Assembly: GCA_903842595.1 (NCBI GenBank)
Contig: CAIMMO010000002.1
Location: 1 to 64,000 of the forward strand
DNA length: 64,000 nt
Source: an uncultured Alphaproteobacteria bacterium
Lineage (GTDB): Bacteria; Pseudomonadota; Alphaproteobacteria; Caulobacterales; Hyphomonadaceae
Direction: 5' to 3'
Shown here piece by piece: positions 1 to 64,000 of the stretch (position 1 is the first letter of the stretch; each line of letters begins with the position of its first letter). The notes under the pieces are model-generated. The model had not been told where the DNA came from. It saw nothing but the letters and a program-made list of their open reading frames with translations, and did no database searches. The translations under genes and the position numbers were made by a program.

Positions 1-1520
1 ACCTTCGGGTTCAGCTTCCGCGCCAGCTCAACGATCCCTCCCGCCTCAAATCCATCCGGCACCGTCACGAAGATCAGGTCCGCCTCCGGCGCTCCCGCCG
101 CGATCATCGTCTCGTGCGAGATCCCGTTTCCGAGCACCACCGGAATCCCGCGCTCCTGCAGGATCTCCACCAGGTCCGGCCGGTCTTCGATCACCGAATA
201 GGTGGCGCCCGCCGAATCCAACGCCTTCCCGATCAGCGATCCGACGCGGCCATAGCCGATCAGCACCGCCCGCTTGGGCGCCGCCGCCGGCGCCACTACT
301 GGCGGCGCTGCTCCTGTAACCTTTCCGCTGACGCGGTCGAGCACAGCGAACAGCAGCGGGTTCAATACGATCGAAATGATCGCTCCGCCGAGGATCGCAT
401 TGCGCGTTTCCTCTGGGATAAGGTCCAGCTGCAGGCCAATGCCGGCAAGAATGAACGAGAACTCGCCGATCTGCCCCCGCGCCCCAGTCACCATGGCCGC
501 CGCCTCGCGCGATTTCCCGAACGCGCGCAGCAGCGCAAAACTCACGGCAGACCGGAACACAACAATGATGCCAACAGTCGCAATCAGCGGCCACGGATTT
601 CCCAGCAGCACGCGCGGATCGAACAGCATACCCACCGACACAAAGAACAGCACCGCGAACGCATCGCGCAGCGGAAGCGTCTCGTTCGCTGCCTGCTGCG
701 ACAACTCGCTCTCAGCCATGATCAGCCCGGCGAACAGCGCGCCCAGCGCCACGGAGATCCCGAACACCGCCGACGCCGCATAAGCCACACCCAGCGCAAT
801 CGCCAGCACGCACAGCCGGAACAACTCGCGCGAGCCCATGTGCACGACGCGATGCAGGATCCACGGCACCAGGCGCTTACCCGCCAGAAGCATGATCAAC
901 CCAAACGCCGCGACCTTGCCCAGCGTCAGCGCGACCGCGATCCCGACATCCTGCATTTGCAGAACCGTCATTGCCTCGCCATTCTCCGTCCCGCTGCGGA
1001 TCTGCGCCCATGTCGGCAGCAGCACCATGGCGAGAACCATCGCCAGGTCTTCGACCACAAGCCAACCGACCGTCAGCTTGCCGCGCTCCGTCTGCATCAC
1101 CCGCTTGTCTTGCAGGTTGCGCAGCGACACGACAGTCGACGCCACAGACAGCGACAGCCCGAAGACCACCCCCGCCTCGAGTCCCCACCCGATCAGCATC
1201 GACGCGGCGATCCCGGCAGCCACGGTGAGGATGATCGTAAGCAGCGTCATCGGCACAGCCACGCCGCGAACCGACATCAGGTCCCGCGGTGAGAAGTGCA
1301 GCCCCACCCCGAACATCAACAGGATGACGCCGACATCGGCCACCTCCTGCGCCAGTCCCTCGTCCGCGACAAAGCCCGGCGTCGATGGTCCGATCAAGAC
1401 GCCGGCCAGAAGGTAGCCCAGCAGCGGCGAAAGCTTCAGCCGGCTGGCAACTGCACCCAAGACGAACGCAAGACCAAACCCCACAGCAAGAAGCGCAATC
1501 AATGGGGAGTCGTGCGTCAC
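1..1520 (-). CDS. Kef/YbaL-type cation:proton antiporter with TrkA-N domain (3' end off the window)
   Basis: Monovalent cation:proton antiporter-2 (CPA2) family protein of the inner membrane, which exchanges K+ or Na+ for protons. Translation from a GTG at 1520 opens with VTHDSPLIALLAVG, which fits the usual YbaL N-terminus. It continues with transmembrane helices including GYLLAGVLIGP and VGVILLMFGVGLHF, typical of the exchanger domain. Near 245-275 the dinucleotide-binding motif GYGRVG begins the C-terminal TrkA-N (RCK) domain, and the reading continues in frame to base 1. About 506 codons are visible, and YbaL proteins are usually about 560 residues, so only the C-terminus is missing. The long plus-strand reading frame across this stretch is an antisense shadow. 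The family is clear; the transported ion and any glutathione control cannot be told from the sequence. Confidence 0.9.
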   Translation of the reverse strand, partial: MTHDSPLIALLAVGFGLAFVLGAVASRLKLSPLLGYLLAGVLIGPSTPGFVADEGLAQEVADVGVILLMFGVGLHFSPRDLMSVRGVAVPMTLLTIILTVAAGIAASMLIGWGLEAGVVFGLSLSVASTVVSLRNLQDKRVMQTERGKLTVGWLVVEDLAMVLAMVLLPTWAQIRSGTENGEAMTVLQMQDVGIAVALTLGKVAAFGLIMLLAGKRLVPWILHRVVHMGSRELFRLCVLAIALGVAYAASAVFGISVALGALFAGLIMAESELSQQAANETLPLRDAFAVLFFVSVGMLFDPRVLLGNPWPLIATVGIIVVFRSAVSFALLRAFGKSREAAAMVTGARGQIGEFSFILAGIGLQLDLIPEETRNAILGGAIISIVLNPLLFAVLDRVSGKVTGAAPPVVAPAAAPKRAVLIGYGRVGSLIGKALDSAGATYSVIEDRPDLVEILQERGIPVVLGNGISHETMIAAGAPEADLIFVTVPDGFEAGGIVELARKLNPK

Positions 1521-1676
1521 CGATGCGGGGCCCGTCTGCTTGTGCGGAACGAATCCAACCTTCGCAGATCACCAATCCCGAATGCAAAGAAAATCGTGCG
1601 CTCTCTGTACCTCGCGGCAATTTTCGGCGAGCCACCAAGGTGGCCTTAACCGTCATGTGCGATGCAGGAAATCTGC

Positions 1677-2180
1677 ATGGACATCATTATGCGCTTTCGC
1701 GACCCCAAAAGACTGCGCATCATCTCGGTCGCCAGCGTCCTGCTGCTCCTGACCGGCTTGCCCATGCTCGTGGGCCTGACACGCTTCGTGCCGGATCGTT
1801 CGGCCCAACCGCCGGGGATCTTGGCGACTTACGCCTCCGGCCTGAGCGCGCTGAGCGGCGCGGCGATCATGGCGTCAGTCCTGTCCGTGCTCTTCGCCAT
1901 CTGGCACTTCGTCAACCTTCGCCGCGACGTGGGTCGCAAATACCTGATGCAGAGTTCCCGCCGCCGCCGCAATCTGGTCGAGGATGCGCGGACGGTCGGC
2001 ATCATCCTTGGCGTCGCCGGTCTGATCATCGGAAGCCTCGCTGGCCTCTATGCGTCGATGGCGCACGCGCGCCCTGACCTGGTGAACGGCATGCCCGCGC
2101 TACACCTCTCCGCCGAACTCGCCATCGGCTGCCTCTTCGGCGGCGCGCTGCTTTACATAGCCGGCCGCTTCGGACGCTAG
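1677..2180 (+). CDS. Hypothetical four-helix membrane protein
   Basis: Small inner-membrane protein of about 167 residues that I do not recognise. Four hydrophobic stretches are visible: a first helix after the basic RFRDPKRLR start, a second around SALSGAAIMASVLSVLFAIW, a third around VGIILGVAGLIIGSLAG and a fourth near the C-terminus. A basic loop (RRRR) lies between helices 2 and 3. I chose the ATG at 1677 because AGGAA at 1666-1670 sits six bases upstream; an ATG at 1662 is in frame but lacks such a site. Its stop overlaps by four bases the recovered stop of the decayed GTA gene on the other strand. No function is assigned. Confidence 0.7.
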   Translation: MDIIMRFRDPKRLRIISVASVLLLLTGLPMLVGLTRFVPDRSAQPPGILATYASGLSALSGAAIMASVLSVLFAIWHFVNLRRDVGRKYLMQSSRRRRNLVEDARTVGIILGVAGLIIGSLAGLYASMAHARPDLVNGMPALHLSAELAIGCLFGGALLYIAGRFGR

Positions 2181-2583
2181 CCGGCTTCCACCACCGCCCT
2201 CATCCGCAGGATCGCACGCCAGATCCGCGCCCTCGGCTCAGCGTGTCCGCAAACGCCGGACCGAGCAGCACGCTCCGCCACCCCACAATCTCAAGCCCCG
2301 CGGCACGCAGCGCATCGCGGATCGCGGCAATCGCGCGCACGCCGTCTGTCCCACTTTCCATACGGCTCACGACCGCCAGGTCCACCCGATGCTCGCTGGC
2401 TTCCATGCCCATTGCCCAAGACGACTCCGAGAAATGCCTTGCAATCTCGAGATAGGGATAGGCCGGCCTCGAACCCGTCCTTTCCAGCAAGCGCATTGGA
2501 TACCCGAGTAACGCCGAAACATCTGCATCGCCGTTCAGCGCCGCAATGATCGCGCTCTCCAGCGCGTCCCCGGCCGAACTCAT
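2177..2583 (-). pseudogene. Decayed GTA gp8-like DUF3168 tail-completion protein
   Basis: From ATG 2583 the reading gives MSSAGDALESAIIAALNGDA, an N-terminus typical of DUF3168, the tail terminator of siphophages and of the RcGTA-type gene transfer agent. The core GWRSVLLGPAFADTL also matches. After about 2235 the frame gives a wrong tail and an early stop. A one-base shift restores IWRAILRMRAVVEAG followed by TAG at 2177, the ending expected for the family, so one frameshift has broken the gene. The ATG overlaps the stop of the upstream gp6 remnant (ATGA), a trace of the old operon. In the canonical cluster a gp7 head-closure gene lies between the two and none is seen here. Family call is fairly sure; the exact indel site is approximate. 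Confidence 0.75.
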
Positions 2584-3146
2584 AGCCGCACCCGCCGCCA
2601 TGGAGCCACAAGCCCCGCAACATCCACAGGTCGCGCCCCAGCAATGCTCTCCGGATCGCGCACCGCATGCGCCGCCAGCCGCTTCACTACCAGGCGGGCC
2701 CCGTCCGCCACATCGTCAGGCGCCTCGCCGAATACGGCCTCGCAATCGATCTCGATCCTACCGATGCGCTGGCCCGGCCAGGGAAACGCACCATCCGTCC
2801 ATATCAGCTTGGCCTCGCGCCCAGCAGGAAGCGTGGACCGGTTCGTCACTGTCGCCGGCTCGCCATGCCCGTCGAACACCCGCACCGCGAGCAGCGCCCC
2901 CGGCGGCCTCACCGGCAGCCGCACCCACCGCCGGTCCGCCGTGCCGCGCGGTCACCAGTCCAGCGCCACTCGCAGCGAACGCGAGATCATCGCAATCCCG
3001 GTCGCCTCCTCGATCCGCGACCGCGCCGTCGCAACCAGGTGCGAGACCAGCCCGTCCTCGCCCGTCCCCGAAATCCACAGATAGTCCTCGGCCTCGGCCA
3101 GCCCGACGGGCTTCCCCGCCGGCGCCGCCAGCACCGTCACGATCAT
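2580..3146 (-). pseudogene. GTA gp6-like head-tail connector, one in-frame stop
   Basis: Reading from ATG 3146 gives an N-terminal piece with PVGLAEAEDYLWI and SRIEEATGIAMISRSLRVAL, typical of the phiE125 gp8 / GTA gp6 head-tail connector family. A TGA at 2952-2954 follows. In the same frame, nine codons later, the C-terminal part resumes: LPVRPPGALLAVRVFDG, LIWTDGAFPWPGQ, DDVADGARLVVKRLAAHA, and an ending APWRRVRL at 2580. So a single nonsense codon separates two otherwise intact halves totalling about 188 codons, close to the family length. An in-frame ATG at 3188 would add 14 residues that do not look like the family. The protein would link the portal ring to the tail in a phage-like particle. 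Truncation by the stop makes a functional product unlikely. Confidence 0.8.
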
Positions 3147-3254
3147 GGATTTTGTCTCTTGAATGCTCACCGTCAGTGAGCGATGCACGCCAACCCCGGA
3201 GGCGCTGATGTTCGAAGTTCCGGGTTATCTCTGTCTCGAAGACAGGAGTCGCCC

Positions 3255-4202
3255 TTGCTCAGATCCTTCGCCATGACAGCCGTCTGCTTACTCGCGGGTT
3301 GCGCGGCCACGCCGACGCCGCGTCCCGAGGCGTCCGTACTTGCCGATCGCATCATGCAGCTCGACCGGGCAACGCAATGGCGCGCCGTCACCCAAACCGC
3401 GATCCCGTTCGATACACACCATCCCCAGGGCATGGTGCGCATTGGCGACCAGACGTTCTTCACCTCAGTCGAGATCATCCGCCCGACCCAGCGCCATTCT
3501 CAGCCAATCGAAGGCATGGACCGCGACGCAGGCGAGGGGCGCGGCCACCTCTTCCTAATCGGCGCCGATGGGGCTCTTCAGGCGGATATCCCGCTCGGCG
3601 AAGGCGACATCTATCACCCCGGCGGGCTCGATTTCGACGGAAGCTGGCTCTGGGTCCCGGTCGCGGAGTACCGCCCTAACAGCCGCTCGATTATCTACCG
3701 GATCAATCCATCAACACGCGAAGTCTCCGAAGCCTTCCGCGTGCCCGATCACATCGGCGCCATAGCCGTCGACCGCGAAGGCCGCGCCCTCATCGGCGTC
3801 AGCTGGGGTGGATCACGGATCTATCGCTGGCCACTGCAACCCGACGGTTCGGTCGCCGCCGCCGATCTCACCGCGCCGCCGATCAGCCACGCCCGCTCGC
3901 ATTATATTTCCTGGCAGGACTGCCACGGCCTCGACGGCCGCATGATGGCCTGCACCGGTCTCGCGAACTACTCGCTCCCGGGCGCAGGCAGTTCGTTCTC
4001 ACTCGGCAGCGTAGAACTCATTGACCTATCCGATTTTCTCCCGCTTTGGCAGACCCCGATCCTTCTGTGGTCGCCGTCGGGCCGCTCCATGCTCCAGAAC
4101 CCGGCCTGGTTCGAAGCGACCGATGACGGCCTGCGCGCCTGGTTCATGCCCGACGATGACCAATCGGTCCTGTACACGTACGAAAGCGCCTCACCCGGCT
4201 AA
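3255..4202 (+). CDS. Lipoprotein of the DUF6454-like family
   Basis: Predicted secreted lipoprotein of 315 residues. I chose the TTG at 3255 because AGGAG at 3244-3248 lies six bases upstream and the product then begins with a short hydrophobic signal ending in a lipobox (VCLLAGC). An ATG at 3273 is the fallback. The mature part has THHPQGMVRIG, YHPGGLDFDGSWLWVPVAEYRP and repeated strand-turn patterns that suggest a beta-propeller-like fold. It resembles proteins I remember as DUF6454, whose function is unknown. It lies downstream of, and divergent from, the gp6 remnant, and leads two further plus-strand genes with gaps of about 80-100 bases. Confidence 0.75.
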   Translation: MLRSFAMTAVCLLAGCAATPTPRPEASVLADRIMQLDRATQWRAVTQTAIPFDTHHPQGMVRIGDQTFFTSVEIIRPTQRHSQPIEGMDRDAGEGRGHLFLIGADGALQADIPLGEGDIYHPGGLDFDGSWLWVPVAEYRPNSRSIIYRINPSTREVSEAFRVPDHIGAIAVDREGRALIGVSWGGSRIYRWPLQPDGSVAAADLTAPPISHARSHYISWQDCHGLDGRMMACTGLANYSLPGAGSSFSLGSVELIDLSDFLPLWQTPILLWSPSGRSMLQNPAWFEATDDGLRAWFMPDDDQSVLYTYESASPG

Positions 4203-4280
4203 CCTCACGTCACGGCTAGGCGCGGGCGCTTCGCCGAACTAAACCTGCCGCGAACGTCAATCGTCGCGCAGGAAACACCC

Positions 4281-5063
4281 ATGAAACTCGACAGCTCGAT
4301 CTCGGCCATCGTCACAGGCGGCGCCTCCGGACTCGGCGGCGCGACCGTCAGGGCGCTGCGCGCGCACGGCGTCAAGGTCGCCATCTTCGACATGAACGAG
4401 AAGACCGGCGTGCCGTTCGCCGCCGAGACCGGCTCGGTCTATTGCAACGTCAACGTCACCAACGACGCCTCCGTAGAGGCCGGCTTTGGACAGGCGCGCG
4501 CCGCCAACGGCCAGGAGCGCATCCTCGTCAACTGCGCCGGCACCGGCAACGCCTTCAAGACCGCCGGCCGCAACAAGGAAACCGGTGAGATCAAGTCATT
4601 CCCGATCGACCAGTTCGACCGCATCATCCAGATCAACCTCGTCGGCACGTTCCGCTGCATCGCGAAATCCGCCGCTGGCATGCTGACCCTCGACGTCCTG
4701 CCTGACGGCGATCGCGGCGCAATCGTCAACACTGCCTCCGTCGCAGCCGAAGACGGCCAGATCGGCCAGGCCGCCTACTCAGCCTCCAAGGGCGGCGTCA
4801 TCGGCATGACACTCCCGATCGCCCGCGACCTCTCCACAGAGAGCATCCGCGTCAACACGATCCTCCCGGGCCTATTCAACACCCCGCTCCTTGCCGGCGC
4901 CCCCGAAAACGTGAAAGCCGCCCTCGCCGCCACCGTTCTCAACCCCAAACGCCTCGGCATGCCGGATGAGTACGCCAGCCTCGCCCTGCAGATGATCCAG
5001 AACGGCTACTTCAACGGCGAATCCGTCCGCCTCGACGGCGGCATCCGCATGCAGCCGCGATAG
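4281..5063 (+). CDS. Short-chain dehydrogenase, 3-hydroxyacyl-CoA dehydrogenase type-2-like
   Basis: Cytosolic NAD(P)-dependent oxidoreductase of 260 residues. The Rossmann motif TGGASGLG is near residues 12-19, NCAG follows near 85, and the catalytic Ser plus YSASK (Tyr-x3-Lys) are in place in the second half. The C-terminal NTILPGLFNTPLL stretch and the overall sequence resemble the HSD17B10/type-2 3-hydroxyacyl-CoA dehydrogenase subgroup, which acts in branched-chain amino acid and fatty acid breakdown. That substrate is an inference from the subgroup. The start at 4281 follows a GCAGGAAACACCC ribosome site. The gene is complete. Confidence 0.88.
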   Translation: MKLDSSISAIVTGGASGLGGATVRALRAHGVKVAIFDMNEKTGVPFAAETGSVYCNVNVTNDASVEAGFGQARAANGQERILVNCAGTGNAFKTAGRNKETGEIKSFPIDQFDRIIQINLVGTFRCIAKSAAGMLTLDVLPDGDRGAIVNTASVAAEDGQIGQAAYSASKGGVIGMTLPIARDLSTESIRVNTILPGLFNTPLLAGAPENVKAALAATVLNPKRLGMPDEYASLALQMIQNGYFNGESVRLDGGIRMQPR

Positions 5064-5159
5064 GTTTGACTCCTCCCCCAAAAAAAGGGGGGGGCTCCGC
5101 CTACCGGACCGTCAACGAACACGATGCGGGTGGGGGTCTGCCACAAGGCGGCTCGCGCG

Positions 5160-5618
5160 ATGAACATCACCCTCACCTCCATCGGTCACGTCCGCACCAT
5201 CCGCGCAGATCCCACCGACGACAACTGGGACAACGAAACTACGCGCATAGACCTCGACACCACGCGCTTCACCGCCGACGCGCTGCTCAGCCTCGACAGC
5301 TTCTCCCAAGTCGAAGTGCTCTACTGGTTTCATCACGCCGAAGCGGCCATATCCGCGCTCGGCGCGCACCATCCTCGCGACAACACAGCATGGCCGCTCG
5401 CCGGCATCTTCGCCCAGCGCGGCAAGAACCGCCCCAACCGCATCGGCCTGACGATCTGCAAGGTGCTGAAGGTCGAATGCACAACGCTCCACGTCGAAGG
5501 TCTCGACGCCATCGACAGCACGCCCGTCCTTGACTTGAAACCCTGGATGATAGGCTTCGCCCCGCGCGAAAACGCGCGAGAACCACAGTGGGCGAAAGAG
5601 TTGTTGTCGGGCTACTGA
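5160..5618 (+). CDS. TrmO-like tRNA methyltransferase family protein (TsaA/UPF0066)
   Basis: Soluble protein of 152 residues of the TsaA-like/TrmO fold, whose known members use S-adenosylmethionine to N6-methylate threonylcarbamoyladenosine-37 in certain tRNAs. Evidence is the N-terminal SIGHVRT strand and, in the middle, HPRDN followed by GIFAQRGKNRPNRIGLT, the family's SAM-binding signature. It is shorter than E. coli TrmO (about 235), as are many bacterial homologues that lack the C-terminal domain. I used the ATG at 5160 because the reading then starts just before the SIGHVRT strand; an upstream ATG at 5124 would add 12 residues. A run of A7G8 lies just upstream (about 5080-5094). Substrate not proven. 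Confidence 0.78.
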   Translation: MNITLTSIGHVRTIRADPTDDNWDNETTRIDLDTTRFTADALLSLDSFSQVEVLYWFHHAEAAISALGAHHPRDNTAWPLAGIFAQRGKNRPNRIGLTICKVLKVECTTLHVEGLDAIDSTPVLDLKPWMIGFAPRENAREPQWAKELLSGY

Positions 5619-5622
5619 TAGA

Positions 5623-6000
5623 TCAGTCCCGCTCCCGGCTCGCCCCCGTCGCATCATCAATGGCAAACCGCCACTTCCCGTCCGCGCCGCGCTTCAGCAC
5701 TTCCACCGACAACCCGTCCTGATCGATCCAGCCATCCGGATCGAGCATCTCCCACCGCAGGCTGCACAACGCGACATCACCAGCCACAAGCACGCTCTCA
5801 TACTTCCCGCGTAGCCGCATCGGAGACGACAGGAACCCGCCGAGCGCCTGTTTGATCTGCTCCTTGCCACACGCAAAGTTCACGCCATCGAAGGTAAACG
5901 TAGCATCATCCGCATACAGCGCCAGCAGGCCTGCCGCATCGCGCTCGCCAAAGCGTTCCACGAAAGCCTCAGCCATTTCCTCAGGTGTCGATACGCCCAT
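5623..6000 (-). CDS. NTF2/SnoaL-like domain protein
   Basis: Small cytosolic protein of 125 residues that fits the NTF2-like fold (SgcJ/EcaC or SnoaL-like). It opens with a helix ending FVERFGERDAAGLLALYADDATF, the usual start of the family, followed by strands around SLRWEMLDPDG and a C-terminal strand KWRFAIDDATG. These proteins are cone-shaped dimers acting as isomerases, hydratases or ligand sinks; nothing here fixes the activity. It converges on the TrmO-like gene with four bases between stops and sits between the gp6 and capsid remnants of the GTA cluster. Confidence 0.75.
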   Translation of the reverse strand: MGVSTPEEMAEAFVERFGERDAAGLLALYADDATFTFDGVNFACGKEQIKQALGGFLSSPMRLRGKYESVLVAGDVALCSLRWEMLDPDGWIDQDGLSVEVLKRGADGKWRFAIDDATGASRERD

Positions 6001-6113
6001 GAACAGCTCCCCTGCTTCTCGCGCGGCATAATCCTCAAGCCGCCTGCAAGATCAAGACGCTGCGCGGCGGCCGTTGCCGGCGATGCAGCAGCACCGTCGG
6101 CGCCACCTCTCCG

Positions 6114-6774
6114 CTACGAAGCCGGGAGCTTCATGACCTTGATGGCGTCAAGGTTTTGCGCTCCGCCGCCGACGTACTTGGTCGGGTAGAACAACACGCA
6201 GGGTTTCAACGAATACAGGTTGCGAAGCACGCGTGCGCCATGCCTGTCCACGATCAGATAGCGGAACAGGAAATCGCCAAACGCAATCTCGAACGCGTTC
6301 GCCCCGATGTCCGGCATGTCCTCGATTTCGGCCGTCGGATAACCCAGCAGGCTCGCCGGATTGCTCGCGGCGAACGCACCAGCCGCACGAGATAGCGTGA
6401 ACCCGTTCTTGTCCCAGTCACGCGAGCCTTCTGCGATCATGTCATAGCCGAGCAAGCCCTTCGGCTTGTTCGTCCCGTCGCCCGTCACGAACGCTGCGTT
6501 CTCCTGCATGGAAAAGCTCGCCCCCACCTCATCCGCGAGCCACGCTTGGATGTGAGCACAGCCGTCGTCCAGCAGCGTCTGCGTCGCCGCTGGCATCGTA
6601 CAGAGCTCTGTCACCGGAAACGCGGACAGATCGAGCGCGCCGCGCCGCTCGATCTCCCTGATCCGCGGATCTTTCGCTGCTTTCAGAACCCAACGCTGCC
6701 AGCCCCTCCGCCGTCAGCGCCCGCGCCACTGCATTCGCGCCAACTGGCGCACTCATCTTCGTATCGAGTGTCAC
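6114..6774 (-). pseudogene. Decayed GTA major capsid protein (gp5, HK97 fold) with large deletions
   Basis: The reading contains ELCTMPAATQTLLDD, AWLADEVGASFSMQENAAFV, TGDGTNKPKGLL and later GYPTAEIEDMPDIGANAFEIAFGDF, YLIVDRHGARVLRN and an ending DAIKVMKL. All are hallmarks of the RcGTA-like major capsid protein. Two faults are clear. The N-terminal half (scaffold and first capsid domain, roughly 200 residues in the family) is missing or replaced by unrelated sequence, and a frame change is needed near 6690. Internally AGAFAASNP is joined directly to the late motif SLLGYP, deleting roughly 60 residues of the central region. The ending is normal. It cannot build a capsid. Confidence 0.85.
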
Positions 6775-6843
6775 GCGTGTTCTCCGAACGAAGGAAAAGA
6801 TCTGCTTCGTTTACGTCTTGAACCAGCGCGGCGAAGGCGGTCG

Positions 6844-6885
6844 CACCTGAAAAGCAAAAAGGCCGCAGCCAGGGTCGCGCCCTCG
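6844..6885 (-). terminator. Possible weak terminator of the secreted paralogue A
   Basis: On the minus strand, just after the stop of the gene at 6910, a GC-rich imperfect hairpin (GGCGC paired with GCGGCC with one bulge) is followed by TTTTTGCTTTT. The placement is right, but the stem is short, so confidence is modest. Confidence 0.4.
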
Positions 6886-6909
6886 AGTCATCTGGTCAGG
6901 ATTCTTCTT

Positions 6910-7977
6910 CTAGTTGGGCGCCGTCGCCTTCGCTCGCCGGCTCGGCGGCACGATCCCTGCCGCGATCCCAGGCCCCACCGTCGGCGTGATCCCCCGCGCC
7001 TCAAGCTCCCTCGCGCCGCCAAGAATGCCCAGCATCGCGTGATTGCCCTCATGGCAGGCGAATTCGTAAAGCTGCTTGGATGTGTTCAGCGCCATCTCAC
7101 CCTTCCATGCCTGCGTGTACAGCGATGGGTCGTCGACGGTGAACGCGTACAACACCTGCCCGTCATTCCAGCGCGTGAATCTCTCTGTCACCTTGCCGGT
7201 AGCCGAGATCAGGCTCGGTTGTTGCGGGTGCACGTTGCGTGTTTCGACTACCAGCGTGTCGCCCTCATACCAGCCAACTGAATCGCCCGCCCATTTCTGA
7301 ATGACATCCGGCCCGTGCCTCGCCGCCGCCGAATTCGCCACGATCGGGATGATACGCGCGTGATGCACCATCTCGACGACAATCACGACGGCTTCCGGCG
7401 ATTGCACGATCTGCAGTGTGGAGTTGTACATCGCATTCTGCATCACTGGCCCGGCTGTCGTCTCCGTCATCAGGCAGCGTTCGAACAACGGCCGCGTTTC
7501 CGGGTCATCGAAGTTCGCTGCCGAATGCTGCGCACCAGATCGCGTCGCGCCCGGCTTGAAGGGAATGCGCCCGTTCGGAGGATAGACGATCCACGACGTG
7601 CGTATCTCGCCCTTGACCTCCGCAAGTCGCGTTCCCGGATCGATCCAGAAAGCATTGTAGCCGCGGTCCGCATTCTTGTCGTTCAGGATCGATGTGTCGT
7701 TGGGGTCGCTGCCGTGCGCCTCGGCTTCCTGCTGTGTTATGATGATCAGCGGATTGTCGTTGACGATCGCGCGACCCTCCAGCTCCGACACCACCAGCTT
7801 CTCGACGCCCGCCGGCCGCTGCAGGCTGGTGATTGATGTGCTGTTCCAGAAACCTTGCAGGTCCGGCGCGCCCCAGCGCGTCTTCGGGGGCGTATACCCA
7901 TCCGCGTGCTGCGCCGACGCGACGCCTACGAGCAAGGTGCACCCCAGCGCCGTGCAGGCGAGAATTTTTCCGATCAT
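6910..7977 (-). CDS. Secreted hypothetical protein, paralogue A of three
   Basis: Exported protein of 355 residues with a signal peptide (MIGKILACTALGCTLLVGVASA). I recognise the family only as a common uncharacterised group. Conserved blocks shared with the genes at 8063 and 15396 are PDLQGFWN, SITSLQR, YNAFWIDPG, a SWI..P..G.IP strand, an ERCL-type cysteine, WAGDSVGWYEGDTLVVET, TERFTRW, and an ending with ACHEGNHAM..ILGGARELE. The repeated Trp-Gly-Asp strands suggest an all-beta fold, and the ACHEGN block with conserved Cys and His could be an active or metal site, which is inference. The start has GGGAG 11 bases upstream. It follows paralogue B on the same strand with a terminator between, so the two are probably separate transcripts. 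Confidence 0.85.
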   Translation of the reverse strand: MIGKILACTALGCTLLVGVASAQHADGYTPPKTRWGAPDLQGFWNSTSITSLQRPAGVEKLVVSELEGRAIVNDNPLIIITQQEAEAHGSDPNDTSILNDKNADRGYNAFWIDPGTRLAEVKGEIRTSWIVYPPNGRIPFKPGATRSGAQHSAANFDDPETRPLFERCLMTETTAGPVMQNAMYNSTLQIVQSPEAVVIVVEMVHHARIIPIVANSAAARHGPDVIQKWAGDSVGWYEGDTLVVETRNVHPQQPSLISATGKVTERFTRWNDGQVLYAFTVDDPSLYTQAWKGEMALNTSKQLYEFACHEGNHAMLGILGGARELEARGITPTVGPGIAAGIVPPSRRAKATAPN

Positions 7978-8007
7978 CCCGATGTCTCCCGTTCGTCACC
8001 GGAAAAG

Positions 8008-8038
8008 AAAAGGCGCGACCTCATCAGTCGCGCCTTTT
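8008..8038 (-). terminator. Intrinsic terminator after paralogue B
   Basis: A perfect 12-base inverted repeat, AAAAGGCGCGAC at 8008-8019 and GTCGCGCCTTTT at 8027-8038, surrounds a seven-base loop. Read on the minus strand it is a GC stem followed by TTTTCTTTT, 25 bases past the stop of the gene at 8063. It should separate the two secreted paralogues transcriptionally. Confidence 0.85.
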
Positions 8039-8062
8039 CGAAGTCCCATCCTTGCAGAAGTC

Positions 8063-9127
8063 TCAGTTGAACCCTTCGCCGCCCGTTTCATCGCGCGGCA
8101 GGACAAGTCCTGCGGCGATACCCGGGCCCATACCAGGCACCTTGCCTTCGCTTTCCAGCTGGCGCGCGCCGCCGAGAATGCCGGGCATCGCGTGGTTGCC
8201 CTCATGGCAGGCGTATTCGTACATAGGCTGGCTGGCGTTCAGCGCCATCTCGCCTTTCCACACCTGACTGTAGAGTGCGGGATCATCCACTTCGAACTCG
8301 TAGGTGATCTGCTTGTCGTCCCAGCGCGTGAAGCGCTCGGTCAGCTTGCCGTCCGCGGTGATCATGCCGCGCTGGCTCTGGTGCACATTGGTGGTCTGCA
8401 CCACCAGCGTGTTGCCCTCATACCAGCCGACGGAGTCACCGCCCCACTTCGGAACGTTGCTGTGCTTTGCCTCAGCCTTGCTCCCAACGATCGGGATCAC
8501 CCGCACATCATGGATCATCTCGACCTGGATCATCACATGGCTCGGCGTCTGCACAAACTGCATCGTGTTGTTGTACATGCTGTTCTGCATCACCGGGCCA
8601 TACGAGCCCGAGAAGCCGATCACGCAGCGCTCGGCCTGGGGACGGGTCTCCGGCCCATCGAAATTCGTGATCGCATAACCACCGCCGCGCGATGCCCCCG
8701 GCTTATAGGGAATGCGTCCGCTGGCAGGCTCGACGATCCATGACGTCCGCAGCTCGCCCTTCACCGACGCCAGCTTCGAGCCGGGATCGATCCAGAACGC
8801 GTTGTAGCCACGGTCGTTGTTCTTGTCCTCGAGCATCTTGGTGTTGTTCGGATCAAGCCCGTTGGTGGAGTTGTCGTCCTTCGTCAGCACGACCAGAATA
8901 TTCCTGTTCGCCAGACGCTCGGCTTCCTTTTCGTCCACCACCAGCGACTTCGCGTCCGAAGATCGCTGCAGGCTCGTGATCGACGTGTTGTTCCAGAACC
9001 CCTGCAGGTCCGGCGCGCCGAACGCCGTCTTTGGCGTCACATATCCAGGAGCCTGCGCAAAAGCTGCCCCGGCGCTCATCATGGCGGCGACCGTCAGAGC
9101 GGTCGCGGCGAGTAGTCTGGTCTTCAT
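8063..9127 (-). CDS. Secreted hypothetical protein, paralogue B of three
   Basis: Exported protein of 354 residues with a clear signal peptide ending AAFAQA and a strong GGAGGAG ribosome site just upstream. It matches paralogue A block by block: PDLQGFWNNTSITSLQR, YNAFWIDPG, RTSWIVEPASGRIPYKPG, WGGDSVGWYEGNTLVVQT, TERFTRWDD, ACHEGNHAMPGILGGAR. The two are closer to each other than to the copy at 15396, which suggests a recent tandem duplication. It lies between the GTA capsid and protease remnants, the place where those two genes would once have been adjacent. Function unknown; probably periplasmic. Confidence 0.85.
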   Translation of the reverse strand: MKTRLLAATALTVAAMMSAGAAFAQAPGYVTPKTAFGAPDLQGFWNNTSITSLQRSSDAKSLVVDEKEAERLANRNILVVLTKDDNSTNGLDPNNTKMLEDKNNDRGYNAFWIDPGSKLASVKGELRTSWIVEPASGRIPYKPGASRGGGYAITNFDGPETRPQAERCVIGFSGSYGPVMQNSMYNNTMQFVQTPSHVMIQVEMIHDVRVIPIVGSKAEAKHSNVPKWGGDSVGWYEGNTLVVQTTNVHQSQRGMITADGKLTERFTRWDDKQITYEFEVDDPALYSQVWKGEMALNASQPMYEYACHEGNHAMPGILGGARQLESEGKVPGMGPGIAAGLVLPRDETGGEGFN

Positions 9128-9240
9128 GGCATTCTCCTCCTGCGCACCGTCATCGAGCTATCCCGTAAGGCGGCGTGTCGTTGTTTTGCACAACGTACGC
9201 CGGGTTTACCCCAGCGGAAAGCCTTGACGCTAGGTCAAAC

Positions 9241-9678
9241 CTACCGCCTCGCGCGAGTTGTGATCGCATCTACCGGCACGCCGAACCGCGTTCCCAAAAG
9301 CAGCGGCGCCTTCACCAGCGAGATCTCCCCCAGGGCTCGATCCTTTTCTGGTCCCGACCACGCACCATGCGCGGTGACCGGTCCCGCGCCACGAAGCCGA
9401 TCGAGAGGCCATAAAGCGCCCCGTCCCCCATCATCTGCAGCGCCATTCGTCCAGCCGCCGTCTCGCCCGAAACGAATCCCCGCATAAACAGCCCGCGCCC
9501 ATCCTCCCCTATCGTCGTCCATCACGCCGCCGTCCGACCGCCGACAGGGCTCAGCAGCATTCCAAGGCTGCCGCTCCACGACAGCGAATGGGCAAACGCG
9601 CCCGCCCGCGCCACATCGTCCGCCGTGTCCTCAACACCGAACAGCGAGGCGTACCCCCTCGATCAACAGTGGCTGCAT
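9241..9678 (-). pseudogene. Decayed GTA prohead protease (gp4)
   Basis: Three frames together rebuild an HK97/GTA prohead protease. ATG 9678 gives MQPLLIEG, and after one surplus G in a run of five the reading becomes GYASLFGVEDTADD and RAGAFAHSL. A TGA follows, then in frame TTIGEDGRGLFMRG and GALYGLSIGFVARDRSP. A second frame change leads to LGEISLVKAPLL, the expected end. GYASLFG, GAF..SL, EDGRGLF, GLSIGF and EISLV are the family's landmark motifs in the right order and spacing. At least two frameshifts and one nonsense codon rule out function. The gene lies directly downstream of the gp3.5-like remnant, as in intact GTA clusters. Confidence 0.8.
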
Positions 9679-9856
9679 CAAGGCGTCTTCAGCTTCACCT
9701 CGACTCAGGCCAGCCGCCCGGCCATCTCCGTCTACGAACCGAGCCGCAGCTTGATCTCCTTCAGTCGCTCACCGGCGCCGCCTGCTCATGCAAAGACACC
9801 CCCGATTCAACGATCAGCGCGAGTACCAGCGCGAATGTTATTTTCCTATCGATCAT
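9679..9856 (-). pseudogene. Decayed small GTA gene between portal and protease (gp3.5-like)
   Basis: An ATG at 9856 with an AGGAG ribosome site upstream opens MIDRKITFALVLALIVESG, a short basic start plus a membrane helix. The frame then ends early. A shifted frame continues with ERLKEIKLRLGS, TAG, TEMAGRLA, TGA, VEVKLKTP, which reads like a coiled-coil tail broken by two stop codons. Intact GTA clusters carry a small protein of this shape (one helix, then a coiled coil) just before the prohead protease, so position and architecture agree. The sequence is too short for a firm family call. Confidence 0.5.
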
Positions 9857-9910
9857 CCCGATCTCCTCTGCTATGCAGCTTTCTCTCCTGGGCTGGGCGG
9901 CGGTACGTTC

Positions 9911-9922
9911 GGGAGCGCTCCC
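9911..9922. promoter_or_regulatory. Perfect 12-base palindrome before the solo DUF262 gene
   Basis: GGGAGCGCTCCC is a perfect palindrome ending three bases before the ATG at 9926. Its left half also supplies the GGGAG ribosome-binding sequence of the gene. A bound protein or an RNA hairpin there could block initiation. This is inference from position only. Confidence 0.35.
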
Positions 9923-9925
9923 ATA

Positions 9926-10735
9926 ATGAAGCGGGCGGATGTCGTCAGCGTGAGCAACCTGTTTTCGGGTAGCTCGCGATACCTTTGTGGACCCGCAAGA
10001 CCGGGCTTTGTCTGGGGGCCGGCCCAGGTGGCCCAGCTCATCGTCGATCTCGAAAACGCCGCACGCGACTCCTTCGACGAGGAAGACGTGCCGGAAGAAG
10101 CGCTCTATCTCGGGGTCGTAACTGTCTCGCCTCCGAAATCAGGCGTCTACACCGTGCTGGACGGACAGCAGCGCTTCATCGTGCTCGCCATGTTCCTTGC
10201 CTTCGCGCGCGATCGCGCGCGCACCAACCGCGAGCGCAACCGGCTTGACCAGATGCTCGTCCGCCGCGCCATCGGCCGCCCGCCCGAGCCGCGCTTCCGC
10301 CTCACGCCGGAAGACCATGCGTGGTTCGCCCATTTCATTCTCCCGCCCGGTGCGACCAAACGCCTGCCCGCGACCGCTCCACTCGGCTCGCCACGCGAGC
10401 TCCTGCTCGCTGCCCGCTTCATGGAGCACTGCTTCAGCTGCTATAGCGCCGACGACCTTCGCAGCGTCGTCGACTTCCTGCTGCACCACACCGCGATGGT
10501 GCGTTCGCTTGCACAACCGCAGGCACCCCCAGAAGTCGTACAGGCGTTCCAGGCTGCGATCGCAGCGCAGGCTCAGCCATACGCTGCTCCTCCGGTGCAG
10601 ACGCCGGCGCCTCAGCCTCCGACGAGACCAGCGCTCTCAGCACCACCTCAAGCATCTGAGACTGGCCCATCCTTCTCCATGCCTCTCTGGAACGACCCCG
10701 TGCCTGCCGATCGCCATCGCGTAGCCGCTGAGTAG
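9926..10735 (+). CDS. Solo DUF262 (GmrSD N-terminal) protein without nuclease domain
   Basis: Protein of 269 residues. Its first half fits the DUF262 / ParB-like N-terminal domain of GmrSD and SspE: RPGFVWGPAQVAQLIVDL near 25-42 and the nucleotide-binding signature VLDGQQR at 77-83. The region from about 195 on is Pro/Gln/Ala-rich and looks disordered. There is no DUF1524 HNH nuclease domain, so it is not a complete GmrSD-type restriction enzyme. I used ATG 9926; longer in-frame starts would read backwards through the GTA remnants. A 33-residue membrane peptide gene follows six bases after the stop. It could be a truncated or regulatory DUF262 protein. Family call firm, role open. Confidence 0.75.
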   Translation: MKRADVVSVSNLFSGSSRYLCGPARPGFVWGPAQVAQLIVDLENAARDSFDEEDVPEEALYLGVVTVSPPKSGVYTVLDGQQRFIVLAMFLAFARDRARTNRERNRLDQMLVRRAIGRPPEPRFRLTPEDHAWFAHFILPPGATKRLPATAPLGSPRELLLAARFMEHCFSCYSADDLRSVVDFLLHHTAMVRSLAQPQAPPEVVQAFQAAIAAQAQPYAAPPVQTPAPQPPTRPALSAPPQASETGPSFSMPLWNDPVPADRHRVAAE

Positions 10736-10741
10736 GACTTC

Positions 10742-10843
10742 ATGACCCAAGCAACCCGTTCGGCCCTCGCCGTCCGCCTTGGCGTGCGCGTCGCGCTCGC
10801 AGTCGGAATCATTGGACTGATGTGCCTGTCCGTCCTGGCCTGA
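10742..10843 (+). CDS. Putative 33-residue single-span membrane peptide
   Basis: ATG 10742 lies six bases after the DUF262 stop, with AGGA five bases upstream. The product starts MTQATRSALAVRLGVRVALA and ends in a hydrophobic stretch with GIIGLMCLSVLA. Basic N-terminus plus one helix implies an inner-membrane peptide with the N-terminus inside. Spacing suggests co-translation with the DUF262 gene. There is no homology evidence, so it may be chance. Confidence 0.4.
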   Translation: MTQATRSALAVRLGVRVALAVGIIGLMCLSVLA

Positions 10844-10946
10844 CGTCCCAACTCGCACACTGATTTCACCGGCCGAGCCTCAAGCCCTTATCCTCAAGAG
10901 CTCCAAAGCGGCGTCTCGAGGGACGAGAGCTGGAGGTGGCCCGCGT

Positions 10947-11153
10947 CTACGCCGACTTACGCCCAGGCGAGACCACCGCCGCCGGGCCAAGGATCGCGAT
11001 GAACGTCTTGTAGATGGCGTCGAGCTGTTCGGGCGCAAGGAGCACGCCCCGTGTAGCAGCCAGTGCAGCAATCCCGCGCCAGCTGTCCCGCGCCCGACAC
11101 TGCGCCGCGCGCGGGTCCGAGATCGCGGTCAGCGGCACAGCCGACTTCGCCAC
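10947..11153 (-). CDS. Hypothetical short protein, uncertain
   Basis: A 68-residue reading from a GTG at 11153 (VAKSAVPLTAISD...) has a balanced composition and an amphipathic region with LLAPEQLDAIYKTFIAIL. An AGGAG lies about 30 bases upstream, too far to support this start. I do not recognise it. The plus-strand readings over it are low-complexity Arg/Ala and look like shadows. Confidence 0.3.
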   Translation of the reverse strand: MAKSAVPLTAISDPRAAQCRARDSWRGIAALAATRGVLLAPEQLDAIYKTFIAILGPAAVVSPGRKSA

Positions 11154-11502
11154 CCTTTTTGGCAGAACAATCTCACCTGATGTCTCCTGCGCGGCGCACG
11201 CTATCGCACCGCTCCGAACGCGGGCTTATCGTCGGCAAAGCTGATGAATCAGGCCGGCAAGTGCGTCGGCGCGAAGGCGTGTTGGTCTCTTGTCTTCGCG
11301 AGTTCGTGGCCACGCGCCCTGCGCTGACCCACCTGTCGACCATGGCGAACTATAGCCCGGGCTTTTACGCGCCGGTTCTGTGTCACTGTTCCCTCCAAAC
11401 AAGGTTAGCAATATCCTGTTTTGCCTCGCGAGACTTTTTCATTTCCGCCCAAACTCGAACAACGGTTTTCCCCCAAACTCGGCGACGTTGAGGGAGAGCA
11501 AA
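11154..11502. other. Intergenic stretch before a small Ala/Arg-rich gene
   Basis: No gene that I can support. Only shadow-like frames cross it. The last 150 bases are less GC-rich than the surroundings and probably hold the promoter of the gene at 11503. Confidence 0.5.
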
Positions 11503-11724
11503 ATGGCAATCAACGTGATTTCGGCCGACCGCGTAGCCGCCGCAGACCGCCGCGAGGCCGCACGCGCCGTGGCGCACCAATACCTGCTGTCTCGCGCCGA
11601 AGGACGCCGCAGCACGCGCGTCGAGGAAGCGAAGGCTTCAGCCGCCGCGCGCCCCACGCCCGCAGAACGCGCCGCCGAGAATCCCACCCCTCTGCCCGCG
11701 CGGCTCCTCGATCTTCTGGCATGA
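11503..11724 (+). CDS. Small Ala/Arg-rich hypothetical protein
   Basis: Protein of 73 residues starting MAINVISADRVAAADRREAA, with AGGGAG seven bases before the ATG. It has an N-terminal helix rich in Arg and Ala (RAVAHQYLLSRAEGRRSTR), then a Pro/Ala-rich stretch and a conserved-looking tail PARLLDLLA. The gene at 12698 has a similar plan and a similar tail (TARLVDIQA), so the two may be distant relatives. No known domain is seen. Confidence 0.55.
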   Translation: MAINVISADRVAAADRREAARAVAHQYLLSRAEGRRSTRVEEAKASAAARPTPAERAAENPTPLPARLLDLLA

Positions 11725-11856
11725 GCGGCTTCGCCGCATTGTTACCCGCGCACTAACCTTCGCGCTGGAATCGATCTGCCCGCCCGCACGCGACCTTCAT
11801 GCGTGCCTGTCAGCCTGCTTCAGTCGCTCCAGATGCGACAAGCCAAGGCTGCGCCC

Positions 11857-12054
11857 ATGTCATTCGATCTGCAATTCATCCGCGACCGCGCTCCAACTCA
11901 CGTCGTGCTGCAGCGCCAGCACGCGATTTACCTTGACGCGCAACGCTCCGACCGCAAGGTCCGGAAAGCGCGCAACGTGGCAGACTTGCTCGAGCGCGGC
12001 CACCGCGCTCGCGGCGGCGCCTACACCGCCTTGGTCATCGACGTGAAAACCTGA
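11857..12054 (+). CDS. Hypothetical protein of about 65 residues
   Basis: Short reading MSFDLQFIRDRAPTHVVLQRQ with a C-terminal half LLERGHRARGGAYTALVIDVKT. No ribosome site decides the start; ATG 11833 and GTG 11803 are also in frame. Composition is protein-like (mixed charged and hydrophobic strands) but I recognise no family. It ends 19 bases before the convergent gene at 12074. Confidence 0.4.
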   Translation: MSFDLQFIRDRAPTHVVLQRQHAIYLDAQRSDRKVRKARNVADLLERGHRARGGAYTALVIDVKT

Positions 12055-12073
12055 GAAGGCGTGAAGCCCGGTC

Positions 12074-12352
12074 CTAGCGGGATAAACCGCTGTCGGACAA
12101 TTCGCGCAGCCGCAGCCAGTTGAACAACAACTGCTCGATCTCCCGGATGCTCGGCCATTCCTGCGCGGTCCGCACAATCGTCGTCGGCCCCGCCGCGCCC
12201 GCCTCACCCGCCGGCCCATCAATGATCCTGATGCTTTCAAGATCGGACGTGAGCGCGTCAGCCATTTCAGACAACAGCGACGCAAGTTCCCCCAGGCGCG
12301 CTTCCAGCACGTCGAGTTCGACCTTGAAGGCGCGGAGGGGCGGGCCGCTCAT
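12074..12352 (-). CDS. Hypothetical coiled-coil protein
   Basis: Protein of 92 residues. The first half (FKVELDVLEARLGELASLL, EMADALTSDLESI) is a heptad-like helix that should form a coiled coil. A glycine-rich hinge with GPAGEAGAAGP follows, then a second helix with IREIEQLLFNWLRLRELS. ATG 12352 has AGGA six bases upstream. Not recognised; a small structural or adaptor protein is possible. Confidence 0.5.
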   Translation of the reverse strand: MSGPPLRAFKVELDVLEARLGELASLLSEMADALTSDLESIRIIDGPAGEAGAAGPTTIVRTAQEWPSIREIEQLLFNWLRLRELSDSGLSR

Positions 12353-12697
12353 ATGCGTCCTGCGAAGAAAGCGGATACTTCCGTCGATCGCGAAAACCAT
12401 ATTGCGGGAGCGCCCGCGCCGCGTCGCGCCGACGCACGGGCGGGCGAAGATGCCGGCGCTTGCAGGCCAGCAGCAGAAAACTGTTTGACAACAGCGCCTC
12501 ACGCGGAAGGCTTCCACGCCAGACAACCTCTCGCGTCGCGATCTGCCACGCGCCGGTTCAGGCTTCCTGCCCACCAATGCTGAAACGAGCCAACTCCGGC
12601 GTTAACTCTTTTTTCCTGCAAAACAGCCTTCGGCGCTTGTATTCATTAAGGTGCGATTCACTGCAGCGGCACATACTGCCTAGTGTGGGAGTGTGCC
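12353..12697. other. Intergenic stretch between divergent small genes
   Basis: About 345 bases between the minus-strand gene at 12074-12352 and the plus-strand gene at 12698. AT-richer near 12600-12660, which probably contains promoter elements. No gene or clear repeat seen. Confidence 0.5.
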
Positions 12698-12997
12698 ATG
12701 AGCGCTGCTTTGACAGGCGCGATCGGACCCGTTTCGGTCCGGTACGCCGCACAGATCAGGGAACTGCTTTTCGCGCAGGCGATCCAGCGCATGGCCGCCG
12801 ATCAGGAGGCCGCGCGCGCCCAGTCGCAGGCCGAGCGAGCCGCACGCGTCGAGCCCGCGTCGAAGGCCGAAACCACCCTTAAAGCTGTCCACGCGCGTAC
12901 CACTCCGCCGGAGCCCGTCAGCGCTTCGGAGCGCGTAGCAGAAACCGCGCACGCGGCGACAACGCCGACTGCGCGCCTGGTCGATATCCAGGCCTGA
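12698..12997 (+). CDS. Small Ala/Thr-rich hypothetical protein
   Basis: Protein of 99 residues from ATG 12698 (MSAALTGAIGPVSVRYAAQI). An N-terminal amphipathic helix with LLFAQAIQRMAADQEAARAQ is followed by a long Ala/Thr/Pro/Glu-rich, probably disordered part and the tail TARLVDIQA. The plan resembles the gene at 11503. Unknown function. Confidence 0.5.
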   Translation: MSAALTGAIGPVSVRYAAQIRELLFAQAIQRMAADQEAARAQSQAERAARVEPASKAETTLKAVHARTTPPEPVSASERVAETAHAATTPTARLVDIQA

Positions 12998-13060
12998 TCG
13001 TCGGTGCAGGTGTCCTTCCTTCTGCTGGCGCCGTCGTTCCAGGGCCGCTCAACTTGACGT

Positions 13061-13699
13061 ATGCTGTCTCCCCCTGAAACGCCTTCTCCCGCCTATCTGC
13101 GCTTCACGCAGTCGATGATGATCGACTATGACAAGTGGAGAGAAGGCGCGCCCTACGACCTCGCTGCGCTTGCCGGGATCACAACCGAGGAACGCGAGCT
13201 CCTCACCGGAGAAATCTGCCAGCGCAGCTCGCTCGACTGGCGCGATGTCGAAGCCCTCCGCGCGCTCGCCACACCGAAAGCGATCAACCGCATCGGCAAG
13301 GCCGCCGAGAAGCAGACCGACGGCGCCGGCATCGAGGCCTTCCGCGACGAGGTCGAAACCTACGGCTGGACCGCCGACATCGAACGCCGCTTCATCCAAA
13401 AACTCGAAGCCGCCGCGTCCATGGCCGGCGCGCTCGATCGCCTCTACGACATCGCCGAGGCGCACCCGTCCCGTGCCGTCATTGCCCAGATCTTCCGCAA
13501 CGCCCGCATCTCCAGCGACCACACCGTCCGCTATTCAATGGGTGCCTTGCTGTTGCAGCTCGCGGGTCACGTTGAAAGCCGCGACGTCTTCGATACGGAC
13601 CACCGCCCGCACCTGCTAAACCTCAACAGCGCCGACTATGCCAGCTGCAAGGCTGCCGTCGCGTGGCTGCAGGACAAGATCGCGACCCCGAAGCGCTGA
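13061..13699 (+). CDS. Hypothetical helical protein
   Basis: Soluble protein of 212 residues, mostly helical, with charged/hydrophobic periodicity (TTEERELLTGEICQRSSLDW, DVEALRALATPKAINRI). It looks like short HEAT- or ankyrin-like helical pairs, which is only an impression. The start is uncertain: ATGs at 13115 and 13118 are in frame and none has a good ribosome site. No family recognised. Confidence 0.55.
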   Translation: MLSPPETPSPAYLRFTQSMMIDYDKWREGAPYDLAALAGITTEERELLTGEICQRSSLDWRDVEALRALATPKAINRIGKAAEKQTDGAGIEAFRDEVETYGWTADIERRFIQKLEAAASMAGALDRLYDIAEAHPSRAVIAQIFRNARISSDHTVRYSMGALLLQLAGHVESRDVFDTDHRPHLLNLNSADYASCKAAVAWLQDKIATPKR

Positions 13700-13921
13700 T
13701 CGAAGTCGGGTCTCGCCCCTTTTCAAGCGCCAACTGCGTGGCGCGATCGCCATGGGCGACCGCCTCGGCTATATCCGCATCGATACAATCTGCGAATGGG
13801 TCGATGCGGACGCGCGCTGAACTTCGAGAAGCCTCGGTCAGGCGAACGGCATCCCATTTCGTCGACCCGAAAACTCAGAACCGGCCGGGTAGCGCAGGAA
13901 GCTCTTTGGGCCCGACCCGGA

Positions 13922-14344
13922 TCAGTTTTCAGGCGGCGGCGTAACCTCGCATTGTGTCGCGCCCTGGCGTGGCCGCCAGCCGTGCAAGTCGAAGTCGACC
14001 ACAGGCAAATCCATGTCGGATGCCGTAGAGGATTTTCCGACATACTGGCGCTGCGCCGCCGGTGGAACGTAAGCACTCCGGTTCAGGTCGTCGTTTGCAG
14101 TGCCGCCACCGCGTTTTTCGAGATTCACACACCAGGGTTGCGTGTCGTTGTTGTAGGCAAACCAGATCACTGCGTGCGACATCTCGCCGAAATAGTCGTT
14201 CCACCAAAAACCGTACTCTCGCTGCAACTGGAGGCCTTGGTCATCGAACAGGATTTCTATTTCCTCAGCCCGCCACACCCGCGAGGTGGTGTCGCACCCC
14301 CCCAACAGAACAGCGCCCGCCAATGCAATCGTCGCGATCCGCAT
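13922..14344 (-). CDS. Small hypothetical lipoprotein
   Basis: Lipoprotein of 140 residues with a short signal MRIATIALAGAVLLGGC whose lipobox LLGGC predicts lipidation at Cys17. The mature part is rich in Trp and Tyr (YGFWWNDYFGEMSHAVIWFAY) and ends in a polar tail. No family recognised. Probably outer-membrane anchored. It lies downstream of the VOC gene on the same strand with an 80-base gap. Confidence 0.65.
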   Translation of the reverse strand: MRIATIALAGAVLLGGCDTTSRVWRAEEIEILFDDQGLQLQREYGFWWNDYFGEMSHAVIWFAYNNDTQPWCVNLEKRGGGTANDDLNRSAYVPPAAQRQYVGKSSTASDMDLPVVDFDLHGWRPRQGATQCEVTPPPEN

Positions 14345-14423
14345 GATGTCCCATCTATATCCACAGAAACCCAGCGCCCGACCGTCCGAACCAAGAATGG
14401 GGCCGAACTGATCTCGCGACCGC

Positions 14424-14804
14424 CTAACCCATCCGCTTCAGCGCGCAGATCTTGTTGCCATCCGGATCGCGCAGATAGGCCAGATACATTTCCCCGGCAG
14501 CGCCCTTGCGGATGCCCGGCGGATTCTCGATCGCCGTGCCGCCATTCGCGACGCCCGCGGCGTGCCATGCATCCGCCTGCTCAGGCGTCTCGACCGCAAA
14601 GCCGATCGTGCCGCCGTTCGCGAAGCAGGCCTTCTCGCCATTGATCGGAATGCTCACGCCAAACGTGCCCGTCTTGGTGCGCCAGAACGCGCGCCCCTTG
14701 TCGTCCACGAACCCCGGATTCACGCCCAGCGCGCCGAGCACGGCGTCATAGAACTTCTTCGACTTCTCGAGATCGTTCGTCCCGACCATCACATGTGAGA
14801 ACAT
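14424..14804 (-). CDS. VOC-superfamily (glyoxalase-like) protein
   Basis: Protein of 126 residues with one full vicinal-oxygen-chelate domain built from two beta-alpha-beta3 modules. It begins MFSHVMVGTNDLEKSKKFYD, the standard opening of the family, with the metal-ligand His at position 4. The second module has GFAVETPEQADAWHAAGV and ends YLRDPDGNKICAL. Members include glyoxalases, dioxygenases and resistance proteins, and the substrate is not evident. ATG 14804 is preferred over 14816 because GGAG lies six bases ahead. Confidence 0.85.
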   Translation of the reverse strand: MFSHVMVGTNDLEKSKKFYDAVLGALGVNPGFVDDKGRAFWRTKTGTFGVSIPINGEKACFANGGTIGFAVETPEQADAWHAAGVANGGTAIENPPGIRKGAAGEMYLAYLRDPDGNKICALKRMG

Positions 14805-14886
14805 GCCACTCTCCATTCGCGCCCGTCCGGCGTATGGCCGGACATGCGCGAACGGGCGCGGCTTGGCAATCCTTTCGTAAGGACAG

Positions 14887-15129
14887 CTAGTTCGGCTTGG
14901 TCGACGCGTCGCCGTCGATCGCATCTGCCACCGAGTCCGCATCGTTCCTGCGCTCGGTTCCGACCGTGTTGTCAATCGCCGCGCCGGCTTTTTCCATCGC
15001 GCCATCGCCCAGGTCGCGCTCGCCACGCAGGTCATCAATCGCGTTATCCATGTTCTCGCCGGCTTTTTCGCAAGCGCCCAGCCCCGTGACGCCCAGAATA
15101 GTCACGACCATCATTGCAGCTTTCATCAT
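14887..15129 (-). CDS. Small entericidin-like lipoprotein
   Basis: Lipoprotein of 80 residues. A signal ILGVTGLGAC predicts lipidation at Cys20, followed by an acidic, Ala/Asp-rich, probably disordered mature chain (EKAGENMDNAIDDL). Short lipoproteins of this style are common in Alphaproteobacteria and are often stress induced. AGGA lies seven bases before the ATG. Confidence 0.6.
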   Translation of the reverse strand: MMKAAMMVVTILGVTGLGACEKAGENMDNAIDDLRGERDLGDGAMEKAGAAIDNTVGTERRNDADSVADAIDGDASTKPN

Positions 15130-15395
15130 GTGCAGTCCTCCGGTCGGCGAACGCGCGCCGGGTCCGACGCATCAACGTGCGAGACGCCAATCCGTTTCCC
15201 GCCGCAGACGCAACGCCCGCCACGACGCAGCCGCACGCCCTATCCCGACAAGAAGACACTCACGGACATTCGCGACGACTAGTTCCGTAACGGAAGGCTC
15301 GACGCACCGATGCTGTTCACGACGGCGAGACCACGGCTCGTCCGCGAGCGAACCTTGTGCAAGGATCACATCAAGATCACGCAAGGAACATCTAC

Positions 15396-16439
15396 ATGAT
15401 GCGCTTCTCGGTCCTCTGCACAGCTGCCGCTCTGATCTCCTGTGGCGCCGCCTACGCCCAGGCCGGCGGCCCTATTCCTCGCACCACCGAAGGCAAGCCT
15501 GACTTTCAGGGTGTGTGGACGAATTCCTCGATCACACGGCTCGAGCGCGTGCCAGAATTCAAGGACCTCGTGATTTCAGAAGCCGACGCGAAGCAGTGGG
15601 AGATGGACGCCGCCAGCGTCGCGGCCGCGGACAACGCCCCGACTGCACAGGACAAGGGCGCGCCTGAAGTGGGAGATGATCCCGCCGGCTACAACAATTT
15701 CTGGATCGACCCCGGCAGACAGGTCGGCAAGATCAACGGTACCTACCGTTCGTCATGGATCACCGATCCGCCAAACGGAAAAGTGCCGTACACGCCCGCC
15801 GGCCGCGCGGCGATGATGAAGACGGTTAGCACCTACAACATGTTCGACAATCCGGAGGAGCGCATCCCGATCGAGCGCTGCCTCATCGGCTTCGCCTCGA
15901 CGGGCGGCCCGCCCATGCTGAATGCGCTCTACAACAACCACCAGCAGATCATCCAGACACCCGACGCTATCGCGATCAACATCGAGATGGTTCACGACAC
16001 GCGGATCATCCGGATGAACGGTCAGCACAATCCCGACAACATGCGCCAGTATCTTGGTACCAGCGTCGGCAAATGGGATGGCGATACGCTGGTCGTCGAA
16101 ACCGTCGGCTTCAAGGCGGTAGAAGCGGTACGCGTTGACTTCGGCCTTTTCGTCTACATCTCGCCAGACTCGAAAGTCACCGAGCGCTTCACGATGCGGG
16201 ACAACGATACGATCTTCTACCAGTTCACCGTCGAGGATCCCGCAGCCTACACTCAACCATGGAAAGGCGAGCTCAACTTCCGCCGCTCGCCGGATCGTAT
16301 ATACGAATATGCGTGTCATGAGGGTAACTACGCAGTTCCGAACATCCTTCTTGGCGCGCGCGAGCTGGAACGGGCCGGACTGAAGCAGCCGGTCGTGAAG
16401 CGCGGCATTGGCCGCCTCGACCGTCCGGCGGCCCAGTAG
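15396..16439 (+). CDS. Secreted hypothetical protein, paralogue C of three
   Basis: Exported protein of about 347 residues with a signal peptide ending AAYAQA. It shares the block pattern of the genes at 6910 and 8063: PDFQGVWTNSSITRLER, YNNFWIDPG, SSWITDPPNGKVPY, ERCLIGF, EMVHDTRIIRMN, GKWDGDTLVVETVGF, TERFTM, and ACHEGNYAVPNILLGARELE. It is more diverged and on the other strand. AAGGA lies eight bases before ATG 15396; ATG 15399 is also possible. Function unknown; three copies in 10 kb suggest a role worth duplicating. Confidence 0.82.
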   Translation: MMRFSVLCTAAALISCGAAYAQAGGPIPRTTEGKPDFQGVWTNSSITRLERVPEFKDLVISEADAKQWEMDAASVAAADNAPTAQDKGAPEVGDDPAGYNNFWIDPGRQVGKINGTYRSSWITDPPNGKVPYTPAGRAAMMKTVSTYNMFDNPEERIPIERCLIGFASTGGPPMLNALYNNHQQIIQTPDAIAINIEMVHDTRIIRMNGQHNPDNMRQYLGTSVGKWDGDTLVVETVGFKAVEAVRVDFGLFVYISPDSKVTERFTMRDNDTIFYQFTVEDPAAYTQPWKGELNFRRSPDRIYEYACHEGNYAVPNILLGARELERAGLKQPVVKRGIGRLDRPAAQ

Positions 16440-16582
16440 AGATTGCGACGCCCGGCACCCCCGCGCCTCCCGTGGCTCCCGGCAGCCTCTCGCCGGGAGC
16501 AGGAAGCGCCGGGTACACTGCCGGTTGACCTCCCCCACTCCGCCCGGCCAGTGTCCCCGCGGGAAAGCGCGGAACTACCGGC

Positions 16583-16984
16583 ATGCTCGACGGAATCTTG
16601 AAGACCATCACATCAGCCGCCTTCCTCGGAACGCTCGGCAAGGGCGTCGCCACAGCCGCCTTCATCATCGCCCTGTCGGAAATCGCCAAGCGTTCGACCT
16701 GGCTTGCAGCAGCGCTGGTCGCCCTGCCGCTTGCCACCATGCTCACCGTCGCCATGATCGCGCTTGATTCTCAGAAAGGTGGCGCCGAGGTCGCCACAAC
16801 CTTCGCCCTGAAAACCTTCCTGCTGTTCTGGCCTGGCCTGATCTTCTTCATCGGTCTGCTTGGGCTGCAGAAACTCGGCCTCAGCTTCTGGCCGGCCTTC
16901 GGCGGGTCGGTCATTGCCTGCTTCCTGGCGACATGGGGCTTCTCCGTCCTGCTGACATCGCAGGGCTGGATCGGTAAGGACTAG
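16583..16984 (+). CDS. DUF3147-like membrane protein
   Basis: Inner-membrane protein of 133 residues with four hydrophobic segments. RSTWLAAALVALPLATML and the following acidic loop resemble DUF3147 proteins, small four-helix membrane proteins of unknown function. The next gene starts four bases after its stop, so the two are probably co-transcribed. Confidence 0.6.
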   Translation: MLDGILKTITSAAFLGTLGKGVATAAFIIALSEIAKRSTWLAAALVALPLATMLTVAMIALDSQKGGAEVATTFALKTFLLFWPGLIFFIGLLGLQKLGLSFWPAFGGSVIACFLATWGFSVLLTSQGWIGKD

Positions 16985-16988
16985 CGGC

Positions 16989-17201
16989 GTGCCAGAACTG
17001 AAACTCTCCCGCGCCGCAATCCTCATCGCGCTCGCCGCCGTAGTGGTGGTCGCTCCGCTCATCGGCGTCTACGCGTTCTCCCCTCTGATGTTCGTCGGGG
17101 GCATCGAGCCCTATCAGCTCGCTGTTGCTGTCGGCGTCATGCTGTCCGAAGCCCTCGCCGTCGGCGCGCTCACCTGGCTCGTCATGCGCACGCGGCGATA
17201 G
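16989..17201 (+). CDS. Small two-helix membrane protein
   Basis: Protein of 70 residues starting at GTG 16989, four bases after the preceding stop. Two membrane helices are visible (ILIALAAVVVVAPLIGVYAF and LAVAVGVMLSEALAVGALTW), ending in a basic RTRR tail. Probably translationally coupled with the DUF3147-like gene. Not recognised. Confidence 0.55.
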   Translation: MPELKLSRAAILIALAAVVVVAPLIGVYAFSPLMFVGGIEPYQLAVAVGVMLSEALAVGALTWLVMRTRR

Positions 17202-17214
17202 CGCCTGGCCGCTA

Positions 17215-17355
17215 CAACAAGTCGACCCCCAGCCTGACCGCAGCGGCTCGGCCACCGCCCCAACCAGCGCATCGACCCTGTCCGGCGAGCGAGGCTCGCC
17301 CCGCGGCGCTCCGAACGAGCACATCTCGTCCTCCGGCTCCTTCAGCACGCGCCAT
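17215..17355 (-). pseudogene. C-terminal remnant of a GTA/phage terminase large subunit
   Basis: The minus strand gives RVLKEPEDEMCSFGAPRG and then RSPDRVDALVGAVAEPL. SPDRxDALVWA close after a DQMC-like motif is the typical end of GTA and phage terminase large subunits, and the spacing agrees. Only about 45 codons survive. The upstream side is cut by an IS110-like fragment, and no ATPase or nuclease motif is found elsewhere. It is the first gene in the expected order of the GTA cluster, which fits the remnants at 9.8 to 2.2 kb on the same strand. Confidence 0.65.
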
Positions 17356-17364
17356 GGCGCTGAG

Positions 17365-17770
17365 CTAAGGCATGCGGATGAGAAGAACTGCGGCGATCGT
17401 CTTGCCCACACCAGGCAGTGAGAGAAGAAGGTCGAAGCGCTTGCGCAGGCCATCCTCTATCGGAATGCGGGCGAGAAGGTCTGCGAGGAGCGCCTTGTTG
17501 TCGGCTGCAAGCGTGGCAATCAGGGCTTCGGGGCTGGCCTTGAGATCAGGAAGGCTGGTGCACTCACGATGGTCTTTGTCTGCGCGAGCAGGTCAGCGGC
17601 CGGCACGTAGCAGGCGGTAAGACGCATCGCCACCCCGTTCAGGAGTGGATCTGCTGCGGCTTTGACGCCATCCGCATGGGCGGTGACCGCAGCGATCAGG
17701 TGGACACGGCCCCTCCGCCGGGTCATTCGCCTGGAGGTGGTGCGCCAGGCGGACAATCCCTGAGGACCCT
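17365..17770 (-). mobile_element. IS110-family transposase fragment
   Basis: Translation on the minus strand gives ALIATLAADNKALLADLLARI followed by RFDLLLSLPGVGKTIAAVLL and IRMP, then a TAG. The S(I/L)PGVG..TA..LL block is the signature of the Transposase_20 (helix-hairpin-helix) domain of IS110 elements. Upstream pieces (LLAQTKTIVSA) fit the preceding linker helix in other frames. No complete transposase, DEDD domain or terminal repeats are seen. It abuts the terminase remnant, so insertion here probably helped destroy that gene. Left boundary is clear, right boundary approximate. Confidence 0.55.
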
Positions 17771-17951
17771 CCAATCTAGCAGAGGTGTCACAAACAAGAC
17801 GGCCCTTCGAAGCAGGCGGATGTCGAGCCAACAGGACTACAGTCTGTATCAACACAGGGCCCTCCCCCTAGGGCATGCTTTCCAATTCTTCCGTGAAGGT
17901 CATAGGCTGGCCTCAGACCCGGCAAACGGGCGATCATAGTGGAGGACGGAA

Positions 17952-19724
17952 ATGCGGTCATGCAATTGGACCTGCATCCTGGCGCTCGGCGCCGCGGTCA
18001 TACTTGGCGCCTGCGCCACCGAGCCTGCACATGTCATCCCCGCCACGCCGGCCGAGCGACTCGCCGGCATCCGGCCCGTGACGCAGGCGATGCTGCAGGA
18101 GCCTGCGGCTGGCGACTGGATGCAGCTGGGCCGCTCCTATGACGGACAGAATTTCAGTACGCTGACCACGATCAACCGCACGAACGTGAAGAAGCTCGCG
18201 CCGGCCTGGCGCGCACCGCTGGCGCCGGGGCTCAGCATGCCGAGCCTGCTCGTGCATGACGGCGTGATGTTCCTGCATACCGCGCCGGACACTGTGCTGG
18301 CGCTCGACGCCGTCACCGGCCAGGAAATGTGGCGCAACACCTACAAGCCGGAAGGCGGCTCGTCGATGAAGATGGGCCTGGGCCTCGGCGGCAGCCATGT
18401 GTTTGCGCCGACGTCTGACCTCCATGTGATCGCGATCGATGCGCGCACGGGCGTGACGGCGTGGGACCACAAGATCGCGGTGAGCGCACCGGCGACGAAC
18501 CGCTCCTTCTTCAACCTGCGCAGCGCGCCGCTTGTGGTCGGCGACAAGGTGATCCAGGGCGTCACCGCCAGCGCCGGTCCAGGCGGCGGCTTCATCGTCG
18601 CGCTTGATATCGCGACGGGGAAAGAAGTGTGGCGCTTCCACACGCTCGCGCGGCCCGATGCGCCCGGCGGCAATACCTGGAACGATCTGCCCCTGGAGAA
18701 ACGGACAGGCGGATCAGTCTGGCACCAGGGCACGTTCGACCCCGAGCTCAATCTCCTCTATTTCGGCGCCGCCCCGACCTACGACACCGCTGGCCTGCTG
18801 AAACCCTCGACAGCCCCCGGCGTCACCAACGACGCCCTCTACACCAACGCCACCATCGCCCTCGACCCCGACACCGGCCAGCTGAAATGGCACTACCAGC
18901 ACGTCCCCAACGACCAATGGGACCTCGACTGGGCCTTTGAGCGGACGCTGGCCACGGTCAGGTTTGAGGGAAGCGACAGGAAGGTCGTGATGAATGTCGG
19001 CAAGATGGGGGTGCTCGATGCACTCGATGCCGCGACCGGCGCGTACCTGTTCTCGATCGACGCCGGTACCCAGAACATGATCACCGCAATCGATCCGAAG
19101 ACCGGCAGGAAGACAATCGATCCGCAGCGCTATCCTGACCCCACGCGGCCGACGGTCTATTGTCCGAGTCCGTCCGGCGCGCGCGCGTGGCCGCCGACAT
19201 CCTTCAGCCCGGCGACCGGCATGCTCTACCTGCCGCTTACCGAATGGTGCGCGAAAATGGGCAACGACGGCTCATCGCTTCTGAGTGCGCCCGGCGCCAA
19301 GATCAGCGAGGCCGACCACCCCGACGCCGTGGCCGATGGCAAGATGGGATTGCTGCAGGCGATGGATGTAAGTGGCGGCAAGCGGGCCTGGCGGCGGGAC
19401 CTGGATGCGCCGATTTCGACGTCGGCGCTGGCGACTGCGGGCGGCGTTGTTTTCATCGGCGATCTGGACCCGGCGCTGAAGGCCTTCGACGATCGAGACG
19501 GCGCGCTGCTGTGGACTGCCCCGCTCGACGCCAATCCCAATTCCGTTCTGGCCACCTACAGCGTCGGCCCGACCCAGTATGTCGCCGTTGTCACCGGCAT
19601 GGCCAACTATCACATCGGAGCAATGGCGCCGCGATATCAGAGGTTCCGCGCGTCCCAGGGGCTTCCGCCGATCGCGCCGCCGAAGGGTGAGCCGTCCGTC
19701 CAGGTATTCACACTCAGCAAATAG
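17952..19724 (+). CDS. PQQ-type dehydrogenase (eight-bladed propeller) lipoprotein
   Basis: Quinoprotein-like dehydrogenase of 590 residues. A lipobox VILGAC near residue 20 predicts an outer-membrane or periplasmic lipoprotein. Repeated propeller blades with W-docking motifs are visible (ALDAVTGQEMWRN, AIDARTGVTAWDHK, ALDIATGKEVWRF, ALDPDTGQLKWHYQ), and WDLDW and NVGKMGVLDALD fit the calcium/PQQ region of alcohol-dehydrogenase-type members. There is no CxxCH, so no fused cytochrome c, and I see no adjacent Cys-Cys pair. Electrons would go to a separate carrier. GGAGG precedes the ATG. No PQQ synthesis genes are in the window. Substrate unknown. Confidence 0.85.
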   Translation: MRSCNWTCILALGAAVILGACATEPAHVIPATPAERLAGIRPVTQAMLQEPAAGDWMQLGRSYDGQNFSTLTTINRTNVKKLAPAWRAPLAPGLSMPSLLVHDGVMFLHTAPDTVLALDAVTGQEMWRNTYKPEGGSSMKMGLGLGGSHVFAPTSDLHVIAIDARTGVTAWDHKIAVSAPATNRSFFNLRSAPLVVGDKVIQGVTASAGPGGGFIVALDIATGKEVWRFHTLARPDAPGGNTWNDLPLEKRTGGSVWHQGTFDPELNLLYFGAAPTYDTAGLLKPSTAPGVTNDALYTNATIALDPDTGQLKWHYQHVPNDQWDLDWAFERTLATVRFEGSDRKVVMNVGKMGVLDALDAATGAYLFSIDAGTQNMITAIDPKTGRKTIDPQRYPDPTRPTVYCPSPSGARAWPPTSFSPATGMLYLPLTEWCAKMGNDGSSLLSAPGAKISEADHPDAVADGKMGLLQAMDVSGGKRAWRRDLDAPISTSALATAGGVVFIGDLDPALKAFDDRDGALLWTAPLDANPNSVLATYSVGPTQYVAVVTGMANYHIGAMAPRYQRFRASQGLPPIAPPKGEPSVQVFTLSK

Positions 19725-19803
19725 AGCGCCGGCGCCCCCGGCCACCACCACCCCTTGGCGCCTGACCCCAACGGCGTAGGCTTGCCAAAACCGGAGAAAC
19801 ACA

Positions 19804-20634
19804 ATGGCCCATGCCTACGAAGACATCCTCTATTCCGCCGAGGACGGCGTTGCATGGGTGACGCTCAACCGACCGGACAAGCTGAACGCCTGGCGCGGTG
19901 AAATGGATCGCGATGTGCGGCACGCGATGCGCGCCGCCAGCGATGACGCCAGCGTCCGCGTGATCGTGCTCACCGGAGCGGGCAAGGGTTTCTGCGCCGG
20001 CGCCGACATGGGCATGCTCCAGACAATCCAGTCCGGCGACGCCGCAACGTCGCGCGACGCCGTGAATGCGGCAACGCCTTGGGACGCAAGCGCCAACCCG
20101 AATTTCCAGAAGCAGTACTCATGGTTTCCCGCCGTGCCGAAGCCAATCATCGCGGCCATCAATGGCCCGGCCGCCGGGCTCGGCATGATCATGTCGCTCT
20201 ACTGCGACATCCGCATCGCCAGCGACACGGCGAAGTTCACCACGGCCTTCGCCCGCCGAGGCCTGATCGCGGAGCATGGCATTTCGTGGCTGCTGCCACG
20301 GCTCATCGGCTTTAGCGCAGCGGCGGACCTCCTGTATTCGTCGCGCGTGATTACTGCTACTGAGGCGCTGCACATGCGGCTGGTCAACCGGGTTGTCCCG
20401 GCAGGCGACTTCGCCAGCGAAGTCGCAGCCTACGCCCGCGTGCTCGCCAATGAAGTCTCACCACGCTCGCTGCGCGAGATGAAGCGCGAAATCTGGAACG
20501 CGCAGTTCCAGACCCTCGGTGACGCCATCGAAAGCGCAAACGCCGACATGATCCCCAGCTTCAAGTCGGAAGACTTCAAGGAAGGCGTCGCACACTTCGT
20601 GGAGAAGCGCGCGGCGAAGTTCACGGGGCGGTAG
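19804..20634 (+). CDS. Enoyl-CoA hydratase/isomerase family protein
   Basis: Crotonase-fold protein of 276 residues. Landmarks are VAWVTLNRPDKLNAW at the N-terminus, TGAGKGFCAGADMG (first oxyanion-hole strand), INGPAAGLGMIMSLYCD (second oxyanion-hole strand) and FARRGLIAEHGISWLLPRL. An acidic residue sits at the usual catalytic place in the GLIAEHG segment. It fits the enoyl-CoA hydratase/isomerase group and would act on acyl-CoA thioesters in the cytosol. GGAG precedes ATG 19804. It lies 79 bases after the PQQ-type dehydrogenase, so the two may be co-expressed in a catabolic route, which is inference. Confidence 0.9.
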   Translation: MAHAYEDILYSAEDGVAWVTLNRPDKLNAWRGEMDRDVRHAMRAASDDASVRVIVLTGAGKGFCAGADMGMLQTIQSGDAATSRDAVNAATPWDASANPNFQKQYSWFPAVPKPIIAAINGPAAGLGMIMSLYCDIRIASDTAKFTTAFARRGLIAEHGISWLLPRLIGFSAAADLLYSSRVITATEALHMRLVNRVVPAGDFASEVAAYARVLANEVSPRSLREMKREIWNAQFQTLGDAIESANADMIPSFKSEDFKEGVAHFVEKRAAKFTGR

Positions 20635-20722
20635 ACAACTCGGGGAGTTCGGATATTGGCGCGATCGCGCCTTTGAAAGACTTGGTCAGATTGGGTCACC
20701 CTTTACGGTCTAAGTTCTTTCA

Positions 20723-21040
20723 ATGGCCGTAGTTGCGAAGCGGCGCCACGTTGCTCGTCCCGAGTGGCGAGCGCGCATCGAGGCGGCAACCGGGATAGGG
20801 CCTTCGATTTGTGAAGGTCGTGCCGACGCTGGTGGACGAGCGTATGAGGCACTTGAAGCCGTTAGTCGTGATACAAACACAGACCTGCGCGCTCGCAAGC
20901 TTGCCTTTGAGTTGCTGGAATCGATGGCGATACCGGGGAAGGCGACCGACGGTGCAACGGGCGCTCGGGCTAACTCGTCCTGCCAGACAGCGAAGGACGC
21001 GGCCAAGAGAGTTGCGACAGAGCTAGGCCTGGAAACCTAG
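20723..21040 (+). CDS. Hypothetical protein, uncertain
   Basis: Reading of 105 residues (MAVVAKRRHVARPEWRARIE...) with a helical middle (DLRARKLAFELLESMAIPG) and TAKDAAKRVATELGLET at the end. It is less GC-rich than its neighbours, with no clear ribosome site. It converges on the PBP1A gene with nine bases between. No family recognised. Confidence 0.4.
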   Translation: MAVVAKRRHVARPEWRARIEAATGIGPSICEGRADAGGRAYEALEAVSRDTNTDLRARKLAFELLESMAIPGKATDGATGARANSSCQTAKDAAKRVATELGLET

Positions 21041-21049
21041 CCCGCGCCG

Positions 21050-23032
21050 TTAGCCCCCGTCCCTCGCCTCCACTGCTGCGAACGCTGACGACAGGCGGCG
21101 GTAGAAATTGAGGCGGTCCATGTCTTCGTTGGAGAGGTATTCCTCGGCTTTCTTGGCGCCGGGGAGAGGTTCGGGCGTTATGCCAGCGTGGGCGACCTGC
21201 ATCATGTTGGCCCAGATGCGGGCGGACATTTCCCCGCCGGTGATGCGCGCCATCGGCGTGTCGTCGTCATTGCCGACCCAGATGCCGCCGACGAAGCGCG
21301 TGGTATAGCCGAGGAACCAGGCATCGCGCCATTCCTGGCTGGTGCCCGTCTTGCCGGCAATGTCCCAACCGCCAAAGCGCGCGGCGCCGCCTGTGCCATT
21401 CACAACGACGCGGCTGAGCATGCCGTTCATCTGGGCGGCGAACTCCTCGGGATAGATGCGCGGCGACTGGGCAACGGGATTTGAGTAAAGAAGGTCGCCC
21501 TTCGAGTTGCGGATTTCCTCGATGATATAGGGCGACATCTTGAGCCCACCCTTGGCGAGCACGCCGAACGCCGTGACCATTTCGTAGAGGGTCACCTCAT
21601 CCGAACCGAGCGTAATGGAGGGGAAGTTGTGCAGGTCCGACGTGATGCCGAATTCGTGGGCGAGCGCCGTAACTTTTGGAATGCCGATCTCGTAGCCGAC
21701 CTGCGCCGCCACGGTGTTGAGCGATTCAGCGAGCGCCTCCGACAGGGTCACGGCGCCGCGATACTCGCCACCGTAATTGCGCGGACGCCAGTTCTGGATG
21801 GTCACCGGCATGTCGAAGCGCACCGTGCCTGGCGTCAGCCCGTCTTCGAGCGCGGCGGCAAAGACGAACATCTTGAACGCCGAGCCGGGCTGGCGGCGCG
21901 CCTGCGTGGCGCGATTGAACTTCGATTTCTTGTAGTCGCGCCCGCCGACCATGGCGCGGATCGCGCCCGTTGCGTTGTCGACCACGATCGCCGCGCCTTC
22001 CGACGCGCGACGATCGCGGCCCATGGTAGCGATTCCACTCTCGACAGCTTTCTGGGCCGCCTGCTGCAGCTTCATGTCGAGCGAGAGCTTGATGACCATG
22101 TCCGGCGGCGGATTGGGCAGGAGGTCGGCCACGCGCTCAACCGCGTAGTCCAGCGCGTGGCTCGTGAAGGCGTCTGACTTCGGCGTGACGAAGACGAGTT
22201 GCTGCGCGGCGGCTTCGTCGCGCGCTGCTTTCGTGATGAAGCCAGCCTCGACCATCTGGTCGAGCACGTAGGCCTGACGCTCCTTCGCCTTGGCGCTCTG
22301 GGCCTGCTGGGCCAGGCGCGAGGGCGCCTTGGGGAAGGAGGCGAGCATCGCGGCTTCGGCGATGGTTAGGTCGGTCGGCGCCTTGTTGAAGAAGGTGTGC
22401 GCGGCAGCGTCGACGCCCCAGGCGCCAGCGCCGAGATAAATGCGGTTGAGATAGAGGTCGAGGATGTCGTCCTTGCTCAGCAGCCTTTCGAGGTCGCCGG
22501 CGAGGCGGGCTTCCTGCGCCTTGCGCTTGATCGTCTGGTCAGGCGTTAGGAACAGGTTCTTGACCAGCTGCTGCGTGATGGTGGAGGCGCCCTCAACCGT
22601 GCGGCCGGCGCGGGCGTTGGCCAGCATGGCGCGAATGATCGCCGACATGTCGACACCTGTGTGCTCGCGAAAGCGTTTGTCCTCGGCGGCGATGAAGGCG
22701 TTGGTGACATGCGGCGGCAGCGTCTTGGCGGAGACCGCGCGGCCATAGCGGAAGCCGCGCACGGCGATGGTCTTGCCCTGAGTGTCGATGAATTCCACCG
22801 CGGGCTCGCGGTTCATCGTCCACAGCGTCTCGCGGTCGGGCAGCGCAGGCATCTGCGCGAACAGCGAGTTCCACAGCAGGCCGAAGGTGATAAGGCCGAC
22901 GGCGGCTGCCGTCCCCACGATCTTGAAGATCGGCGGGCCCCATTTCATTAGCGGGCTGCTCACTGCGTGCGTCGCCATGCTCGTGTCGTCAGCCTCCAGG
23001 GGCGATGCGTCCGTCGCCGCCCCCAACTCCAC
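21050..23032 (-). CDS. Penicillin-binding protein 1A, bifunctional transglycosylase/transpeptidase
   Basis: Inner-membrane class A PBP of 660 residues that polymerises glycan strands and cross-links peptides. After a cytoplasmic N-terminus and one membrane helix (VGLITFGLLWNSLF) comes a GT51 domain with FIAAEDKRFREHTGVD (catalytic Glu), EGASTITQQLVKNLFL and LYLNRIYLGAGAWGVDAAA. The transpeptidase has the SxxK serine in PGSAFKMF, the SLN motif in ESLNTVA and the KTG triad in AGKTGTSQEW. The start is a GTG at 23032 with no clear ribosome site; ATG 22978 is an alternative. The family is certain; the number among the cell's PBP1 enzymes is not. Confidence 0.93.
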   Translation of the reverse strand: MELGAATDASPLEADDTSMATHAVSSPLMKWGPPIFKIVGTAAAVGLITFGLLWNSLFAQMPALPDRETLWTMNREPAVEFIDTQGKTIAVRGFRYGRAVSAKTLPPHVTNAFIAAEDKRFREHTGVDMSAIIRAMLANARAGRTVEGASTITQQLVKNLFLTPDQTIKRKAQEARLAGDLERLLSKDDILDLYLNRIYLGAGAWGVDAAAHTFFNKAPTDLTIAEAAMLASFPKAPSRLAQQAQSAKAKERQAYVLDQMVEAGFITKAARDEAAAQQLVFVTPKSDAFTSHALDYAVERVADLLPNPPPDMVIKLSLDMKLQQAAQKAVESGIATMGRDRRASEGAAIVVDNATGAIRAMVGGRDYKKSKFNRATQARRQPGSAFKMFVFAAALEDGLTPGTVRFDMPVTIQNWRPRNYGGEYRGAVTLSEALAESLNTVAAQVGYEIGIPKVTALAHEFGITSDLHNFPSITLGSDEVTLYEMVTAFGVLAKGGLKMSPYIIEEIRNSKGDLLYSNPVAQSPRIYPEEFAAQMNGMLSRVVVNGTGGAARFGGWDIAGKTGTSQEWRDAWFLGYTTRFVGGIWVGNDDDTPMARITGGEMSARIWANMMQVAHAGITPEPLPGAKKAEEYLSNEDMDRLNFYRRLSSAFAAVEARDGG

Positions 23033-23108
23033 ATAGCATCACGCCTTGGCATGTCACGTAGCGCGCGCCTGCCCGGGCGCAATGCCTCAGCAACAGCAGG
23101 TTTCCAAC

Positions 23109-24470
23109 CTAATTGTCATTTTTCCCGCCGCCCGCATCGTCTGCATCCGCCGTCACCCGCGAAGGCGTTGGCGATGAAGCCGGCGGAGGCGGATTGTACC
23201 TGTTCCCCCCCGAAGGCGGCGGAGGCGGAGGGCTGGAGTTCCGAACCTGAGACGGCCCAGACGCCGGAGGCGGCGACGAACTCGGATTACGGAACAGTGA
23301 CGGCGCAGACGCCGGAGGCGGCGGCGATGCGGCGGGTGGAGGATTGTAGCGGTTGCCGCCTGCCGAAGCCGGCGGAGGCGGGGGTGACCGGGGAGGCAGC
23401 GGCGTAGCGCCCGGCGGTGGCTTCTGCCCGCCGAACAGCGGTGGATAGGTGTTCGGTGCGTTATTGTTGTTGCGATCATCGCGCTCGCGCGCCCGGGGCA
23501 TGCCATCGCCCCCGCCATAGCGCCAGCCACGATCCCAGTGATGGTCGTAGTAGCTGTTCCAGCCATACCCGCGCCCGCCGCGGATCCAATCGAGCCGCTG
23601 CCATGCCGTGTCGTACCACACCCCCCAGGGGTACGTGCGGCGATACTCCTCGTAGGCCCAGATATCGTCCATCATGGCCGCGTAGCGCCAGGCTTCGTAG
23701 TCGCGTTCGCGCAGGTCCGAGATCTGGCGCGACGCTTCCACGCGCCAGCGGCCCCAGGGCTGCGACTGCAGATAGAAGTCGTAGGCCCCGATAGAGTTGT
23801 CAGCGAGAGCGCGGCGCCACGCCTCGTCGTCGCGGCGGTAGATCAGATCAATCTCGATGCGCGCCTCGTCCAACCATTCCGACCGCGGATAGGCGCGGAC
23901 GAATTCCTCGATCTCAACGGGCGAGCCAGAGCGCTTGGCTTTCATGAAGGCGCCCTGGTCGGTCTTCCACAGCGCGTCCAGACGCGCACGCGCATTGGCA
24001 GCGTTGGCGCCGCGCGGCCAGTCATCAAGGAAGACTTCGTAGCTTTCAATCTGGTCGATCGCCCGGACTTCGGCCCAGTCGGCCTTTTCTTCGGCAGCGA
24101 GACGGGGAGCGGCCAGGACCGCGCGGCGAGCATCAGCCGCCTCGGCATTCGCGCCCCACGGGAAGCGAGCGAGGTAGGCGACATAGCTGTCTTCCGTATC
24201 CGACCGCTTCGCTGACGTATAAGCCTCCGCCTCGATGCGGATCAGTTCGTCCGTGCGACGCTGGGCGTTGACGACGTACTGTCCATCGGGGTGGACGCGC
24301 ATGTATTCCGCATAGGCTGGCGGGGTGTCGATCCGGGCCGCCTGGCTCCAGTCCATCTGGTGAAGCTCTTCCGGCGTCGGGCCGGTTTCGCACGCGGCAA
24401 GCAGGGCGAGCGCAGAAACTGCGGCGGCGAGCCCGGCAAGCCGGCGATGGCGCTTCGTATGCTCAGACAT
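23109..24470 (-). CDS. Repeat lipoprotein with Pro-rich C-terminal half
   Basis: Lipoprotein of 453 residues (lipobox LLAAC, Cys27). Residues about 40-300 contain six copies of a roughly 44-residue unit starting near 51, 95, 143, 187, 229 and 272. Each reads like aY..YL...P.G.....A...L, e.g. SYVAYLARFPWGANAEAADAR and AYEEYRRTYPWGVWYDTA, with a conserved W..A between units. The C-terminal 130 residues are Pro-rich with two NRYNPPP modules and look disordered, able to span cell wall or bind SH3-like domains. The same unit occurs in the TIR protein at 43262. ATG 24470 has AGGA seven bases upstream. It is divergent from the acylase gene and adjacent to PBP1A, so an envelope role is likely but unproven. 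Confidence 0.75.
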   Translation of the reverse strand: MSEHTKRHRRLAGLAAAVSALALLAACETGPTPEELHQMDWSQAARIDTPPAYAEYMRVHPDGQYVVNAQRRTDELIRIEAEAYTSAKRSDTEDSYVAYLARFPWGANAEAADARRAVLAAPRLAAEEKADWAEVRAIDQIESYEVFLDDWPRGANAANARARLDALWKTDQGAFMKAKRSGSPVEIEEFVRAYPRSEWLDEARIEIDLIYRRDDEAWRRALADNSIGAYDFYLQSQPWGRWRVEASRQISDLRERDYEAWRYAAMMDDIWAYEEYRRTYPWGVWYDTAWQRLDWIRGGRGYGWNSYYDHHWDRGWRYGGGDGMPRARERDDRNNNNAPNTYPPLFGGQKPPPGATPLPPRSPPPPPASAGGNRYNPPPAASPPPPASAPSLFRNPSSSPPPASGPSQVRNSSPPPPPPSGGNRYNPPPPASSPTPSRVTADADDAGGGKNDN

Positions 24471-24613
24471 GATCCAGTCCTCCCGGGTCTCAGGACTACA
24501 TGACGATTTATGAACGGGAGTGGAATGGCAACAGCCGCCGTGCACCCAAACTGGCGCGCTTGACGAATGGCCTGCCAGAGCGCCCCATCCGCCAAAAGAA
24601 ACCGGAGGAAACC

Positions 24614-26881
24614 ATGCCGACAAGACTGCTCAGCGGAGTTGCGGCCGTCGCCCTGCTCGCCTCTTGCGTTGGCGCGCCCGGGGCTGGCGATGGGGGCATG
24701 TCGGCGGAAATCAGGCGCACCGCCTTTGGCGTGCCGCATATCAAGGCGAACGACTATGCCGGACTTGGATACGGCCTTGGCTATGCGGCAGCGGAGGACA
24801 ATGTCTGCGAAATCGCGGAGCGCTTCCTGACCGTCTCGGGCGAACGCGCGAAATTCCTGGGCCGCGGCGAGAACGACGCCAATCTCAACAGCGATCTCTA
24901 TCACAAGCGCCTGATCTCCAGCGGCGAGCTTGAAAAGCTGCTAAACGGACCAGCCGGCTCACCGGACACGCCGAGCGCAGATGCCCGCGCCATGGCGCGC
25001 GGCTACGCCGCTGGCTTCTCCCGCTACGTGCGGGAGACGGGCCTCGCGAACATCGCTGACCCACGCTGCAAAGATGCTGGCTGGGTGCGGGAACTGACCG
25101 AGACGGATTACTGGCGACACCAGCTTGCCGGACAAGTCATCATGCAGCTCAACGGCGTGGTGAGCGCGCAGCCGCCGGGTGTGGGCGATCAGGCGTCAAT
25201 CGCGGACGATCCCTTAATCGAGACCACGCAGCTCGGCAGCAATGCTTACGGGCTTGGCAAAGAAGTGACGCAGTCCGGGCGCGGCATGCTGCTCGGCAAC
25301 CCGCACTACCCGTGGGACGGCATGAACCGGTTCTATAGGATGCACCTCACCATTCCAGGTAAGCTGAATGTTGTCGGCGCCGGCCTCGTCAGCAACGCAT
25401 CGGTCGGCATCGGTCACACCGAGCATATCGCGTGGACCCACACCGTCTCGACGGCGCGCCGCTACGGCATGTTCGAGCTGACGCTCGATCCGAACGATCC
25501 GACGCGCTACATGTATGACGGCGTCTCCACGCCGATGACCAAGCTTGACGTCATGGTCGAGGTCAAGGGCGAGGCGCCCGTCGCGCGCTCGCTCTATTCG
25601 ACACGCTTCGGTGCAGTGATCGAAACACAGACCTTCCCGTGGACGAAGACGCAGGCTTATGCTCTGCGCAACATCCCCCAAGGCGTTCGTTCGGCTGACC
25701 AGTACATCGCACTGTGGCAAGCGAAGAATGTGCGGGAGCTGAAGTTCGCGCTCGGCAAGTATCAGGCGACGGGATTCAATACGACCGCCGTGGACGCGGG
25801 CGGAGAGTCCTTCTTCGGCGACATGGGCATGATGCCTAATGTATCGAAAGTGCTTGGAGACCGCTGCGCCAAATCAGACCTGGCGAAAAAGCAATGGGCC
25901 GAGACCCGCGTGCCCGTGCTCGATGGGTCGACCTCCACCTGCGAGTGGGCAACGGACCGCGACTCCACGGCCCCGGGCGTTTTCGGCGCGAACAGCACGC
26001 CGCATCTGTTCCGCTCAGACTATGTCAGCCAGAGCAATGACAGCCACTGGCTGACCAACCCGAACCAACCGCTCGCCGGCTTCAGCCCGATCTTCGGCGA
26101 CGAAGCGACGCCGCGTTCGCTCCGCACGCGGCTCGGCATCGACATTGTCAATGACCGCGTGGCCGGCAAGGACGGGCTGCCAGGATCAAAGTTCAACCTC
26201 GTAACACTTCAAGGCGCCCTCTATCAGAACCGCCACCTCGGCGCAGAGATGGCGCGCGACGATCTCGTGAAGCACTGCAAGACGTTGGGCGACGAAAAGC
26301 TCGGCCCCGCCTGCGCCGCGCTTGCTGGCTGGGACATGAAGGTGAACCTCGACAGCCGGGGCGCACACCTGTTCCATCTGTTCGCCGAGAATGGCGGCCT
26401 GCAGTTCAAGGTCCCCTTCAACCCAGCCGACCCGGTCAATACGCCGAACACGCTCGATGTCGCCAACCCGAAAGTGACCGACGCGCTGCGCAAGGCGGTC
26501 GATCGCTTGGCCGAGCTTCGCATCCCCGTCGACGCGCGCCTTGGCGACGTCCAGCGCGAGAGCCGAAACGGCGAACGGATTCCTATCCATGGCGGCGCCG
26601 GCCCGGAGGGCGTCTTCAACGTGATCACGGTGGAAAGCCTTGAGCCCGAACTTGGCTGGACCAGCATCCGGCATGGCTCAAGCTGGATCATGACGGTCGA
26701 GTTCACGCCCGACGGACCGAATAGCCAGGGCATTCTCACCTACTCACAATCCGTGAACCCGAACTCGCCGAACTATTCCGACCAGACGCACGCCTATTCG
26801 CGAAAGCAGTGGGACGACCTGCGTTTCAGTGAGGAGGAGGTTGAGGCGGGGACGCTCTCACGGAAGAGGATTTCAGAATAA
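24614..26881 (+). CDS. Penicillin acylase-family (AHL acylase-like) Ntn hydrolase, lipoprotein
   Basis: Exported N-terminal-nucleophile hydrolase of 755 residues. The signal MPTRLLSGVAAVALLASC has a lipobox, so Cys18 would be lipidated. The alpha-chain region begins IRRTAFGVPHIKA, a hallmark of PvdQ/QuiP-type acylases. After the spacer, QLGSNAYGLG carries the catalytic serine (Ser209) exposed by autocleavage, and GNPHYPW, GHTEHIAWTHTVS and a late Asn-containing block complete the fold. Known members cleave acyl-homoserine lactones, pyoverdine acyl chains or penicillins; which applies here is not visible. GGAGG lies right before ATG 24614. Lipid anchoring is unusual among the well-known members, which are soluble periplasmic. 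Confidence 0.88.
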   Translation: MPTRLLSGVAAVALLASCVGAPGAGDGGMSAEIRRTAFGVPHIKANDYAGLGYGLGYAAAEDNVCEIAERFLTVSGERAKFLGRGENDANLNSDLYHKRLISSGELEKLLNGPAGSPDTPSADARAMARGYAAGFSRYVRETGLANIADPRCKDAGWVRELTETDYWRHQLAGQVIMQLNGVVSAQPPGVGDQASIADDPLIETTQLGSNAYGLGKEVTQSGRGMLLGNPHYPWDGMNRFYRMHLTIPGKLNVVGAGLVSNASVGIGHTEHIAWTHTVSTARRYGMFELTLDPNDPTRYMYDGVSTPMTKLDVMVEVKGEAPVARSLYSTRFGAVIETQTFPWTKTQAYALRNIPQGVRSADQYIALWQAKNVRELKFALGKYQATGFNTTAVDAGGESFFGDMGMMPNVSKVLGDRCAKSDLAKKQWAETRVPVLDGSTSTCEWATDRDSTAPGVFGANSTPHLFRSDYVSQSNDSHWLTNPNQPLAGFSPIFGDEATPRSLRTRLGIDIVNDRVAGKDGLPGSKFNLVTLQGALYQNRHLGAEMARDDLVKHCKTLGDEKLGPACAALAGWDMKVNLDSRGAHLFHLFAENGGLQFKVPFNPADPVNTPNTLDVANPKVTDALRKAVDRLAELRIPVDARLGDVQRESRNGERIPIHGGAGPEGVFNVITVESLEPELGWTSIRHGSSWIMTVEFTPDGPNSQGILTYSQSVNPNSPNYSDQTHAYSRKQWDDLRFSEEEVEAGTLSRKRISE

Positions 26882-26960
26882 AGCGGTGCGCTCGCCTGCC
26901 GTTGTGCCTTCATGCCCGTCTTGTGCGTTTTTACACACGGGTCGGCGATTGAAGCATTGC

Positions 26961-27447
26961 ATGTCAAAAAAGCTCCCCAATGACCCAGAGACCGTGTGGA
27001 AAACCATGAAGAAGGTGGGGGTGGCGATGATCGTCACGCACAAGGACCGCAAATTCGACGGCCGCCCGCCGCAGGCTTTCCCTGAACCGGACGTCGGAGA
27101 AATCTACTTCATGACGGACCCGCAGCCCATGATCGACGAGATCAACGCCAGGCCGCACGTGTAGCTCAGCTTTGCCGACGTCGGCGGAAATGACTGAGCT
27201 GGGATCGATGGGCAAGCTGTTGTGACCAACGACCGCGAGAAGATCCGCGAGCTGTGGACCCCCTTGGGCCAATGCATTCTGGGAGAGTCCGGAAGAACCC
27301 AGCACCCTGGTCATCGATGTCACGCCGCATCACGCCCTTTGCTGGCCAGTGCCGAACCGGGTGGCGACCATGATCGCCATGCTTGCGCGAGTCGTGAGCG
27401 GCAAACCGCCCAGCCTCGGAAAATCCGGCAAAGTCGAGCTGACCTGA
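26961..27447 (+). pseudogene. Broken general-stress / pyridoxamine-phosphate-oxidase-like gene
   Basis: ATG 26961 gives MSKKLPNDPETVWKTMKKVG and VAMIVTH, then EIYFMTDPQPMIDEINARPHV and a TAG. In the same frame LSFADVGGND follows, then a second stop and GIDGQAVVTNDREKIRELW. A one-base shift near 27272 restores AFWESPEEPSTLVIDVTPHHAL and MLARVVSGKPPSLG to the TGA at 27445. Together these rebuild an FMN-binding split-barrel protein of the general stress protein 26 type. About 20 central residues after VTHKD also seem missing. Two nonsense codons and one frameshift make it a clear pseudogene. It lies in the gap between the acylase and uup genes. Confidence 0.8.
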
Positions 27448-27503
27448 GCCAGTCCTTCTCTACCACGGCTTGACCTCTCGCTCCTCTTCCTGTCCATGCG
27501 CGC

Positions 27504-29327
27504 ATGGCCGGACCTCCGATTGCTGTTCTTCGCGGCGTGATGCTGACGCTGGGCGCTGCGCCCCTGTTCACGGGCGTGGACCTTGCGTTGGCGCGCGGGG
27601 AGCGGATGGCGTTGGTCGGGCGTAACGGCGCCGGCAAGTCGACCCTGATGCGCATCCTTGGCAGGGCGATCGAGCCGGACGATGGCGAGGTCTTCATGCA
27701 GCCGGGCGTTGTTGCGCGCCACCTGCTGCAGGAGCCGGATTTCGCCGGCTATGCCACCGCCCTGGATTATGTGTCAGACAAGCTCGACCCGGACATGTTC
27801 TATCGCGCGGAGTCGGAACTTGGCGCGTGGGGCGTTCCGTTTGAGCTCGATCTCGCCAAGGCATCGGGCGGACAGTCACGCCGGATCGCCCTGGCTCACG
27901 CGTTTGCACATGACCCCGACATCCTTCTGCTGGACGAGCCGACGAACCACCTTGACGTTCCGGCAATCGAACTGCTCGAACAGGAGCTCAGGGCGTTTCG
28001 CGGTGCCGCCCTTATCGTCAGCCACGACCGGCGCTTTCTCGAGAACGTGTCCACGTCCGTGGCGTGGTTGCGCCAAGGCGTCGTGCGCCAGATGGACAAG
28101 GGCTACACTGCCTTCGAGGAGTGGGCCGAGACCGTCGAAGCCGACGAGGAGAAGGCGTTCGACAAACTCAACGTACAGCTGAGGGCCGAAGAGCGCTGGA
28201 TGGCGCGCGGCGTCACGGCGCGCCGCAAGCGCAACATGGGCCGCGTACGCAAGCTGCATGACATGCGCTCGGAGAAGCTGCAGCGCCGCATTGCGCTGAA
28301 TGACGCCGCCAGCGCCGCGACGCTTGCCATCGATTCCGGCGCGCAGTCGGGACGACTGGTGATCGAGGCCAAGGGACTGACCAAGCAGTTCCAGACGTCG
28401 GGCGGCGTACTGCCGATCGTCAACGATCTCTCGCTGCGCGTCATGCGGGGCGATCGGCTTGGCCTTGTCGGCCCCAATGGCGCGGGCAAGACGACGCTGT
28501 TGCGCCTGCTGCTCGGCCAGATCGAACCGGACAGCGGAAGTCTTCGCCTCGCGAAGAATCTCGACATCACCTATCTCGACCAGACGCGCGCCACGCTGAG
28601 CCCTGAGAACACGCTGTGGAACACGCTGGCGCCGCTAGGTGGGGACCAGATCATCGTGCGCGGCTACCCCAAGCATGTCGCCGCCTACGCAAAGGATTTC
28701 CTGTTCGAGAGCCGTCAGCTGCACCAGCCCGTTGGCGCGCTGTCGGGCGGTGAACGCAACCGGCTCACCCTCGCGCTGGCGCTGGCAAAGCCGTCCAACC
28801 TGCTGATCCTGGACGAACCGACGAACGACCTCGACATCGAGACGCTTGACCTGCTCGAGGACATGCTGGCCGAGTATGATGGCACGCTCCTGCTGGTCAG
28901 CCACGACCGGGCCTTCATCGACAATGTGGTTACTTCCGTGTTGACGCCGCAGGGCGGCGGGCAATGGCTGGAAACGCCAGGTGGCTATACCGACTATCTC
29001 GCCCAGGCTGGCGCCGCCTCGGCCGCGACGCGGCGCACGGCCCACAAGACGCTGCCCCCGATCGCGCCTGCGGCAAAAGCTCCGGCCGCCAAACTGAGCT
29101 ACAAAGAAGCGCGGCGGCTGGACGAACTTGAGCGCCTCATGCCGGAACGCCAGGACGAGATCACGCGGCTCGAGGACGAGATGGCTGACTCTGCGTTGTT
29201 TACCAAGGATCCAAAGGCGTTTCATGCGCGGGCCAACCGGCTGGCGGCGGCGCGAACCGAGCTCGCGGCGCATGAAGCCGAATGGATGGCGCTTGAAGAA
29301 AAGCGCGAGGCTCTGGCCAGGGGCTGA
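27504..29327 (+). CDS. uup: ABC-F family ATPase, Uup-like
   Basis: Cytosolic ATPase of 607 residues with two nucleotide-binding domains and no membrane part. First domain: Walker A GRNGAGKST, signature SGGQSRRIALA, Walker B LLLDEPTNHLD. A linker with a basic helix (RKRNMGRVRKLHDM) follows. Second domain: GPNGAGKTT, LSGGERNRLTLA, LILDEPTNDLD. The tail from about 540 on (LERLMPERQDEITRLEDEMA) is the coiled-coil C-terminal domain typical of Uup. ABC-F proteins act on ribosomes or branched nucleic acids; Uup limits precise transposon excision and affects ribosome assembly in E. coli. Complete, intact motifs. Confidence 0.9.
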   Translation: MAGPPIAVLRGVMLTLGAAPLFTGVDLALARGERMALVGRNGAGKSTLMRILGRAIEPDDGEVFMQPGVVARHLLQEPDFAGYATALDYVSDKLDPDMFYRAESELGAWGVPFELDLAKASGGQSRRIALAHAFAHDPDILLLDEPTNHLDVPAIELLEQELRAFRGAALIVSHDRRFLENVSTSVAWLRQGVVRQMDKGYTAFEEWAETVEADEEKAFDKLNVQLRAEERWMARGVTARRKRNMGRVRKLHDMRSEKLQRRIALNDAASAATLAIDSGAQSGRLVIEAKGLTKQFQTSGGVLPIVNDLSLRVMRGDRLGLVGPNGAGKTTLLRLLLGQIEPDSGSLRLAKNLDITYLDQTRATLSPENTLWNTLAPLGGDQIIVRGYPKHVAAYAKDFLFESRQLHQPVGALSGGERNRLTLALALAKPSNLLILDEPTNDLDIETLDLLEDMLAEYDGTLLLVSHDRAFIDNVVTSVLTPQGGGQWLETPGGYTDYLAQAGAASAATRRTAHKTLPPIAPAAKAPAAKLSYKEARRLDELERLMPERQDEITRLEDEMADSALFTKDPKAFHARANRLAAARTELAAHEAEWMALEEKREALARG

Positions 29328-29446
29328 GTTAGCCGATAGCGGCAGGCCAGCCGATTTTCAGGGTCCGATTCAGAAATTCCGCCGCTGCAGCAAGCTGTTT
29401 TTTAACCGTGGCTCGTTAGTGTTTCCTTGCTCAGGGAGACTTCCAC

Positions 29447-30544
29447 ATGGCGGCCAACGCCAACAATTTCGCGCTGCTGCTTGACCTCGCCAAGGAAGGC
29501 TCGAGCGAAAAGCGGCGTGAACTCTTGCGCCAGATCACGGATGTCTTCCTGGCCCAGCCGAGCAACCGCTCGGAAAAAGAGGCTGTGCTGTTCGACGAGA
29601 TCGTCAGCGCCGTCGCTTCCGACCTTGAAACGCAAGTTCGAATTGAGCTGTCACGCAAAATCGCCGACACGGTAGCGCCCCTCCGGCATACGGCGCGCCG
29701 CCTGGCCATGGATGAAATCGCGGTCGCCCGTCCGGTGCTGGAGCGGTCACGCGCGCTCACCAACGATGACCTTCTCGAAGTGATCGACAAAAAAACGCAG
29801 GACCACATGCTGGCCGTGACGAAGCGGCCGGACATCGGCGAGAAAGTATCCAGCGCACTTGTGAACAAGGGCGAGGATCACATCGTGGCCTCGCTGCTGC
29901 AGAACGCCACCGCCAAGATCGACCACAAGACCTACGCCCGCGTCGCCGAACGCGCCGAGGCAAGCCCGGTTCTGCACGCCCCCCTGGTACGCAACGCGAA
30001 TGTCCCGCTCGACATACTGAACAACGTCTATCTCCGTGTCGAGCTCGACCTGCGTCGCGAGATCATGCGGAAATTCCACGGCGTTTCCCCCGCCGAACTC
30101 GAAGCCGCGCTGGAAGTCAGCCGTACGCACCTGTCTGCAGCCTATGGCGCACTGCCGCTCGACTACCCGCAGGCCAGGGAACACATCACCAAGCTGACGC
30201 AAGCGGGCACCTTGAACCCCGCCATGCTGGTTCAACTGCTGCGTGAAGAACACCACACCGCCTTCCTGATCGCGTTCGCCCAGCTGGTGGACGTGGACTT
30301 CGAACTCGGCCAGCGCCTCGTAGAAGCGCAGGACCTCGACGCACTGGCGATGCTTTGCCGTGGCGCGGGTTTCGATCGCGGCCTGTTCGTGACGATCTGC
30401 GTCATGATCGGCGACGGCGAAGGCGGCCTTAGCAAGACCGAGGAGTATGGTCAGATCTACGAACTTGTGCCTGTCGCCGCCGCCCAGCGCGCGCTGCGAT
30501 TCTGGAAGGTGCGTGCGAAGAACAGCAACGCGCAAGCAGCCTAG
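29447..30544 (+). CDS. DUF2336 domain protein
   Basis: Soluble protein of 365 residues. The N-terminal two thirds are helical repeats (KRRELLRQITDVFLAQ, IRIELSRKIADTVAPLRH, PVLERSRALTNDDLLEVI) matching DUF2336, an alphaproteobacterial family with HEAT-like helices. In the better studied alphaproteobacterial members the domain is linked to stress or cell-cycle signalling, but that link is weak. GGGAGA lies a few bases before ATG 29447. No catalytic motif seen. Stands alone between uup and the DUF262 gene. Confidence 0.85.
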   Translation: MAANANNFALLLDLAKEGSSEKRRELLRQITDVFLAQPSNRSEKEAVLFDEIVSAVASDLETQVRIELSRKIADTVAPLRHTARRLAMDEIAVARPVLERSRALTNDDLLEVIDKKTQDHMLAVTKRPDIGEKVSSALVNKGEDHIVASLLQNATAKIDHKTYARVAERAEASPVLHAPLVRNANVPLDILNNVYLRVELDLRREIMRKFHGVSPAELEAALEVSRTHLSAAYGALPLDYPQAREHITKLTQAGTLNPAMLVQLLREEHHTAFLIAFAQLVDVDFELGQRLVEAQDLDALAMLCRGAGFDRGLFVTICVMIGDGEGGLSKTEEYGQIYELVPVAAAQRALRFWKVRAKNSNAQAA

Positions 30545-30678
30545 GCAAGCCTCCGGGATATCGCGTCCGGCGAGTTTCGCCCGGATGCGCGATAGTCTCT
30601 CGCCCATTAGCAGTTACGCAATTGCTCGCTTCTGACCGCTCGCATAGTGTCCGAGGGGCCGGGGGGAGAGGGACGTCT

Positions 30679-32415
30679 ATGCCTAATCCCGTCATCCGCT
30701 CGCAGGCGATCAGCATTGGCGAACTTCTCCGGCTTGGCTCTTTCAAACCGGCTCGCGTGCAGCGCGACTATTGCTGGAAAGAGAATCAGCAAGCCTCCCT
30801 CCTGCAGGACCTGATCTCCGCGTTCGGCGAATTTGGCATCGATCCAGAAGCCGAACCGGACCCTGACCCCGAAACGCACGACGTCGGCGCCGATACCCGC
30901 TTTGAGATCGCCACCTTCAACCGTGAGCTGGAGGCCACCGAGCCCTACGTTTTCGTTGGCACCGTCGTGTTGCACCAGGCCGCACAGCATTTCGACATCT
31001 ATGACGGCCTCCAGCGCCTCACCACCTTCACCGTGTTCTTCGCCGTGCTGCGCGACCTGATGGAATCAGATCGCAAGCACCCCGTGAACACGCTGCTCGC
31101 AAACGAGGCCGGCATTTCGCGGCTCAGCCTGCCGATGAAACACAACACTCTGGAGGCTGACATCCTCGCGCCCGGCCGCACCGCAAAGCGCCATCGCCCA
31201 CATCCACAGCTGACAGAGGCGAGTTACTGCCTGCGCACATGCGTGAACACGGCGCGCTCCATGCTGAAAGGGTGGTCGCCTCGTCGCCTGGCTGCGTTCA
31301 CCGCCTTTCTCACCGACGGCGCCATCGTCACTGTGACCCGGATATCCGACCGCCGCATGGCGGGGAAGGCGTTCGTCAGCATCAACTCCGGCGGCCTGCC
31401 CTTGAAGCCCGAAGAGATCGTCAAGGGCCAGCTGATCGATCTCACCTCGTCCCTGCCGGACGCGGACGACCAGGCCAAGCGCGTGCTGAACGTTTGGAAC
31501 GGCATCCAGGACGATCTCGGCCCCGAGGCGTTCGACGATTTCCTGCGCTCGGTCGACTTCATCGAGCGGCGCATGCCACAGTCGTCAGATTATTCGATCC
31601 AGCTGATGGAGCACATCCGCCGCCAGTATCCCGGCCAGGCCGGCGTGCGCTGGGCCACTGATTTGCTGTTGCAGTATCGTTCTGCCTTCAAGTGGATCCG
31701 CGAGGAGAACAACGCCGAGATCGCGGATGGCGTTCACGCCAGCCTGCGCCGACTTCAGCTGCTGAAGTGGGACCAGTGGCGCGCCTATGCGATGCTGCTG
31801 CGGATGAAATCCAATCCGGCCGACTTGCCCCACCGTATCGATACCCTCGATCGTATCTGCTTCGCCCTTACCGTGTCCACGCCTGACCCACGCCGCCTCG
31901 CCGAGATGATGGGCCGGCGCATCGAGCGCTTCGCCCGCGGCTCCTTCGGCAAGCAGGCCGGCTTCTCCTTCACCACCGCGCAGAATGAGCGCCTCATCCG
32001 GAACCTCTCCGGCCCGATCACGGAAAGCCCGAGGCGCTCGACGATCATGCGCTGGATCGAGGCTGCGATGCATGGTGAACGCGTTCCGCGCTATCTCGTG
32101 GACGGGCGCTCCTCAGTCGAGCACGTCTATCCGCGCAATCCTGAGAACAACTGGACAGCCTTCGAGAACGGGCTCGAATTCAACGAGCTCGCCACCCTTC
32201 GCGAGATGATCGGCAATCTCTGCGTCCTGCCAGAGGATGAACTCGGCAACGCGCCCTTTGACGAAAAGCGAAGGGCATACGCCCGCTTCCGCAGCCGCTT
32301 CGCCAACGATATCGCCAGGCAACGTCAGTGGTCACCCGATGCGGTCCGTGAGCGCACCAGGCGCATCGCCGACACCACGCTGAAATTCCTAGATCTTGAA
32401 GTTACGGCGATTTAG
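30679..32415 (+). CDS. DUF262-DUF1524 protein (GmrSD/SspE-like), altered DGQQR motif
   Basis: Protein of 578 residues. N-terminal DUF262 domain: ISIGELLRLG, ARVQRDYCWKENQ, FVGTVVLHQ and IYDGLQRLTTFTVFFAVL. C-terminal DUF1524 HNH-type nuclease domain: SSVEHVYPRN (His482), LREMIGNLCVLPEDELGN and FDEKRRAY, the expected His...Asn pattern. Family members include type IV modification-dependent enzymes (GmrSD) and SspE, which nicks DNA in phosphorothioate-linked phage defence. The signature is DGLQR (109-113) in place of DGQQR, so the first Gln needed in many members is Leu. No modification genes are adjacent. Start: a GGGGGGAGAGGG tract lies six bases before ATG 30679. Confidence 0.82.
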   Translation: MPNPVIRSQAISIGELLRLGSFKPARVQRDYCWKENQQASLLQDLISAFGEFGIDPEAEPDPDPETHDVGADTRFEIATFNRELEATEPYVFVGTVVLHQAAQHFDIYDGLQRLTTFTVFFAVLRDLMESDRKHPVNTLLANEAGISRLSLPMKHNTLEADILAPGRTAKRHRPHPQLTEASYCLRTCVNTARSMLKGWSPRRLAAFTAFLTDGAIVTVTRISDRRMAGKAFVSINSGGLPLKPEEIVKGQLIDLTSSLPDADDQAKRVLNVWNGIQDDLGPEAFDDFLRSVDFIERRMPQSSDYSIQLMEHIRRQYPGQAGVRWATDLLLQYRSAFKWIREENNAEIADGVHASLRRLQLLKWDQWRAYAMLLRMKSNPADLPHRIDTLDRICFALTVSTPDPRRLAEMMGRRIERFARGSFGKQAGFSFTTAQNERLIRNLSGPITESPRRSTIMRWIEAAMHGERVPRYLVDGRSSVEHVYPRNPENNWTAFENGLEFNELATLREMIGNLCVLPEDELGNAPFDEKRRAYARFRSRFANDIARQRQWSPDAVRERTRRIADTTLKFLDLEVTAI

Positions 32416-32417
32416 CT

Positions 32418-33041
32418 TCAGGTTTTATGCGTCGCCGCAATCCGCGTGCCGTTGATCGCCTTGGCGGACGTGTAGGCTGGCCGCGCCCGCACGCGTTCTG
32501 CATACGTCTCGAATGCTGGACAACCCGGGATGGACTTGAAGGCCAGACCCCAGTCGATCGTGCTGCCGACATACACATCCGCCGCGGTGAATGTCTTGCC
32601 GCACACAAAGTCGCGCCCGGTCAGCATCTTCTCCATCGCGCTCACGGCGCCGTCGAACGATCCGAAGCCCGCCATGCCATCGCGGCCCTCCGGCACGTGC
32701 CACCCCAGCGCCCGTGCCGTAACAGCCTGCTCCATTGGTCCTGCCGCAAACAGTGTGAAGCGGTAGTAGTCGGCCAGCTCCGCCGCGCCTGCAGGTTTCA
32801 ACTTCGCCTGCGGAAATGCGTCGGCAAGATACAAGCATATAGCCGCAGCCTCCGTCACGACCTTCCCGTCATGGCGGATCGTCGGCACCTTACCCATCGG
32901 GTTGACCGCGAGGAAGTCCGCGCTCTTGTTTCCACCCGGCCCGAAATCGAGCCAGTTGGTCGTGTAGGGGTGGCCCAGCTCCTCCAGCATCCAGTGCGCG
33001 ATCTGGCCGCGGCTCATCGGATTGGTCCAGAATTCGATCAT
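32418..33041 (-). CDS. Glutathione S-transferase family protein
   Basis: Cytosolic thioredoxin-fold plus helical-domain protein of 207 residues. The N-terminal domain shows MIEFWTNPMSRGQIAHWMLEE with a Ser at the catalytic place, VNPMGKVPTI with the cis-proline, and VTEAAAICLYLAD that binds the gamma-glutamyl group. The C-terminal helical domain ends with the usual FETYAERVRARPAY. AGGAG lies eight bases before ATG 33041. The stop is two bases from the convergent DUF262-DUF1524 stop. Substrate not evident. Confidence 0.9.
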   Translation of the reverse strand: MIEFWTNPMSRGQIAHWMLEELGHPYTTNWLDFGPGGNKSADFLAVNPMGKVPTIRHDGKVVTEAAAICLYLADAFPQAKLKPAGAAELADYYRFTLFAAGPMEQAVTARALGWHVPEGRDGMAGFGSFDGAVSAMEKMLTGRDFVCGKTFTAADVYVGSTIDWGLAFKSIPGCPAFETYAERVRARPAYTSAKAINGTRIAATHKT

Positions 33042-33213
33042 CGGTGAAACTCCTGTACGGAATGCTTCAGACACTGCCGCTCGCGCAGGCCGCCATCAAT
33101 GCCGCGTCCATCCCGCCAGAGATGTGTCAGCAGCAGGCGTGGACCGCTGCGCGAACAGTGATAGCCTGCCGCCAACCGGCCGCCAAAAGACGCCGGACCA
33201 CGGGGAGATTGTC

Positions 33214-33966
33214 ATGAAACCAGCCCGCACGCTGTTGCTCGCCATTGTGCTCGCCGCCATGCCGCAGGCCTGCACGACGCCCGCGCCGCAATCGGCAACA
33301 GAAGCCGCCGCCCCCAGCATCGTCATCTATCACGCCGAAGGCCGCCGCTCGGAGCGCGTGGTCTGGCTGTGCGAGGAGTTGGGCCTGCCCTACGAACTCA
33401 AATTCCGCCGTGGCGACGTCGCCGGCTCCTTCGCCGACATCCAGGCCGTGAACCCCGGAATGCGGGTCGCGCCGACCGTGTTCTATAATGGCGAGCTGCT
33501 GGTCGAATCCGGCGCTATCCTAGAATTTCTGCTCGATCGTCATGGCGGCGGCCGCCTCGTCCCGGAAACCAGCTCCCCCGATTACGCCACCCACCTCCGC
33601 TTCATGCACTACGCCGAAGGCACACTCGCCTCGGACGCCGTGGCCGACTATCGCGTCGCACGCGCCACCGACGGAAAGGCGCCGCGCGGCGAGAAGGAAA
33701 CGGACGGCCAGCGCGCGATGCGCTTCGCGGAAGACCATCTGGCGAAGCACCCGTATTTCGGCGGCTCGCAATTCACCGCCGCCGACATCATGATGGTGTT
33801 TCCGATCAGCTACGCCATACGCATGAACGTCGCCGACCCGGCCAAGTATCCCAATATCGCGGCCTGGCAGCAAAAAGTCGAAGCCCGCCCTGCCTTCCAG
33901 CGCATGCTCACCAAGGCTCGCCCCGACGGTCGCGTCAGCCCGCCACCATCGCTGACGATGCCTTAA
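33214..33966 (+). CDS. Apparently exported glutathione S-transferase-like protein
   Basis: Protein of 250 residues. Residues 1-22 (MKPARTLLLAIVLAAMPQAC) look like a secretion signal ending near a cysteine, though PQAC is not a good lipobox. From residue about 37 a full GST follows: IVIYHAEGRRSERVVWLCEELGLPY, VNPGMRVAPTVFYNGELLVESGAILEFLL and a helical domain ending VEARPAFQRML. Canonical GSTs are cytosolic, and glutathione is scarce in the periplasm, so an exported GST is unusual. GGGAG lies a few bases before ATG 33214. Divergent from the GST at 32418. Confidence 0.75.
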   Translation: MKPARTLLLAIVLAAMPQACTTPAPQSATEAAAPSIVIYHAEGRRSERVVWLCEELGLPYELKFRRGDVAGSFADIQAVNPGMRVAPTVFYNGELLVESGAILEFLLDRHGGGRLVPETSSPDYATHLRFMHYAEGTLASDAVADYRVARATDGKAPRGEKETDGQRAMRFAEDHLAKHPYFGGSQFTAADIMMVFPISYAIRMNVADPAKYPNIAAWQQKVEARPAFQRMLTKARPDGRVSPPPSLTMP

Positions 33967-34062
33967 CCACATCATCAGGTCAGTTGTCTTGGCGCCAATA
34001 CGCCGGACACACCAAGTCCGCCATGTCAGCGGCGCCACGCCTCGCCAGGAAAGAGATACAGC

Positions 34063-35262
34063 ATGCAGGCGCCGCCAGGCGCGACCTCTGACGCCGGGCA
34101 TCTCGCAAGGCCGGTCAACACACGCGTCGCACTGATCTTTCTGTTCCTTGGCAACATCGTCATCGGCTCCGGCGTTCTCGCTCCCGCCGCGATGATCAAC
34201 GCCATGCCAGCCGACCTTGGCGTGAGCACCGTCGCTATCGGCGCGCTCATCGGCTGGGGAGCCGTCGTGCTGTGCGTCGGCGCGCCGACCTTCGGCTTCT
34301 TCACCAACCGCATCGATCGCCGTACATTGCTGGCCGCTTCGCTCCTGCTCTACGCAGCGGGCCATGCGGCCTCCGTCTTCGCCCCCGACTATGCGACGCT
34401 GATGATCACACGTCTGGTCATGATCAGCGGCGCCGCCATCTTCACACCGCAGGCGGCCAGCGCCGTGGCGTTGATGGTTCCGGAAGATCGCCGCGCCGGC
34501 GCCGTCGCCTTCGTCTTCATGGGCTGGGCCGTCGCTACGGCCGTCGTCATCCCCTTCATGAGCATCATCGGCGAGGCGCTGAGCTGGCGCGCCATCTATG
34601 CCGGCATCGCTGCTGCAGCGTTCCTGTCTGCAGTCGGCGTCGTTGTGCTGATGCCCGCGAAGCTTTACGCCAACCGCATGTCGCTGCGCTTGTGGGGCGA
34701 TGTCCTAACCCGACCTGCCATTCTCACTCTGCTCGCAGCAACTGCGCTGCAGATTACCGGCCAGTTCACCCTCTACCCCTATCTCGCCGCAGAGTTGCGT
34801 CGCGCCAGCCTCGCGGACTCATCCGGTGTCGCTCTCGCCCTCGGCCTCTCCGGAGCGGCGGGATTGATGGGATCGATCCTCGCAGCGCGGCTGGTCTCAT
34901 CCATCGGCGCCGCGCGGATGCACCTGATCTGCCTCTTCGCCATGGCGGCAGGCCTGACCGGCTGGTCCATCTTCTCGAACACGCTGACCTTTGCTCTCGC
35001 CAGCGTCTTCATATGGGGCCTCGGCTTCGGCGCCGGCATATCGATGCAGCAGGCCCGGCTGATCTCTGTGGCGCCAGCGCTCGCCTCGGCCTCCGTCGCC
35101 CTCAACACGTCCGTGCTCTATCTCGGACAGGCATCAGGCTCAGCCATCGGCGGCGACCTCATAACCCGCAACCTGCAAGGCCTCATGAGCATCACAGGCG
35201 TAGCCTTCATCCTCGCCGCCATCTTGGCGTCGTGGTGGGCGAAGCGGAGATACGGGGCCTAG
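34063..35262 (+). CDS. MFS transporter
   Basis: Inner-membrane transporter of 399 residues with about 12 helices, starting FLFLGNIVIGSGVLAPAAM. The conserved loop 2-3 motif region reads GFFTNRIDRRTLL. It resembles drug:H+ antiporter-1 type sugar/arabinose efflux permeases. Substrate unknown. Its stop overlaps the convergent prfC stop by four bases. Confidence 0.85.
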   Translation: MQAPPGATSDAGHLARPVNTRVALIFLFLGNIVIGSGVLAPAAMINAMPADLGVSTVAIGALIGWGAVVLCVGAPTFGFFTNRIDRRTLLAASLLLYAAGHAASVFAPDYATLMITRLVMISGAAIFTPQAASAVALMVPEDRRAGAVAFVFMGWAVATAVVIPFMSIIGEALSWRAIYAGIAAAAFLSAVGVVVLMPAKLYANRMSLRLWGDVLTRPAILTLLAATALQITGQFTLYPYLAAELRRASLADSSGVALALGLSGAAGLMGSILAARLVSSIGAARMHLICLFAMAAGLTGWSIFSNTLTFALASVFIWGLGFGAGISMQQARLISVAPALASASVALNTSVLYLGQASGSAIGGDLITRNLQGLMSITGVAFILAAILASWWAKRRYGA

Positions 35263-36857
35263 ACCCGCTCTTTCGTCTTCGTGAACCGGATCGCCGGGTT
35301 CCTGTCGGACACATAGCCGACATCCCACGCGTTCTTTGCAAGAAAGACGGGCGCACCATCAAGGTCCTTGGCAATCGTGCTGCGGTTCGTCTCAAGGAAC
35401 GCATCCAATTTCGGGCGATCGTCACTCGCCAGCCAGCGCGCCGCCGCCCATGGGCTCGCCTCGAAAATTACTTCGAGATTGTTCTCCGTCGCGATCCGTT
35501 CGGCCATCACTTCGATCTGCAGCTGGCCGACCGCCCCCACGATCATGTCCGATCCGATCTCCGGCGTGAACAGCTGCGTCACGCCTTCTTCCGCCAGCCC
35601 TTCCAGCGCCTTGCGCAGGTGCTTGGACTTCATCGGATCCTTTGTCCGCACGCGGCGCAGGATCTCCGGCGCGAAGTTCGGGATCCCTGCGAACTGCACA
35701 TTGCCGCTCTCGCTCAGCGCATCACCCACGCGCAGCTGTCCATGGTTCGGAATGCCGATCACGTCGCCACCAAACGCCTCGTCTGCAATCTCGCGGTCCT
35801 GCGCCATGAACATCACCGGCGAGGTAATGCCGATCTGCTTGCCCGCCACGGTCTTCAATCGCATGCCACGCTGGAACTTGCCCGACACCATGCGGAAGAA
35901 GGCGATGCGGTCGCGGTGGTTGGGGTCCATGTTCGCCTGGATCTTGAACACAAAGCCGCTGACTTCCTTGTTCTCCGGACCTACCGGCACAGGATTGCCC
36001 TTCACCTTTGCCTTCTGCACGCGCGGCGCTGGCGCCTCGAGCCAGATCGTGTCGAGCAGTTCCTTCACGCCGAAATGGCGAAGCGCCGAGCCGAACACTA
36101 CCGGCGTCATGTGACCCTCACGGTAGGACTGATGGTCGTAAGGCTTGCACACGCCAGCCGCCATCTCCGCCTGCTCGGCCATCTCCGCCTGCTCGCCGGT
36201 ATCCATCATCTCGTCGAAACGATCCTTGCCGACGCGCTCCGTCTTGAACTCCACCGATCCATCATGCTGCACGATGCGCTGGTAGGTGATGAACTCGCCA
36301 TTGCGTAGATCCTGCATCCCACGCAAGCGATCGCCGGACCCTTGCGGCCAGTAAAGCGGCGAGGCCGACATCGCCAGCTTCTGCTCGATCTCGTCGAGCA
36401 GCTGGAACGGATCCTGCGCCTCGCGGTCCATCTTGTTGATGTAGGTGATGATCGGAATGTCTCGCAGGCGGCACACTTCGAACAGCTTCAGCGTCTGCGG
36501 CTCGATGCCCTTCGCCGCGTCCAGCACCATGATCGCCGAGTCCGCCGCCGTCAGTGTGCGATAGGTGTCTTCCGAGAAGTCCTCGTGGCCCGGCGTGTCC
36601 AGAAGGTTGAACACGCAGTCCTGATATTCGAACGTCATCACCGACGCCGAGACCGAGATGCCGCGGTCACGCTCGATTTTCATCCAGTCCGACATCGTGC
36701 GCCGCCGCTCGCCGCGCGCCTTCACCGCGCCCGCCATGCGGATCGCGCCGCCCGCCAGCAGCAGGTTCTCCGTCAGCGTCGTCTTGCCGGCGTCCGGGTG
36801 CGCAATGATCGCAAATGTGCGCCGCCGCGCTGCTTCTTCTTGGGGTGTCAGGGCCAT
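35259..36857 (-). CDS. prfC: Peptide chain release factor 3
   Basis: Translational GTPase of 532 residues that recycles RF1/RF2 from the ribosome after termination. G1 is AHPDAGKTT near residue 18; the switch region has RGISVSASVMTF; G3 is DTPGHEDFSEDTYR; G4 is NKMD. Domains II and III follow (GFVFKIQANMDPNHRDRIAF and GAVGQLQIEVMAERI). Length and all motifs fit RF3. The 678-codon plus-strand frame opposite is a shadow. Confidence 0.96.
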   Translation of the reverse strand: MALTPQEEAARRRTFAIIAHPDAGKTTLTENLLLAGGAIRMAGAVKARGERRRTMSDWMKIERDRGISVSASVMTFEYQDCVFNLLDTPGHEDFSEDTYRTLTAADSAIMVLDAAKGIEPQTLKLFEVCRLRDIPIITYINKMDREAQDPFQLLDEIEQKLAMSASPLYWPQGSGDRLRGMQDLRNGEFITYQRIVQHDGSVEFKTERVGKDRFDEMMDTGEQAEMAEQAEMAAGVCKPYDHQSYREGHMTPVVFGSALRHFGVKELLDTIWLEAPAPRVQKAKVKGNPVPVGPENKEVSGFVFKIQANMDPNHRDRIAFFRMVSGKFQRGMRLKTVAGKQIGITSPVMFMAQDREIADEAFGGDVIGIPNHGQLRVGDALSESGNVQFAGIPNFAPEILRRVRTKDPMKSKHLRKALEGLAEEGVTQLFTPEIGSDMIVGAVGQLQIEVMAERIATENNLEVIFEASPWAAARWLASDDRPKLDAFLETNRSTIAKDLDGAPVFLAKNAWDVGYVSDRNPAIRFTKTKERV

Positions 36858-36975
36858 GGGGCGGGGGCATACAGGGGGCCGGGCTCGCCCGCAACCGCCG
36901 TCAGGCGACTGCGGCGACGCGCTTGCCGAAATCAGTCCCGTGATGGAAAGTACTGGGTCAAACTAGTGGGAATGG

Positions 36976-37377
36976 ATGCGTAAGTTCCTGACGATGCTGC
37001 TGATAGCAGGGACTGCCGTGTCGGCACTGGCCGACCCTGTCGTCTACGAGTGCCGGATCGACAGGCGCGGCAACGTCAAACTCTCCGGCGGGATGCGCGC
37101 CCAACTCGAGATGATGGAGCGCTTTGCGATCGATGCCGACGCCGGAAGAGCCTGCCTTCTGGGTGTCCCAGCCTGCTCGCCATTTTTCGGAACGCTGACC
37201 GTCTCACAAAAGGAAGGCAGGATATCCGGTGGCGGCGCGCGCGTGGCTGTCAGCAAACCGATCACGCTGGTCTATCTCCCCGACCGGAGCCAGGCGGTCA
37301 TGACCTTCGACACCTCGCAAGTCACAACGCGACAAGACGGCTGGAGCGCGACGGACCTCAGGGTCGTTATCCCATGA
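36976..37377 (+). CDS. Small secreted hypothetical protein
   Basis: Protein of 133 residues with a signal peptide (MRKFLTMLLIAGTAVSALA) and a mature beta-rich domain containing three cysteines (VYECRID, RACLLGVPAC). No family recognised. Its stop TGA overlaps the ATG of the following GST gene (ATGA at 37374), so the two are translationally coupled. Confidence 0.65.
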   Translation: MRKFLTMLLIAGTAVSALADPVVYECRIDRRGNVKLSGGMRAQLEMMERFAIDADAGRACLLGVPACSPFFGTLTVSQKEGRISGGGARVAVSKPITLVYLPDRSQAVMTFDTSQVTTRQDGWSATDLRVVIP

Positions 37378-37976
37378 ACCTCTTCTACTCGCCGACCTCG
37401 CCCTACGCCCGCAAATGCCGGGTCGTCGCGATCGAAAAGGGGCTTGCTCCGCAGCTTCGCATCATCCCCGCCTCGCCTATGTCCAATCCGCCCGAACTGC
37501 ACGCCGCCAACCCACTCGGCAAGGTGCCCGCGCTCGTCCTTCCGGATGGCCGCTGCATCGTCGATAGCCGCGTCATCTGCGAATACCTCGACACGCAGAC
37601 GGCAGACCCCCACCTCATCCCAACGGATGCCGCAGCCCGCATCGACTGTCGCACGCGCGAGGCGCTGGCCGACGGCATCGCCGACGCAGCCTTCCAGCGC
37701 ACGATGGAGCGCCTCCGCCCCGAACCGCAGCGCTCGACTGACTGGAACACGCGCTGGACCAGCGCCATCCGCCGCGCCGTCGCGCACTTCAACGCCAACA
37801 TCCCCGATCGTCCGCAACCGGACCTTGGCGACATCGCGCTCGCCTGTGCGCTCGCCTATGTCGACTTCCGCCACGCCGATCTCGGCTGGGACGCCGATGC
37901 ACCAGCCCTGCGCGCGTGGCTCGCCACAATGCTTGCGCGACCCGGCCTCGCCGAAACCACGCCTCCCTCGACCTGA
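37374..37976 (+). CDS. Glutathione S-transferase family protein
   Basis: Cytosolic GST of 200 residues. Opens MNLFYSPTSPYARKCRVVAIEKGL with Ser/Cys at the active-site turn, then NPLGKVPALVL (cis-proline) and IVDSRVICEYLD. The helical C-terminal domain is shorter than average. Third GST-like gene in six kilobases. The start overlaps the preceding stop by four bases. Reaction not known. Confidence 0.88.
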   Translation: MNLFYSPTSPYARKCRVVAIEKGLAPQLRIIPASPMSNPPELHAANPLGKVPALVLPDGRCIVDSRVICEYLDTQTADPHLIPTDAAARIDCRTREALADGIADAAFQRTMERLRPEPQRSTDWNTRWTSAIRRAVAHFNANIPDRPQPDLGDIALACALAYVDFRHADLGWDADAPALRAWLATMLARPGLAETTPPST

Positions 37977-38042
37977 CCGGAAGGTCTTCTCAGCCGAACC
38001 TGCTCGTTAAACCCGCCGATTGCGCCAACCCAACGGCGAGGG

Positions 38043-38387
38043 TCACGGCATTTCGCGCACAGGCTCGGTCAGGAAGTGCCGCCCGTCCCGATCCTCGATC
38101 TCGATCACCCAGAGGTCGCGGTCCGCGCTTCGCCGCTTTGCGATCAGCGCATCCACCCCCGCCTCATCATCAGCCCCTAGCCGCTCGAACATGCCCGGCC
38201 CCTCCGGATTGAACGCCGGCGCATACAGCTGCGCCTCACCCCTGGCGCGGGTCACCTTTACCATCACATCGCCGCGGTCCTCGTCCCCACGATGGACGAC
38301 CGTGGCGAACGCGCCAGCGCCGGTGGCGCGGCGCAACAGGGCCGAAACCCAGATATGAGCGGGAATCTCGCGAGGCATTGCGCGCAT
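38043..38387 (-). CDS. DUF1491 family protein
   Basis: Protein of 114 residues matching DUF1491, a small alphaproteobacterial family. Diagnostic stretches are AHIWVSALLRRATGAGAFA near the start, RGDEDRGDVMVKV in the middle and DLWVIEIEDRDGRHFL near the end. Function unknown in the family. An internal ATG at 38378 is an alternative start. Confidence 0.85.
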   Translation of the reverse strand: MRAMPREIPAHIWVSALLRRATGAGAFATVVHRGDEDRGDVMVKVTRARGEAQLYAPAFNPEGPGMFERLGADDEAGVDALIAKRRSADRDLWVIEIEDRDGRHFLTEPVREMP

Positions 38388-38463
38388 TTACCACAAATCT
38401 GCAAGCTGGCGCCCCGTTTGCAAACGTTTTTGAAGTACCGCGTAAACCAATTGGGCAGTTGCC

Positions 38464-38616
38464 TTGATCGAGACCGCCACCCTGATCGTCGCCCAGCCCA
38501 CCGCCGAGGCCCAGCGCATCGGCGTCTACGTCCTCGCGGCGATCGTTGGCCTGCTGGTTTGCGGCGCCATTTCCGTGGCCAAGGAACTCCGCCAGGAGAT
38601 GGCTGACCGGCCGTAA
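38464..38616 (+). CDS. Putative 50-residue single-span membrane protein
   Basis: From TTG 38464 the reading is a short N-terminal stretch (IETATLIVAQPTAEAQRIG), one clear helix (VYVLAAIVGLLVCGAISVA) and a charged tail KELRQEMADRP. The topology is sensible and the spacing to the next gene is 35 bases, but the start codon is rare and no ribosome site is clear. Confidence 0.4.
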   Translation: MIETATLIVAQPTAEAQRIGVYVLAAIVGLLVCGAISVAKELRQEMADRP

Positions 38617-38651
38617 ACGCATCCTAAATCGGGCTAGCCTAGCGTCCGCTC

Positions 38652-39563
38652 ATGCTGGCGCGCTTCCTTTCCCTGACATTCCTCACTATCGCCATAGCGC
38701 CCATCGCGCTGGCCGACGCCGCAGCCCTGCGCCGCACCTGGCTCGAACGTGTCGCGATCAGCGCCGCGGACAAGGCCTGCGCACTGTTCTCCGAAGGTGA
38801 ACGCCTTGCCCTCCGCTCTGGCCTGTACCAGGTCGAGGGCGAACTCCTGCGCGCCAAGCAGAACCGCGCCGAAATGACCCGTCTCGCCGCCGAAGTCTCC
38901 GAGCACGCAAAGGACCTCGGCTGTGGCCACCCGGATGTCGTCTCCGTCGCCGCGACCGTGCGCAGCAGCTACCGCCAGTTCGCGAAGACCAGCTACATCG
39001 AATACCCCGCCGCCCGCTCCACCTGGGGCGCCTCGCGCTCGGAGCACGACAAGTGGGCGATCAGCCAGACCGACAAGGCGTCCGGTCTAATCTTCGGCCT
39101 GCGCCGCACGCCCGGCAAGCCGGACGAATTCCGCCTCGCCGCAGCCATGCCCGCACGCGGCGCAACGCCTGCCTCCGCCCAGTTGGTCTTCCGCGATGTC
39201 GAGAAGATGCCCGATCCGTGGTTCGGCTCGCTCTCGGGCAAGGACGGCAAGCTCGCCGCGCCTCCGCGCGCCACATCCCGCCTTATCTGGGCCAGCAAGG
39301 TCATGGCCGGCAAGAACGAAGTCGGCGAGCCGATATGGATCTTCGTCTTCGACGCAAGCGCCATCGACCAGCTGGAACTGCTCGATCCGCGGGAAGCCGT
39401 GCAGGTGAACCTGCTGGCCGCACCGCGTGCGAAGGACCAGACTACCCGGCAGGTGACATTCGAACTCGGCGACTTCCGCGCCGCCCGCGCCTTCGCGATG
39501 ATCCCGAAAGCCGACTTTGCGACCCAGACCGCAGCCGAACCAACAGCGCCAGCCGGCCATTGA
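38652..39563 (+). CDS. Secreted hypothetical protein
   Basis: Exported protein of 303 residues with a signal peptide ending PIALADA. The N-terminal domain is helical and carries two cysteines (DKACALF, KDLGCGHPDV). A region from about 110 to 250 with WGASRSEHDKW and RLIWASKV is probably beta-rich. Unrecognised, but resembles proteins of the same architecture common in Hyphomonadaceae-like genomes. Complete. Confidence 0.7.
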   Translation: MLARFLSLTFLTIAIAPIALADAAALRRTWLERVAISAADKACALFSEGERLALRSGLYQVEGELLRAKQNRAEMTRLAAEVSEHAKDLGCGHPDVVSVAATVRSSYRQFAKTSYIEYPAARSTWGASRSEHDKWAISQTDKASGLIFGLRRTPGKPDEFRLAAAMPARGATPASAQLVFRDVEKMPDPWFGSLSGKDGKLAAPPRATSRLIWASKVMAGKNEVGEPIWIFVFDASAIDQLELLDPREAVQVNLLAAPRAKDQTTRQVTFELGDFRAARAFAMIPKADFATQTAAEPTAPAGH

Positions 39564-39663
39564 ATCGCTGAAGCAACGATTTTTCACTGGCCGTCGCTAC
39601 ACAGGCCATTGATCGGCGCGCCCACGCAGGCAAGATGCCCCCATTCGCAAACGGGCGCCCGCC

Positions 39664-39858
39664 ATGGCCGATATCGTCAACCTCAACGACCGCCGCAAGC
39701 GCAAGGCGCGCGAACAGAAGGAAACCGACGCCGCCGCCAACCGCCTCCTCTTCGGTCGCACCAAGGGCGAGAAGCAGCGCGACACCAAACAGAAAGACGC
39801 CGAGATCCGCAAACTCGACGGCGCCAGGCGCGAACGCGACGACAAGACCGATACCTGA
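39664..39858 (+). CDS. DUF4169 family protein
   Basis: Protein of 64 residues that fits DUF4169, a short, highly basic alphaproteobacterial family. It begins MADIVNLNDRRKRKAREQKE, continues with GRTKGEKQRDTKQKDAEI and ends acidic. Probably an alpha-helical nucleic-acid or ribosome-associated protein, though that is a guess. The DUF1963 gene starts 21 bases after its stop. Confidence 0.85.
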   Translation: MADIVNLNDRRKRKAREQKETDAAANRLLFGRTKGEKQRDTKQKDAEIRKLDGARRERDDKTDT

Positions 39859-39879
39859 TCGCGCCGACGGAGGCACCCC

Positions 39880-40638
39880 TTGTTCAACTGGCTCTCGCCA
39901 TTCGGCGCCGCCATCAAGGCGACCGAGCTTCCCATGCTCGCCGCCAGCTTCGATGGCTCCCCGCCGCGTACGCGAACCTCCAGCCAGCTCGGAGGACGCC
40001 CCTGGTGGCCCGCAGGCATGGCCTACCCGGTCGATCGGGAGGGCCGCCCGCTCATGCTGCTGGCGCAGCTGAATTTCGCTGACATGCCCCGTCTCGCCCC
40101 ATTCCCCGACGCAGGCCTGCTGCAGATATTCATCGGCCGCGACGATCTCTATGGCTGCACCTTCTGCGACACGAACGGCGGCGACGAATTTGCATGCGTC
40201 TTCCATCACGACACAGCCGCACCTGCAGCAATACCAGTTGATCCAGCATTCGATCCACCGAACAACTACTCGCCACTCGACAGGCCACTCGAAGCCATCG
40301 CGCTGACGTTCAGCCTGTCACGCATGCCGGTCGATCCGACGGACTACCGCCTGAGCAAGCTGCTGCCGAAACTCTTCAACGACGAAAACAAGCTCGAAGC
40401 CTATCAAAACGGACTTCAGACGCCACCGATACGTCTCGGTGGCTATCCGAGCTTCACTCAGGAAGACCCGCGCAGCTACAATGAACCAGGCGGGATCGGC
40501 GATTTCAACCTTCTCACCGTCGATACAGCGGACGGAATCATGTGGGGCGATTCCGGCGTCGCACAGTTCTTCATGCACGAAGACGACCTGCGCCGACGCG
40601 ATTTTTCCAAAGTGCGCTACAACTGGGATTGCTGCTGA
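39880..40638 (+). CDS. DUF1963 (YwqG-like) protein
   Basis: Cytosolic protein of 252 residues from a TTG start supported by GGAGG eight bases upstream. Motifs of the family: LGGRPWWPAGMAYP, MLLAQLNFADMP, GLLQIFIG, later LGGYPSFTQEDPR, GDFNLLTVDTADGIMWGDSGVAQFFMH. DUF1963/YwqG proteins have an SMI1-like fold of unknown role, sometimes in toxin-immunity contexts. No toxin is adjacent here. Complete. Confidence 0.82.
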   Translation: MFNWLSPFGAAIKATELPMLAASFDGSPPRTRTSSQLGGRPWWPAGMAYPVDREGRPLMLLAQLNFADMPRLAPFPDAGLLQIFIGRDDLYGCTFCDTNGGDEFACVFHHDTAAPAAIPVDPAFDPPNNYSPLDRPLEAIALTFSLSRMPVDPTDYRLSKLLPKLFNDENKLEAYQNGLQTPPIRLGGYPSFTQEDPRSYNEPGGIGDFNLLTVDTADGIMWGDSGVAQFFMHEDDLRRRDFSKVRYNWDCC

Positions 40639-40642
40639 GCGT

Positions 40643-41104
40643 TCAGAACCGCCCCTGCGCCTGGTACGCCGCAATGAAGGGCGCATAGTCCACAGGAACT
40701 GTCTCCGCCCGCAGCCCACCCTCGACAAAGGTCACCCATGGCTGCGCACTCCGCGTGTAGGTATCGCCCACCGGCTGCACCCAGCTTGTATCGTCAAGCG
40801 TACCGCCTCGCAGGCTGTACACGCCCGTCGACGGGACGCCGCCGTTCACGATTCGCGTCCCGCACGCGCCGCAGAACAGGCCGCACCGGGTCGATCCACG
40901 ATCAGACACCCACTCAACGCGCGCCGGATCCCCGGCGGTGAATCGAACCGCCGCCTCCGCGACGATGACCGAGACGTTAAACGCCGAACCGCTGATCCTC
41001 TGACAGTTCGTGCAGTGGCAGATGTAGATCATCACCGGCGGCGCGCTGACTTCGTAACGCAGCGCGCCGCACATGCACCCGCCAATCAGCGGCAAAGACG
41101 CCAT
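40643..41104 (-). CDS. GFA/CENP-V domain protein
   Basis: Protein of 153 residues of the glutathione-dependent formaldehyde-activating (GFA) fold. Zinc-binding cysteines are arranged as expected: GGCMCGALRYE, ICHCTNCQRISGSAF and LFCGACGTRI. Many members are not formaldehyde enzymes, so the reaction is open. ATG 41104 is preferred over 41116 because GGAGG lies five bases before it. Confidence 0.88.
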   Translation of the reverse strand: MASLPLIGGCMCGALRYEVSAPPVMIYICHCTNCQRISGSAFNVSVIVAEAAVRFTAGDPARVEWVSDRGSTRCGLFCGACGTRIVNGGVPSTGVYSLRGGTLDDTSWVQPVGDTYTRSAQPWVTFVEGGLRAETVPVDYAPFIAAYQAQGRF

Positions 41105-41466
41105 CTCACCCTCCATCGACCAGCAAGCCTGATATCACGCCGACATGTCAGAACCTGGCAGCATTGCAGCGCACCATAACGAAGCGTCGACGTCATCGTT
41201 CCCACTGCCATGATGCGTCACGCCAGCGCCTCAATCCGGGCAACGAATTCACAACCTCAGGAGCAGAGACTCTTTCCGAGGCTCGCCACGAGTGCCCGCT
41301 ATGTTGGGACTTACGCACATCCCGACAAGCTTCACCATCACGATGTTTGCGACCGTCTTCGCTACGCCGATGTTCGTGATGCTGTTTGTGCCGACGCTCG
41401 GCTGAGGGAAGTGGTCGCTTGTGAATCTCGCCGCTTCGCCTAGAGTGGGCGCACGGGGAGACGAGA
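41105..41466. other. Intergenic region, 362 bases
   Basis: No supported gene. A 34-codon hydrophobic reading (41301-41405, MLGLTHIPTSFTITMFATVF...) is the only curiosity; it has no clear ribosome site. The last 60 bases carry GGGAG for the gene at 41467. Confidence 0.5.
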
Positions 41467-42135
41467 ATGTTCGCAGGTCACTACGCAGCAGCGCTCGTGG
41501 CAAAGGCTGGCGCACCAAAAGCACCGATGTGGACGCTGGTTGCCGCCGCCCAACTTGTCGACATCGGCTGGGCAGCCCTCGTCATTGCCGGCGTCGAGCG
41601 TGGTCGTATCGACCCAACGCTCCCAGGCAGCGCATTCGTTCTCGAACACATGCCGTGGACTCATTCGCTAGCCGCCGCCATCGCATGGGCGCTAACGGCG
41701 ACACTGCTATCGAAAACGATGCTGCGCCTCTCGACGGGGGCCGCCATCGCAATCGGCGCAGTCGTCTTCTCGCACTGGCTGCTGGACCTCATCGTCCATC
41801 GCCCCGATCTCGAACTCTATCCGGATGGTCCGAAGCTGGGCTTGGGACTCTGGAACATGCCGGTCCCCGAACAGGCGTTGGAGATCGGCCTCCTCGCCGT
41901 CGCCGGCATGTTCTGGGCGGCCCAGCGCGCCCGCGCTGGACTCGCAGCCTGGCCGGCCGCCGCGTTTGTCGCTTTGCTCGTCTTCGTCCAGATCATCGCG
42001 ATGCTGCTTCCGCAGGAGGCCTCTGAGAGCCTCGTCGGCGCCGCACCCTCTGCACTCGCCGTGTACATCGTTCTCGCCTTCGTCGCGATCTTTCTCGACG
42101 GGTGGCGAGCGCCACAAGCCTTACCCGATCGATAA
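41467..42135 (+). CDS. Polytopic membrane protein of unknown function
   Basis: Inner-membrane protein of 222 residues with about six helices. Conserved-looking polar sites inside the membrane are MFAGHYAAALVAK (His5), QLVDIGW, MPWTHSLAAAIAW and FSHWLLDLIVHRPDLEL. The pattern of His/Asp residues (H..., D..W, TH, HW..D) recalls the YdjM/LexA-regulated membrane metal-dependent hydrolase group. GGGAG lies just upstream. Role unproven. Confidence 0.68.
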   Translation: MFAGHYAAALVAKAGAPKAPMWTLVAAAQLVDIGWAALVIAGVERGRIDPTLPGSAFVLEHMPWTHSLAAAIAWALTATLLSKTMLRLSTGAAIAIGAVVFSHWLLDLIVHRPDLELYPDGPKLGLGLWNMPVPEQALEIGLLAVAGMFWAAQRARAGLAAWPAAAFVALLVFVQIIAMLLPQEASESLVGAAPSALAVYIVLAFVAIFLDGWRAPQALPDR

Positions 42136-42215
42136 AATCTCATCGATCGCGGCTAACCTGATCGAAATCATGCTCGCCTACGCTCAAGATACGAATAGCA
42201 GCGGGGAGCAGGGCT

Positions 42216-43256
42216 ATGGCATTCGGCAAACGCACGGCTGGTTCCGCCCCTCCGCCCTACACGCCCCCCGCTGAACTCGACGCGCCAGAGGCGGCTACGC
42301 CTGTGCGGACCCGCGTCACCAACCCGGGCGCGATCGATAACAAGTTCATCGGCCTCGCCGTCGGCGTCGTATTCCTCTCGGCCGGCGCAGCCATCGCCGC
42401 GCCCTCGCTCCTGTCGATGGTGAGTGGCGCCAGCGTCCGCCCGATCGAGCAAGTCATCGCAGGTCTCGACCGCGACGCCATGCGCACGGCGCTGGCGCTT
42501 GAAGCCTTCCCCGACGAATCCGGTCGCGCCTTCATGACCAGCCTCGCCACCCATTTCCCGCAGCAGCATGACCGCCTGCTCGACCAGCTCGCTGACACTG
42601 CGGCCGCCGGCGGCGACCGCGACGACCTGTTCCTCTCGATGAACGCCTGGACGATGGGCTTCGCGCCGCAGCACATCGGTGCACTCGGCCGCACCGGCGC
42701 CGAAGGCTTCGACAAGTCGCTGGGCATCCTCAAGGAAGCCCTGCAGATGGTCGAGTCCGAAACAGGCGGCTGCACCATGAAGTCGCTCGAAGGCTTCATG
42801 CGAGAACCTTCCAGGCTCACCGATCTCACCCGCTACGGCAGCGCCGGTTACCGCGTGAGCATGCGCGCCGGCGCCACCATGGTGGACCTTGTCGCCAAGG
42901 GCCGCAACGCGCCGCCGGTCAACGCCACGATAACCCTGGATGACGAGAACGCGCTGCAGTCCACCTTCAGGTCGATGATGTCCGACCCGCAGGTGATGAA
43001 CCTGATCCAGTCCGGCATGAACCTCGGCTCGCAGGACATGCAGATGGAGTTCGCGCAGAACATCAATGTCTGCCAGTTCGCGCGCACCCTCGTCATCAAG
43101 CTCGAAAACCTGCCAGCTGGCACCAAGTCACGCCTGCTTGCGACTGTGCTGTCATCCGATTTCGGCGCGCTCGCCGGCAATCTCGGCAGCCCCTTAGGCC
43201 CCGGCGCATTCCAGGACATGCAGCCCGGCATGGGCACGACGCAGTTCTTCCCGTAG
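42216..43256 (+). CDS. Hypothetical single-span membrane protein
   Basis: Protein of 346 residues: a Pro/Ala-rich cytosolic N-terminus of about 45 residues, one membrane helix (FIGLAVGVVFLSAGAAIAAP), then an extracytoplasmic helical domain with two cysteines (GGCTMKSLEG, NVCQFARTL). No family recognised. The stop is five bases from the stop of the convergent TIR gene. An envelope location shared with that protein is the only hint. Confidence 0.65.
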   Translation: MAFGKRTAGSAPPPYTPPAELDAPEAATPVRTRVTNPGAIDNKFIGLAVGVVFLSAGAAIAAPSLLSMVSGASVRPIEQVIAGLDRDAMRTALALEAFPDESGRAFMTSLATHFPQQHDRLLDQLADTAAAGGDRDDLFLSMNAWTMGFAPQHIGALGRTGAEGFDKSLGILKEALQMVESETGGCTMKSLEGFMREPSRLTDLTRYGSAGYRVSMRAGATMVDLVAKGRNAPPVNATITLDDENALQSTFRSMMSDPQVMNLIQSGMNLGSQDMQMEFAQNINVCQFARTLVIKLENLPAGTKSRLLATVLSSDFGALAGNLGSPLGPGAFQDMQPGMGTTQFFP

Positions 43257-43261
43257 CGCCT

Positions 43262-45640
43262 CTACCGCTGCGCCGGCTCCACAAGCTCGCCACGCGCCCA
43301 GCGGCCAGCCTGCATCACGCTGCCGTCAGGAGCCCACACAACACCCAATCCCTGGCGGGCGCCGCCGGACAGCTCGCCTTCATAGCGTTGGCCGTTGGTG
43401 TATGTCAGCACGCCGCGCGCCGTACCACCGGCGGCCACGCCTGAACCAGCGAGGTTGTCACCGCTCTGCCAGTGCATCACGCCATGACCGCTGGCAGCGT
43501 CGCCGGAATGTTCGCCTTCGTAACGCGCTGCGCGTGCTGCCGCATTCCCGGGATTGTCGGCGAACTCGTAGACACCGATGCCGTTGGCCTGCCCGTTTCG
43601 CAACTCGCCGCGATAGCGGTCACGCGCATTGGGCCCGGCGCCCCGCGTGCGTACGCCCAGACCGTTTGGCGCGCCGCCGGAAATCTGCGCGACATACCTG
43701 TCGCCATTTCCTCCCGTGATGGTCTGCGCATCTTTCAGGGCGTCAGCTGACTGCGCCATCTGCCGCGCCGCAGTCGCACGCTGCACCGCGACTGTCTGCG
43801 CGCGCCGCGCCGCCTCGACCACAGCCTTCGTCTCGGCAGGCAACTGCTCGATGCTGAACGGCGCCGGACGGCTAAGCTTGGCGATCAACGCCTCGGCGTT
43901 CGGCGCACGCGCACCGCTCGGGTAAGCCGCGAGATAGGCGCGGTATCCCGCCAGCGTCCCGTCCCGCTCCGCGATCGCCCACGCCTCGGCCTCCTCGGCA
44001 ATGCGGCTCTGTTGCGCCGCCGCGAGCGAGTCCGCCCCTTGCTCCCTGACGACAACATCTGCGGCACGTGCAGCCGCACTGGCCACCTGGGCTTGCGCCT
44101 GCGCGATGCGCCGCTTGTCCGCCTCGACCGCTGCCGACACCGCTGCGCTCGCCTTGGGTGTCGCCCCGGTGTTGCGAACCGCCTCGGCAAAGGCCCGCAG
44201 GTCACGCGGCGAGGCCGAGCCAAGCGAAGGCGCCAGCTTCCGGTTCGACTGCGCGAATGCGCGCACCGCCTGTGTCGTGGCCTCGTCTGCCTTGCCCATC
44301 ATCTCACCATCATAGAGCTGGAGAGCCGACAACCCGCGCTGAATCTCCTCGATCGCCTGCGACCGCTCCGCGCCAAGCGCCACAATCCGCTCCTCTGCAG
44401 CGCGGCCCATCGCGCCGGGTACAACACCCTCCGCCGGGAATGCCTGAAGGTAGGAACGATAGGCAGCCTCGCTGTCTTCCGTCACGGCCTTGACCCACGC
44501 CTGCGCATCCAGCACGCGCAGGGTCGATCGCGCCGTCTCGGCCGTGCTCGCGCGCGGGAAGGCCGACACATGATCGCGCAGCGCCTCCGCATCGCGGGCA
44601 TCGACCCTGCGCCAGTCCTCGCCGGACTCAGCGGTATCCTCGAACGTTCCCGTCGCGGGCGCCGTGTTCGCGGTCGTCACCTCCGCCACACTCTGCACCG
44701 GAATACCCGTGGCGACCTGCTCCTGAGGCGCCTCGTCGCCACGCCAGCCGAAAGGATCGGCGAGCCACAATCCGACACCTGAACCGATCAGCGCGACCGC
44801 GGCAACCATGGGCACGGCTGCAAACGACCGCTGTTGCTTCTGATAGCGCGACCCGTAGCCGGAACGCCGCACGATCAAGTTGGAGTCATCCAGTCGCTCA
44901 TCGCGCCGCTCCTGCGGCACCCGATAGACTGACTCGGCTAACCGCGGTCCATGCGCGGCTTCGGCGCGATCGACATATCGCGTCGTGTCGCTTTCCGCAT
45001 AGCGCGACGAAGGCGGCGGCTCGTAGCGTGGTTGCGGAGGAGGTGGAGGCGGTTCCGCAAAGCGCGGCGGTGGCGGCGGTTCATACTTGGGAGGTGGCGG
45101 CGGCGACTCGACATGGCGCGGCGGCGCGGGAGCAGGATCGACAAACTCCACTGGCGGAGGCTTGGGGCGCTGGGGCTCCGGCTTGGGCGGCGGCGGTGGT
45201 GGTGGCACAGCCGCCGGCCGCTTCGGCGCAGCCGCCGCAGGGGGCTTGACCGGATCACCCGCGCAGTTGCGCAGCATCGCAGTCAGCCGCCGCCAGTTGG
45301 GATCGTCCGGATCGCCGTTCCACTTGCTCAAGTCCACCGCGTCGAGCTCGTCGAACGGGCGCGGCGGCGCCTCGCCATCGATGCGCGCCTGGATCAGCTT
45401 GTTCTTGTAGAGCCCGGTAGCCGCTTCAGAACGGACATACTCGGACCGCCGCGCACTGTCAGACCACAGCACCAGCACGGCCTTCGACCAGCCCAGCTTC
45501 AGGTCTGCAATCGGGCTCAGATCGGGCTTGGGCTCGGCCGGATCCATCCAGCTGTCCCAGCCCTCCCGACGGAGGAGCTCGCCCACCACCCGGAGTCGAT
45601 CCCGGTCCTGGCGTGCGTATGCAACGTATACATCAGTCAT
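43262..45640 (-). CDS. TIR-domain membrane protein with repeat and MORN modules
   Basis: Protein of 792 residues. Residues 1-88 are a TIR domain (MTDVYVAYARQDRDRLRVV, GWDSWMDPAEP, KAVLVLWS, SEYVRSEAA), with Glu72 at the usual NADase position. Residues 130-212 are Pro-rich. One membrane helix spans 273-294 (FAAVPMVAAVALIGSGVGLW). Outside lie units of the AYRSYLQAFP type (343-372, 391-420, 564-590), a peptidoglycan-binding-like helical stretch (431-465), a coiled coil (500-555) and four MORN-like repeats from 647 (RYVAQISGGAPNGLGV, RYRGELRNGQANGIGV, RYEGELSGGARQGLGV). By topology TIR is inside and MORN in the periplasm. It follows the histidine kinase gene by 91 bases on the same strand. Each module is recognisable; this combination I have not met. 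Confidence 0.8.
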   Translation of the reverse strand: MTDVYVAYARQDRDRLRVVGELLRREGWDSWMDPAEPKPDLSPIADLKLGWSKAVLVLWSDSARRSEYVRSEAATGLYKNKLIQARIDGEAPPRPFDELDAVDLSKWNGDPDDPNWRRLTAMLRNCAGDPVKPPAAAAPKRPAAVPPPPPPPKPEPQRPKPPPVEFVDPAPAPPRHVESPPPPPKYEPPPPPRFAEPPPPPPQPRYEPPPSSRYAESDTTRYVDRAEAAHGPRLAESVYRVPQERRDERLDDSNLIVRRSGYGSRYQKQQRSFAAVPMVAAVALIGSGVGLWLADPFGWRGDEAPQEQVATGIPVQSVAEVTTANTAPATGTFEDTAESGEDWRRVDARDAEALRDHVSAFPRASTAETARSTLRVLDAQAWVKAVTEDSEAAYRSYLQAFPAEGVVPGAMGRAAEERIVALGAERSQAIEEIQRGLSALQLYDGEMMGKADEATTQAVRAFAQSNRKLAPSLGSASPRDLRAFAEAVRNTGATPKASAAVSAAVEADKRRIAQAQAQVASAAARAADVVVREQGADSLAAAQQSRIAEEAEAWAIAERDGTLAGYRAYLAAYPSGARAPNAEALIAKLSRPAPFSIEQLPAETKAVVEAARRAQTVAVQRATAARQMAQSADALKDAQTITGGNGDRYVAQISGGAPNGLGVRTRGAGPNARDRYRGELRNGQANGIGVYEFADNPGNAAARAARYEGEHSGDAASGHGVMHWQSGDNLAGSGVAAGGTARGVLTYTNGQRYEGELSGGARQGLGVVWAPDGSVMQAGRWARGELVEPAQR

Positions 45641-45731
45641 GGCCGCCCCTCTGGGCCGCCCCCGCCGCTAGGCTTCTATCAGTGCAATCGCCGCTTGGGG
45701 AGATGTGCCAGACAAGCACAAGATGGCAAAA

Positions 45732-47096
45732 TCACAGATTTTCAGAGAGCTTTGTCGCATTCGCGTCAGGAAAGAATACCGCAATGCGGGTTCCGCCAGA
45801 TTCGCGTGACGCGATCGTAAGGATTCCACGATGCAGTTCGGCAAAGGCGCGTACGACGGATAGCCCAAGTCCTGCGCCCTTCTGCTTCTTGCCGGCCTCA
45901 CCCTGCTCGAACACACGTGACAGCCGCGTAAGCTCCTCCGGACTGATCCCGACGCCCGTGTCCGACACGGAAAGCACAGACCCGCCCGGGACTTCCTCGG
46001 CAACAACGACGACTTCGCCCCCGGCCGGGGTGAACTTCAGGGCATTGGAGATCAGGTTCAGCGCAATCTGGCGCACGGCTTTCGAGTCGGCGAACGCCTC
46101 GGCATCCTCCGGACCATCGCACACCAGCTCGACCCCCTTCCGGCGCGCCTCGTCCATCATGAACCGGACGGCGTCGTCCGCGAGGTCGGAAAGGCTCACG
46201 GTCTCGGGATAGATTTCGTACTTGCCTGCTTCGAGCCGGGCGAGGTCGAGAACATCATCGACTATCAGGGTCAGGTTCCGCCCACCCTCGTGAATGAGCT
46301 CGGCATATTCCTGATACCGTTCAGGCAGCGGGCCAAACACACCGCTGCGCATCATTTCGGCGAATCCCACGATCGCGTTCAGCGGCGTGCGCAGCTCGTG
46401 ACTGGTCTGCGCGAAAAAAGTTGTGCGCGCTTCCAGCTGATCCTTCGCCGTCTCGGCCGCCTTTCGCGCTTCCAGCGCTGCTTGCGCAGCCTTGCGCAAT
46501 CGGGTTTCCAACTGAGCTAGCCGGCTCGCGGCGTCCACATCGACTGGCGCAGCACGCTGCCGCTCCCGAGGCTCCCTGACGCGCAACGCTGCAATGATCG
46601 CCGTCGACGCGAGCAAGACGAGTCCCGCCGTTCCATAACTGGTTGTCAGGATCGCTGCGTCATGCACATGCAGCCAGCTCCCGTTCGAACCAGCGACGAC
46701 GGCGATTAACAAGCCAAGGATAGCAAAGCCTGCGATCTCGATCGTCAAGCGAACCCTGCCGGACAACCAGGCAACCGCAATCGCGACGCCATATATGACA
46801 ATCAGTGCAGACACGCCGCCCGTGCTCGCCGCGCCCGCTGTTGCGAGGGCGATCCAGAGCGCTGATTCAACTTCGATAGCCTGCGCTTCCGACGTGGAAC
46901 CCCGCATGAAGGCGCCAGCGAGGGGCGGCAGAACCGCACACACGGACACAAGCGCGCTGAGCCAAATCGGCACGCCGAGCGCCAAACTCCATGCGCCAGC
47001 GATGGTTACCAGCCCAAGCCAGATCCCGCCCGCGCCTGTCACGGGCAGCAGCCCGCGACCAAGATACTGCTTGAAGGGTCGGTTCGCATGCCGCAT
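45732..47096 (-). CDS. Membrane sensor histidine kinase
   Basis: Inner-membrane kinase of 454 residues. Five or six helices occupy residues about 20-172 with little periplasmic sequence, as in intramembrane-sensing kinases. A coiled coil (190-225) leads to the dimerisation/phosphorylation domain with FFAQTSHELRTPLNAIVGFAEMM (His233). The ATPase domain has N box NLISNALKF, G1 DTGVGIS, and GAGLGLSVVRAFAELH. There is no receiver domain and no response regulator nearby, so the partner is elsewhere. The TIR gene follows 91 bases downstream in the same direction. Confidence 0.9.
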   Translation of the reverse strand: MRHANRPFKQYLGRGLLPVTGAGGIWLGLVTIAGAWSLALGVPIWLSALVSVCAVLPPLAGAFMRGSTSEAQAIEVESALWIALATAGAASTGGVSALIVIYGVAIAVAWLSGRVRLTIEIAGFAILGLLIAVVAGSNGSWLHVHDAAILTTSYGTAGLVLLASTAIIAALRVREPRERQRAAPVDVDAASRLAQLETRLRKAAQAALEARKAAETAKDQLEARTTFFAQTSHELRTPLNAIVGFAEMMRSGVFGPLPERYQEYAELIHEGGRNLTLIVDDVLDLARLEAGKYEIYPETVSLSDLADDAVRFMMDEARRKGVELVCDGPEDAEAFADSKAVRQIALNLISNALKFTPAGGEVVVVAEEVPGGSVLSVSDTGVGISPEELTRLSRVFEQGEAGKKQKGAGLGLSVVRAFAELHRGILTIASRESGGTRIAVFFPDANATKLSENL

Positions 47097-47215
47097 CCTA
47101 ACTCGTCATCAATGAATCCGGTCACAACCTCGGTAGGGTAAGCACATAGCGGGCCGCGGCTGCTCCAAGGCGTGGCCTGGGGGTCTCGAGTGTTAAGGAT
47201 TGTCGGGAGGTTCCA

Positions 47216-48250
47216 TTGCGTAAGCGGACCAAACTTTGCGCTGTTGCGCTCGTAGTTGCAATCGCTGCTCCGCTGGCGATCAGCCAGGTGTCGCCTGAGG
47301 CTGCTCCAGCGGGCCGGCTCCTGCCGACCACGGCGGCGACCTATGCCGACTATCAGGCCCGGGTCTCCGATATCATGACCAAGGAGCTCGGCGGCGCCGC
47401 CGATCTCGAAAAGGCGATCGACACGTTCGGCGCGCCGAACGTCGGCGAACTCTCGGCCGGCTGGATCTCATACTCGGGCATCCTCGCCGCCCAGCACCCT
47501 GACTTCGTCAAGGAAGTCCGCAACATCGACAACTACTATGGACGCGAGCGCCTTATGCTCGGCCTCGAGCGCGACCTCGGCTATGCCCGCACGCTGAAAG
47601 GCGGAGAGCAGGCGCTCCAGAACGTCCTCGCCGCCAACACGCGCGACACCAGCCGCCTGTCCAGCGCGGGCGCCTTCGTCAAGGAGCAGTCCTACAAGTT
47701 GCAGAAGGTCGGCTGGGGCAAGGAGCGGGTGAAGAATCCCGACGCGATCCTCAAGTCGATGAAGACCTCGACCCAGGCCTCCAAGCCGATCACCGACGCG
47801 GTCTCGAAACTCTTCGCCGGCCCTGATCTCGACGCGATGCTAACGACCATCGCCGTATCGCCGACCACCGCTGACAGCCTCTGGGACAAGTTCTCGGTCA
47901 TCGCCGTCAACGCGCCCGGCAAGGCCCTCAGCAATGTCGCGCCGGTCGCCGTCGCCCAGCAGGACCTCAAGGTCGCGCCGCAGTTCAACGGCACGGCCAA
48001 CCGCATGGTCACGCTGGCCGCGCTCCACGCGATCGACGCCGAAAAGACCAATGGCGAGCAGGTGAAGGCAACCATGGCCGACCCGATGTCGCGCCAGTGC
48101 CTCGAAGAAGCGCAGCAGTATCTCTATGGCTGCGTCTCCACCGCCTACACCCGCTACGAGCTCACCTTCTGCCTCGCCCGGCACGGCCTGCGGTTCGAGA
48201 ACGACAAGGTCCGCTCGATGGGCAGCTGCTTCGCCGAGATCTCGAAGTAG
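47216..48250 (+). CDS. Secreted hypothetical protein
   Basis: Exported protein of 344 residues from a TTG start with GGGAGG six bases upstream. A signal peptide (KLCAVALVVAIAAPLAIS) precedes a mostly helical mature chain with SAGWISYSGILAAQHPDFV, ELTFCLARHGLRFE and four late cysteines, probably in disulfides. No family recognised, although a lineage-specific conserved protein is likely. A strong terminator follows. Divergent from the kinase gene with a 119-base shared upstream region. Confidence 0.75.
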   Translation: MRKRTKLCAVALVVAIAAPLAISQVSPEAAPAGRLLPTTAATYADYQARVSDIMTKELGGAADLEKAIDTFGAPNVGELSAGWISYSGILAAQHPDFVKEVRNIDNYYGRERLMLGLERDLGYARTLKGGEQALQNVLAANTRDTSRLSSAGAFVKEQSYKLQKVGWGKERVKNPDAILKSMKTSTQASKPITDAVSKLFAGPDLDAMLTTIAVSPTTADSLWDKFSVIAVNAPGKALSNVAPVAVAQQDLKVAPQFNGTANRMVTLAALHAIDAEKTNGEQVKATMADPMSRQCLEEAQQYLYGCVSTAYTRYELTFCLARHGLRFENDKVRSMGSCFAEISK

Positions 48251-48272
48251 TCTGACCTGCGCCGAACAAGAA

Positions 48273-48307
48273 GCCGCCCCGGTCGCACGGCCGGGGCGGT
48301 TTGCTTT
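48273..48307 (+). terminator. Intrinsic terminator after the gene at 47216
   Basis: CCGCCCCGG at 48274-48282 pairs with CCGGGGCGG at 48291-48299 across an eight-base loop, and TTTGCTTTC follows. It sits 23 bases past the stop. Confidence 0.85.
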
Positions 48308-48379
48308 CGGGCCATGCGCAGCTCACGCTCGTCGAGAGAGCCAGTTGCCCTCCGGCGCCAAACACGCCATCTCCCCATC

Positions 48380-48799
48380 ATGACCGTCGCCGACCAAGCC
48401 GCCTCCCTGCGCGAAGATTTCGCCTTTCTCGATGAGTGGGAAGCGCGCTTCACCCATCTCATCGACCTCGGCAAATCGCTTCCGCCGCTGAAGCCGGAGG
48501 AGTATTCCGAGGCCAACAAGGTACGCGGCTGCTCCAGCCAGGTCTGGCTCGTTGCCGAACCCTCGCCCGAAAATCCCGGCGCCATCTGCTTCCGCGGCGG
48601 CTCCGACGCGATGATTGTCGCCGGCCTCGTCGCCATGCTGCTGCACCTGTTCTCCGACCAGCGGCCCGAGGACATCCTTGCCTTCGACGCCCCGGCCTTC
48701 ATGCGCGAGATCGGCATCGCCGACGCCCTCACGCCGCAACGCTCCAACGGCCTCGCCTCCATGCTCCAGCGCATCCGCGCGCACGCGGGCGAAGCGTAG
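48380..48799 (+). CDS. sufE: SufE-family cysteine desulfurase sulfur acceptor
   Basis: Cytosolic protein of 139 residues that takes persulfide sulfur from SufS and passes it to the SUF Fe-S scaffold. Evidence: FAFLDEWEARFTHLIDLGKSLP at the start, the active cysteine in NKVRGCSSQVWL, and GLVAMLLHLFS with an FDAPAFMREIG end typical of SufE. I used ATG 48380; an upstream ATG at 48314 overlaps the terminator tail region. No other suf genes are in the window. Confidence 0.92.
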   Translation: MTVADQAASLREDFAFLDEWEARFTHLIDLGKSLPPLKPEEYSEANKVRGCSSQVWLVAEPSPENPGAICFRGGSDAMIVAGLVAMLLHLFSDQRPEDILAFDAPAFMREIGIADALTPQRSNGLASMLQRIRAHAGEA

Positions 48800-48849
48800 G
48801 ATCGAACAGTGCCAACGCGCGCTCCCCCCACCCAACATAAGCATCCGCG

Positions 48850-49010
48850 AGCAGCGACCAGGTATCCACGCACAGCCCCGCACCAACCGCTGCGTCCGAT
48901 GGCCGATCTTCGTGCGCGTCCAGTCCAGGAAACGCACCGCTCCTGCACCGCGCGGCACAGATACGCCACCGTCGACCGGTCGCGCCCCATCGCCCCCGCC
49001 ACGCGCGCAG
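48850..49010 (-). pseudogene. Possible remnant of a DnaA-C-type helix-turn-helix gene
   Basis: Minus-strand reading VAGAMGRDRSTVAYLCRAVQE resembles the helix-turn-helix signature of the DnaA C-terminal domain (GRDRSTVAHACR in many alphaproteobacterial small homologues). A stop lies just upstream and the frame changes after the motif (FLDWTRTKIGHR in another frame). If real it is a fragment. Weak call. Confidence 0.35.
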
Positions 49011-49042
49011 CTCATCCGGATCTCCGGACGAAGCCTGTCCCC

Positions 49043-49282
49043 CTACCGCAACGCGTCCAGGATCGACACCGCGCACCCTCCGCAGACCAGCGTGAAGAAC
49101 GCTTCCAGGGCCGGCACCTTGAACTTCATCGTGTTGCCGCCGACCCAGATCAGCCCGGCAACCGCCGCCGCCATCACCCACGGCCCGACCACATAGCCCA
49201 GCGAATACTGCAGCCGCCCGAACGCCGAGTAATACCCCTCGAACCGGAACAGGGAGGCGACGCCCAGCACCGCCGCCGACAT
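49043..49282 (-). CDS. Small membrane protein
   Basis: Reading of 79 residues with three hydrophobic stretches: MSAAVLGVASLFRF, YVVGPWVMAAAVAGLIWVGG, and LEAFFTLVCGGCAVSILDAL. The composition is convincing for a membrane protein, but no ribosome site decides the start and no family is recognised. It lies between SufE and pstS on the opposite strand. Confidence 0.5.
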   Translation of the reverse strand: MSAAVLGVASLFRFEGYYSAFGRLQYSLGYVVGPWVMAAAVAGLIWVGGNTMKFKVPALEAFFTLVCGGCAVSILDALR

Positions 49283-49550
49283 CAGGATGGCGAAACCGCA
49301 GAGAAACCTTCAAGCGAATCCATAGGAACCCCCGAGCCTTTTGCGGTTGCTAAAACGTGGCCGCGCCCGCCTCAGCCCTCCACCCGCGTCGGCGATACGC
49401 TGTGCGGCAGTTGCCTGAATCCCCGTCAATTTCGGTCGGTCCCGTCGCCGCGAACCTTCGCCCCGACAACCGTCACAAATGCTTCGCAGAATGGGTGATA
49501 GAGCCATCTCGTTACCGCGCGCTGGCCAGAAGGCCCAGGGAGCCCCGTAC

Positions 49551-50597
49551 GTGCTGATCCAGCTCGCCCGCAGCCTCGTCACAGCGCTGGCCGCGACGGC
49601 TCTTGTCGTGGCGCCAGCCCTGGCGCAGGACATCACCGGCGCCGGCGCCACCTTCCCTGCGCCGATATATTCTAGCTGGGGCGAGGACTACGCGAAAGCA
49701 GGCGGCTCGCGCCTCAACTACCAGGCCCTCGGCTCCGGCGCGGGCGTCACCCAGATCATAAACCGCACGGTCGATTTCGGCGCCTCGGACTCCCCCGTCG
49801 CACCCGAACGGCTGGAGAAGGAACAGCTCCTCCAGTTCCCCGCCGTGATCGGCGCCGTCGTTGTGATCGTGAACGTGCCCGGCGTAGACGGTACGAAGAT
49901 CAAGCTCACCGGCAACGTGCTTGGCGAGATCTATGTCGGCCGCATCCGCCTCTGGGACGATCCGAAAATCACCGCCCTCAACCCCGCGCTGAAGCTTCCA
50001 AAGATTCCGATCTCGCCAGCCTATCGCGCGGATTCTTCCGGCACCACCAGCATCTTCACCAAATACCTCTCGAGCGTGTCGCCCCTCTTCAAGGAGCGCA
50101 CCGGCGCCGGCAACTCCGTCGCATGGCGCACGGGCCTTGGCGCTCCTGGCAACGCAGGCGTCGCCGCCGCCGTGAAGAACATAAAGGGCGGCATCGGCTA
50201 TGTCGAATTCGCCTACGCCGCCGAGAACGGCATGCAGGCGCTTCAGCTCGCCAACGGCTCGGGTAAGTTCGTGACGCCCACCGTACCCGGCTTCCTCCAA
50301 GCCGCAGAACAGGCCGACTGGGACAACGCCAAGAACATGGCCGCCACCATGCTCAACATGCCCGGCGACAATTCCTGGCCCATCGTCTCGGCCACTTACA
50401 TCCTCGTCCCGCGCAACCCAAAGGACCCAGCCCGCACCCAGAGCGTGCTGAAATACGTCGACTGGTCCTTCCGCAATGGCGCAGCCACCGCCGACCGCCT
50501 TCACTACATCATGCTGCCCACCGCCGTGCAGAACCGCGTCCGCGCGCAGTGGGCCACACTCGCTCCCGCGGGCAAGCCGCTCTGGCCGGCAAACTGA
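49551..50597 (+). CDS. pstS: Phosphate ABC transporter substrate-binding protein PstS
   Basis: Periplasmic phosphate receptor of 348 residues. A signal peptide ends APALAQ. The mature protein begins ITGAGATFPAPIYSSWGEDY, the PstS hallmark, then NYQALGSGAGVTQIINRTVDFGASDSP (phosphate-binding loops), YRADSSGTTSIFTKYL and IVSATYILVP. I place the start at GTG 49551, which has AGGGAG eight bases upstream and puts the signal peptide directly at the N-terminus; the ATG at 49479 would add a non-signal leader. First gene of pstSCAB. Confidence 0.95.
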   Translation: MLIQLARSLVTALAATALVVAPALAQDITGAGATFPAPIYSSWGEDYAKAGGSRLNYQALGSGAGVTQIINRTVDFGASDSPVAPERLEKEQLLQFPAVIGAVVVIVNVPGVDGTKIKLTGNVLGEIYVGRIRLWDDPKITALNPALKLPKIPISPAYRADSSGTTSIFTKYLSSVSPLFKERTGAGNSVAWRTGLGAPGNAGVAAAVKNIKGGIGYVEFAYAAENGMQALQLANGSGKFVTPTVPGFLQAAEQADWDNAKNMAATMLNMPGDNSWPIVSATYILVPRNPKDPARTQSVLKYVDWSFRNGAATADRLHYIMLPTAVQNRVRAQWATLAPAGKPLWPAN

Positions 50598-50604
50598 GGT
50601 TCCC

Positions 50605-51567
50605 ATGAGCACCCCGGCCACACCGGCAATCGGCGCCCGCAAGATCCACCCCGCCGACACCACCTTCCGCCTCAGCCTTCACGCGGCCGGAGCCGTCGTG
50701 GTGATCGTGCTGCTCTCCATCCTCGCCATCATGTTCATGGGCGGCAAGCTCGCCTTCGACACGTTCGGCCTCGGCTTCATCTGGGGCACGGAGTGGAACC
50801 CCGTCACGCAGATCTACGGCGCGCTGCCCGCCATCACCGGCACGCTGGTCACCGCCATCCTCGCGCTCTGCATCGCCTGGCCCATCGGCTTCGGCATCGC
50901 CTTCTTCCTAACCGAGACCTGCCCCGAAAAACTCCGCACGCCCCTCGGCGTCGCCATCGAACTCCTCGCGGCCGTGCCCTCCATCGTCTACGGCATGTGG
51001 GGCTTCTTCGTGCTCGCCCCCTTCATGTCGGAATATGTCCAGCCCTGGCTCACCAGCACCTTCCTCTGGATCCCGCCCATCGGCGACAGCTTCTTCTGGT
51101 TCACCGCGCCCCCCATCGGCGTCGGTATGCTCACAGCCGCGCTGATCCTCGCCGTCATGATCCTGCCCTTCATCGCCGCCACCACGCGCGACGTGCTGCT
51201 CTCAACGCCGCAGCTCCTGAAGGATGGCGCATACGCCATGGGCGCAACCCGCTGGGAGGCGCTCACCGGCGTCGTCATCCCCGCCGTGCGCGGCTCGCTC
51301 TTCGGCGCCGTCTTCCTCGGCCTCGGCCGGGCGCTCGGCGAAACCATGGCCGTCGTCTTCGTAATCGGCAACGCGATCCGCATGCCCGACAGCCTCATGG
51401 CGCCCTCGGCCACCATCGCCTCCGTTGTCGCCAACAACTTCCCCGAAGCCGAACCCGGCACGCTAGATCTTGCCGTTCTGCTCGCCCTCGGCTTCATCCT
51501 CTTCGTCGTATCCTTCGGTGTCCTCGCCGTCGCCCGCCTCCTCCTCCGCCAGGAGCGCATGTCGTGA
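50605..51567 (+). CDS. pstC: Phosphate ABC transporter permease PstC
   Basis: Inner-membrane permease of 320 residues with six helices and a ModB-type inner-membrane component domain. WNPVTQIYGALPAITGTLVTA and LLAAVPSIVYGMWGFFVLAPF are typical of PstC. The cytoplasmic EAA loop reads DGAYAMGATRWEALTGVVIPA, the ATPase contact. Starts seven bases after pstS; its stop overlaps the GTG of pstA (GTGA). Confidence 0.95.
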   Translation: MSTPATPAIGARKIHPADTTFRLSLHAAGAVVVIVLLSILAIMFMGGKLAFDTFGLGFIWGTEWNPVTQIYGALPAITGTLVTAILALCIAWPIGFGIAFFLTETCPEKLRTPLGVAIELLAAVPSIVYGMWGFFVLAPFMSEYVQPWLTSTFLWIPPIGDSFFWFTAPPIGVGMLTAALILAVMILPFIAATTRDVLLSTPQLLKDGAYAMGATRWEALTGVVIPAVRGSLFGAVFLGLGRALGETMAVVFVIGNAIRMPDSLMAPSATIASVVANNFPEAEPGTLDLAVLLALGFILFVVSFGVLAVARLLLRQERMS

Positions 51568-52436
51568 AACAGCTCACCGCCGCCACCCGCGCCCGCTACT
51601 TCCGTCGCCAGCTCGTCAACCGCGTCATGGGCGGCCTCTGCATCGCCGCCGCGGGCGTCGGCCTCATCCTGCTCGCGCTCATCCTCTGGATGCTGTTCTC
51701 GAACGGCCTCGCGGGCCTCACGCTCGACACCTTCACCAAGCCGATGTCCCAGCCAGGCTCTGGCGGCGGCCTTGCCAACGCGATCATCGGCTCTCTGCTG
51801 CAGGTCGGCGTCGGGGCGATGATCGGCGCGCCACTTGGAATGATGGTTGGCGTCTATCTCTCCGAAGTCGGCAAGGAGTCGCGCTTCGCCTCCATCGTCC
51901 GCTTCGTGAACGACATCCTGCTGTCCGCCCCCTCCGTTCTGATAGGCCTATTCGTATACCAGATCGCTGTCCTGCCCTTCGGCGGCTTCTCAGGCGTCGC
52001 CGGATCGATCGCCCTCGCCCTCATCGCCATGCCCATCGTCGCCCGGACCACCGAAGACATCCTGCGCCTCGTGCCCCAGGCCTATCGCGATGGCGCCATC
52101 GCACTCGGCAGCCGCGAGAACGAGGTGGTGGGCAAGGTCGTGCTCCCCGCAGCCTTCGGCGGCATCCTCACCGGCATCCTTCTCGCCATCGCGCGCATCG
52201 CGGGCGAGACCGCGCCGCTGCTCTTCACTTCCCTCGGCAACGACATCTGGTCAACCGACATGACCCAGCCCATGGCCAGCCTGCCGATGGCAATCGTGCG
52301 CTATTCTAACACCCCCTATCCCGAATGGGTCGCACTCGCCTGGACCGGCGCCATGCTGATCACTGTGGGCGTTCTTGTCCTCAACATTGCGTCACGCTTC
52401 TCCTACGCGGCCGTCGCGGGAAAGCAGGGGGGCTGA
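51564..52436 (+). CDS. pstA: Phosphate ABC transporter permease PstA
   Basis: Second permease, 290 residues, from GTG 51564 overlapping the pstC stop by four bases. Helices include [40 protein letters not shown] and the EAA loop [22 protein letters not shown] fit PstA, as does the ending with [13 protein letters not shown] and the late [20 protein letters not shown] helix. The much longer open frame upstream of the GTG is an artefact of frame overlap with pstC. Confidence 0.95.
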
Positions 52437-52437
52437 T

Positions 52438-53298
52438 ATGGTCGCCGGCATGACAATCGACACACAGCAGCCCGCCGCACGCACGCCGCGCACCACGCCC
52501 ATGGCCGCGCCCACAGTTACCGCAACAAGCGCCGCAGCCGCCCCCACACTTATCCGCCTCGAACACATTAACGCCTTCTATGGCCAGAAGCAGGCGCTGT
52601 TCGACGTCAATCTCGACATCCCCGACAACACCGTCACCGCCTTCATCGGCGCCTCAGGCTGTGGCAAGTCCACCCTGCTGCGCTGCCTAAACCGCATGAA
52701 CGACACCATCCCCAGCGCGCGCGTCGAGGGCGCGATCCGGATGGATGGCACGGACATCAACTCGCCCGCGATCGACCCCGTGCAGGTCCGCACCCGCATC
52801 GGCATGGTGTTCCAGAAACCAAACCCGTTCCCGATGTCGATCTACGACAACATCGCCTACGGTCCCCGAACCCACAAACTCCATGGCTCGAAAGCCGACC
52901 TCGACGAACTCGTCGAGAAGTCGCTGCGTCGCGCTGCACTCTGGGACGAAGTGAAGGACCGCCTCAACAAGTCAGGCCTTGGCCTGTCCGGCGGCCAGCA
53001 GCAACGCCTCGTCATCGCAAGAACGCTCGCCGTATCGCCTGCGGTCATCCTGATGGACGAACCCTGCTCTGCGCTTGACCCCATCGCCACCGCCCACATC
53101 GAGGCGCTGATTGATCAGCTGCGCGAGCATACCTGCATCGTGATCGTCACCCACTCAATGGCACAGGCCGCTCGCGTCTCGCAACGCACCGCCTTCTTCC
53201 ACATGGGCAAGCTGATCGAGTCCGGCCCCACCGACCAGATCTTCACCATGCCGAAGCTCGACCAGACCCAGGACTACATCACCGGCCGCTTCGGCTGA
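52438..53298 (+). CDS. pstB: Phosphate ABC transporter ATPase PstB
   Basis: Cytosolic ATPase of 286 residues that powers phosphate import. Walker A is GASGCGKST, the Q-loop region has [18 protein letters not shown] (diagnostic of PstB), the signature is LSGGQQQR, and Walker B is [11 protein letters not shown]. The first 35 residues are a Thr/Ala/Pro-rich extension longer than usual. Start ATG 52438 is two bases after the pstA stop; ATG 52450 is an alternative. No phoU or phoB follows. Confidence 0.95.
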
Positions 53299-53783
53299 TC
53301 GGGCTCCGACGATACCCCCCCCCTGTCGTGCTTCGCTCGCCACTTGCGTTGCAAGTAAGAGGGGCAAGCACCGCTCTGCTCTCTACCTGAGGCTTAACGC
53401 GGCTGGGGGAGCGATGACCGTTCCAACACGTTGAAACACCGGCGCACGTGTTGCCCACATCGCGAGCGGCGGCCCCAGAGCGCGCCGGTCGAACCACGAG
53501 GGCGTGCTCACAAAGGCTCGCGAACGGCCCACGATCCCCCGACTGTTCCTTGCCAACCGCTTACTGCCTCAGCGCCCCGCGCGTCTGAGCACGCAGCGCC
53601 ATACCTACCCCACACCGCGGGTCGGCAGCCAGCTGACCCTCGGTTGCAGTCCGCCCCCGCCCCACCGCGACGCTGGTTCCACAGTCCTGCAATCTGCTCA
53701 TCCTGCGGCACGCTTGTTGATCCCGGTCAACCGGCGATCGAAGCGCCAGGCTAGGCTGGGGCCTGCAGTAGGAGGAACGCTCC
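53299..53783. other. Intergenic region after pstB, 485 bases
   Basis: No supported gene. It contains a C-run just after the pstB stop, a perfect short inverted repeat ACTTGC-GTT-GCAAGT at 53342-53356 and, at the right end, AGGAGG for the gene at 53784. phoU, often found here, is absent. Confidence 0.6.
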
Positions 53784-54617
53784 GTGAGCTACCGCAACAT
53801 TATCGTTCTCGTTGATGAAACAGCGACATCGGCCCCACGCATCGCCGCCGCCGCAGACCTCGCCGCACGTTTCGGCGCCTCTCTCACCGGCATGTTCCTG
53901 AAGTCCGGACACATACCCGCTTTCGTTGTCGGCGACGCCTTCACCGCCGTCACAACCGTGCAAGCCTATGTCGAGGAACGGGACAAGACGATCAGTCTCG
54001 CGAGCGCCAAGGCGCGCAAGGCCTTTGAAGACGCAGCCGCCGGCGGCGGTATTCGCCATCACTGGATCGAGGTCGATGGTGATGACGAACAGGCCATCCT
54101 GACTGCAGTGCGGCGGTTCGACCTGACAGTCTTCCCGCACGAGGCCACGTCCAGTTTCGGCACGCAGGCCATCAGCGCGGCGACGATAGGCATCGGCTCA
54201 GGCGCCCCGCTTCTGATCCTTCCCGAACGCGGCTATCCTGTGCCGTTCGGAGCAAAGGTTCTCGTTGCCTGGAAGGAGACCCGGGAATCCGCACGCGCGG
54301 TTCGCGACGCCATGCCCTTCCTGTCGGCTGCCAGCGAAGTCCATTTCCTTTGCGTCGCCCCCGACGCCGAACCGGATTTCGACAACCTGCAGCGGCAGTA
54401 TCTCGCCGCTCATGGCTGCACCAACGTCCACATGCACATCGACAGGAACACCGACCAGCCCGTTGCAAACGCGATCCAGCGTCATGCCGGCAAGGTCGGC
54501 GCAGACCTCGTGGTCCTCGGCCTCTACGGACATTCGCGCATGCGCGAACTGCTGCTGGGCGGTGTCAGCCGCGACATGCTGGGGTCCATTCACCTGCCGC
54601 TTCTGGTGTCCCACTAA
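53784..54617 (+). CDS. Universal stress protein, tandem Usp domains
   Basis: Cytosolic protein of 277 residues with two UspA folds. The first begins SYRNIIVLVDETATSAPRI, and the second begins with VLVAWKETRESARAVRDAMPFL and has the nucleotide-binding GLYGHSRMRELLLGGVSRDML (G-2x-G-9x-G-S/N pattern) near the C-terminus. The first domain lacks a clear such motif. The start is GTG with AGGAGG upstream. Role in stress survival is known for the family only in general terms. Confidence 0.88.
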   Translation: MSYRNIIVLVDETATSAPRIAAAADLAARFGASLTGMFLKSGHIPAFVVGDAFTAVTTVQAYVEERDKTISLASAKARKAFEDAAAGGGIRHHWIEVDGDDEQAILTAVRRFDLTVFPHEATSSFGTQAISAATIGIGSGAPLLILPERGYPVPFGAKVLVAWKETRESARAVRDAMPFLSAASEVHFLCVAPDAEPDFDNLQRQYLAAHGCTNVHMHIDRNTDQPVANAIQRHAGKVGADLVVLGLYGHSRMRELLLGGVSRDMLGSIHLPLLVSH

Positions 54618-54691
54618 CGCTTGACGGCCCGCGCGCGCCGGCTGCAGATGCGGCTCCCGCCCGGAACGCATGCCACCAAGGAACCAGCCCA

Positions 54692-54940
54692 ATGCCGCAA
54701 AAGGAAATGCGCATCATCCCGAAGCCGCCGGCCGATGCGATCGTGCTCACGCCGGAGGCAGGCAAGCTCGCCCTCGAAGGCAAGGGCGGCGACACCTACC
54801 GCTGTGGCGCCTGCAAGACGCGGCTGATGGACAATGTCAGCCACATGGACGTCTTCCATGGTGAGCCCTTCGACGCCGTGAAATGCCCGAAATGCGGCAA
54901 GTTCAATGGCCTGCCCGAAGACGACCACCATCATCATTGA
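54692..54940 (+). CDS. Small zinc-ribbon protein with His-rich tail
   Basis: Protein of 82 residues. Two CxxC pairs (YRCGACKTRL and VKCPKCGKFNG) about 30 residues apart should bind one zinc. The chain ends DDHHHH, a natural metal-binding tail. No known family, but the ribbon suggests a nucleic-acid or protein adaptor. It lies 74 bases downstream of the Usp gene on the same strand. Confidence 0.75.
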   Translation: MPQKEMRIIPKPPADAIVLTPEAGKLALEGKGGDTYRCGACKTRLMDNVSHMDVFHGEPFDAVKCPKCGKFNGLPEDDHHHH

Positions 54941-55054
54941 TGGCTTCAAGGCGTGAGCCAGGCGGGGTCAGGTTCCGCCCCCGATTCCGGTCTGTTCCCT
55001 CTCCGATTCCTGCGCGTTTCCGCGTTCTGTGGATAAGCCCGGCGTGTGGATAAC

Positions 55055-55567
55055 TCAGGCCGGCACGAACTCCCGGTCGAGCCGCAGAGAAAGATCAACC
55101 CACATCGCCGCCCGGTCCGGATCGACCGCTGCGTCCGCCGGCAGGTAGCGGTCGTGGCAAAGCACGAGATCCGCCTCGATGCCACTCGACGACAGAGGCA
55201 GCCGTAGCCAGTAGTGTATCGAGCCGTCAGCCCGCCGCGTCGCGCCCGAAACCGGCATCTCACGCAGGAGCGAACGTGTCGCCAGCTCAGCCCACATCGC
55301 CCCGCCACGGCAGGCGTCGATCTGGTCCGCCGTCTTCCCCCGAGCCTCGCAGCCAAACACCGTCTGCAGGCCAGTGCCGGCGAGACGGAAACGGAACTGG
55401 CCGCCATCCTCGCAGCTCAGGATCGAGACATAGGCCAGCTCACGATTGATCGCGGAAATATCGATATCCTCGCACGTGATGAAGTTGCGCCCCCGCAAAC
55501 GCTTGCGCCAGGACTCAAGCACCTTCGTCTGCCCCATCGGGGCAGCAGCAACATGATCAAGCGACAT
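55055..55567 (-). CDS. PAS-domain protein (alphaproteobacterial PAS_5 type)
   Basis: Protein of 170 residues formed by a single PAS-like domain: FITCEDIDISAINRELAYVSIL, FRFRLAGTGLQTVFG, RRADGSIHYWLRLPLSSSG. Alphaproteobacterial proteins of this sort (PAS_5/DUF1488-like region) are uncharacterised sensory modules. I used ATG 55567, which has AGGGG six bases upstream; ATG 55612 and 55705 are in frame. No output domain. Confidence 0.7.
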   Translation of the reverse strand: MSLDHVAAAPMGQTKVLESWRKRLRGRNFITCEDIDISAINRELAYVSILSCEDGGQFRFRLAGTGLQTVFGCEARGKTADQIDACRGGAMWAELATRSLLREMPVSGATRRADGSIHYWLRLPLSSSGIEADLVLCHDRYLPADAAVDPDRAAMWVDLSLRLDREFVPA

Positions 55568-55887
55568 TCTCAGCCCCTGGAATCCAATACGGAACGGACC
55601 GAAATCCGGCATCCGCAAAGACTTCTGTTGTTGAACAGGATCCGTCAGGCCAGCCCGACCTCCGGATCTTTTACTGAGGGAGCCGCCTCCCGCACACACG
55701 CGCAACTCGAAGCGGCCCAGTGATTCGCATCACTGTCCCGTAGGGTGATTCGGTTCGCGGACTCAGGCAAGGCCCTGCACGAACCAATTCTTCACATCCA
55801 TCAACAAAGTCCAAACAGTGTGTCTTGTTGCGGACACGACCCGAATGCATGCGAATTGGATTCACTCAAGAAAACGAGCGCGGCGCG
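55568..55887. other. Intergenic region between the PAS and mucR genes, 320 bases
   Basis: No supported gene. It is AT-richer than average, as expected for a promoter region of the PAS gene and the terminator of the MucR-like gene. No clear hairpin was found. Confidence 0.5.
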
Positions 55888-56298
55888 CTACTTCTTCATC
55901 AGACCGAGGCCCATCTTCCGGGCGAGGTCGGACCGCTGCTTCGCATAGGCAGGCGCCACCATTGGATAGTCGGCCGAGAGGCCCCACTTCTCGCGATACT
56001 CCTCCGGCGACATGTCATAGCGCGTACGCAGGTGGCGCTTCAGGGACTTGAACTTCTTGCCATCCTCAAGGCAGACGATGTGATCGTCCGTCACCGACTT
56101 CTTCACCGCAACAGCTGGCTTAAGCTCCACCCTCAGCTCGGCAGCCGGCGCGCCCTGGATCTCGGCCAAGGTGGCGTGAACCCGCTCGATCAGGCGGGGA
56201 AGCTCGACGACTGGAACCGTATTGTGCGCCACATAGGCGGATACAATATCCGATGTGAGTTCGATAAGACTAGAACGGGGCCGCGCTTCCGTATCCAT
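55888..56298 (-). CDS. MucR/Ros-family transcriptional regulator
   Basis: DNA-binding protein of 136 residues. The N-terminal helix [20 protein letters not shown] oligomerises the family; the C-terminal part carries [36 protein letters not shown], the Ros/MucR zinc-finger core. In this copy the second Cys position is Asp (CLED), as in several MucR proteins, and the second His position is Arg (HLRTR), so zinc coordination is altered. Global regulator of exopolysaccharide, motility and cell-cycle genes in relatives. Start ATG 56298 is the in-frame ATG that directly precedes the usual MucR beginning. Confidence 0.88.
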
Positions 56299-56433
56299 GT
56301 GCAACGTTGCTTCCCGACAGGTTGAATCGCTCTGCTGAACGCCATTACTGCCCGGATACTCTGTGAGTTCACGAAATCTGTAAATGCCAGCCTGAAAGGA
56401 CACGCGTTATTGCGAGGATGTCGAGCGCAACTG

Positions 56434-58218
56434 CTAGGCAAACAGCGAAATCGCCAAAACAACGCCCAGTATTGCAAGGCTAAGGACAGCGGTTGCGCTT
56501 AGCGGAACATTGGCCGCGACCCACCCTTCAGGTCCGAAGACCTGCCGGGCCGCCAGTTGCGCCGATCCGCCAACCGCCCCGATGGCCCCTGACACGACCC
56601 GCCCCGCCTTGCGCGCCCGCTTCCCGACAGCACGCGCCATCACCGGCCAGCCCCGACGCCAGAACCACTCCACATCCATGATCAGCCCCGGCTTCTCGGC
56701 CGGATACCAGCGCCGCCACTGCAACAGCATGAAGGCCAGTGTCGCGAAAACCAGAAGCTGAAATTGCTGCAGCACATGCCCCGCCGTCCACAGGTCGGTC
56801 GCCAGATACTCCATCGCAGCCTCCTGATACGGCAGGAACTGGTAGAGCCAACCGGGCGACAGGCCGACGAGAATGCACAAGGCCGCCGCAGCGCCCATTG
56901 CCAGCAGCATGTTGAATGGCGCCTCCTGCGGACGCTTGCCACTGTCATGACTGAAGAAGCAGAAGTATGGGATCTTGATCCCCGAATGCTCGAGCACACC
57001 GGCCGATGCGAACAGCAGCGCGATCCACACGACGAACAGCGCCGGGTCAGCATGGCTCGCCGACATCACCATCGACTTCGCGACAAAGCCCGAGAACAAT
57101 GGCAGCGCCGAAATCGACGCCGCGCCCACCAGACAGAACAGCGTCGTCCACGGCATCGTGCGATGCAACCCACCCAGCTCGCTCGCCTTCGTCGTCCCCG
57201 TCCGATAGAGCACAGCGCCCATGCTCATGAAGAGCAGCGCCTTGTACATGATATGCGCAAACGCATGCGCCGCCGCGCCATTGACCGCCAGCTGCGTGCC
57301 GATGCCGACAGCGCACACCATGAAGCCGACCTGGTTGTTGAGGCTGTAGGCCAGCACTTTCCGAAGGTCATTCTCGATCACCGCGAAGAAGACTGGGAAC
57401 ACGGTCATCACTGCGCCGATCCAGATCAGCCACTCGAGCCCAGCGAAGTAACGCGCCAGCGCATAGACGGCGAGCTTGGTCGTGAAGACAGACAGAACCA
57501 CCGCGCCCGTCTCAGAGGCGCGCGGATATGAATCCTGCAGCCAGTTGTGAACCATCGGGAAGGCCGCCTTGATCCCGAAGCCTGCGAGGATCAGAACCGC
57601 GCCGGGTGCATTGATATCCATCACGCCAACCGGCAACCCGGCCTGGCTCGGCGCGATCAGCGCGAACTGCGTATCACCCGTCGCCGCGACATACATGCAG
57701 ATGCCCGCCAGAACGAGCATGCCCGAAGCGATCTGGAAGACGAGATAGCGCAACGCCGCCCGCGCGCTCTCCGGCCCGCGCGGCGCAAGTATCTGGAAAA
57801 CCGACGCGATCGCTGTCAGCTCCCATGCGATGAAAAGGCTGATGAGATCGCCGACGAATACAGCAGTTACCCCAGCGCCCGCATAGAGCATCGCAGTTGA
57901 ATCCTGCAGCGCATCGCGGCGGTGCAGCGAATACGCCCCCACCAGCGCAGACGCGATGATGAATGCGAGGCCAAACACGAAGGACAGACTATCCGGCCGA
58001 TACAGCACCAGCTCCAGTCCAAGGAACTGCACCGTCTGCAGGTTGATGCTCAGCCCCTCAGCTGAGATCAGTGCGACAAGCGCAACCAGCGGCCCGCCCA
58101 CCATCAGGATGGCGCGCGAGGCGACATCGCGCGCGAACGGAAGCAGCAGCGCAGCGGCGAGGATGAAGAATCCGGGATTGGTATTGGCTAATAAGTCGGC
58201 GAGGCGTTCAATCGTCAC
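56434..58218 (-). CDS. Mrp-type antiporter subunit D-like (third NuoL/M/N homologue)
   Basis: Polytopic proton-translocating subunit of about 594 residues. Conserved charged sites include LISLFIAWELTAIASVF (Glu of the antiporter family), GFGIKAAFPMVHNWLQDSYPRA (Lys and His line), and the late AHIMYKALLFMSMG helix. It is longer than typical MrpD, with a C-terminal amphipathic extension. GTG 58218 is preferred to ATG 58245 because GGGAGG lies six bases upstream; it overlaps the previous gene by 11 bases. Last gene of the Mrp-like operon. Confidence 0.82.
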   Translation of the reverse strand: MTIERLADLLANTNPGFFILAAALLLPFARDVASRAILMVGGPLVALVALISAEGLSINLQTVQFLGLELVLYRPDSLSFVFGLAFIIASALVGAYSLHRRDALQDSTAMLYAGAGVTAVFVGDLISLFIAWELTAIASVFQILAPRGPESARAALRYLVFQIASGMLVLAGICMYVAATGDTQFALIAPSQAGLPVGVMDINAPGAVLILAGFGIKAAFPMVHNWLQDSYPRASETGAVVLSVFTTKLAVYALARYFAGLEWLIWIGAVMTVFPVFFAVIENDLRKVLAYSLNNQVGFMVCAVGIGTQLAVNGAAAHAFAHIMYKALLFMSMGAVLYRTGTTKASELGGLHRTMPWTTLFCLVGAASISALPLFSGFVAKSMVMSASHADPALFVVWIALLFASAGVLEHSGIKIPYFCFFSHDSGKRPQEAPFNMLLAMGAAAALCILVGLSPGWLYQFLPYQEAAMEYLATDLWTAGHVLQQFQLLVFATLAFMLLQWRRWYPAEKPGLIMDVEWFWRRGWPVMARAVGKRARKAGRVVSGAIGAVGGSAQLAARQVFGPEGWVAANVPLSATAVLSLAILGVVLAISLFA

Positions 58219-58531
58219 GACCCGCCTCCCCGCTTCGCCTATCATAGTAGCCTTCGGGACGTCTCAGCATCTTTCCAAGCGGCCAGCCACTCAGCACGGC
58301 GAACGCAAACGCAAAAAAACCGAAAACGCCCTGAAAACCCGGCGCGTAGGTCACGGCCTTGATCGGCCTGAACGCCAGCCATGCCTCCAGCCCTATCAGC
58401 GCAACGCCAATCACGATCAGCGACCACGTGAACAGGGCCTTGAACCACGGGGCCCGCATCCACGAAAACAGCAGAACCGAAAGCGGATGCTCGCCCGGCT
58501 CGCCCAGCACAGGTTCTTTCTCCTCGCTCAT
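58208..58531 (-). CDS. Small membrane protein inside the Mrp-type operon
   Basis: Protein of 107 residues with two helices (ALFTWSLIVIGVALIGLEAW and FGFFAFAFAVLSGWPLG), an acidic N-terminus and a basic C-terminus. It overlaps both neighbours (ATGA with the D subunit at 58528). No name known; such a small extra gene is common in alphaproteobacterial Mrp-like operons. Likely an accessory subunit. Confidence 0.7.
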   Translation of the reverse strand: MSEEKEPVLGEPGEHPLSVLLFSWMRAPWFKALFTWSLIVIGVALIGLEAWLAFRPIKAVTYAPGFQGVFGFFAFAFAVLSGWPLGKMLRRPEGYYDRRSGEAGRDD

Positions 58532-60018
58532 GGCGCAGCCTCAATAAGCGTGAAGGCGCCGAGCGGTTCGAGATAATCGGCGATGAACTCGGCCGCGACG
58601 AACAGAGCAAGGCATCCGATCGCCGTGACGCCCACAGCGGTCAGCGCGGCCCCGGGCACGCCACCAGGCCGCGTAAACTCCGGGCCCTTGACGCCTGCTG
58701 GGGAGAACAATCCGTTGAACGCCACAGGCAGCAGATAGGCGACGCTCAGCAGCGACGATACGATCATCGCCGCCGCCGTCAGCCACTCGCCCGATCCGAA
58801 CGACGCATCCACCAGCAGGAATTTCGACCACATCCCGCCCGTCGACGGCAGGCCGATCACGGACAACGACGCGACGAAGAAGAAGGTCAACAGGATCGGC
58901 ATACGCCGCCCCGCCCCGCCCATGTCGGAAATTTTCGCGGCGCCGGTTGCGACATAGATCGCGCCCGCGCACATGAAAAGCGTGATCTTGGCCGTGGCAT
59001 GCACAACCATGTGCAGCCCGCCAGCCACGAGTCCCGAAGCGAAAGGGAGCATTGCAGCGGAGGTGATGTAGGCAAGCTGCCCGACGGTCGACCAGGCCAA
59101 TCGCGCCTTGAGGTCATCCTTGGTCAGCGCGACCAGCGAAGCGATCACGATCGTCGCCGCAGCGAGCCAGAGTATCCAGGTCGCAGCCGGCAGCGCCGTG
59201 ATCAGCTCCGGACCGAAGATATAGGCGGAAATCTTGAGGATCGTGAACACTCCCGCCTTCACCACCGCCACTGCATGCAGCAAAGCGGACACCGGAGCTG
59301 GCGCCACCATCGCCGCCGGCAGCCAGCCATGCAGCGGGATCAATGCCGCCTTCGCCGCGCCGAACACGAGAAGAAGCAGAAGCATATTCTCGATCACCAC
59401 ACTCGTCGTCCCGGGCAGCAACCCACCCGCTGTGAACGTGGTCGAGCCCGCTACGCTCGCGACGCCGATGATGCCCGGCAGAAAGAGAACAACCGACGCG
59501 CCAACCAGTGTTCCGAGATAGATGCGCCCTGCCCTTCGCGCCGCCGCATCGCCCTTGTGCGTCACCAGCGGATAGGTCGCCAGCGTCAACGTCTCGTAGA
59601 AAATGAACAGCGTGAACAGGTTTGCCGCCATCGCGACACCCATGACGCCGAACATCGCCAGCGCGAAGCACACATAGAACCGCGTCTGGTTCGCCTCACG
59701 CGCCCCGCGCATGTAGCCGATCGAGAACAACGAGTTCACCGCCCACAGCACGCTCGCCATCACGGCGAACAGCGCGCCCAGCGGCTCCAGCCTGAACGCA
59801 ATCTCCAGCCCCGACATCGGCTGCGCGATGACCAGCTCCGGCGCATCGCCCGCGCCGACACGCATAAACATTGCGATCGTGATGATGCACAGACCGATGC
59901 ATGCCACCAGCGTCAGCGTCTCGCGCACATCGGGCATCCGCCCCACGGCATAGCTCACCGCAGCCGAAAACAATGGCAGCACCAGCGCAAGCAGGATCAG
60001 CAGCTCTCCACTACTCAT
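58528..60018 (-). CDS. Mrp-type antiporter subunit D-like (second NuoL/M/N homologue)
   Basis: Proton-translocating membrane subunit of 496 residues with about 14 helices. FTLFIFYETLTLATYPLV holds the conserved Glu, and AALIPLHGWLPAAMVAPAPVSALLHAVAVVKAGVF the conserved His and Lys. Starts with ATGA overlap on the gene at 60015. The plus-strand frame of equal length opposite is a shadow. Confidence 0.85.
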   Translation of the reverse strand: MSSGELLILLALVLPLFSAAVSYAVGRMPDVRETLTLVACIGLCIITIAMFMRVGAGDAPELVIAQPMSGLEIAFRLEPLGALFAVMASVLWAVNSLFSIGYMRGAREANQTRFYVCFALAMFGVMGVAMAANLFTLFIFYETLTLATYPLVTHKGDAAARRAGRIYLGTLVGASVVLFLPGIIGVASVAGSTTFTAGGLLPGTTSVVIENMLLLLLVFGAAKAALIPLHGWLPAAMVAPAPVSALLHAVAVVKAGVFTILKISAYIFGPELITALPAATWILWLAAATIVIASLVALTKDDLKARLAWSTVGQLAYITSAAMLPFASGLVAGGLHMVVHATAKITLFMCAGAIYVATGAAKISDMGGAGRRMPILLTFFFVASLSVIGLPSTGGMWSKFLLVDASFGSGEWLTAAAMIVSSLLSVAYLLPVAFNGLFSPAGVKGPEFTRPGGVPGAALTAVGVTAIGCLALFVAAEFIADYLEPLGAFTLIEAAP

Positions 60019-61535
60019 GGCGCCGCCCCCACGAGTGCTGAGACACTTGCATTCACCATGCTGACCGGCAGGGTGGCATCAACACCGAACCACAGCGACA
60101 AGCCCGCAAGAACGAACAGCGGAGCGAGCACGCCAACCGGCGCCTCCCTCGCCCGCTCCGCGCCCCGGCCCGGCGCCCGGAAGAACATCGCCTCCAGCAT
60201 CCGGCCGACATATATCAGCGTCAGCAGCGAGCCGATCGCCAGCACGGCCACGATCCAGATTTCCCCTGTCTCCAGCGCAGCCGAGACAAGCGACCACTTG
60301 GCAAGGAAGCCCATCGTCAGCGGCACGCCTCCAAGGCTCGCCGCGCCGACACCGAATGCCGCCGCCGACCACGGCGCCTCGCGCGCGATGCCGGAGAAGT
60401 CCTCGACAGTCCGCGCCCGCACGCTGATCGCAAAGGCGCCGACGGCCATGAAGAGCGCGCCCTTCATCAGCGCATGCGCGACAAGGTAGAACACACCGGC
60501 GGACAGCCCCGCTGGCGTTGCCAGAGACACGCCGAGCAGTATGAACCCCACTTGGGCTACCGACGAGAAGGCGAGAATGCGCCTTACCTCCTTCTCGAAG
60601 ACCGCCTGCACGGAACAGATGATCACCGCCGCCGCCGCAAGCGGAGCCAGTATCCAACTCAGGAAAATCTCCCCGAATTCGCCTTCGGGAAACACATCGA
60701 AGACAAACCGGATGATCAGGTAGATCGCAGCCTTGGTCGCAGTCGCCGCAAGGAACACCGACACGAGGCTCGGCGCGCCCGCATACGCGCCCGGGAGCCA
60801 GCCATGAAGCGGGAACATCGCCGCCTTGACGCCCAGTCCCGCCACGACGAACGCAAGTCCAGCCTGCACCGCCGAATTGTCACCCAGCGTCGCGAGCCGC
60901 ATCGCCATGTCGACCATATTCAGCGTGCCCGTCGCTGCGTAGAGAAACCCTACCCCAAGCACATACAGCGTCGCGCCGACTGTGCCGAAGATCAGATAGT
61001 TGAACGCAGCCGGCAGCGCTCGCCTGTCTCGCGCCTCGCCCACTGCCACCAATGCATATGTACCGATGGAGGAGACTTCGAGAAACACGAACGCGTTGAA
61101 CGCATCGCCCGTAAACACCAGCCCGAGGAATCCTGCGAGGCACAAGAGATAGCCAGACTGGAACAGCGTGTGCTTCTCCGCCTTAACCTCCGACTCCAGC
61201 GCATGCCCGGAATAGAGCGCGCCCATCACGCCGATCGAAGCGACCAGCAACGCCATCGTCGCGCCCAGCGCATCGATGCGCAGAGCAATTCCCATGGGCG
61301 GCGCAAAGCCGCCAAGCGCATAGTCGATGACGTCCTCACGCGCGACTTCACCAGCCACAGCAACCGCCATCCAAAGCGCGAACGCCGCCGTCAGCATGGA
61401 CACCATCCACGCCGTTCGGCCGCCGGGGCTTAGCGCCGCAGCGCACGCGCCGATCAACGGCCCTGCGATCACAAGGATCGGCGCCTGCGCCGTCAGGGCC
61501 GGCGGCGCGACATAGAGGGCTTCGAACAGGATCAC
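60015..61535 (-). CDS. Mrp-type antiporter subunit D-like (first NuoL/M/N homologue)
   Basis: Membrane subunit of 506 residues. DAFNAFVFLEVSSIGTYALVAVG contains the conserved Glu, and VKAAMFPLHGWLPGAYAGAPSLVSVFLAATATKAAIY the Lys/His line. The closest known context is MrpD of Mrp antiporters. It overlaps mnhC and the next D-like gene by four bases each. Subunit letter cannot be resolved among three similar genes. Confidence 0.85.
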   Translation of the reverse strand: MILFEALYVAPPALTAQAPILVIAGPLIGACAAALSPGGRTAWMVSMLTAAFALWMAVAVAGEVAREDVIDYALGGFAPPMGIALRIDALGATMALLVASIGVMGALYSGHALESEVKAEKHTLFQSGYLLCLAGFLGLVFTGDAFNAFVFLEVSSIGTYALVAVGEARDRRALPAAFNYLIFGTVGATLYVLGVGFLYAATGTLNMVDMAMRLATLGDNSAVQAGLAFVVAGLGVKAAMFPLHGWLPGAYAGAPSLVSVFLAATATKAAIYLIIRFVFDVFPEGEFGEIFLSWILAPLAAAAVIICSVQAVFEKEVRRILAFSSVAQVGFILLGVSLATPAGLSAGVFYLVAHALMKGALFMAVGAFAISVRARTVEDFSGIAREAPWSAAAFGVGAASLGGVPLTMGFLAKWSLVSAALETGEIWIVAVLAIGSLLTLIYVGRMLEAMFFRAPGRGAERAREAPVGVLAPLFVLAGLSLWFGVDATLPVSMVNASVSALVGAAP

Positions 61536-61981
61536 GGATCCCGTCCCGCATCGGCAGTATCGAGCCGCGCAACTGCCTCGATCTCGCCGGCCTCCACGGT
61601 GCCGTAAGCCTCGCGAATGCGCACCGCGATCGACAGCCCAACGGACAGCGTCGCAACGCCGACCACTATCGCGGTGAGGATCAGCACATGCGGCAGCGGG
61701 TTCGAATACACGACCCCACCAACGCCGAACTGCTGCACATAGGTGGGATCAAGCGGCGCCGCGAGCGCGCGCGCCTCGGGGCTGTCTGGATAGATCTTGA
61801 TCGCCGCCGTGCCGCCAGAGACCTTGCCTAGGCTGATGTAGAACAACGCCGTCGACGTCTGGAAAAGTGCGAGCCCGATCATCCGCTTGATCAGATTGCC
61901 CGTCGAGAACAGGACATACAGGCCGATCATCATCAGCACGACGACCGCCAGGTAGTTGAAGTGCGTGACGGCGACGTTCAT
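61532..61981 (-). CDS. mnhC: Mrp antiporter subunit C (NuoK-like)
   Basis: NuoK-like membrane protein of 149 residues. LMMIGLYVLFSTGNLIKRMIGLALFQTSTALFYISLG is the signature region of MnhC/MrpC, and HVLILTAIVVGVATLSVGLSIAVRI the third helix. It is longer than usual (about 113), with an insertion between helices 2 and 3 and a C-terminal tail. Overlaps neighbours by four bases on both sides. Confidence 0.9.
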   Translation of the reverse strand: MNVAVTHFNYLAVVVLMMIGLYVLFSTGNLIKRMIGLALFQTSTALFYISLGKVSGGTAAIKIYPDSPEARALAAPLDPTYVQQFGVGGVVYSNPLPHVLILTAIVVGVATLSVGLSIAVRIREAYGTVEAGEIEAVARLDTADAGRDP

Positions 61982-63042
61982 GTCGACGCCCCCGGCTCTT
62001 CCGCCGCACGACCCGCAAAACCGTAGAAGATCGTCACCATCGTCGCAGCCACGGTGAGCAGCACGCCAAGCTCGATGAAGAAGATGCCGAAATGCTGGCC
62101 CCAGTGGTGCGCATGATAAGGCTCGCCCATCAGCCCCGGCGGGATCATCGCCTCAACGCTTGGTGGGAACAGATAGTCATAGTCAAGAAATCCGCCGCCA
62201 TTGATCATGCAGACGACGCCCACACCGGAATACAGAAGCACGCCCATCGTCGCGACGCTGCGCACAGCCCTGACAGGCAAGGCCGCAATCGTTCCGCGCA
62301 GCCCGAACACCAGTGCATGCAGGATAGGCGCAACCGCGAGGATCACCCCCGCCTGAAACCCACCCCCGGCGCCGAGATCGCCATGAAACTGTACATAGAA
62401 CGCGAATAAAGCGATCAGCGGGATCAGCAGCTTGGCCGTAACGCGGAGCACGACATGATGGTCGCCCGTCGCCGCCGGAGCTCGCGGCAGGTTCGACCGC
62501 GGTCCGAACCCCAGCATCAGCGCCACGCCAATGCCCGCTGCAAAGACAACAACTGTCTCGCCAAGCGTATCGAAACCGCGATAGCTCGCGAGCACCGCGG
62601 TCACCACGTTGGGCACTCCGATCTCGTCAGACGTCTGGATGAGATAGCTGCGCCCCACATGTGCATTGGTCGGCGAGGCAGGATCGCCAAACTCCGGCAG
62701 TCCCGTCACCGCATAGACAAGCAGACCGCCAACACCGAGCACCAGAACGGCCGGCGCAATAGTCATCCGCCAGTTGTGACGAACAGGCCCCGCGCGCACC
62801 AGCAAGATCGCCCCGAGCAGAACCACAGTGGAAATGCCGGCCCCAACGACAGCCTCTGTGAAGGCGACGTCGGCTGCGTCCATCACGATGAGCCAGACCG
62901 CGCTCGCCAGCGAATACATACCCATCAGCAGGATCGCCGCCAGCAGGCTGCGCGTGCGGGCAATGGCAAGGCCGATCGCGACCAGCATGAGCAGCAGCGC
63001 GATGTTCAGCCCGAAGTTCACCTGCAGCGCAATCTCACTCAT
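61978..63042 (-). CDS. Fused MbhD/E-like and MnhB subunit of a Mrp-type antiporter
   Basis: Membrane protein of 354 residues. The N-terminal 75 residues (FGLNIALLLMLVAIGLAIARTRSLLAAILLMGMYSL, DAADVAFTEAVVGAGISTVV) match the MbhD/DUF4040 domain that in Mrp antiporters forms the end of MrpA. A linker with an MbhE-like piece follows, with GFDTLGETVVVFAAGIGVALML. The C-terminal half is MnhB: HGDLGAGGGFQAGVILAVAPILHALVFG. So the MrpA tail is fused to MnhB instead of to a NuoL-type core. Four-base overlaps on both sides. Confidence 0.85.
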   Translation of the reverse strand: MSEIALQVNFGLNIALLLMLVAIGLAIARTRSLLAAILLMGMYSLASAVWLIVMDAADVAFTEAVVGAGISTVVLLGAILLVRAGPVRHNWRMTIAPAVLVLGVGGLLVYAVTGLPEFGDPASPTNAHVGRSYLIQTSDEIGVPNVVTAVLASYRGFDTLGETVVVFAAGIGVALMLGFGPRSNLPRAPAATGDHHVVLRVTAKLLIPLIALFAFYVQFHGDLGAGGGFQAGVILAVAPILHALVFGLRGTIAALPVRAVRSVATMGVLLYSGVGVVCMINGGGFLDYDYLFPPSVEAMIPPGLMGEPYHAHHWGQHFGIFFIELGVLLTVAATMVTIFYGFAGRAAEEPGAST

Positions 63043-63434
63043 GGCGGGGAGCTCTTGTCGTCGTCAGACGTTTCCCGACGCTGAGTGTCAGATCTTGCCT
63101 CGCCGGCCGCTAGGCTCTTCATTATCTGGAAGGCCCCGATGCGTGGCGTGTGCCCCGCGCTGAACGCCGCATTGGCAAGCGCGTTTGCGGCCGCCGGCGT
63201 CGTCAGCATCACGAACACCCACACCAACCCCAGCTTAAGCGTTTCCAGCGTCAAGCCGGAGATCAGCGCCAGCCCGAGCAGCACCAGCGTCGCGCCGCCG
63301 GTGTCCGTCAAACTCGCGGCATGGATACGCGTGTAGACGTCGGGAAATCGCAGCACGCCCACGCCGCCGAGCAGCGTCAGGAGCGCACCGGCAACCACCA
63401 GCCCGCCGCCGACCAGATGCAGCGCGTCAACCAT
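63039..63434 (-). CDS. mnhG: Mrp antiporter subunit G
   Basis: Membrane protein of 131 residues with three helices. GGVGVLRFPDVYTRIHAASLTDTGGATLVLLG is the MnhG/MrpG signature and AANALANAAF closes the core. I use ATG 63434, preceded by GGAGG and overlapping mnhF by eight bases, not ATG 63452. The hydrophilic tail is longer than usual. Confidence 0.92.
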   Translation of the reverse strand: MVDALHLVGGGLVVAGALLTLLGGVGVLRFPDVYTRIHAASLTDTGGATLVLLGLALISGLTLETLKLGLVWVFVMLTTPAAANALANAAFSAGHTPRIGAFQIMKSLAAGEARSDTQRRETSDDDKSSPP

Positions 63435-63714
63435 CCTTGGCCTCCGGGCCAAGCGGACGCGAAAGCGTCCGGTAACGAAAGAATTTCATCAATGCGATCG
63501 TCGTCACGAAGTTGATCAGCGCGTAGACGATGGCAATGTCTAGAAATGCAGGTCGCCCGGACAGATAGCCGATAACGGCGATCAGCAGCACGATCTTCGT
63601 GCCGAGCGAGTTGGCCGCCAGCATGCGATCATACTGTGATGGCCCGACGATCGCGCGCCAGATCATCATTGTCATGGCGACAACCAGCCCTGCAACACCG
63701 GCGGCCAGCAGCAT
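63427..63714 (-). CDS. mnhF: Mrp antiporter subunit F
   Basis: Membrane protein of 95 residues with three helices. RAIVGPSQYDRMLAANSLGTKIVLLIAVIG is the MnhF/MrpF signature (Pro and Asp of the Na+/bile-acid-like family), followed by FLDIAIVYALINFVTTIALMKF. Four bases separate it from mnhE. Confidence 0.92.
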   Translation of the reverse strand: MLLAAGVAGLVVAMTMMIWRAIVGPSQYDRMLAANSLGTKIVLLIAVIGYLSGRPAFLDIAIVYALINFVTTIALMKFFRYRTLSRPLGPEAKDG

Positions 63715-63718
63715 GGGA

Positions 63719-64000
63719 TCAGCCCTTCCGCTTCGCGTCGTCCGCCGCCCGGGCGGCGCGGCGGTCCATCTGGTCGAAGCTTGCAGGCGTCGCGTTCTCG
63801 CGCACCAGGGCGTGCACCTTCAGCGCGTCGCCGTCGACGTCAACTGTGACGGTGCCTGGCGTCAGCGTGATCGAGTTGGCGAACAGCGCCTTGCCGAATT
63901 CGGTGCGCGCCTTTGTCTTGATCAACACCATCGCTGGGTCGATCGCAGAACGCGGCCCCACCACCCGGGCAATCACGGCGATGTTAGATTTCACGATCTG
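63719..64000 (-). CDS. mnhE: Mrp antiporter subunit E, C-terminal part (5' end off the window)
   Basis: The visible 93 codons start in frame inside the gene (QIVKSNIAVIARVVGP) and match the C-terminal half of MnhE/MrpE, with LIKTKARTEFGKALFANSITLTPGTVTVDVDGD. Full proteins are about 160 residues, so the N-terminal helices lie beyond base 64000. First visible gene of the operon. Confidence 0.9.
   Translation of the reverse strand, partial: QIVKSNIAVIARVVGPRSAIDPAMVLIKTKARTEFGKALFANSITLTPGTVTVDVDGDALKVHALVRENATPASFDQMDRRAARAADDAKRKG

Follow-up and report, generated by a model that had tools for sequence, protein, structure and literature searches.

The question raised by this locus is what purpose is served by a protein which joins, in one chain, a TIR domain, a membrane span, helical repeats and a MORN-repeat domain. 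To our knowledge, nearly all of the bacterial TIR proteins that have been studied are either defence effectors or proteins of pathogens, and searches of the openly accessible literature, judged by titles and the openings of abstracts, returned no description of a bacterial protein with both TIR and MORN repeats. The gene lies in the window, i.e. the whole 64,000-nucleotide stretch of DNA analysed here, from an uncultured member of the Hyphomonadaceae. The reading preferred below, to which a probability of about one half is given, is that the protein is a vertically inherited, receptor-like, single-pass envelope protein with its N terminus in the cytosol, which would serve physiology and not act as a mobile phage-defence module.

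Modular architecture and predicted topology

The positions of the modules and of the conserved neighbouring genes are collected in Table 1. The preliminary description had recognised a TIR domain, a Pro-rich linker, a span, repeats and MORN units within a single 792-residue chain, and Pfam, hydropathy and structural models bear this list out. In the Pfam scan, the TIR_2 match at residues 4–118 scores 41.5 bits against a cut-off of 28 (E 2e-10), and the MORN match, in three stretches, scores 47.4 bits against 22.5 (E 1e-12). The SYL-type units, read by eye at residues ~382–405 and ~554–577 with a degenerate unit at ~341–363, were given no Pfam family name in the scan of the 792-residue protein, and an NCBIfam scan of the same protein gave no match over cut-off. 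The occurrence of homologues with the same module order in other genomes argues that the chain is not a chance assembly.

Table 1. Features of the TIR–MORN gene and its conserved neighbours (positions in the window)
Feature	Position	Strand	Basis
Whole gene: TIR–linker–TM–SYL repeats–PG-binding-like–MORN protein, 792 aa; intact, ATG at 45640, stop at 43262	43262..45640	-	ORF + Pfam
TIR domain with flank, residues 1–139, Glu72 inside	45224..45640	-	Pfam, AlphaFold model
Glu72 codon, candidate catalytic residue	45425..45427	-	Computed from start codon; alignment
Linker, 141 residues (132–272), 30% Pro	44825..45247	-	Composition
Single predicted membrane span, residues 273–293	44762..44824	-	Hydropathy + alignment
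First ectodomain part, residues 336–500: SYL-type helical repeats + PG_binding_1-like stretch (427–466)	44141..44635	-	Pfam + model
Second helical part, residues 541–640, SYL-type unit ~554–577	43721..44020	-	Alignment + model
MORN-repeat domain, residues 641–792	43265..43720	-	Pfam, profile + fold search
DivJ-clade sensor histidine kinase, directly upstream, 91 bp gap	45732..47096	-	Pfam/NCBIfam, tree
Conserved predicted secreted protein, 344 aa, divergent from kinase	47216..48250	+	Genome survey
SufE-family gene, part of ancestral block	48314..48799	+	Neighbourhood comparison

Two of the modules are less secure as shared features. The proposed peptidoglycan-binding-like stretch of the window protein has a marginal PG_binding_1 match (23.4 bits, barely above the cut-off of 23), and it is missing from two distant homologues (L057 and L059), and a family profile searched against solved structures gave one weak match there, to a spore cortex-lytic enzyme (E 0.017). 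Likewise, the linker is indeed Pro-rich in the window protein, but this richness in Pro does not belong to the conserved architecture, the Pro content being 28–32% in four of the 17 aligned sequences and 4–19% in 12 others, that of the remaining one not being measurable since its span was mis-called. The membrane span, by comparison, aligns in all 17 homologues; its hydropathy is weak in L049 and L051 (1.37–1.58), and in L050 a different stretch was mistaken for it by the scan. In the window protein there are five K/R in the 20 residues before the span and one in the 20 after it, an excess shared by 14 of 16 measurable homologues (equal numbers in L058; 0 before and 1 after in L057). By the positive-inside rule, this bias would place the TIR domain in the cytosol, the compartment that contains NAD, and the remainder of the chain in the periplasm (Nin–Cout), in keeping with the topology first proposed.

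In the model of the ectodomain (pLDDT 86, pTM 0.47) ~300 helical residues are followed by the MORN strands, the packing of the domains being unsure because of the low pTM. The matches listed for this model in a fold search of the PDB at E ≤ 0.001 are MORN proteins, the search being dominated by MORN, with the SYL part covered jointly with it. The MORN assignment is thus supported both by sequence and by fold. The PDB entries matched belong to axonemal proteins, junctophilins and MORN1; MORN1-type domains (6t4r, 6t69) and junctophilins have a MORN sheet like that of the window protein, but they are eukaryotic, cytosolic and without a TIR domain.

A likeness in overall layout is offered by the Toll-like and IL-1 receptors, which, as described in two papers (PMC8635717, PMC7075850), have a single span, a cytosolic TIR domain and a repeat domain outside the cell. 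The polarity of the window chain is however reversed, the TIR domain being N-terminal, and its repeats are of SYL and MORN type, not LRR or Ig; no homology between the ectodomains was found, and the word ‘MORN’ does not occur in PMC7075850.

The TIR domain and its candidate catalytic glutamate

The AlphaFold model of residues 1–139 (pLDDT 85, pTM 0.80) has a TIR fold, and its structural matches include the TIR domains of a Hydra receptor, SPARTA, SARM1 and AbTIR (fold-search Z of 16.3 for 4w8g, the best, 16.1 for 8fex and 12.9 for 7uxu). In a sequence-profile alignment Glu72 lines up with the last Glu of the corresponding stretch of AbTIR and PdTIR, the position also of the catalytic Glu of SARM1. 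The residue is kept in all 17 aligned homologues, and its position is occupied by Glu in each of 80 related TIRs, which upholds the earlier proposal that it sits in the catalytic position of the domain. Four residues before the catalytic Glu, TIR NADases have an important Trp (WxxxE). In the alignment of the 80 TIRs that position is Trp in 56 and Tyr in 10, and in the window protein it is Tyr68, such that the Trp of the WxxxE motif of TIR NADases and cyclases is absent from it. Taken together, the domain is a candidate NAD-cleaving or NAD-cyclising enzyme. With the bacterial TIR NADases (AbTIR, PdTIR, the TIR-APAZ of SPARTA) and with SARM1 it has in common the fold and the conserved Glu, and it differs from them in its span, its MORN ectodomain and the Tyr in place of Trp; those proteins are soluble or part of soluble complexes. 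The Pfam model of the Thoeris protein ThsB (ThsB_TIR) scores below its cut-off in the window protein (15.3 against 21.2 bits).

The presence of Tyr68 speaks for the possibility that the TIR domain is a non-catalytic scaffold, binding to itself, to another TIR domain or to a kinase, and that the protein is a structural organiser of the envelope or pole. MORN repeats are commonest in scaffolds, as the PDB matches above illustrate, and the kinase and TIR genes occur together in 16 of 16 loci, both of which would sit well with such an organiser. Glu72, however, shows no variation, the most diverged members included, a stricter conservation than a pure scaffold needs, and a purely structural role is considered distinctly unlikely.

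Comparison of the window gene with its near-identical counterpart in G006, a single pair with small counts of changes, gives a dN/dS of 0.146 for the whole gene (57 synonymous and 25 other changes), 0.044 for the TIR part (7 and 1) and 0.193 for the MORN part, with 0.107 for the kinase gene; a stretch of 43 residues after the span has one synonymous and three other changes. More widely, Glu72, the span and the MORN region, on which the preliminary description had staked its case, are all conserved among the homologues. In one of these (L058, in G092) the MORN part lies in a different frame from the TIR part (~8223–11094, minus strand), probably by a frameshift; G092 is the one member of the clade with a single-contig genome.

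Inheritance and genomic setting

A full match to the TIR and C-terminal parts was found by protein search at one place in 14 of the 15 genomes of the genus, in one of which (G012) a contig end falls inside the gene. The fifteenth (G010), which is 73% complete, gave no such full match and also lacks the 344-residue neighbour. Of 105 genomes of the family 18 have a match at E ≤ 1e-20, and within a clade of the Hyphomonadaceae the gene is single-copy in each genome. Its site is conserved in this clade, being one chromosomal location beside the same kinase and SufE genes. In each of the 16 clade loci (that of the window, 13 further ones from the genus, and those of G092 and G101) this histidine kinase gene immediately precedes the TIR gene in the same orientation. 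Two homologues from MAGs of Hirschia and Ponticaulis (L057, L059) are not accompanied by it. Of 11 hand-picked loci from other genera of the family, all keep the pair of 344-residue and SufE genes, 10 have the kinase gene as well, and none carries the TIR gene. The block thus exists in related genera in the absence of the TIR gene, which is most simply explained by a single gain of that gene behind the kinase. The 344-residue predicted secreted protein, to which no Pfam family could be assigned, is present in 101 of 105 genomes of the family and in 185 of 200 of the order.

It had been suggested that the layout is suited to triggering loss of NAD upon phage attack or envelope damage; on this view the protein would be an alarm whose TIR domain destroys NAD and so arrests or kills the cell. 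Indeed, the TIR fold is near those of the NADase TIRs of SPARTA, AbTIR and SARM1, the Glu is invariant, and the ectodomain appears suited to sensing the envelope. Against this, no PADLOC model matches the protein, and of its ten neighbours (~38–50.6 kb) nine have no PADLOC match and the kinase has one weak match (18.6 bits) in its ATPase region, such that there is no convincing defence gene, and no Thoeris thsA partner, among them. Moreover, defence genes are usually patchy in distribution, whereas this gene occupies a fixed chromosomal site in one copy throughout its clade. The defence setting in the preliminary description was thus not supported, and the fixed site and the ancestral block also rule out a mobile defence island as the default explanation. 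Killing by an NADase upon envelope damage is not favoured by the evidence here over physiological signalling, and an NAD-destroying alarm is overall considered rather unlikely.

The gene might also be a passenger, which landed once behind the kinase and does an unrelated job from its own promoter. The gap between kinase and TIR genes is 65–249 bp by longest open reading frames (91–281 bp to the conserved start, once N-terminal extensions are removed), which leaves room for a separate promoter. The GC3 of the TIR gene (0.76) is slightly different from that of the kinase (0.71) and of other neighbours (0.83–0.87), and other TIR–MORN proteins work without this kinase. A simple consensus scan of 45500–45900 found no promoter- or terminator-like site, however, and adjacency is held in every clade locus though TIR identity to the window protein drops to ~40%, which together make a passenger highly improbable. 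The TIR gene is perhaps co-expressed with the kinase.

The TIR–MORN combination extends beyond this clade. In 21 of 78 loci one open reading frame holds both matches (four being Pfam-checked), among them the Alphaproteobacteria TIR–TM–MORN proteins L076, L081, L095, L113, L120 and L125 and the Ponticaulis and Hirschia forms, L074 and L077. These proteins differ from that of the window in being shorter, mostly without the PG-binding-like stretch and, as far as seen, outside the kinase locus. Their TIR domains also fall outside the clade formed by the 15 kinase-linked TIRs (support 0.93), in a tree whose deeper nodes have support of 0.32–0.42. In two loci the modules are split between head-to-head frames, one with MORN and one with TIR but no MORN, the two frames lying in L114 at 715–2427 (minus) and 2379–3677 (plus), as checked by Pfam, and in L130 at 6265–7986 (minus) and 7980–9230 (plus); this arrangement, like a split form of the fusion, suggests that TIR and MORN may work together even when split.

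Other TIR genes were also encountered. Two TIR membrane proteins encoded in tandem, one of ~300 residues and several spans (both of the copies scanned contain DUF805) and one of ~345 residues and a single span, occur in 19 hand-picked loci (L076, L081, L082, L083, L087, L088, L090, L092, L095, L097, L098, L101, L103, L105, L108, L110, L113, L115 and L126) with a partly conserved gene neighbourhood, and appear to be an inherited pair. In contig C16 of G005 (3811–22449) six TIR matches lie within ~19 kb, several of them ~1.7–1.9 kb apart, as a local array of TIR paralogues.

The neighbouring kinase and a possible role

The best NCBIfam match of the kinase is DivJ (NF050805), at 226.8 bits over the kinase core only. 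This is far below the profile cut-off of 1000 bits, which is passed in none of the 105 family genomes, and in the genome of the window a PleC-type kinase of 777 residues scores slightly higher on the same profile (234.9 vs 226.4 bits). In a FastTree phylogeny of 44 kinase cores, the kinases linked to the 344-residue protein group with the DivJ of genome group f2 and the DivJ-like kinases of genome group f4 (support 0.987), and kinases of ~800 residues join the PleC-type ones (support 0.939), the label PleC being given by length and by the match to the 777-residue query. At the level of the kinase core, this settles the placing of the neighbouring kinase as a predicted relative of DivJ, apart from PleC. 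In f4, all 16 of the DivJ-profile matches listed (E ≤ 1e-90) are divergent from an adjoining homologue of the 344-residue protein. In f2, the home of the true DivJ genes, the 344-residue match and DivJ lie apart in the eight genomes compared (G133, G156, G160, G176, G184, G200, G204 and G216), and therefore the synteny stops short of the canonical DivJ family.

DivJ has a muramidase as its partner, SpmX, and a role of the TIR protein as a replacement for SpmX was considered and found to be unsupported. GH24 genes, presumably those of SpmX, occur as open frames of 445–524 residues in 14 of 15 genomes of the genus, and the copy in the genome of the window has a GH24, Pro-rich and hydrophobic C-terminal layout.

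With such a neighbour, a polar or cell-cycle role is the first candidate for the receptor-like protein preferred here. In the periplasm, the SYL repeats, the PG-binding-like stretch and the MORN sheet would sense, or anchor to, the cell wall, the surface of the membrane or a partner in the periplasm as their putative ligand. Given the predicted topology, clustering or a conformational change might then gather the TIR domains in the cytosol, where they could cleave or cyclise NAD, if catalysis occurs, and/or serve as an assembly surface. The role would be to report on the state of the envelope or cell pole, perhaps tied to the upstream kinase through presumed co-transcription and a supposed link to DivJ. 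A more specific version, in which a housekeeping envelope receptor resembling the Toll-like receptors in layout reads the state of the wall or pole through its PG-binding and MORN ectodomain and passes an NAD-derived signal, or an assembly of TIR domains, to the DivJ polarity pathway, the supposed setting of its gene, is tentative and, taken as a whole, unlikely.

Should the physiological reading be true, TIR signalling would be shown to have a place in the everyday life of bacteria, and it could then be tested whether signalling by transmembrane TIR proteins is older than immunity.
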